Shown here one piece after another: positions 1 through 23,291 of a DNA stretch of 23,291 nt. The first letter of the stretch is position 1. Every line of letters starts with the position of its first letter. The notes below the pieces were generated by a model that saw only the letters and a program-made list of their open reading frames with translations, was not told where the DNA came from and searched no databases. Origin of the DNA: a virus; IMG/VR virus record IMGVR_UViG_3300018815_000426, positions 1-23,291 of that record, one strand, 5' to 3'. The position numbers were made by a program, and so were the translations under genes.

Positions 1-246
1 GGCTGGTTCAAGGCCAAGGTTGTGCCGTTCCTCAGGGGGACCTACGAGTACCCCTTCGTGGGCCGCAACGTGGGTCAGCCGGGCCAGGGGCCGAGCCAGC
101 TTGCCCTCAGCACGGGCGACTTCTCCATCCCCGTGGGGACCCAGGCGTCCACCACCGAGGTCTCCATCGAGTCCGACTCCCACCTCCCCGTCAACTTGCC
201 CTACGCCGAATGGGTGGGCAGCGTCACCATGAAGGCAGCCCGATGA
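1..246 (+). CDS. Tail tubular protein B-like, C-terminal end (partial)
   Basis: Frame 1 is open from the first base to a TGA at 244-246, so only the last 81 codons are present. The C-terminal stretch ends in SHLPVNLPYAEWVGSVTMKAAR. This resembles the ending of T7 gp12-type nozzle proteins, where a short strand with an AEW-G motif precedes a basic tail. Position supports this: in T7-like phages gene 12 directly precedes the gp13/gp14/gp15/gp16 block, as here. The protein would form the distal nozzle of the short tail. The stop overlaps the next start in an ATGA. Identity rests on position and a short similarity seen by eye, so another tail protein is possible. Confidence 0.6.
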   Translation, partial: GWFKAKVVPFLRGTYEYPFVGRNVGQPGQGPSQLALSTGDFSIPVGTQASTTEVSIESDSHLPVNLPYAEWVGSVTMKAAR

Positions 247-665
247 GTCTCCAATTCGAGCGCCTGGATGCTCTTCACCTAGCACTGCTGGAGCTGCGCC
301 CTGAGGATGCCCGTGAGGTCTCCGAGGGGTGGCGACAGCGCTGCCTGGCGGACCCCAACGGCACGGCTGTGGTGGACGAGTGGGGGCGCGTGGTGGCTAT
401 CTACGGGGCTGTGCAGGGTGACCGCGAGGTGGGCCCCTGGCTCCTCTGCTCCGCCCTCATCGAGCAGTACCCCAAGCGGGTCATGAGGTACGCCAGGGGA
501 TTCATCAAGGGGATGCGCGCAGGCGCCGCCGGGTCTGGCCGCCTGGTCTTCAACTACGTGCCCAAGGACTCCCCCGGTAACCGCCGGTTCATCGAGAGCC
601 TGGGCTTCCGCATCCTGCCCAGTCCGGGGCCGGGGCCTGACTTCTTCTACCTTCCCCATGTGTGA
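243..665 (+). CDS. gp13-like internal virion protein, GNAT-like fold
   Basis: This 140-residue protein starts at an ATG that overlaps the upstream stop (ATGA), giving translational coupling. An upstream in-frame ATG at 210 would lie inside the previous gene and is not preferred. The C-terminal part (FNYVPKDSPGNRRFIESLGF, then ILPSPG) looks like the acetyl-CoA-binding half of a GNAT N-acyltransferase, in which an RFIESLGF helix follows the substrate strand. Phage genes in the gene-13 slot often encode such proteins. T7 gp13 is needed for morphogenesis, and an acyltransferase reaction here is inferred, not shown. It overlaps the next gene by 8 nt (658-665). Confidence 0.6.
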   Translation: MSLQFERLDALHLALLELRPEDAREVSEGWRQRCLADPNGTAVVDEWGRVVAIYGAVQGDREVGPWLLCSALIEQYPKRVMRYARGFIKGMRAGAAGSGRLVFNYVPKDSPGNRRFIESLGFRILPSPGPGPDFFYLPHV

Positions 666-1176
666 ACCTACAACAATCATGATGGGGGTCTCGCTCGCCA
701 TCACCGCGCTGTCCGCAGCTACGGCTCAGGACTCCGGCAGGCGACAGGCCAACCAACAGTCCGATGCCCTCAAGGACGCGGCCTACCTGCAAGGCAACGA
801 CCTCCAGCGCCAGCAGTCCCAGGAAGCATCCGCTGCGGCCGACCAGATGAATGCGCACGCCCAGGAAGCTCACGCTGACATGGCCCGTGCTCAGGCCATC
901 GCTGGTGAGTACGGAGGCGGGAACACCGCTGACCGTGGCCTGGCCGTGCTGGGGAACCAACAAGGCGCCGAGCTGGCGACCGTGGCCTCCAACGCCGGGA
1001 AGGTTGACGAGCAAACCCGCTTCGACAACCTGTCCAGCAACCGCCGGCTCTCCAGCCAGCTCGCCTCTATCCAACGGCCCTCCGCCTTCGGCACCACCCT
1101 GACCATCGGAGGCGCTGCCGTGAACGCCTACGCCATGAACAAGTCGCTGTCCAAGCCTAAGCCAACCGTCAAGTAA
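658..1176 (+). CDS. gp14-like internal virion protein B
   Basis: A 172-residue protein starting MCEPTTIMMGVSLAITALSA, a hydrophobic N-terminal segment followed by a long Gln/Ala/Asp-rich helical region (about residues 25-115) and a Gly/Ala-rich C-terminal hydrophobic stretch. The short M-C start, an N-terminal membrane-like helix and a coiled middle are typical of T7 gp14-type proteins. These leave the virion at infection and build the outer-membrane part of the ejection channel. It sits in the gene-14 slot, overlaps the gp13-like gene by 8 nt and ends 2 nt before the next ATG. The function is inferred from synteny and composition. Confidence 0.72.
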   Translation: MCEPTTIMMGVSLAITALSAATAQDSGRRQANQQSDALKDAAYLQGNDLQRQQSQEASAAADQMNAHAQEAHADMARAQAIAGEYGGGNTADRGLAVLGNQQGAELATVASNAGKVDEQTRFDNLSSNRRLSSQLASIQRPSAFGTTLTIGGAAVNAYAMNKSLSKPKPTVK

Positions 1177-1178
1177 CC

Positions 1179-4145
1179 ATGCCTCAACGCCCCCAACTCC
1201 AACCCAGCGCACAGGCGCCCCAGTCCGTGGTCGCTGCCCGGCCAGGCAACTACCTCACTGCTCTGCCAGGCGCCAACTCGGAGCTGGCGGGCCTGATGAG
1301 CGGCCTGGCCTCCTTCAACCCTGCGCTGCACAACCTGGCCCAGGCCCACGCCCAGCAGGAGGACCGGCTGGACCGCCTCCAAGGCCCTGAGGTGACCGCC
1401 CAGGCCAAGGCCACAGCAGAGCGAGACGCGGACCCCGTGGCCTCCCTCTACAAGCCGACCCCCGATGTGCCCCTCAACGTGCGCCCGGCGCTGGCCCCTG
1501 AGTACCTACGGGACCTCAGCGCGGGAACCGCCCAGCGGGCCGGCCAACGCATCAACGCCGAGACCCTCACGGCCTACGACGAGGCAGTCAAGGCGCCCGA
1601 CTTCAACATCGAAGCCTTCCTCACCGAGCGTCGCTCCAAGGCCCTCACGGGGGTCAAAGACAGCACAGCCGCTGCGGTCCTCGGGTCGCACCTCGACAAC
1701 TTCGAGGGCCAGCTCCGGCACGACTACGAGCGCCGCCGGGTCCAGAAGCTCGATGAGGCCAACAACAGCATCCTCTTCCAGGACGCCGGAGACCGCTTCA
1801 GTACGAACCTGTCGGCCGATGGCATCGCTACCGAATGGTCCGGCTTCGAGGCCCGTGCCGTGGGCCTGGGGAAGACTCCCAAGGAAGCCGCCGCCTTGGC
1901 CTTCCAGCAGATCATTGCCAACAGCAACAAGCTGGGCGGCTCCCCCGAGCTGTTCGATGCCTTCGACGTGAAGCTGGCTGACGGCACCACGATGCGCTCC
2001 AAGAACCCTGAGCTGTCCAGCCAGGTGGAGGCGGCCAAGGCCCACGCGGTCGCTGTGCGGGACCACCGAATCGAGCAAGAAAACGGCATCGAGAACGGCA
2101 AGACCCTCGACAAGTGGCAACGCATGATCGACGGCGGAGAGGCCCACCTGGTCACCCCCGAGCTGCTGGTCCCTCAGTTCCACAAGGGTGGCGCCATCAG
2201 GTCCCCCGAGCAGTTCGCCTCCATCCTGAATGCCGCCCGTGACAGGGCCGCCCGAGATAAGGCCGTGACCCAGTTCGATGGCTACGCCGACGCCGGCATG
2301 CTGGCTCTGCTGCCCGACAAGGTGCAGGGCGAGATTGCCACCCGCCGACTGGGCCCCACCATGCTGGGGATGGCCGACCGCATCCGCCAGGGTGACTCTG
2401 CCGGCGCCTCTGGTCTCATGGGCCAGGCCGTCAAGACGGTCCTCCAATGGGGCGGCGACAAGCCGGTGGCCGAGCTGACCCGCTTCATTGAGGCGAACCT
2501 CACCACGGTCCCGAGCGCGTCCGGCCCCACGCCAGCCTTCCAGGCCATGCAAGCCATGTACAAGGCGCTGGCCGTGGCCCCCGCACTGCGCGGCAAGTAT
2601 TTCGACCAGGACGCCCAGGCGCTGATGGACGAGTACACGGCCCAGGCAGGCAGCGGCACGGACCCCAAGGGTGCCTATGAGGCCGCCTATCGGACCATCG
2701 ACCCTGCCGCCAAGAAGCGGGCCGAGGAGTTCGCCAAGTCCCCTGAGTTCCAGAACCTGGTCAAGGACAAGGCCTCCAAGTTCGTTGAGGGCTCCTCCAT
2801 GTGGCCCACCTGGCTTGGCGGCAACGGCCGGCCTGGCAACAGCGCCTACCTCGACGCCGAGGCGGCCACGCAGCTCCGCTCCATGCTGGCGCGCAATCCG
2901 AACCTATCGGACGGCCAGATCAAGGGCCAGCTCGAAGGCTGGTTCAAGTCCAACTACGTTCTGGACACGACCAACCAGGTGGCCGTCAAGGTCCCTCCAG
3001 GTCTCGGCGGTGCCGATGCACAGGCAGCCATCTCTGAGTTCACCTCGCGGGTCGCCAAGTCGGAATCCCTGAAGGAGCGCTCGGAGGGCACCTGGGGTGT
3101 GCAGCTCATGCCCGTTGGCACGGAAGGCAAGTACGCCGCCATGTTGACCCTCGACGGCATGCCCAAGCGCTCCCTGCCGGGCGCCATGGACCTCCAGACG
3201 GAAATCCGCCGGGTGGCCGCCAAGCGGGTCCTGACCGACGACGACAAGGCACAGCTCAACACCTACCTGACCACCTTCAAGAAGGACGGGACGGTGGCCG
3301 ACATCGCCCCCGAGGTGATGGCGAAGGGCGAGCTGATGGAGCTGGTCAAGGGCCCAGCCCTCCAGGCGTGGAAGGACAAGCAGTCGGACATCGTGAAGGG
3401 GCGCCTGTTTCAGGTCCCCAAACTGGGCTTCGGCACCAGCGGCACGGGCCCCTTGCAGTTCACCTCCGGGTCCTCTGCGGTGGACCTCCGCTCGACTGCG
3501 GACGTGGCCTCCAAGTTCTTCGCTGACGCGGCGCCTGGTCCCTACCGGGGCTCCGACCCACGCTTCATGACCGCCTCCCTGGTGACCATGGGCGAGGGCC
3601 TGGCGCTGTCGGCCTACGACGACCCCGCACGGGGAGCCGGGAAGAACATCGGTATGGGCTACAACTTGGAGGCCAACAAGGCCACCGTCAACGCGGACCT
3701 CAAGGCAGCCGGCGTGTCCCCGGAGCGCATCGAGTCGGTCAAGGCCGGCACGCTGGCGCTGACCACTGACCAGGCCAAGCGCCTGCTTATGGTTGCCCTG
3801 CCGCGCTTCGAGGAGCAGACCAAGCGCGTGGCCGAGTCCACCGCACCGGGCCTGTGGGACCACATGACGGCCCAACAGAAGGCGGTCATGGTGGACATCG
3901 CCTACCAGACCGGCAAGCCGCAGGACTTCTCCAAGGCCTGGGCTGCCCTCAAGGACCGCAATGAGGCCGGCTTCGCGGCCGAGACCAAAACCTACTTCAC
4001 CAACCGCTCCGGCGAGCGCGTGGAGGACACCCGCCGTGCCTCGCTGCGGGATGCCCTGCTGCGTGGCCCGACCTTCTGGAGCCAACGCCTGACTGAGGCC
4101 GGCAAGTTGCCCGGCAACAAGCTCCAGGCCATGACCCTCCAGTAA
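1179..4145 (+). CDS. gp15-like internal virion protein with C-terminal lysozyme domain
   Basis: A 988-residue internal virion (ejection) protein. The first ~780 residues are helical and Ala-rich like T7 gp15. Residues ~790-988 look like a phage-lysozyme (GH24-type) domain: Glu806 in a GEGLALSAYDD motif, Asp814/Asp815 eight and nine residues later, then an NIGMGYN turn. In T4 lysozyme the matching residues are Glu11, Asp20 and Thr26; here the Thr position seems to be Asn823. T7 instead carries its transglycosylase at the N terminus of gp16. A wall-degrading domain at the C terminus of the gp15 equivalent is the phiKMV-group layout (gp36). It would open the peptidoglycan locally at DNA entry. 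The start is 2 nt after the previous stop, with no clear Shine-Dalgarno, so coupling is likely. Confidence 0.82.
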   Translation: MPQRPQLQPSAQAPQSVVAARPGNYLTALPGANSELAGLMSGLASFNPALHNLAQAHAQQEDRLDRLQGPEVTAQAKATAERDADPVASLYKPTPDVPLNVRPALAPEYLRDLSAGTAQRAGQRINAETLTAYDEAVKAPDFNIEAFLTERRSKALTGVKDSTAAAVLGSHLDNFEGQLRHDYERRRVQKLDEANNSILFQDAGDRFSTNLSADGIATEWSGFEARAVGLGKTPKEAAALAFQQIIANSNKLGGSPELFDAFDVKLADGTTMRSKNPELSSQVEAAKAHAVAVRDHRIEQENGIENGKTLDKWQRMIDGGEAHLVTPELLVPQFHKGGAIRSPEQFASILNAARDRAARDKAVTQFDGYADAGMLALLPDKVQGEIATRRLGPTMLGMADRIRQGDSAGASGLMGQAVKTVLQWGGDKPVAELTRFIEANLTTVPSASGPTPAFQAMQAMYKALAVAPALRGKYFDQDAQALMDEYTAQAGSGTDPKGAYEAAYRTIDPAAKKRAEEFAKSPEFQNLVKDKASKFVEGSSMWPTWLGGNGRPGNSAYLDAEAATQLRSMLARNPNLSDGQIKGQLEGWFKSNYVLDTTNQVAVKVPPGLGGADAQAAISEFTSRVAKSESLKERSEGTWGVQLMPVGTEGKYAAMLTLDGMPKRSLPGAMDLQTEIRRVAAKRVLTDDDKAQLNTYLTTFKKDGTVADIAPEVMAKGELMELVKGPALQAWKDKQSDIVKGRLFQVPKLGFGTSGTGPLQFTSGSSAVDLRSTADVASKFFADAAPGPYRGSDPRFMTASLVTMGEGLALSAYDDPARGAGKNIGMGYNLEANKATVNADLKAAGVSPERIESVKAGTLALTTDQAKRLLMVALPRFEEQTKRVAESTAPGLWDHMTAQQKAVMVDIAYQTGKPQDFSKAWAALKDRNEAGFAAETKTYFTNRSGERVEDTRRASLRDALLRGPTFWSQRLTEAGKLPGNKLQAMTLQ

Positions 4146-4157
4146 CTCACAACCTCC

Positions 4158-7100
4158 ATGCCCACCAAGACGACCCTTCCTCAGATGCCCCCTCCGTCCC
4201 CGCTCAAGCCTCTCCGGCCTGCGGAAGACTTCGGGCTCCTGGACCCCGCCTCTACGGCCCCTGACGTGCCCGATGCGTGGGCCCAGTCCAATGCACGCCT
4301 GGCGCGTGAGCAGGGCACCTCCGCATCCGGCTACGCGGGTGCCATGTGGCGCCAGGATGGCCTGACGGATGGTGCCCTTGCCTGGGCTGCCAGCCTCCAC
4401 ATCCCCGCCGACCCCAACTTCAACCCGCTGGCCGACACCAGCATGAAGGTCCTGGAGAACGGCATCAACCCTGAGCTGGTCCCCGAGCTGTACAAGGCGA
4501 CCTCCAAGGGCCACGCCTACTTCCTCCGGGACCGGCTGCTCCAGAAGCAGGACGACCAGGCCAAGCTGGGTGACCTCGGGGCTGCCGGGACCACCGGCCG
4601 GTTCGCCTTCGGTGTGTTGATGCCGGAGAACCTGGCTGTCGGCCTGGCGTCCGGTGGCGCGGCCTACGGGGCTGGCATCTACAGAACCAGCCGCGCCCTC
4701 AAGCTGGTAAAGGATGCCGGAGGCCTGGCGAAGATGGAAGCCTTGGCGGGCCTTCAGGCTTCCCAGGCTGCTGCCGGTGCGGGTGCCCGTGGGGTCGCCG
4801 CTGCGGTGGGCCTCGGGGCTGCTGAGAACGCCGGCCTGGAGAAGCTCCGCCAGAACCTGAACTACGAGCGCGACTCCGAGGCCGTGCTGATGTCCGCCCT
4901 GATGGGCGCTGGCATCACCCTCCCGTTCGCCATCCGTGGCTCCAGGGCCGCTACCCGGGCCTCCCGCGTGGCAATGCAGGAAGCCGAGGCGATCCGCACG
5001 CTACGCAAGCTGGAGGAAGGCCAGGAGGTCACCCCCACTGAGGCCGCAAGCCTCCGCCAGGTCCACGATGCCAACCGCATCCTGCATGACCTGGAGAGCG
5101 GCAAGTTGTCCCCCGAGGACGCCGGCCGTTCCCTCGACGAACTGCACGGACCCCACGAGCCGGATGAGCAGTGGGTCCACCGCCTCGGTGAGCGGCTCCG
5201 TGAGGACGCCGATGGCTGGATGGACGAGCACCTCCAGGGGCCTACGAAGGCACCGGAAGGGCCCTACGCGGCGCCGTTGGAATCCGCTGAGGCTACGCCC
5301 GCCGTGGCGCCTGCTGTGGCCTCTGAGGCCGCGGCCGTTCCTGGCGCGCCTGCCGTGGACCTCCACGCGCAGTGGGCAGGCAAGGAAGTGACCTGGGCCG
5401 ACAAGGAAGGCAACACCCTGGAGGGCACCGTCACGAGCTACAACCCGGAAATCGGGAAGGTCATCGTGAAGACGGCAGACGGCCACAAGGCTGTCTTCCC
5501 TGAGCACCTCGACCAGCACACCGGCCCGGCCCCCGAGGGCTTCGGCGGTGGGCAGTCCGTAGGCTCCGCCCAGGTCCATGGCACGCAGATCGACTCGGCC
5601 GCCACCCAGGAGACTGCCCTCCGCAAGTACCGCTTCGACTACTTCGCCCTGCTGAACGCATCGCCCCTGAAGACCGTCCGGGGCCTGGCCTCCAAGCTGG
5701 TCAAGGACGCCCTCCAGACCGACAAGTTCGACGCACAGTCGATGTCGGCCAGCGAGGTCAAGGACATGACCAGGCGCATCCACGCGGGGGCCTTCCACGT
5801 TGAACGTGAGGAGGCCTTCATGGGTGCCGTGAAGGACATGAAGGTCAGCCTGTGGCAGCGCTCGGGGTTCGCTCAGGACTTCCACGAGTGGGTCACCAAG
5901 GCAACACATGACCCCGCCTTCGCGTCCACCCTGCCGCCCGAGCTACAGCCGCACATCCAGAAGGCCAGCTCCGCCATGCAGACCTTCTTCCGGCGCATCC
6001 TCAAGGAGGCACAGGACGCTGGCGTGAAGGGTGCCGAGAACGTCAAGGCGGATGACCTCTACACAAACCGCATCTGGCACCAGGGGCAGATTCGTGACCT
6101 TGCCCGCGTGCATGGTGACGAGGCCCTCTATACCCTGCTGTCCTCCGCCTTCAAGGACAAGGCCGGCATGCTGGAGCGGCTCCGCGAGTCCACCCCAGGG
6201 GCCAAGGAGGTCCGCGACACGCTGACCAACAAGGTGACCCACCCGGGCATCTCTGACGCCGAGCTGCTGCGCCGCAAGGCCAAGCGGTTCCTCCAAGCTG
6301 TGAAGGCTCTGGAGTTCAGCCCGGCGGTGCGTGATGTGGCCCTCGCAGGCCGCGACATGGGGACCCTGCGGCGGGAGCTGCGGGCCATGGGTGTGGAGGA
6401 CAACCACATCGACGAGCTGGTGGACCTCCTCTTCGAGGTGCGACCCGGCGCCGACGATGCAGGCCGCATGGCGAACCTGAAGTACCGCCTCCAGCTCGAC
6501 CCCAGCGCCGAGGTCACCACGCCCACCGGCAAGCTCCGCATGTCGGACCTGTGGGAGAATGACTCGCGCGTCCTGGTGGACCACTACGCATCTGGCATGG
6601 CAGGCCGCATCGGCCTCGCCAAGCACGGCATAACCAGCGATGCAGACTGGTCCCGCCACCTCCAGGCCATCGCCGACGAAGGCAAGGTCAACCTGGGCTA
6701 CGACGCCAGCCGCATCTCAGCGGACGTGCAACGCCTCCAGGATGTCTACAGCCACATCATCGGGCGGCCCATGTCGGACCAGGCGTTCAGCCTCACCAAC
6801 CGCAGCGCTGGGGTCCTTCGGTCCTACACCCGCTCGGTCATGCTGCCCCAGCTCGGCATCTCCTCCTTCTTCGAGATGGGCAAGGCGGTCGCCATGTTCG
6901 GCTTCAGCAACATGCTCCGGCAGATGCCGTCCCTTCGGGGGTTCCTCAGGGCTCTCCGCCAGGGCCACCTCCCGGATGACGGCCTGGCCCAGCAGGTCCG
7001 CCTGATGTCCGGCTTCGGCAACGAGATGGCTTCACGCTACGCCCGGGGCCAGGAGATTGCGGACGGCTTCTTCGGCCAGACCATGAGCAGGGCCGAGAAC

Positions 7101-8033
7101 TGGGGCAACCGCCTGAGCCACGTCACGGACACCATCTCGGGCAACGCCAGCATCACGTCGATGTCCAAGCAGTGGGCCGCCATGGGCTCCGTCCAGGAGT
7201 TCAGCAATGTGGCCCACGGTCGCAAGCTGACGGAGAAGCGCATGCAGCGCTGGGTGGGTCAGGGCATCAGCCAGGACGACCTCCCGGATGTGATGGCCGC
7301 CTTCAAGGAGCACACCACCAGGGACGCCAAGGGCACCGTGCTGTCCATCGACTACGAGACCTGGCACAAGGCTGATGCGAAGACCTATGAGTCCTTCCAG
7401 ACCTTCCTGTCCCGCCAGGTGCGTGAGGCCATCCAGGACCACGACATCGGCGAGTCCGCTCCGTTCATGCACGGCCCCATCGGGAAAATCTTCGGGGAAC
7501 TGAAGACCTTCTTCCTAGTGGGCCACGCCAAGAACATGCTCAAGCAGGTCTACCACTGGGACAACACCACGGCCCAGGTGTTCACCATCGGCTTCATCGC
7601 TGAGGCACTGGCCTACAGCACGCAAGCGGCCATCAACACGCCGGGCGAGCTGAACAAGAAGTTGCAGCCTGAGGAGATTGCCCGTGCTGCGTTCTTCCGC
7701 ATGGCGTCCTTGGGGACCCTGAGCACCCTTGCGGAGACCGGCTACCAGGTGGCCTCTGGTGGCGACTCGCTCATCAAGCCCGGGACCACGGCCAACACCG
7801 ACAACCGCAGCTTCCTGAACACGCCGAGCCTGATCCTCGCCAAGCGCCTGGGTAACTCCTTCGCCACCCTCGGGGGCATGGTCCTGGGCACCGACACGAC
7901 GACCCGCAAGGAGGCTCAAGACCTCATCGGGACCGTGCCTGTGCTGGGACGCATGTACGGCGTGAACGGCCTTCTCCAGGCCTGGGCCGCTGACCACCCG
8001 GCCAACGACCCGTCCAAGGTTCGTACCCCCTAA
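4158..8033 (+). CDS. gp16-like large internal virion protein
   Basis: At 1291 residues this is the largest gene, in the gene-16 slot right after the gp15-like protein. Length and position fit the largest ejection protein of T7 (gp16) and phiKMV (gp37). No N-terminal transglycosylase domain is visible, consistent with the lysozyme lying in the preceding protein. Residues ~145-255 hold Ala/Gly-rich hydrophobic helices (for example GVLMPENLAVGLASGGAAYG), suited to membrane insertion. Residues ~403-454 form a small beta-rich, SH3/Tudor-like block (KEVTWADKEGN..GTVTSYN..GKVIVKTADG) that looks inserted in the helical protein. The C-terminal third (GKIFGELKTFFLVGHAKNML) resembles gp16-family proteins. 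It would form the periplasmic and inner-membrane parts of the DNA conduit. The spacer before the ATG has no purine-rich ribosome site. Confidence 0.77.
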   Translation: MPTKTTLPQMPPPSPLKPLRPAEDFGLLDPASTAPDVPDAWAQSNARLAREQGTSASGYAGAMWRQDGLTDGALAWAASLHIPADPNFNPLADTSMKVLENGINPELVPELYKATSKGHAYFLRDRLLQKQDDQAKLGDLGAAGTTGRFAFGVLMPENLAVGLASGGAAYGAGIYRTSRALKLVKDAGGLAKMEALAGLQASQAAAGAGARGVAAAVGLGAAENAGLEKLRQNLNYERDSEAVLMSALMGAGITLPFAIRGSRAATRASRVAMQEAEAIRTLRKLEEGQEVTPTEAASLRQVHDANRILHDLESGKLSPEDAGRSLDELHGPHEPDEQWVHRLGERLREDADGWMDEHLQGPTKAPEGPYAAPLESAEATPAVAPAVASEAAAVPGAPAVDLHAQWAGKEVTWADKEGNTLEGTVTSYNPEIGKVIVKTADGHKAVFPEHLDQHTGPAPEGFGGGQSVGSAQVHGTQIDSAATQETALRKYRFDYFALLNASPLKTVRGLASKLVKDALQTDKFDAQSMSASEVKDMTRRIHAGAFHVEREEAFMGAVKDMKVSLWQRSGFAQDFHEWVTKATHDPAFASTLPPELQPHIQKASSAMQTFFRRILKEAQDAGVKGAENVKADDLYTNRIWHQGQIRDLARVHGDEALYTLLSSAFKDKAGMLERLRESTPGAKEVRDTLTNKVTHPGISDAELLRRKAKRFLQAVKALEFSPAVRDVALAGRDMGTLRRELRAMGVEDNHIDELVDLLFEVRPGADDAGRMANLKYRLQLDPSAEVTTPTGKLRMSDLWENDSRVLVDHYASGMAGRIGLAKHGITSDADWSRHLQAIADEGKVNLGYDASRISADVQRLQDVYSHIIGRPMSDQAFSLTNRSAGVLRSYTRSVMLPQLGISSFFEMGKAVAMFGFSNMLRQMPSLRGFLRALRQGHLPDDGLAQQVRLMSGFGNEMASRYARGQEIADGFFGQTMSRAENWGNRLSHVTDTISGNASITSMSKQWAAMGSVQEFSNVAHGRKLTEKRMQRWVGQGISQDDLPDVMAAFKEHTTRDAKGTVLSIDYETWHKADAKTYESFQTFLSRQVREAIQDHDIGESAPFMHGPIGKIFGELKTFFLVGHAKNMLKQVYHWDNTTAQVFTIGFIAEALAYSTQAAINTPGELNKKLQPEEIARAAFFRMASLGTLSTLAETGYQVASGGDSLIKPGTTANTDNRSFLNTPSLILAKRLGNSFATLGGMVLGTDTTTRKEAQDLIGTVPVLGRMYGVNGLLQAWAADHPANDPSKVRTP

Positions 8034-8059
8034 CGCCCCCTCCGGCTGCCTCCGGGCCC

Positions 8060-8083
8060 TGGTGGGGGCCCTCATCCCCACCA
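8060..8083 (+). promoter_or_regulatory. Stem-loop abutting the tail-fibre start codon
   Basis: TGGTGGGG (8060-8067) pairs perfectly with CCCCACCA (8076-8083) around an 8-nt loop. The stem ends one base before the fibre ATG at 8085, and the only SD-like purine run (GGTGGGGG) lies inside the 5' arm. It occupies the single real gap (51 nt) between overlapping late genes. It could limit fibre translation or be an RNA processing site; no T-run follows, so it is not a classic terminator. Confidence 0.55.
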
Positions 8084-8084
8084 C

Positions 8085-10466
8085 ATGACCCTTTACTCCA
8101 TCGTCGATGCACGGGGGACGGGCGGCTACACCACGCTTGCCACACCCCCCTACCTGCTCAAGGAGCACATTTACGTCTACGTGGATGGCCTCCCCACAAC
8201 CGCCTTCGAGTGGGTCGGGGACACAGCCGTCCGTCTCATCGCCCCCATCAACCGCCTCATCCGTGTGGTCCGGCGCACCAGCCCGGGGGTCCTGCTAACC
8301 GCCTACCAGGACGGCACTCAGCTCCCCGGCGCCACCCTCACGGTGGACTCGAAGCAGGCCTTCTACATGGCGCAGGAAGCGCTGGACCTGGCGATGCTGG
8401 CTGGTGGCTCTGGAGGTGGCTCCGTGCCCCCCGGCGTAGAGCTGACCCAACAGGGCATCAAGGACCTGCTGCTCGGCCAGATCACGCCAAGCGAATTGGA
8501 GCTGTCTCTCCGCGAGGAAATCGAGCGCATCTCCGGCACCGAGGAGGTCATCGGCTCGGTGGCCTGGAAGATCCTCCAGGAGGCCATCGCGCGCACCGCT
8601 GCGATACAAGCTGAGGCTGCTGCCCGTGCCGCCGCGCTCCTCCAGGAAGCTGCGGAACGTGGCGCGGCCATCACGGTGGAGACCACCAGCCGCCAGTCCG
8701 CCGTCGAGTCGCTGGCCTCTCAGATCACCACGCTGACGGCTGCCCACAACTCCACCCTCGCTGCGGTTCAGACCGAGGTGACGGCACGGACGAATGCGGA
8801 CGGGGCCCTCGCTACGTCGGTCACCACCGTGGCAACGGCAGCCGCCAATGCGTCAGCGGCAGTGGTCACGGAGGCCACGGCCAGGTCCAACGCGGACAAC
8901 GCAATCGCCTCCTCCATCGAAGCCATCCGTGCGGACCTGGTGGGGGAGGACACGGCCATCAGGGCCAGCGTGACCACTGAGGTAACTGCGCGGGTCAATG
9001 CCGACAACGCCCTGTCCTCGCGGGTAACCAGCCTGGAGACCTCTGTGGGCGGCTCCGGCGGGACCTCGCTGTCCTCGCGGGTCACCACGGTTGAGCAGGC
9101 CATCTCCAATGAGACCTCTGCCCGGGCAACCGCAATCAGCTCCCTGGACGCGGCCTACAAGTCCGCCGACACGACCATCAACGCCAGCATCACGGCAGCC
9201 AACACCGCCCGAGCTGACGCAGATACGGCACTAGCCACCCGGGCATCCGTCCTGGAGGCGAAGGTGGACCCCACCAACATCCCCAGCGGGAAGACGGTGA
9301 TGTCCCTCATTGCCGACGAGGCCACGGTGCGCTCCTCCGCAGACGCGACCAACGCGACGGCCATCTCATCGGTGCAGTCGTCCATCACAGGCTCCGGCGG
9401 CATCAGCCCCCGCCTGGCTGCCGTCGAGACCTCAGCGGCCACTTCGGTCTCCGAGCTGGGCACCGTCAAGTCCAACTACACCATCAAGGTGCAGGCCCGG
9501 AGCGACGGCAAGCTGGTCATGGCGGGTATCGGCTTGAACGCCACCATCCCGGCCAGCGGGCCGGCCCAGAGTGAGCTGGTCTTCCTGGCCGACAAGATGA
9601 CCTTTGTACCGGACATGAGCGGGCTCAACGTGACCCCCCAGCCGCTCTTCGTGGTCGGAGTGGTGGACGGCGTGACCACCTTCGTGATGCCCAAGCAGCG
9701 CCTCGGCGACTCTCTCATCGAGTCCCGAATGATTGTTGACGGGACGATTGAGGGCAGGCACATCAAGGCCGACACCATCACGGCCTCCAAGATCGACTCG
9801 CGGGGGCTGACCATCAAGGACGCCTACGGGAACGTCCTCTTCGGGGCAGGCACTGGAGTGGACTGGAGCGTCATCACTGGCGTGCCATCCTTGGAGACAC
9901 CTTCAGGCGCCCAGGCCAAGGCCAATGCGGCTGCTGCGGCTGCCCAATCGGCGGCTCAGACCTACGCTGCTGCACAGGCCGCTGCTGCTGATGTGTCCGC
10001 CAGAGCGCATGCCGATGGCATCGTGACCGCTGCTGAGGCTGCGGCCATTGCGGAGGCCACCTCCCTGGCGAACGCAGCCCGGGCGGCGGCTGAAGCTGCT
10101 GCCGCTGCTGATGCGACGGCCAAGGCCAACGCGGCGGCAGTCACTGCGGTCTGGTCCGGCGTGTCCGGCTCGGGCAAGCCAGCAGACGGTGCCACGGTGG
10201 GGGCCACCATCGGGTCGAACCTGTACGGGGCCTACACGCAGACCTCATGGGACACCTACATGACCTCCGCGTTCATCAGGTCCTCCCACATCCAGAACCT
10301 CTCCGCGAACCAAATCGTGGTGACCACCGGGCTGTCTGACATCAGCCCCAACGTGGGCCTGCTGCGGAATGCGAGCAGTGGCGGCCGGCAGGAGATTGAG
10401 TCCAACCGGACCCGCATCTTCGACGCCTCCAACAACCTCCGAGCTGTCTTCGGGTATCTCCTGTGA
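8085..10466 (+). CDS. Tail fibre: T7 gp17-like N terminus, lambda J-like centre
   Basis: This 793-residue fibre is the likely receptor-binding or adaptor protein. Residues 1-~105 (YTTLATPPYLLKEHIYVYVD..AFEW) match the virion-attachment domain of T7 gp17. Residues ~150-450 are a Thr/Ala-rich coiled region with repeats of the type TEVTARxNADxAL starting near residues 231, 263 and 299. Residues ~455-602 (KVQARSDGKLVMAGIGLN, LVFLADKMTF, IKADTITASKIDSRGLTI) resemble the C-terminal region of siphophage tip proteins such as lambda J. A second alanine coil (~603-680) and an SGSGKPADGATVGATIG segment follow. The protein thus looks chimeric. Its stop overlaps the GTG of the next gene, consistent with an assembly of several gene products at the fibre tip. 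Confidence 0.85.
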   Translation: MTLYSIVDARGTGGYTTLATPPYLLKEHIYVYVDGLPTTAFEWVGDTAVRLIAPINRLIRVVRRTSPGVLLTAYQDGTQLPGATLTVDSKQAFYMAQEALDLAMLAGGSGGGSVPPGVELTQQGIKDLLLGQITPSELELSLREEIERISGTEEVIGSVAWKILQEAIARTAAIQAEAAARAAALLQEAAERGAAITVETTSRQSAVESLASQITTLTAAHNSTLAAVQTEVTARTNADGALATSVTTVATAAANASAAVVTEATARSNADNAIASSIEAIRADLVGEDTAIRASVTTEVTARVNADNALSSRVTSLETSVGGSGGTSLSSRVTTVEQAISNETSARATAISSLDAAYKSADTTINASITAANTARADADTALATRASVLEAKVDPTNIPSGKTVMSLIADEATVRSSADATNATAISSVQSSITGSGGISPRLAAVETSAATSVSELGTVKSNYTIKVQARSDGKLVMAGIGLNATIPASGPAQSELVFLADKMTFVPDMSGLNVTPQPLFVVGVVDGVTTFVMPKQRLGDSLIESRMIVDGTIEGRHIKADTITASKIDSRGLTIKDAYGNVLFGAGTGVDWSVITGVPSLETPSGAQAKANAAAAAAQSAAQTYAAAQAAAADVSARAHADGIVTAAEAAAIAEATSLANAARAAAEAAAAADATAKANAAAVTAVWSGVSGSGKPADGATVGATIGSNLYGAYTQTSWDTYMTSAFIRSSHIQNLSANQIVVTTGLSDISPNVGLLRNASSGGRQEIESNRTRIFDASNNLRAVFGYLL

Positions 10467-10819
10467 CCTACGGGGCGAAGTTCTTTGACGCCTCCGGGAA
10501 TGTCACCTTCGACTCTTCACAAGAGCACACCTTGTTCCTCCTGGATGAGGTGTCGATACCGGCCGCATCAGTGGGGAGTGGGCTGACCTACAGCTACTCC
10601 GGGGCCATCGGGAAGAAGATTACCGCCTTCATCCAAAGCCCATATGGAGGCGACTACACGCCTGGCGAGAAGATTCAGCGTGCCCAAATCAGTTACCCCG
10701 GTGGGGTCCCAACAGTATCCGTAACCTTCGAAGACCCCGATGCCCTTGACGGCGCGGGGTATACCTACCCGAAGGCCAATGGGTATCTCTCAGTGTTTCT
10801 TACTGGAGCCTCTCAGTGA
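10463..10819 (+). CDS. Small tail-fibre-associated protein with YG-F-D-S module
   Basis: A 118-residue protein starting at a GTG that overlaps the fibre stop (GTGA). It begins MTYGAKFFDASGNVTFDSS, a module common in small proteins encoded just after phage tail-tip or fibre genes. The remainder is beta-rich (LFLLDEVSIPAASVGSG, AQISYPGGVPTVSVTFEDP). The module recurs at the start of the next gene and again inside it, so these are probably related distal tail proteins. Base composition falls noticeably from here to about 11690 relative to the flanking GC-rich genes, which suggests the tail-tip segment was exchanged. Exact role (receptor binding, fibre cap) is not shown. Confidence 0.62.
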   Translation: MTYGAKFFDASGNVTFDSSQEHTLFLLDEVSIPAASVGSGLTYSYSGAIGKKITAFIQSPYGGDYTPGEKIQRAQISYPGGVPTVSVTFEDPDALDGAGYTYPKANGYLSVFLTGASQ

Positions 10820-11691
10820 CCTATGGAATGCGGTTCACCAATTCTTCGAATATCACGACGATTAGTGACAATCAGAAGGCCTACGTCTACCTGGGGAAGT
10901 ACGGGCCGAACAATACGAGCGGCGAGTACACGGTGGACATCACCTGTGCCGGTTTCCCCATGGTGTTTATGAGCGTTCCTTACAACGTCACAGAAGGGGA
11001 CGGGGGGCATCCGGGCTCTGGTATCTATTACGGGGCCTACATCCGCTCCGGGGCCTATGTCCGCCGCATTGAGCACCTCGGAGGGTCCTCCTGGCGGATC
11101 AGCGTGGCGGTAATCAACGCCAGCTACTGGAAGGTGGCCGGAGCAGGGACAGGCACCGTGTCCCCGATTCCCACCACCCTTCGAGTATTCGGCCGACTGG
11201 ACCTGAATCACCCCTCGGGCATTAGCGGAAATCCCTACGGGATGCGTGTATGGGATTCGACAGGTGCCCTTGTGTTTGATTCGAATGGTCGAATGCTCCG
11301 CCTGGCCGGAAATACCTACGACACCGAGCTACTCCTGAAGAAGGATTACCCCGGGACCAGCACAGGCGACCCCAGGGCGGACTACAACTCCTATGACACG
11401 TCGGTATCCCTGCCTTTCTCGCTGAGTGGCAAGTCAATATGTGCGACATCCCGCAGCCTGGTGAGGCACTACGAGGCATCCCACGCGGAGTATTTCGACG
11501 GAACCTGGGAGTACACCTACAACACCTATGACTGGGCCTCCGCATATTGGGCAAACGGGAGCACGTTGTACTCCAGGAAGGTCCCCCACACCATCGGCAC
11601 GGAATCCTTCCCGTACACCCTAAACATCAGCAGCGCCGCGTCAGATACCTACACCCGCCTCGCATTTATCGACGATTCACAGTTCCCCTAA
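10816..11691 (+). CDS. Putative distal tail protein with two YG-F-D-S modules
   Basis: A 291-residue protein starting at GTG 10816, again overlapping the previous stop (GTGA). It begins MTYGMRFTNSSNITTISDN, matching the start of the preceding protein. A second copy of the module lies near residues 142-160 (YGMRVWDSTGALVFDSNG), dividing the protein into two related halves. It is rich in Tyr, Ser, Thr and Gly and predicted beta, as expected of a surface-exposed tip or receptor-binding protein. No enzyme motif is visible. GC content and third-position GC are lower than in neighbouring genes, suggesting separate ancestry. Confidence 0.58.
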   Translation: MTYGMRFTNSSNITTISDNQKAYVYLGKYGPNNTSGEYTVDITCAGFPMVFMSVPYNVTEGDGGHPGSGIYYGAYIRSGAYVRRIEHLGGSSWRISVAVINASYWKVAGAGTGTVSPIPTTLRVFGRLDLNHPSGISGNPYGMRVWDSTGALVFDSNGRMLRLAGNTYDTELLLKKDYPGTSTGDPRADYNSYDTSVSLPFSLSGKSICATSRSLVRHYEASHAEYFDGTWEYTYNTYDWASAYWANGSTLYSRKVPHTIGTESFPYTLNISSAASDTYTRLAFIDDSQFP

Positions 11692-12018
11692 ATGGCTCTC
11701 ATCAAACCCTTCGAGACACCTCAAAAGGTAACCGCCAGCTATCACAAGCTCCTCAAGGCGGAGTTCCACATTCCCAGCCAAACCATCGAGCTGGTCTTCG
11801 CGGTCTTCTACAGCGCCGAGGCGCGAGATAACGGCGGCTCCGTGCTGTGGCATGAGTACCTCAAGGTGCCCTTCAGCGCGCTCCAGGAGGACCCCCGAGT
11901 GGGCCTCTACCAGCTCGCGGAGTCCTACGAGAAGGGCTACCTGGCCGGTGCCTGGGCGGACGCCCCGCAGGCCCCGTCAGGACCCCTGCTGATTGCCCCT
12001 GAGCGGACTCCCGAGTGA
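11692..12018 (+). CDS. Hypothetical phage protein downstream of tail fibre
   Basis: A 108-residue protein of unknown function whose ATG follows the previous stop immediately. It starts MALIKPFETPQKVTASYHKL and continues with alternating hydrophobic strands (FHIPSQTIELVFAVFYSAEA) and a HEYLKVPFSAL segment. The C terminus is Pro/Ala-rich and likely disordered. The lower-GC patch ends near its start, since the second half is GC-rich again. Its last bases overlap the GTG of the next gene. The location suggests a structural or assembly role, but no known family was recognised. Confidence 0.6.
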   Translation: MALIKPFETPQKVTASYHKLLKAEFHIPSQTIELVFAVFYSAEARDNGGSVLWHEYLKVPFSALQEDPRVGLYQLAESYEKGYLAGAWADAPQAPSGPLLIAPERTPE

Positions 12019-12341
12019 ACGAGCTGCCCACCGCCCTGCGGCTGGGTGGCCTCGACTGGACCATCCACCAACGCACTTCACGCGCCATGGGCGGGAACCT
12101 GGGCCTGTGCCACAGCGACCGCCAGCGCATCGACATTTTGAAGACCCAGACCCCCGACTCCGCCGTGGACAGCCTGCTCCACGAGACCTTCCACGCAATC
12201 CTGCACTCGCAGGGCCGTGAGTACGGCGGCGACACCGAGGAGACCTATGTGCGCGCCCTGGCGACAGGCCTCCTCCAGTCCCTTCGAGACAACCCCGACT
12301 TCGCCCGCTGGCTCCTTACCTACCGACAACCCAAAGAATGA
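12015..12341 (+). CDS. HExxH metallopeptidase-like phage protein
   Basis: A 108-residue protein starting at GTG 12015 (GTGA overlap with the previous stop). It contains LLHETFHAI with His56-Glu57 and His60, the zinc-metallopeptidase HExxH signature, followed about 15 residues later by acidic residues (DTEETY, ~residues 73-76) that could supply the third zinc ligand of a gluzincin. The region before it (GGNLGLCHSDRQRIDI) resembles the strand preceding the active helix in minimal SprT- or ImmA-like peptidases. There is no signal peptide. Its position just before the holin could suggest a lysis role, but a cytoplasmic maturation or anti-host peptidase is equally possible. It ends in an ATGA overlap with the holin gene. 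Confidence 0.6.
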   Translation: MNELPTALRLGGLDWTIHQRTSRAMGGNLGLCHSDRQRIDILKTQTPDSAVDSLLHETFHAILHSQGREYGGDTEETYVRALATGLLQSLRDNPDFARWLLTYRQPKE

Positions 12342-12625
12342 ACACCTCCCCTGATAGCCCCGAGCTGCGCCTCGGACTGCTGGCCGCTGTTGGCGCCGCC
12401 ATCGGTGTTGGCAAACTGCTGGCCGGTGGCGAGCCCATCACGGCCCGCCTGGTCTTCGGCCGTGCCCTGGTCAGTGCCGGTCTCGGCGCAGCGGCCAGCG
12501 CCACGTCCCTCCTGTTCCCCACCGCTGACCCACTGGTCCTCTACGGCGTTGCCGCTGGCCTGGCTTCCGTGGGGACCAGCGCCCTGGAGTCCATCATGGC
12601 CCGCAAGGTGGGAGGCGGCCCGTGA
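12338..12625 (+). CDS. Holin-like small membrane protein
   Basis: A 95-residue protein starting at an ATG that overlaps the previous stop. Three hydrophobic segments are visible at about residues 11-30 (LRLGLLAAVGAAIGVGKLLA), 39-60 (FGRALVSAGLGAAASATSLL) and 66-86 (PLVLYGVAAGLASVGTSALE), with a short basic C terminus. Size, topology and location just before TerS match the holin slot (gene 17.5) of T7. It would form lesions in the inner membrane at the end of infection. No endolysin or Rz/Rz1 pair lies next to it in this window, so the muralytic partner must lie elsewhere. Confidence 0.72.
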   Translation: MNTSPDSPELRLGLLAAVGAAIGVGKLLAGGEPITARLVFGRALVSAGLGAAASATSLLFPTADPLVLYGVAAGLASVGTSALESIMARKVGGGP

Positions 12626-12843
12626 CCGGCCAAGCCACCAAGGACGCCCTGAACGCACTGCATGGTGAGTTCGCCAAGTCCCTCGCCCAGAAGCTGAAGG
12701 ACGGCACGGCCACTGCGGCCGACCTCAGCGTCATCCGTCAGTTCCTGAAGGACAACAACATCGAGGCCCTGTCGGTCCCCGGCAGCCCTCTGGGCGCCCT
12801 CACTGACGCCCTGCCCTTCGCAACCCAAGGCATCGGGCACTGA
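12622..12843 (+). CDS. Terminase small subunit (T7 gp18-like)
   Basis: A 73-residue protein starting at GTG 12622, overlapping the holin stop (GTGA). The segment TAADLSVIRQFLKDNNIEAL is the characteristic helical core of T7-like small terminases, followed by a short Pro/Gly-rich tail (VPGSPLGAL). It is a little shorter than T7 gp18 (89 residues). It would recognise concatemeric phage DNA and present it to TerL. The next gene follows with a 4-nt CTGA overlap, so both subunits are probably made in fixed proportion. Confidence 0.8.
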   Translation: MTGQATKDALNALHGEFAKSLAQKLKDGTATAADLSVIRQFLKDNNIEALSVPGSPLGALTDALPFATQGIGH

Positions 12844-14588
12844 ACACGGACCTGACCGTCACGGCCCACGCTGCAAAGCTGGCCGTTGATCCGGTCCTGG
12901 GCGACTTCCGCAACTTCATGTTTGTGGTGTGGAAGCACCTGGGGCTACCTGACCCGACCCCTGTTCAGTACGACATCGCGCACTTCCTCCAGCATGGCCC
13001 CAAGCGGGCCATCATCGAAGCCTTCCGGGGCGTGGGGAAGAGCTGGATCACCTCGGCCTTCGTGGTGTGGCATCTCCTCCGAGACCCCAACTGCAAGATC
13101 ATGGTGGTATCCGCCTCGAAGGACCGAGCGGACGCCTTCTCCACCTTCGTGAAGCGGCTCATCCACGAGCTGCCGATGTGCGCCCACCTGAAGGCCCGAC
13201 CAGGCCAACGGGACTCCAGCCTGTCCTTCGACGTTGGCCCTGCCAGGCCTGACCACTCACCATCCGTGAAGTCGGTAGGCATCACCGGCCAGCTCACGGG
13301 CTCCCGCGCCGACATCATCATTCCCGACGACGTGGAGGTGGTGGGCAACTCCATGACCCAGCTCATGCGAGACCGCCTCGCCACGCTGGTGCAGGAGTTC
13401 GACGCCATCCTGAAGCCCCTGCCGGGCAGCCGGATCGTCTACCTCGGGACCCCGCAGACCGAGATGACGCTGTACTCCGCACTGGAGCAGCGCGGCTACA
13501 TCATGCGCGTCTGGCCGGCGCGCTACCCGGGCCCCACCCAGGTGAACCGCTACGGTGAGCGCCTGGCCCCAATGATCCTGGAGATGCTTGCAGGGGACCC
13601 CTCACTGGGCACTGCATGCGCTGGCCGTGGGGCACCAACTGACCCCCGCCGGTTCGATGACCTGGACCTGATGGAGCGTGAGGCGTCCTACGGTCGCTCT
13701 GGCTTCTCCATGCAGTTCATGCTGGACCCGAGCTTCAGCGACATGGACAAGTTCCCGCTCAAGCTGGCGGACCTGATGGTCCTCGATTGCGACACCAAGA
13801 TGGGCCCTATCAAGGCCGTCTGGGCCACAAGCCCGGAGCTGGTGCGCAACGACCTCCCGACCGTGGGCCTGGCCGGAGACCGGCTGTATCGCCCCATGTG
13901 GCTCTCCAAGGAGAACTACGTGCCCTACACGGGGGTGGTCATGTCCATCGACCCGGCCGGCCGAGGCAGTGACGAGCTGGGCTATGCCATCGTGGCGATG
14001 CTCAACGGCTACCTCTTCGTCCTCCGGGTGAAGGGGATGAAGGGTGGCTACTCGGACGAGAACCTCCAGAAGCTGGCCGACGAAGCCAAGCGCTACGGGG
14101 TCAACCAGATCATCGTCGAGTCCAACTTCGGTGACGGCATGTTCACGAAGCTGCTGTCCCCGTTCCTGCTGCGGACGCACCCCTGTGCAATCGAGGAGAT
14201 TCACAGCTCGGTCCAGAAGGAGCGCCGCATCATCGACACCCTGGAGCCGGTCATGAACCAGCACAGGCTCATCGTGGACTCGAAGGTCATCTCGGAGGAC
14301 TTCGAGAACTACAACACCTACAGCCAGGAGATGCAGGCCCGCTACCAGCTCTTCTATCAGCTGACCCGCATAACCCGCGAGAAGGGCGCCCTAGCCAAGG
14401 ACGACCGCCTGGATGCTCTGGCCATGGCCGTGGCGTACTGGGTGGAGGTCATGGACAAGGACACCCAGCGGATTGAGCAGGACCACAAGGAGATGCTGCG
14501 CCAGGGGGAGATTGACCGCTTCATTGAGCTGGCCGGCGGGAACGCTCATCGGCCCTCCATGATTGCCGAGGAGTTCGACCTCTACTGA
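12840..14588 (+). CDS. Terminase large subunit (T7 gp19-like), probable CTG start
   Basis: The DNA-packaging ATPase/nuclease, closely similar to T7 gp19. Walker A is AFRGVGKS (Lys67, Ser68), Walker B lies in ADIIIPDDVE, and the motif DVGPARPDHSPSVKSVGITG is near-identical to T7. The RNase H-like nuclease shows MSIDPAGRGSDE, VESNFGDGMF and KDDRLDAL acidic residues. The first in-frame ATG (12918) would cut off GDFRNF, which aligns with T7 GDFVAF, and would leave 556 residues. No ATG, GTG or TTG exists between the upstream in-frame stop (12804) and 12918. CTG at 12840 overlaps the TerS stop as CTGA, like its ATGA/GTGA neighbours, and gives 582 residues against 586 in T7. The product is certain; the start is inferred. 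Confidence 0.9.
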   Translation: MNTDLTVTAHAAKLAVDPVLGDFRNFMFVVWKHLGLPDPTPVQYDIAHFLQHGPKRAIIEAFRGVGKSWITSAFVVWHLLRDPNCKIMVVSASKDRADAFSTFVKRLIHELPMCAHLKARPGQRDSSLSFDVGPARPDHSPSVKSVGITGQLTGSRADIIIPDDVEVVGNSMTQLMRDRLATLVQEFDAILKPLPGSRIVYLGTPQTEMTLYSALEQRGYIMRVWPARYPGPTQVNRYGERLAPMILEMLAGDPSLGTACAGRGAPTDPRRFDDLDLMEREASYGRSGFSMQFMLDPSFSDMDKFPLKLADLMVLDCDTKMGPIKAVWATSPELVRNDLPTVGLAGDRLYRPMWLSKENYVPYTGVVMSIDPAGRGSDELGYAIVAMLNGYLFVLRVKGMKGGYSDENLQKLADEAKRYGVNQIIVESNFGDGMFTKLLSPFLLRTHPCAIEEIHSSVQKERRIIDTLEPVMNQHRLIVDSKVISEDFENYNTYSQEMQARYQLFYQLTRITREKGALAKDDRLDALAMAVAYWVEVMDKDTQRIEQDHKEMLRQGEIDRFIELAGGNAHRPSMIAEEFDLY

Positions 14589-14615
14589 ATCGCTAGGGGA
14601 ATCAACGAGATAGGA

Positions 14616-14667
14616 CGGGGAGCGGCTAAAAGGTGGGTCCAAACCCTACCTCAAGCCGGATGCTCCC
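14616..14667 (+). other. Long imperfect stem-loop downstream of TerL
   Basis: Three nested helices are visible. GGGGAGC (14616-14622) pairs with GCTCCCC (14661-14667). GGCT (14623-14626) pairs with AGCC (14653-14656). AGGTGGGT (14630-14637) pairs with ACCC-T-ACCT (14642-14650, one bulged T) across a CCAA loop. Nineteen pairs in 52 nt, starting 28 nt after the TerL stop. A pyrimidine-rich stretch follows but no T-run, so it could be a transcript end, a 3' stabiliser, an RNase III-like processing site or a packaging-related structure. Confidence 0.6.
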
Positions 14668-14706
14668 CTCCTTCTATCCTTCTAGTTACCTTAGGGTGGC
14701 CTTGGG

Positions 14707-15066
14707 CTACTCCCCCAGTTTCCTGGGACGGGGCAGCTTCCAGGCGCCTAGGGTGGCCTGCTGGATCAGCACGTCAGCCAGGGCACTCATCTTCAGGTCT
14801 TGCGTCCCTTTGTCCGCACACAGGGAATTGACCATCGACGTGAACAGCGCTGTGTTGGACGACGGCTCCGGCAAAGGCCACGGGCTCAGGTCCCACAGAG
14901 CCGGAGTCACCTTCTCTTCGACGTGGCGGACCATCATCAGCCGCTCGGCCAGCTTGCCCTTGTTCAGGTCCCGACAGGTCGCCTCCCCGGCGGTCTGGTA
15001 GGACACCTGCGCTGCTGCCCCTACGCAGAACAGAGCCAGGGCCACTGCTACAAGACTTCCCCTCAT
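14707..15066 (-). CDS. Secreted small protein with two cysteines (probable moron)
   Basis: A 119-residue protein on the strand opposite the phage operons. Residues 1-19 (MRGSLVAVALALFCVGAAA) form a Sec signal peptide, probably cut before Gln20; Cys14 lies inside it and is not in a good lipobox. The mature part has two cysteines, Cys31 in ATCRDLNKGK and Cys83 in NSLCADKG, able to form one disulfide. Spacing and size recall HdeA/HdeB-type periplasmic chaperones, but this is only a visual resemblance. The ribosome site AGGAGG lies just before the ATG. An opposite-strand, independently transcribed gene at the late/early boundary is typical of a moron expressed in the lysogen, such as a fitness or superinfection-exclusion factor. 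The exact family is unknown. Confidence 0.68.
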   Translation of the reverse strand: MRGSLVAVALALFCVGAAAQVSYQTAGEATCRDLNKGKLAERLMMVRHVEEKVTPALWDLSPWPLPEPSSNTALFTSMVNSLCADKGTQDLKMSALADVLIQQATLGAWKLPRPRKLGE

Positions 15067-15110
15067 GTGCCCTCCTGGTTCCCTTGAGGGTCTCAGTTTA
15101 GAGTCCAGGC

Positions 15111-15124
15111 ATGTGGACCCACAT
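15111..15124. promoter_or_regulatory. 14-bp palindrome upstream of the secreted-protein gene
   Basis: ATGTGG-AC-CCACAT is a perfect inverted repeat 45 bp upstream of the minus-strand start codon, where the -35 region of that gene would lie (a weak -10, TAAACT on the minus strand, is at 15095-15100). It could be an operator for the secreted protein. It also contains the ATG of the small plus-strand ORF, so chance is possible. Confidence 0.35.
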
Positions 15125-15296
15125 CGTCAACTCTCTGGCCGGCCTGCTGATCTACGTCATGCTGGCCTGGGCTGTCCTCAAGGTGTGCCAAAAGGTGCCT
15201 AGGGGTGGTCGGGAGCCCAGCGACTATCTGCCACAAAAATGTGAGACCCCATCTGATGAGCGAGACGGCCCAGGTTCCCCCCGTGGCCCCCTCTGA
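15111..15296 (+). CDS. Possible small single-pass membrane protein
   Basis: A 61-residue ORF with one clear transmembrane helix at about residues 6-26 (VNSLAGLLIYVMLAWAVLKV) and a polar, Pro/Gly-rich tail. It starts divergently 44 bp from the secreted-protein gene. The ribosome site is weak (only a short purine stretch near 15100-15107). It could be a small phage membrane effector or a chance ORF in GC-rich DNA; the hydrophobic helix is the main argument for it. Confidence 0.38.
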   Translation: MWTHIVNSLAGLLIYVMLAWAVLKVCQKVPRGGREPSDYLPQKCETPSDERDGPGSPRGPL

Positions 15297-15381
15297 TCCA
15301 CCAGGCGGGCAGCCGGCCGGACACCTCAAGGGCACCTCGCGGCCCACCTCAGGGCACCAGAAGGGCACCGAGCAGCGCTAA
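15256..15381 (+). CDS. Possible 41-residue ORF spanning GGGCACC repeats
   Basis: An ATG-initiated ORF of 41 residues overlaps the end of the previous one in another frame. It is Pro/Gly/His-rich (QVPPVAPSDPPGGQPAGH) and encodes short KGT/SGH echoes of the GGGCACC repeats. No good ribosome site is visible. It is listed because it covers an otherwise gene-free stretch; the repeats may matter as DNA rather than as protein. Confidence 0.2.
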   Translation: MSETAQVPPVAPSDPPGGQPAGHLKGTSRPTSGHQKGTEQR

Positions 15382-15552
15382 GTGGTTGATTCATAAGGGC
15401 ATGCCCGGGATTGCCTATCCGTGCTGCACCATCCGATAGCCCCTCACGTTGCCCTCATGGGTTGACTGAGGGGCTTTTTGTTGACCCGCCGGTCATTAAC
15501 TCGTGTCCTTCCCAGGGCACTTGCTTTTTTGCCTAGGGCACCCTGAGGCACC
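15330..15552 (+). repeat. Cluster of GGGCACC short direct repeats
   Basis: GGGCACC occurs at 15330-15336, 15352-15358, 15363-15369 and 15536-15542, with shorter forms GGGCAC at 15515-15520 and GGCACC at 15547-15552, all on the plus strand. The cluster straddles the terminator at 15438-15479. T7 carries arrays of a heptamer next to its terminal repeats; these might play a similar role near the genome end, but spacing is irregular. Confidence 0.4.
15438..15479 (+). terminator. Intrinsic terminator between late and early modules
   Basis: AGCCCCTCA (15438-15446) pairs perfectly with TGAGGGGCT (15467-15475), an inner CCC/GGG stem (15452-15454 with 15459-15461) can form in the loop, and TTTTT (15475-15479) follows at once. 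This is a strong rho-independent terminator for plus-strand transcription. It would end rightward late transcripts before the early promoter. Confidence 0.85.
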
Positions 15553-15658
15553 ACAAGGCCACAGCAAGGCCCCTATTAGCCCCGCCAAGCCCTTCTAGCA
15601 CCCTCCCGAGTGCTACCCCACATGGGCAGCATCAAGCGGCCTCCTAGCTCCCTGCGGA

Positions 15659-15687
15659 TTGACAAACGGTCCGATTCGTCGTACAGT
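15659..15687 (+). promoter_or_regulatory. Sigma70-type early promoter
   Basis: A consensus -35 TTGACA (15659-15664) is followed after exactly 17 bp by TACAGT (15682-15687), 4 of 6 matches to TATAAT. Transcription would start near 15694 and run into the small membrane protein and the early genes. A second TTGACA lies at 15701-15706 without a good -10. The spacer carries repeats described separately. Confidence 0.7.
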
Positions 15688-15700
15688 CCGACCCGTCGTA
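15669..15700 (+). repeat. Tandem 15-bp operator-like repeats over the early promoter
   Basis: GTCCGATTCGTCGTA (15669-15683) and GTCCGACCCGTCGTA (15686-15700) differ at two positions and are spaced 17 bp apart. The first sits in the promoter spacer and reaches the -10; the second covers the start site. This is a typical layout for a repressor. The bases leading into the first copy, CAAACGGTCCGA (15664-15675), are identical to a 12-mer in the attachment-site repeats. Confidence 0.6.
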
Positions 15701-15734
15701 TTGACAAACCCGCAACACCCTGAGGACCCCCCAA

Positions 15735-15920
15735 ATGATCCGCTTAATGTTCCCCCTGCTCTGCATCCTGTCGGCCATCACCTCGGCCCTGACGCTGGAC
15801 CTTGCATGGTCCTACATGTTCACCACAGGTCACGGCCTGCATCCTGTCGTCGCCCTGACGGCCTGGGCTGTGACCTGGGGAGCCACCTGGGGTGGATATC
15901 GGGTCTGTACTTCGGCCTAA
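15735..15920 (+). CDS. Small two-helix membrane protein, first early gene
   Basis: A 61-residue protein with two hydrophobic segments, residues 1-24 (MIRLMFPLLCILSAITSALT) and about 36-54 (HPVVALTAWAVTWGATWGG). The ribosome site GAGGA (15722-15726) is 8 nt from the ATG. It is the first gene after the early promoter, so it would be expressed at once on infection or in the lysogen. Small early membrane proteins of phages often block superinfection or modulate the host envelope, but no family was recognised. Confidence 0.6.
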   Translation: MIRLMFPLLCILSAITSALTLDLAWSYMFTTGHGLHPVVALTAWAVTWGATWGGYRVCTSA

Positions 15921-15956
15921 TCGTCCGATTCTTCCAACCATCCACAGGATCAAACC

Positions 15957-16478
15957 ATGCTCAAGACTGTCCGTATCGGCACCCTCAAGGGCTTCGACCG
16001 CTCCCTAGGCGATGCCCGCGCCTCTCTCTTCTGCCGCATCTCGGTGACCCCTGACGGGCGCCTGTCCATCACCGGAGTGGAGGGCCCGAGGAACGGGGGC
16101 AACTGCGCGGGGGGCTGCGGGCAGGTCGTCATGCACGCCTGGGAAGTCGCCCAGTACGCGCCCGGGTGGGATGCCGAGAAGGTCGCCGAGTTCCGCGCAG
16201 TGTGGGACCGCTGGCACCTCAACGACATGACAGCCGGCAGCCCGGCCCAGGAGGCCCACCTCCGCGCCCATCCGGTGGCCTTCAAGTACCCGGAGAGCCA
16301 CTACACGAAGGCATGCGAGGCCTTGGCCGCCGCTGGTCTGAACCCTGACCCGGCCCACCTGGTCAACGGGAAGCCCTACAGCTACGGGTCCGCCTGGCTG
16401 CGTGAAGAGCTGCCCGCTGAGGTCGTCGCCTGGCTTGAGGCCCTGCCTGATTCCGACCTGGCCCCGGCCTGGGTCTGA
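15957..16478 (+). CDS. Conserved phage protein of unknown function (WDRWHLNDM motif)
   Basis: A 173-residue soluble protein. It contains FRAVWDRWHLNDMTAGSPAQ at about residues 76-95 and ends with YGSAWLREELPAEVVAWLEALP, two features seen together in a protein widespread in phages and mobile elements. Three cysteines are close together (GNCAGGCG and the preceding FCRIS), but they do not make a clear zinc knuckle. Start ATG 15957 follows an AGGA at normal distance. The next gene, also small and conserved, is commonly its neighbour. Its function is unknown; early position suggests a host-takeover or lysogeny accessory role. Confidence 0.75.
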   Translation: MLKTVRIGTLKGFDRSLGDARASLFCRISVTPDGRLSITGVEGPRNGGNCAGGCGQVVMHAWEVAQYAPGWDAEKVAEFRAVWDRWHLNDMTAGSPAQEAHLRAHPVAFKYPESHYTKACEALAAAGLNPDPAHLVNGKPYSYGSAWLREELPAEVVAWLEALPDSDLAPAWV

Positions 16479-16489
16479 AGGGGGACGAC

Positions 16490-16747
16490 ATGCGCCAGTC
16501 AATCGCCACCCACACCGCGAACCCGACCAACTCCAGGGGCACCCGAGTCATCGCGCGCAGCTCGGGCGGTCTCCGCCTGGTGGTCGCCTGGGATCACGCC
16601 CTGGACACCGAGCAGAACCACAAGCGCGCCGCCCACCTCCTCACGGAGCGCCTGGGGTGGCCCGGCCGCTGGGTCGGCGGTGCATCGCCCACGGGCTTTG
16701 TGTTCGTGAACGTCACCGGGAAGCCGGGCGACGAGTTCACGAACTGA
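16490..16747 (+). CDS. Small conserved phage protein of unknown function
   Basis: An 85-residue protein with an excellent ribosome site (AGGGGG, 6 nt before the ATG). The N terminus contains NPTNSRGTRVIARSSGGLRL, the middle a Tyr-poor helical DHALDTEQNHKRAAHLLTER segment, and the end GASPTGFVFVNV. This layout (TNSRG...A..GG, H..AA..L, G.P.GYVFVF) is familiar from small accessory proteins of phages and integrative elements that often accompany the WHLNDM protein. It lies 11 nt after that gene, so the two are co-transcribed. No molecular function is known to me. Confidence 0.72.
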   Translation: MRQSIATHTANPTNSRGTRVIARSSGGLRLVVAWDHALDTEQNHKRAAHLLTERLGWPGRWVGGASPTGFVFVNVTGKPGDEFTN

Positions 16748-16897
16748 GGGGCCCTGCCGTGCTGCTCCGTCAAGCCCTTGAGACCGCCCGCCGGTCACCC
16801 ATCCCGGCCCACGTCGAGCCCGTCCAGCGCCATGCCTGACGGCCACCTTCTAGCGCGCTGGCTGTCCACCTTACGCGCCCTGGCGCCCCACCGAGTC

Positions 16898-16948
16898 CAG
16901 CCCATAGGCCCCTCCACCTGGAGCCCTTGGGGTGCGCTTTTGCACTGC
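16898..16948 (+). repeat. Two-copy structured intergenic element, copy 1
   Basis: It starts CAGCCCATAGGCCCCT, continues with a CTCC/GGAG hairpin and ends GGTGCGCTTTTGCACTGC, an 18-bp block identical in copy 2 (18259-18306). The last block forms a GTGC-GCTTTT-GCAC stem-loop. It ends 18 nt before the ParB-like start codon. The 219-nt gap between 16747 and 16967 holds nothing else convincing. It may be a phage promoter, leader or regulator-binding RNA. Confidence 0.7.
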
Positions 16949-16966
16949 CTCACGGAGTCATGACAC

Positions 16967-18238
16967 ATGGCCCCAATCGTCAACACCCCGGACCAGGAGA
17001 AAGCCATCAGGTCCCTCATGGCCTCCAGGCGCCGCGAGTGGACCTCCGATGGTCGGACGGGCGCTGACTTCCCCAAGTGGAAGCCCGGCATGAAGACCTC
17101 GGACTACATCCAGGTCCACAGCATCGGGAAGAACGTCCTTCCCTACGACTTACCCGCCCTGGCCCGTCCCGCGCCCTTCGAGGCCCCCGAGGGCGAACCC
17201 GTGGTGGCCCAGGCCGGACCCCTTCGGGTGGGCCTTCCACCTTCATCCCCAATCACTGAGGAACCTGCAATGAACACCGACAAGAACACCCCGCCCGTTG
17301 ACCTGGCCGCCGAGGGCCTGCAATCCGTCCCCCTGGAGTTTGCCGAGGAGGTGGCCCAGGGCAACGTGAAGGCAGCCATGAAGACCTCGGGCGCCACCTC
17401 GGGCGACCTGTGGCGCGTCCCCCTGGACGAAATCCACGTCCTCCCCGGCCTGAACGTGCGCGGCATGACGGACGAGTACGCGGCCCACATCGAGCGCACC
17501 GCCCAGAGCATCCTGGCCGAGGGCTTCTATCCCGACAAGGCCCTGGCGGTCTTCGTGGGTGAGGACGGGAAGGTCTACCTCCGGGACGGGCACACGCGCC
17601 TCCTGGCCGCCAAGCGGGCCCGCGAGCTGGGCGCACAGCTCACCGTCCTGCCCTGCGCGACTGCCCCGAAGGGCTCGACCATGGAGGACTTCACCATCGG
17701 TCTGGTCAAGTCCAACGAAGGCCGGCCGCTGCGCCCCATCGAGGTGGCCGTGGTCATGAAGCGGCTGGCCGGCTGGGGCTGGGACTCGAAGCGCATCGCC
17801 GAACGCCTGAACTACACGGTGGCCTACGTGGACGAGCTGCTGGGCCTCCTGGCAGCCCCTAAGGCCCTGGTTGCCCTGGTGGAAGCCGGCAAGGTCTCGA
17901 CGGACACCGCAACGAAGGCCATCAAGACCATGGGACCCACGAAGGCGGCCGAGGTCATCACGACGGCCAGCGCAGCGAACACCAAGAAGGGCGGCAAGGT
18001 CAACCCGTCCGACATCGGCCAGTCCAAGGCCCAGCTTGCCGTCGCATCGGCCAAGAAGAAGGAAGCGGCGAACCCGGCCAACGCCCTGCCCGAGACCGCC
18101 CAGGCGCCCACGAAGCCGGCCAAGAAGGACGCCTCAGGGGACCCCTTGAAGGCCCTGCGCGCGGTCTTCGACGACCCGAACTTCAACAAGCTGTCCGACA
18201 AGGCCCAGTCCGCCGTCCTGGCCGTGCTGAACCCCTGA
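16967..18238 (+). CDS. ParB-like phage protein with N-terminal extension
   Basis: A 423-residue protein. Residues ~150-235 form a ParB/sulfiredoxin-like N-terminal domain: VPLDEIHVLPGLNVR, then VYLRDGHTRLLAAKRA with the DGHxR motif at 207-211. Residues ~268-295 (GWDSKRIAERLNYTVAYVDE) form a helix-turn-helix. Residues 340-390 are a Lys/Ala-rich linker, followed by a short helical C terminus. No ParA is nearby, so a transcriptional or nuclease-type role is as likely as partition. Residues 1-101 (EKAIRSLMASRRREW..DFPKWKPGMKTSDYI) look like a separate small phage protein fused in frame. An internal ATG at 17270 has its own strong ribosome site and would yield a 322-residue form. The start at 16967 has GGAG 9 nt upstream. 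Confidence 0.8.
   Translation: MAPIVNTPDQEKAIRSLMASRRREWTSDGRTGADFPKWKPGMKTSDYIQVHSIGKNVLPYDLPALARPAPFEAPEGEPVVAQAGPLRVGLPPSSPITEEPAMNTDKNTPPVDLAAEGLQSVPLEFAEEVAQGNVKAAMKTSGATSGDLWRVPLDEIHVLPGLNVRGMTDEYAAHIERTAQSILAEGFYPDKALAVFVGEDGKVYLRDGHTRLLAAKRARELGAQLTVLPCATAPKGSTMEDFTIGLVKSNEGRPLRPIEVAVVMKRLAGWGWDSKRIAERLNYTVAYVDELLGLLAAPKALVALVEAGKVSTDTATKAIKTMGPTKAAEVITTASAANTKKGGKVNPSDIGQSKAQLAVASAKKKEAANPANALPETAQAPTKPAKKDASGDPLKALRAVFDDPNFNKLSDKAQSAVLAVLNP
17258..17272 (+). promoter_or_regulatory. Internal ribosome site and alternative start in the ParB-like gene
   Basis: GAGGA (17258-17262) precedes an in-frame ATG (17270-17272) by 7 nt. Initiation here gives MNTDKNTPPVDLAAEGL and removes the 101-residue N-terminal segment while keeping the whole ParB-like and helix-turn-helix part. 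The site is at least as strong as that of the upstream start, so both products may be made. Confidence 0.6.
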
Positions 18239-18258
18239 ACCAGGTCAGCCCTTGAGTT

Positions 18259-18306
18259 CAGCCGATAGGCCCCTTCGGGGGCTCTTCGGGTGCGCTTTTG
18301 CACTGC
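18259..18306 (+). repeat. Two-copy structured intergenic element, copy 2
   Basis: CAGCCGATAGGCCCCT is followed by a GGCCCC-TTCG-GGGGCT hairpin with a stable UUCG-type loop, then the 18-bp block identical to copy 1, with its GTGC/GCAC stem-loop. It ends 16 nt before the start of the 47-residue membrane protein and begins 21 nt after the ParB-like stop. Hairpin sequence differs from copy 1 but pairing is kept. Confidence 0.7.
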
Positions 18307-18322
18307 ACGACGAGGCCGCTTC

Positions 18323-18466
18323 ATGCGCTCCTTCCGTACCACCTACAGCCCCGCCCAGGCCACCTCAAGGGCCCGAGCAGGCGCAATCATGGCCGGCGTG
18401 GCGGCTGGCATGTGGCTCTTCGGGCTGCCCATACTGGTCTACCTCATGAACCACCCCGGGAGGTAG
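18323..18466 (+). CDS. 47-residue single-pass membrane protein
   Basis: A short ORF beginning MRSFRTTYSPAQATSRARAG, a basic N terminus, followed by one hydrophobic helix at about residues 21-42 (IMAGVAAGMWLFGLPILVYL) and a short HPGR tail. GAGG lies 7 nt before the ATG, and structured element copy 2 sits just upstream exactly as copy 1 sits before the ParB-like gene. Positive residues before the helix predict an inside N terminus. Such tiny membrane proteins often act in exclusion or membrane stress, but nothing specific can be said. Confidence 0.55.
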   Translation: MRSFRTTYSPAQATSRARAGAIMAGVAAGMWLFGLPILVYLMNHPGR

Positions 18467-18530
18467 GAAATCACACCCATCAGCGCGCACCCACGGGGGT
18501 GGCTCAGTCAGTGAGCTACCGGCAACTTAG

Positions 18531-18574
18531 AGTCAGGTCTTGTCCCGCTTCTGGGGGACCTCTGACTTCTTTCT
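18531..18574 (+). terminator. Possible terminator after the early operon
   Basis: AGTCAGGTC (18531-18539) pairs with GAC-CT-CTGACT (18557-18567) with a 2-nt bulge; a CCC/GGG pair can extend inside the loop. The T-rich stretch TTCTTTCT follows. The T-run is interrupted, so termination is plausible but not certain. It would separate the ParB-like operon from the regulator/integrase operon. Confidence 0.4.
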
Positions 18575-18807
18575 GCTACCACCAACTGGGCGCGCCGTTC
18601 CACACGTTTGTAGGACCGTCGAGTAAAAATTCACGGGAACCCCCGGAATGCGGGACCTACGAACTAGGGATAACGGTCCGATGCACTGACACTTTACGGC
18701 GTTGGTTCACAAAACCTGACACCCTGGTGGAACGGTCTTATGGCTGGATTTCTAGCTATAGGCGGTGGAGCTTCCGGCGACCGTAACGGCCGGAGGGCGC
18801 AGCGATG

Positions 18808-18847
18808 GTCCGAACATACGGACATACACTGTGTTTTTGACTATGTT
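18808..18847 (+). promoter_or_regulatory. Probable promoter and operator of the MarR-like/integrase operon
   Basis: CGGACA (18819-18824) and TATGTT (18842-18847) are 17 bp apart, each matching the sigma70 consensus at 4 of 6 positions. The inverted repeat GTCCG-AACATA-CGGAC (18808-18823) overlaps the -35, a position suited to repression, possibly by the MarR-like protein itself. The predicted start site is next to the ribosome site at 18855-18860. Confidence 0.45.
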
Positions 18848-18864
18848 GGATAGCGGAGGAACGC

Positions 18865-19245
18865 ATGTCAGAACAGAACACACACCGCATAAGCGCGAAG
18901 GTCACAGCCGCCGCGACCCTGGTTGCACTAGAGGAACTTGCCCGAGCGGTGGGGGACCTCTCAGCTTCCAAGGTCCGTGTACTGCTGCACCTTTACGCCC
19001 ATGGCGAGATTTACCAGCAGAACCTGGAGAAGGTTTCAGGCGTCGAGAAATCAGCGACCAGCACCCTCCTCCTGGCCCTGGGCCGTGGCAACCCAAAGAA
19101 GCCCGGCCTGGGCCTGGTGGAGCAGGAACGCGACTTCGTAGACGCGCGTCAACACGTTGTCCGCCTGACGGCCCGGGGAAAGGCAGTCATGGAGGGCGTT
19201 ATGGCTACGGCAGCCACCTCATTGTCATCAGCGAGAACAGCTTGA
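18865..19245 (+). CDS. MarR-like winged-helix regulator
   Basis: A 126-residue DNA-binding protein. SASKVRVLLHLYAHGEIYQQ and NLEKVSGVEKSATSTLLLAL form the helix-turn-helix (about residues 32-72), the wing is GLVEQERDFVDARQHVVRLT (about 80-100), and LTARGKAVMEGVM is the typical exit helix of MarR proteins. GGAGGA lies 4 nt before the ATG. It is shorter than classic MarR proteins at the N terminus and C terminus. Its place directly upstream of int suggests a lysogeny or excision regulator, perhaps the phage repressor. The gene contains GGGAAAG in frame at 19176-19182, and the -1 frame from there stays open to 19463. Confidence 0.75.
   Translation: MSEQNTHRISAKVTAAATLVALEELARAVGDLSASKVRVLLHLYAHGEIYQQNLEKVSGVEKSATSTLLLALGRGNPKKPGLGLVEQERDFVDARQHVVRLTARGKAVMEGVMATAATSLSSARTA
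19176..19182 (+). other. Candidate -1 frameshift site GGGAAAG
   Basis: In the MarR-like frame this reads G-GGA-AAG, the X-XXY-YYZ form used by lambda tail genes G/GT. A -1 slip continues with GGC at 19182 and gives GSHGGRYGYGSHLIVISENS and onward to the stop at 19463, a fusion of about 199 residues (106 plus 93). A weak 5-bp stem (TGGCT/AGCCA, 19202-19216) lies 19 nt downstream. No strong pseudoknot is evident. Confidence 0.4.
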
Positions 19246-19463
19246 AGTTTGTCTACAGCAACGGCCTCTACGGCACCCGACCCTTAGGACACAGGGATGT
19301 CTACCACCGCAAGCCCGGCTGGCTCTTCATCGAGCTGGGCGACCGGACCCTGGAGGTGGACTACGACGAGAAGGCCCTCTTACCCCGACTCCTGGCCGCA
19401 CTGCGGCGCCCCAGTGAGTCATCTGAAGAACCCGACCAGCAACCAGCAGGAGGAACCGAATGA
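19242..19463 (+). CDS. Small protein between regulator and integrase, TTG start or frameshift product
   Basis: A 73-residue ORF if read from TTG 19242, which overlaps the regulator stop as TTGA, in line with the ATGA/GTGA/CTGA overlaps elsewhere in this phage. No ATG or GTG is available. The sequence is protein-like: KFVYSNGLYGTRPLGHRDVY, then GWLFIELGDRTLEVDYDEKA and a helix LLPRLLAALRR, ending in a Glu/Gln-rich tail. The same frame also looks coding upstream of the TTG (YGYGSHLIVISENS), favouring production as a -1 frameshift extension of the regulator. It ends in an ATGA overlap with int. The fold is not recognised; it may be a directionality factor or the second half of a split regulator. 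Confidence 0.55.
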   Translation: MKFVYSNGLYGTRPLGHRDVYHRKPGWLFIELGDRTLEVDYDEKALLPRLLAALRRPSESSEEPDQQPAGGTE

Positions 19464-20551
19464 ACATCCGCTACTTCGAGAAGAACGGCAAATGGTGGCT
19501 CGACATCCGGGGGCCAGGCGTCCCAGGTGGCCGCGAACGCAAGTCCACGGGGACCTCTGACCGCGCTGAGGCAGAGCTGAGGGCGCCGGGGATCATCGCC
19601 GCCGTCCTCACGGCCACAGCTCCGTCCAGCGGTCCGAAAAATCAAACCGTCCGCGCGCCGAGTGGCCCCACCCTGAAGGAAGCCTTCGGTCTCGCGATGA
19701 AGTCCCGCGAGTCCTGGATTCAGTCCAAGGACAAGGAGACGCTGAACTACACCTTCGGGAACCTCCGGGCGCCCGAGGACACCCCCATGGTCAGCTTCAC
19801 GCGCGACTATGTGCGCGACCTGCGCGCCAAGTGGCTGCTGGAGCCTGGAAAACGCAAGGGCTCGACCCTGAGCCCCTCGGCCGTCAACTCGCGGCTGTCC
19901 ATGCTGTCGGTCCTGCTGGAGGCATGCGACCTGCCGCCCCACAACGTCAAGCACCTGAGCGTCAAGGGAACCCGACGTACCCGCCGGATGGCCGAGCGCG
20001 AGATTGAGGCCATGCAGGCCTGGCTGTGCGCCAACGCCAAGCGCAAGGGCGCGCTCACCCTAGTGGACCTCATCACGGTGGCCCTGGAGACCGCAGCGCG
20101 GGAGGACGAGATGGTCAGCCTACCGGCCGGCGACGTTGACATCCAGGGCGCCCGAGTGACCTTCCGCGACACGAAGAACGGCGAGACCCGCACCGTGCCC
20201 CTACCGCCGGCCTCGCTGAAGATTCTGGAGCGGCGCATCAACAACGAAGGCGGCCCGTTCGCTGACCTGTCGGTGAGCCAGCTCAAGACGCTATGGGCCG
20301 AGGGGCGCGAAGCCTTGGGCCTGAAGGAGGACCATCAGTTCGTCTTCCACACGCTGCGCCATGAGGCCCTGAGCCGCCTGGCTGATGCCAACGTGAACGC
20401 CTTCGTGATTCAGGCCATAGGCGGCCACTCCAACATCACGACGACTCAAATCTACGTGAAGGCCAGCGAGGCAGCCATGCGCGACGGCCAGGAAGCGGTC
20501 TCCCAGCAAGCCCTGCTCCGTGCTGCTCAGCCTTCCCAGGTGATGCAGTGA
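19460..20551 (+). CDS. int: Tyrosine-type phage integrase
   Basis: A 363-residue site-specific recombinase. The N-terminal 60 residues (RYFEKNGKWWLDIRGPGVPG) form an arm-binding-like beta domain, residues ~70-165 a core-binding SAM-like domain, and ~175-350 the catalytic domain. Catalytic residues are visible: Arg214 (ETAARED), Lys239 (TKNGETR), His297 and Arg300 (HTLRH), His323 (GHSNITT) and nucleophile Tyr332 (TQIYVKAS). The start at 19460 is set by a perfect AGGAGG (19448-19453) and the ATGA overlap with the upstream stop. It ends 46 bp from the tRNA-Cys core it evidently used. Nucleotides 19640-19653, inside its 5' part, match the repeats beside the attachment site, hinting at arm binding or autoregulation. 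Confidence 0.95.
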   Translation: MNIRYFEKNGKWWLDIRGPGVPGGRERKSTGTSDRAEAELRAPGIIAAVLTATAPSSGPKNQTVRAPSGPTLKEAFGLAMKSRESWIQSKDKETLNYTFGNLRAPEDTPMVSFTRDYVRDLRAKWLLEPGKRKGSTLSPSAVNSRLSMLSVLLEACDLPPHNVKHLSVKGTRRTRRMAEREIEAMQAWLCANAKRKGALTLVDLITVALETAAREDEMVSLPAGDVDIQGARVTFRDTKNGETRTVPLPPASLKILERRINNEGGPFADLSVSQLKTLWAEGREALGLKEDHQFVFHTLRHEALSRLADANVNAFVIQAIGGHSNITTTQIYVKASEAAMRDGQEAVSQQALLRAAQPSQVMQ

Positions 20552-20555
20552 GATT

Positions 20556-20603
20556 CGGACCGTTTGATTGTTCGTACGGTTTGATTTTCCGTACGATGGA
20601 TTT
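20556..20603 (+). repeat. 17-bp-spaced repeats beside the attachment core
   Basis: CGGACCGTTTGATT (20556-20569), CGTACGGTTTGATT (20573-20586) and the weaker CGTACGATGGATTT (20590-20603) recur every 17 bp, the last running into the tRNA anticodon. Units 20562-20578 and 20579-20595 match at 15 of 17 bases. CGTACGG and CCGTACG (20573-20579, 20589-20595) also form a perfect 7-bp inverted repeat. These are likely integrase or accessory-factor binding sites. Confidence 0.65.
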
Positions 20604-20610
20604 GCAATCC
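20598..20610. other. Attachment core (right junction) in the tRNA-Cys anticodon stem-loop
   Basis: GGATT-TGC-AATCC is a 5-bp inverted repeat around three bases, equal to the conserved part of the anticodon stem and loop of tRNA-Cys. tRNA identity ends just left of it and phage repeats begin. Anticodon stem-loops are a known target class for tyrosine integrases. The exact crossover cannot be set without the left junction or attP. Confidence 0.75.
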
Positions 20611-20637
20611 GGGGCATAACCGCTTTGCTATCGCGCC
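20598..20637 (-). pseudogene. tRNA-Cys(GCA), 5' fragment cut by prophage
   Basis: Reading the minus strand from 20637: acceptor strand GGCGCGA, TA, a D-arm with GCAAAGCGGTTATGC, then the anticodon stem-loop with GCA at 20605-20603. This follows E. coli tRNA-Cys closely over 40 nt. After position 40 the expected stem completion, T-arm (GGTTCGA) and acceptor 3' strand are missing and phage repeats follow. As it stands no functional tRNA can be made from this end. It lies 87 nt downstream of tRNA-Gly in the same direction, the Gly-Cys order seen in other proteobacteria. Confidence 0.85.
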
Positions 20638-20650
20638 GCCGTAAACCCAA

Positions 20651-20674
20651 TCAAGGCCGTTGGTGCGGCCTTGA
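20651..20674 (-). other. Perfect hairpin between tRNA-Gly and tRNA-Cys
   Basis: TCAAGGCCG (20651-20659) pairs with CGGCCTTGA (20666-20674) around a 6-nt loop. It is the second of two hairpins in the 87-nt spacer; on the minus strand TTGGGTTT follows. A processing signal or weak terminator is possible. Confidence 0.5.
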
Positions 20675-20675
20675 C

Positions 20676-20701
20676 GAAAATGGGAAGCCTGGGCTTCCCA
20701 T
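20676..20701 (-). terminator. Terminator-like hairpin after tRNA-Gly
   Basis: ATGGGAAGCC (20680-20689) and GGCTTCCCAT (20692-20701) are perfectly complementary, so the minus-strand transcript folds into a tight stem ending in ATTTTCG. The T-run is short (4), so read-through into tRNA-Cys would be partial, consistent with the downstream tRNA lying on the same transcript. Confidence 0.55.
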
Positions 20702-20724
20702 CTAGGAACATTCCTGGAAAATCT

Positions 20725-20800
20725 TGGAGCGGGATAAGAGACTCGAACTCTCGACCTATACCTTGGCAAGGTATCGCTCTACCAACTGAGCTAATCCCGC
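20725..20800 (-). tRNA. tRNA-Gly(GCC)
   Basis: A complete 76-nt tRNA on the minus strand including an encoded CCA (20727-20725). The acceptor strands GCGGGAT and ATCCCGC pair fully; the D-arm has GCTCAGTTGGTAGAGC; the anticodon loop TTGCCAA gives GCC on an ATACC/GGTAT stem; the T-arm has GTTCGAGTC. It decodes GGC/GGT glycine codons. It is intact, so the prophage target was the next tRNA downstream. Confidence 0.98.
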
Positions 20801-20835
20801 ATTTGTTGAACAGTTGCCCGTTCAGCGAAGCCGGC

Positions 20836-20865
20836 ATTGTAACCCGATTTTTAGCCGGATGACAA
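20836..20865 (-). promoter_or_regulatory. Promoter of the tRNA-Gly / tRNA-Cys unit
   Basis: On the minus strand TTGTCA (20865-20860) and TACAAT (20841-20836) are 18 bp apart, 5 of 6 matches each. Transcription would start near 20829 and reach tRNA-Gly after about 29 nt. The promoter begins only 12 nt after the lon stop, and no terminator separates them. Confidence 0.72.
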
Positions 20866-20876
20866 GCCAGCGACGC

Positions 20877-23291
20877 TCAGTGAGGCACAACCGTGCTCTT
20901 GGCCGCAGCCTCTTCCGGCTTGGCCGCCGCGACGGCGACTTCCTCGTCCGGCAAAGGCTGAGGCATGGTTTCCAGCGCAACCTCCAGCACACGCTCGATC
21001 CAGCGGACCGGGACGATCTCGAGATGGTTCTTCACGTTCTCGGGGATGTCCTGCAAGTCCTTGACGTTGTCCTCAGGAATCATGACGGTCTTGATGCCGC
21101 CACGATGGGCTGCAAGCAGCTTTTCCTTCAGGCCGCCGATGGCAGTGACCTCGCCGCGCAACGTGATCTCGCCGGTCATCGCGACGTCCGCGCGCACCGG
21201 GATGCCGGTCAGTGCAGACACGAAGGCAGTGGTCATCGCCGCACCCGCGCTCGGGCCGTCCTTTGGAGTGGCACCGTCGGGCACGTGGACGTGCACGTCG
21301 CGCTTCTCGAAGACCTCGTCCTTGATGCCCAGGCGTCGGGCCCGTGAACGCACCACGGTGCGAGCAGCTTCGACAGACTCCTTCATCACGTCGCCCAGCG
21401 AGCCGGTGCGAATGATGTTGCCCTTGCCCGGCATTGCGGTGGCTTCGATGGTCAGCAGATCACCGCCCACCTCGGTCCACGCGAGGCCGACGACTTGGCC
21501 GACCTGGTTCTTCTTCTCGGCACGACCGAAGTCGTACTTGCGCACGCCGAGGAAGTCGTTGAGGTTGTCCTCGGTGACGGTGACCTTGCCTTCGTAGGTC
21601 TTGAGCTGGATGCCCTTGACGACCTTGCGGCAGATCTTGGACATCTCGCGCTCAAGCGAGCGCACGCCGGCTTCACGGGTGTAGTAGCGGATCACGCCAC
21701 GCACGGCCGATTCGGTGACGTCGAGCTCCTCGTCCAGAACGCCGTTGTTCTTGCGTTGCTTGGGCAGCAGGTAGGTCTGCGCGATGTTGACCTTCTCGTC
21801 CTCGGTGTAACCCGACAGACGGATGACTTCCATCCGGTCCAGCAGGGCCGGCGGGATGTTCATCGAGTTGGACGTGGCGACGAACATCACGTCCGACAGG
21901 TCGAAGTCGACCTCAACGTAATGGTCGCCAAAGGTGTGGTTCTGCTCAGGGTCCAGCACTTCCAGCAGCGCCGACGACGGATCGCCGCGGAAGTCCATGC
22001 CCAGCTTGTCGATCTCGTCGAGCAGGAACAGCGGGTTGCGCGTGCCGATCTTGGACAGGCTCTGCAGCACCTTGCCCGGCATGGAGCCGATGTAGGTACG
22101 GCGGTGGCCACGGATCTCGGCCTCATCGCGCACGCCGCCCAGCGCCATGCGGATGAACTTGCGACCAGTGGCGCGGGCCACGCTCTGGCCGAGCGAGGTC
22201 TTGCCGACCCCCGGGGGGCCAACCAGGCACAGGATGGGCGCCTTGACCTTGTCGACTCGCTGCTGCACCGCGAGATATTCAAGGATGCGGTCCTTGACCT
22301 TCTCGAGGCCGTAGTGGTCTTCGTTCAGCACGTCCTCGGCGTTCTTGAGGTCGTGCTTGATCTTGGTCTTCTTACTCCAGGGCAGGTTGACCAACGTATC
22401 GATGTAGTTGCGCACCACCGTCGCTTCGGCGGACATGGGCGACATCAGCTTGAGCTTCTTCAACTCAGCGTCGGCCTTCTTGCGCGCCTCCTTGGGCATG
22501 CGGGCCGCGACGATCTTCTTCTCGAGCTCCTCCATGTCGGCGCCTTCTTCGCCGTCGCCGAGTTCCTTCTGGATGGCCTTGACCTGCTCGTTGAGGTAGT
22601 ACTCGCGCTGGCTCTTTTCCATCTGGCGCTTGACGCGGCCGCGGATGCGCTTTTCGACCTGAAGGATGTCGACTTCGTGCTCAAGCAGGTCGAGCAGCTT
22701 CTCCAGGCGCTTGGCCACTTCAGCCAGATCCAGCACGGCCTGCTTGGCGTCCAGCTTGAGCGGCAGGTGAGCGGCGATGGTGTCGGCCAGGCGGCCCGGA
22801 TCGTCGATGCCGCCGATGGACGTGAGGATCTCGGGCGGAATCTTCTTGTTGAGCTTGACGTACTGGTCGAACTGCTGCGTGACGGCGCGGCGCAGGGCCT
22901 CGACTTCGGGCGCATGCTCGGTCTCGGGCGGGATGGGCGTGACCTCGGCAACGAAGTGCTCACCCGGCTCGGTAATGGACAGAGTCGTGGCGCGCTGCAG
23001 GCCTTCGACCAGCACCTTCACGGTGCCGTCGGGCAGCTTGAGCATCTGCAGGATGCTGGACACGCAGCCAACCTCGAACATGTCTTCGGGCTTGGGCTCG
23101 TCCTTGCCGGCAGCCTTCTGGGCGACCAGCATGATCTGGCGGCCGGCTTCCATCGCGGCCTCAAGCGCCTTGATGGACTTGGGCCGCCCGACGAACAGCG
23201 GGATGACCATGTGCGGGAATACGACAACGTCACGCAGCGGCAACAGCGGCAACGTGATCGGGTCGGAGGGAAGGATGGGATGTCCGGACAT
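20877..23291 (-). CDS. lon: ATP-dependent Lon protease
   Basis: A full-length 804-residue Lon, starting at ATG on the last base of the window (reverse strand). The N-terminal LON substrate-binding domain begins LPLLPLRDVVVFPHMVIPLF; a coiled region (EKSQREYYLNEQVKAIQKEL) follows; the AAA+ module has Walker A GPPGVGKTS and Walker B LFLLDEIDKLG; the protease domain has Ser681 in KDGPSAGA and Lys724 in GGLKEK, the catalytic dyad. It degrades misfolded and regulatory proteins in the cytoplasm. The Ala/Glu-rich C-terminal tail (DEEVAVAAAKPEEAAAK) is a species-specific extension. It is a host gene, transcribed toward the prophage, and gives the genomic context (lon, then a tRNA-Gly/tRNA-Cys unit). 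Confidence 0.98.
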   Translation of the reverse strand: MSGHPILPSDPITLPLLPLRDVVVFPHMVIPLFVGRPKSIKALEAAMEAGRQIMLVAQKAAGKDEPKPEDMFEVGCVSSILQMLKLPDGTVKVLVEGLQRATTLSITEPGEHFVAEVTPIPPETEHAPEVEALRRAVTQQFDQYVKLNKKIPPEILTSIGGIDDPGRLADTIAAHLPLKLDAKQAVLDLAEVAKRLEKLLDLLEHEVDILQVEKRIRGRVKRQMEKSQREYYLNEQVKAIQKELGDGEEGADMEELEKKIVAARMPKEARKKADAELKKLKLMSPMSAEATVVRNYIDTLVNLPWSKKTKIKHDLKNAEDVLNEDHYGLEKVKDRILEYLAVQQRVDKVKAPILCLVGPPGVGKTSLGQSVARATGRKFIRMALGGVRDEAEIRGHRRTYIGSMPGKVLQSLSKIGTRNPLFLLDEIDKLGMDFRGDPSSALLEVLDPEQNHTFGDHYVEVDFDLSDVMFVATSNSMNIPPALLDRMEVIRLSGYTEDEKVNIAQTYLLPKQRKNNGVLDEELDVTESAVRGVIRYYTREAGVRSLEREMSKICRKVVKGIQLKTYEGKVTVTEDNLNDFLGVRKYDFGRAEKKNQVGQVVGLAWTEVGGDLLTIEATAMPGKGNIIRTGSLGDVMKESVEAARTVVRSRARRLGIKDEVFEKRDVHVHVPDGATPKDGPSAGAAMTTAFVSALTGIPVRADVAMTGEITLRGEVTAIGGLKEKLLAAHRGGIKTVMIPEDNVKDLQDIPENVKNHLEIVPVRWIERVLEVALETMPQPLPDEEVAVAAAKPEEAAAKSTVVPH

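Follow-up and report, generated by a model that had tools for sequence, protein, structure and literature searches.

When a prophage splits a tRNA gene and the junction that holds the 5′ half of the gene is not restored, where does the lysogen obtain the tRNA? This question is raised by one end of a partial virus record from IMG/VR, the whole of which (23,291 bp) is the window analysed here; the left end of the prophage is cut by the end of the contig. Positions 1–19459 are occupied by T7-like prophage genes on the plus strand, recognized with Pfam and PHROGs, including those for internal virion proteins (210–8030), a tail fibre (8085–10466), a T7-type terminase large subunit (12918–14588) and a ParB-like protein (16967–18238), the last lying near the integrase of an integrating phage. 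A gene for a tyrosine integrase of 363 aa follows on the same strand (19460–20551; PF00589, E 8.5e-22; PHROG integrase, E 8.3e-40), with its 3′ end toward the att site. The terminase, internal virion proteins and integrase of the window, together with an RNA polymerase from the relative described below, identify a temperate T7-like phage (Autographiviridae).

The right end of the window is host DNA, comprising lon and an intact tRNA-Gly(GCC) gene, both on the minus strand. The C-terminal 804 codons of lon (20877–23291; Lon domains by Pfam) and the tRNA-Gly gene (20725–20800; ARAGORN and Rfam), which is the first gene of the split tRNA array, flank the native promoter of this array (TTGTCA-18 bp-TACAAT; 20836–20865, minus strand). 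This promoter, found by a consensus scan, scored 12.1 against a mean of 4.3 for shuffled sequences, is largely conserved across 12 related loci, and has stayed on the upstream side, next to the integrase end of the prophage. The C-terminal 65 aa of Lon were 95% identical to Pelomonas sp. Root1237 and 83–92% identical to several other Roseateles/Pelomonas proteins, and because of this identity the host was taken to be a relative of Roseateles/Pelomonas.

Between the integrase and tRNA-Gly genes, the minus strand from 20637 to 20598 reads GGCGCGATAGCAAAGCGGTTATGCCCCGGATTGCAAATCC, which matches nt 1–40 of tRNA-Cys(GCA) in relatives of the host at 40 of 40 positions. These 40 nt span the acceptor 5′ strand, the D-arm and the complete anticodon stem-loop, and correspond to the host side of attR plus the common att core. 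Chance cannot reasonably account for such a match (for the equivalent fragment, E is 2.7e-14 in a genome of 4.6 Mb). From nt 41 on the sequences part, the window having ATCGTACGGAAAATCAAACCGTACG... where the intact relatives have GGTTAGTCCGGTTCGACTCCGGATCGCGCCTCCA. Comparison with relatives, in which an intact tRNA-Cys is identical over nt 1–40 and differs from nt 41, thus bore out the initial annotation, which had read the minus strand as tRNA-Cys up to the anticodon stem-loop and then as phage DNA. Its coordinates (20552–20637) were too wide for the tRNA part, which is limited to 20598–20637; the remaining 46 bp (20552–20597) are phage DNA between the integrase stop at 20551 and the fragment. 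It had also held that the 3′ part of a tRNA is what phages usually supply, which is right, and that the junction with the 5′ half is not restored here. We found that no 3′ half follows: ARAGORN and Rfam called the neighbouring tRNA-Gly(GCC) alone in the window and no tRNA in the phage part that is present, and the side holding the host 5′ half is without a T-arm or acceptor 3′ strand, which rules against the ordinary 3′-restoring layout. The 40-nt match might instead have been a fragment borne by the phage; however, upstream of it the native order (tRNA-Gly, promoter and lon) is retained, and it is therefore a displaced piece of the host rather than a phage-borne copy.

The phage arm of this junction (20552–20597) contains two 17-nt direct repeats (20554–20570 and 20571–20587), detected by a repeat search, which account for the "phage repeats" noticed earlier. 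A dyad, CGTACGG/CCGTACG, adjoins the core, and its counterpart in the relative described below is CGTACTG/CAGTACG, both arms having changed together. The direct repeats and the dyad are probably integrase-binding sites. On the host side, the gap between tRNA-Gly and tRNA-Cys holds a hairpin at 20680–20701 (GGGAAGCC..GGCTTCCC, with T's after it) that is conserved at the same place in related loci. It might serve in attenuation or in RNA processing; a terminator-like reading was also considered.

In related genomes, lon, tRNA-Gly and tRNA-Cys are followed in the intact locus by tRNA-Leu(UAA), usually with one or two more tRNA-Gly genes in between, and no promoter-like sequence stood out in the gap between tRNA-Gly and tRNA-Cys of these loci. 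Exactly one tRNA-Cys match was present in 18 of 20 genomes of the genus; one genome had none, and the other, G001 (a MAG labelled Comamonadaceae SCNH_6), had a complete gene and a 40-nt fragment. Judged by these matches, tRNA-Cys is a single-copy gene in the genus. One of the two outcomes proposed in the initial annotation, that the split gene is inactivated and another host tRNA-Cys covers the need, is disfavoured by this count. The window record ends before the left junction and would by itself allow such an outcome, but the single match in 18 genomes, the two exceptions just named and the rebuilt gene in G001 together make it extremely improbable.

The locus of G001 (L090) lacks tRNA-Cys at its usual place, and its alignment with the window continues into phage DNA. 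On this 319-kb contig a complete prophage of 42.9 kb occupies the same site, with host sequence on both sides. The two integrases are 81% identical and the shared collinear stretches 70–84% identical in DNA, which points to a phage that is related to, yet distinct from, that of the window. It was the one close relative of the window prophage among 401 genomes of the family and 20 of the genus; integrase searches and the junction pattern returned no relatives from IMG/VR with the queries used, and the host intergenic pattern had no match in the genome contigs.

The G001 prophage provides both junctions. The same 40-nt 5′ fragment lies on its integrase side (C2:55116–55155), and at the far end there is a complete tRNA-Cys (C2:98058–98131) that is 100% identical to the tRNA-Cys of the genus; behind it come two host tRNA-Gly genes and then a tRNA-Leu gene that is interrupted. 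The fragment in the window is identical to both junctions over all 40 nt. The sequence common to attL and attR in G001 is exactly tRNA nt 1–40, and the flanks differ just before nt 1, where the phage TCAGTTAGTT replaces the host flank GGTTTACGGC, and from nt 41, where the phage TTCGTAC replaces GGTTAGT. Since attL and attR share tRNA nt 1–40, the attP of this phage carries the 5′ half of the tRNA. G001 thus displays the whole 5′-restoring layout, with the host 5′ tDNA fragment upstream, the complete tDNA downstream in the same orientation and the integrase between them, and the window displays the fragment and the integrase side of it. The rebuilt gene was the one tRNA-Cys among all 40 tRNA genes read in G001, a MAG that may be incomplete, so that another could be unassembled. 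On the host side of the rebuilt array, an insert of some 220 nt appears to break the anticodon loop of the tRNA-Leu(UAA) gene (L194:3810–4124), which is uninterrupted in relatives. Known group I introns sit at this position and one was suspected here, but Rfam did not recognize it.

These observations are very probably explained by integration of a temperate T7-like phage at tRNA-Cys through an attP that includes nt 1–40, with the gene rebuilt at the far end; this arrangement is seen in G001, and for the host of the window the left junction is deduced from it. A tyrosine recombinase would join attP to the tRNA-Cys gene within the common 40 nt, most likely with crossover in the anticodon loop, and the integrase may use the arms of the anticodon stem as core sites. 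In G001, the host 5′ half thus displaced lies beside int, and a hybrid tRNA-Cys, composed of phage nt 1–40 and host nt 41–74, stands at the end away from int. By homology with G001, the same structure would be expected at the left end in the host of the window. The relative therefore supports the proposal of the initial annotation that the phage brings the 5′ half along and that a complete tRNA-Cys is restored at the left end; the window itself stops short of that junction.

Another way to lose the junction is tRNA-dependent lysogeny, in which the insertion leaves tRNA-Cys broken and a complete tRNA-Cys, encoded by the phage at another place in the prophage, takes over. This process exists in mycobacteriophages (PMC10865867), a likely tRNA-Cys case was found in an unrelated IMG/VR phage (G405, see below), and the left half of the prophage, absent from the window, could in principle encode a tRNA. 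However, that process involves a core of ~10 bp, no rebuilding and a complete phage tRNA of the same isotype, whereas in G001 the core shared by attL and attR has 40 nt and tRNA-Cys is rebuilt exactly. Besides, no tRNA was called by ARAGORN or Rfam in the phage part of the window, and the G001 prophage had no tRNA-Cys match other than the rebuilt gene and the short fragment. We consider this process improbable here. An assembly artefact, in which a phage contig was falsely joined to a bacterial lon/tRNA contig through the common 40 nt, was also considered, as the attP form of the phage would hold the same 40 nt and a mixed sample could give such a join. It is highly improbable given that the same host–phage junction occurs in the independent 319-kb MAG contig with host DNA on both sides, and such a join would still imply a 5′ half in attP.

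If integration with rebuilding of tRNA-Cys at the far end is accepted, the question becomes one of transcription. The rebuilt tRNA-Cys and the tRNA-Gly and tRNA-Leu genes behind it would be separated from the native promoter by ~43 kb and placed after phage DNA, and a promoter within phage DNA would have to drive them. In G001, 376 bp of phage DNA precede the rebuilt tRNA-Cys and reach to the start codon of the adjacent gene, which codes for a single-subunit RNA polymerase (PF00940, E 5.9e-106). Since the array is cut off from its native promoter, a promoter in these 376 bp is required if the lysogen makes tRNA-Cys. The polymerase gene is divergent from the tRNA; because it points away, its RNA would not cross the tRNA, and readthrough from this gene was rejected as the source of tRNA-Cys RNA. 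In simple sigma-70 scans of the 376-bp segment, the best promoter score was not above that of shuffled sequence (P 0.37); the candidate that makes most sense by eye is a TATACT hexamer, which lies 130 bp upstream of the rebuilt tRNA.

Many GGGGCACC-like repeats are present at L194:3199–3407, in the stretch that separates the rebuilt tRNA from the phage RNA polymerase gene, and similar GGCACC or GTCACC repeats are found at the equivalent position in L303 and in the L308 group. The GGGGCACC-like repeats are possibly integrase arm sites.

As to the suggestion that the tRNA is driven by phage transcription and placed under prophage control, phage DNA does precede the rebuilt gene, but the polymerase gene next to it points the other way and no sigma-70 score in the 376 bp exceeded the shuffles. 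Prophage control of tRNA-Cys expression is plausible by position alone. A more specific idea, which appears doubtful at present, is that a divergent promoter in the 376-bp segment transcribes tRNA-Cys and the following tRNA genes in the lysogen, under regulation shared with lysogeny. If this were true, the prophage would govern how much of an essential single-copy tRNA is available, and its loss or induction would make itself felt in translation.

Most elements integrated in tRNA genes keep the tRNA on its native promoter, whereas here the sole detected tRNA-Cys has been moved off it, and the rebuilt gene and those behind it must be expressed from DNA brought by the phage. The locus is therefore a clear test case for how a 5′-restoring phage keeps an essential tRNA expressed, and also for whether host tRNA supply is tied to phage regulation in temperate T7-like phages, which have att beside the RNA polymerase gene.

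The 5′-restoring type is uncommon but already known, and the phage of the window adds a member to it. In the Islander collection, 159 of 3,919 mapped islands (about 4%) had a 5′ tDNA fragment (PMC4383910), and a passage of a thaumarchaeal survey, citing Zhao & Williams 2002, describes 5′-restoring elements as considerably less frequent (PMC6563490). As in the Islander 5′-fragment islands, it is the 5′ part of the tRNA gene that the element restores, the host 5′ fragment stays upstream and the core includes the anticodon loop; the arrangement is the same in kind, although here the element is a T7-like phage and the gene is tRNA-Cys of Roseateles.

Loci with a tRNA-Cys 5′ half were also surveyed in IMG/VR. 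Complete tRNA-Cys was found in 72 of 73 loci, and the remaining one was truncated. In this case (G405, IMGVR_UViG_3300032212_000061; L300:76–115; L301:8753–8829 and 8902 onward), an unrelated phage is joined to the host tRNA-Cys 5′ half through a core of ~13 nt (GGATTGCAAATCC), and a complete, divergent tRNA-Cys lies ~70 nt from attP. This core cannot rebuild the tRNA, and the arrangement is a different one; by analogy, it looks like the tRNA-dependent lysogeny described for actinobacteriophages (PMC10865867).

In all temperate T7-like phages examined, the att site lies between int and the RNA polymerase gene. For example, in the T7-like cyanophages S-TIP37 and P-SSP7, which did not form stable lysogens, a 39-bp att motif in this position matches the first half of a host tRNA (PMC8776855), as in our phages; however, the tRNA there is tRNA-Leu rather than tRNA-Cys, and in S-TIP37 the tRNA half is on the int strand, toward the RNA polymerase gene, a polarity opposite to that of the window and G001 phages. 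The polarity found here, with the tRNA between the int and RNA polymerase genes and on the strand opposite both, is shared by Rhizobium phage Pasto and Limnohabitans phage YIMV22061 (Autographiviridae). Both differ in having a complete tRNA-Leu and distant integrases (about 29–31%); the terminase of YIMV22061 is 59% identical to that of the window. Other T7-like prophages, G415/G409 at tRNA-His and G406/G407 at a tRNA of the Lys type, have related RNA polymerases (42% and 67–68%, respectively) and the same att position. In contrast to our phages, these prophages look ordinary, with the 3′ half involved: in G415 a complete tRNA-His lies on the int side and the RNA polymerase side holds a 3′ half of tRNA-His, and the att region of G407 and G406 contains the 3′ half of a tRNA (tRNA-Lys or similar). 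Judged from these sequences, the half of the tRNA that is carried (5′ or 3′) varies among related T7-like prophages. Finally, in pTN3-like integrative elements of archaea (PMC8371274), attB likewise falls within the 5′ half of the tRNA gene, and the recombinant tRNA is expressed from element DNA; in these elements it is transcribed from the integrase promoter, whereas in our case the tRNA and RNA polymerase genes diverge and the tRNA is located at the end away from int.
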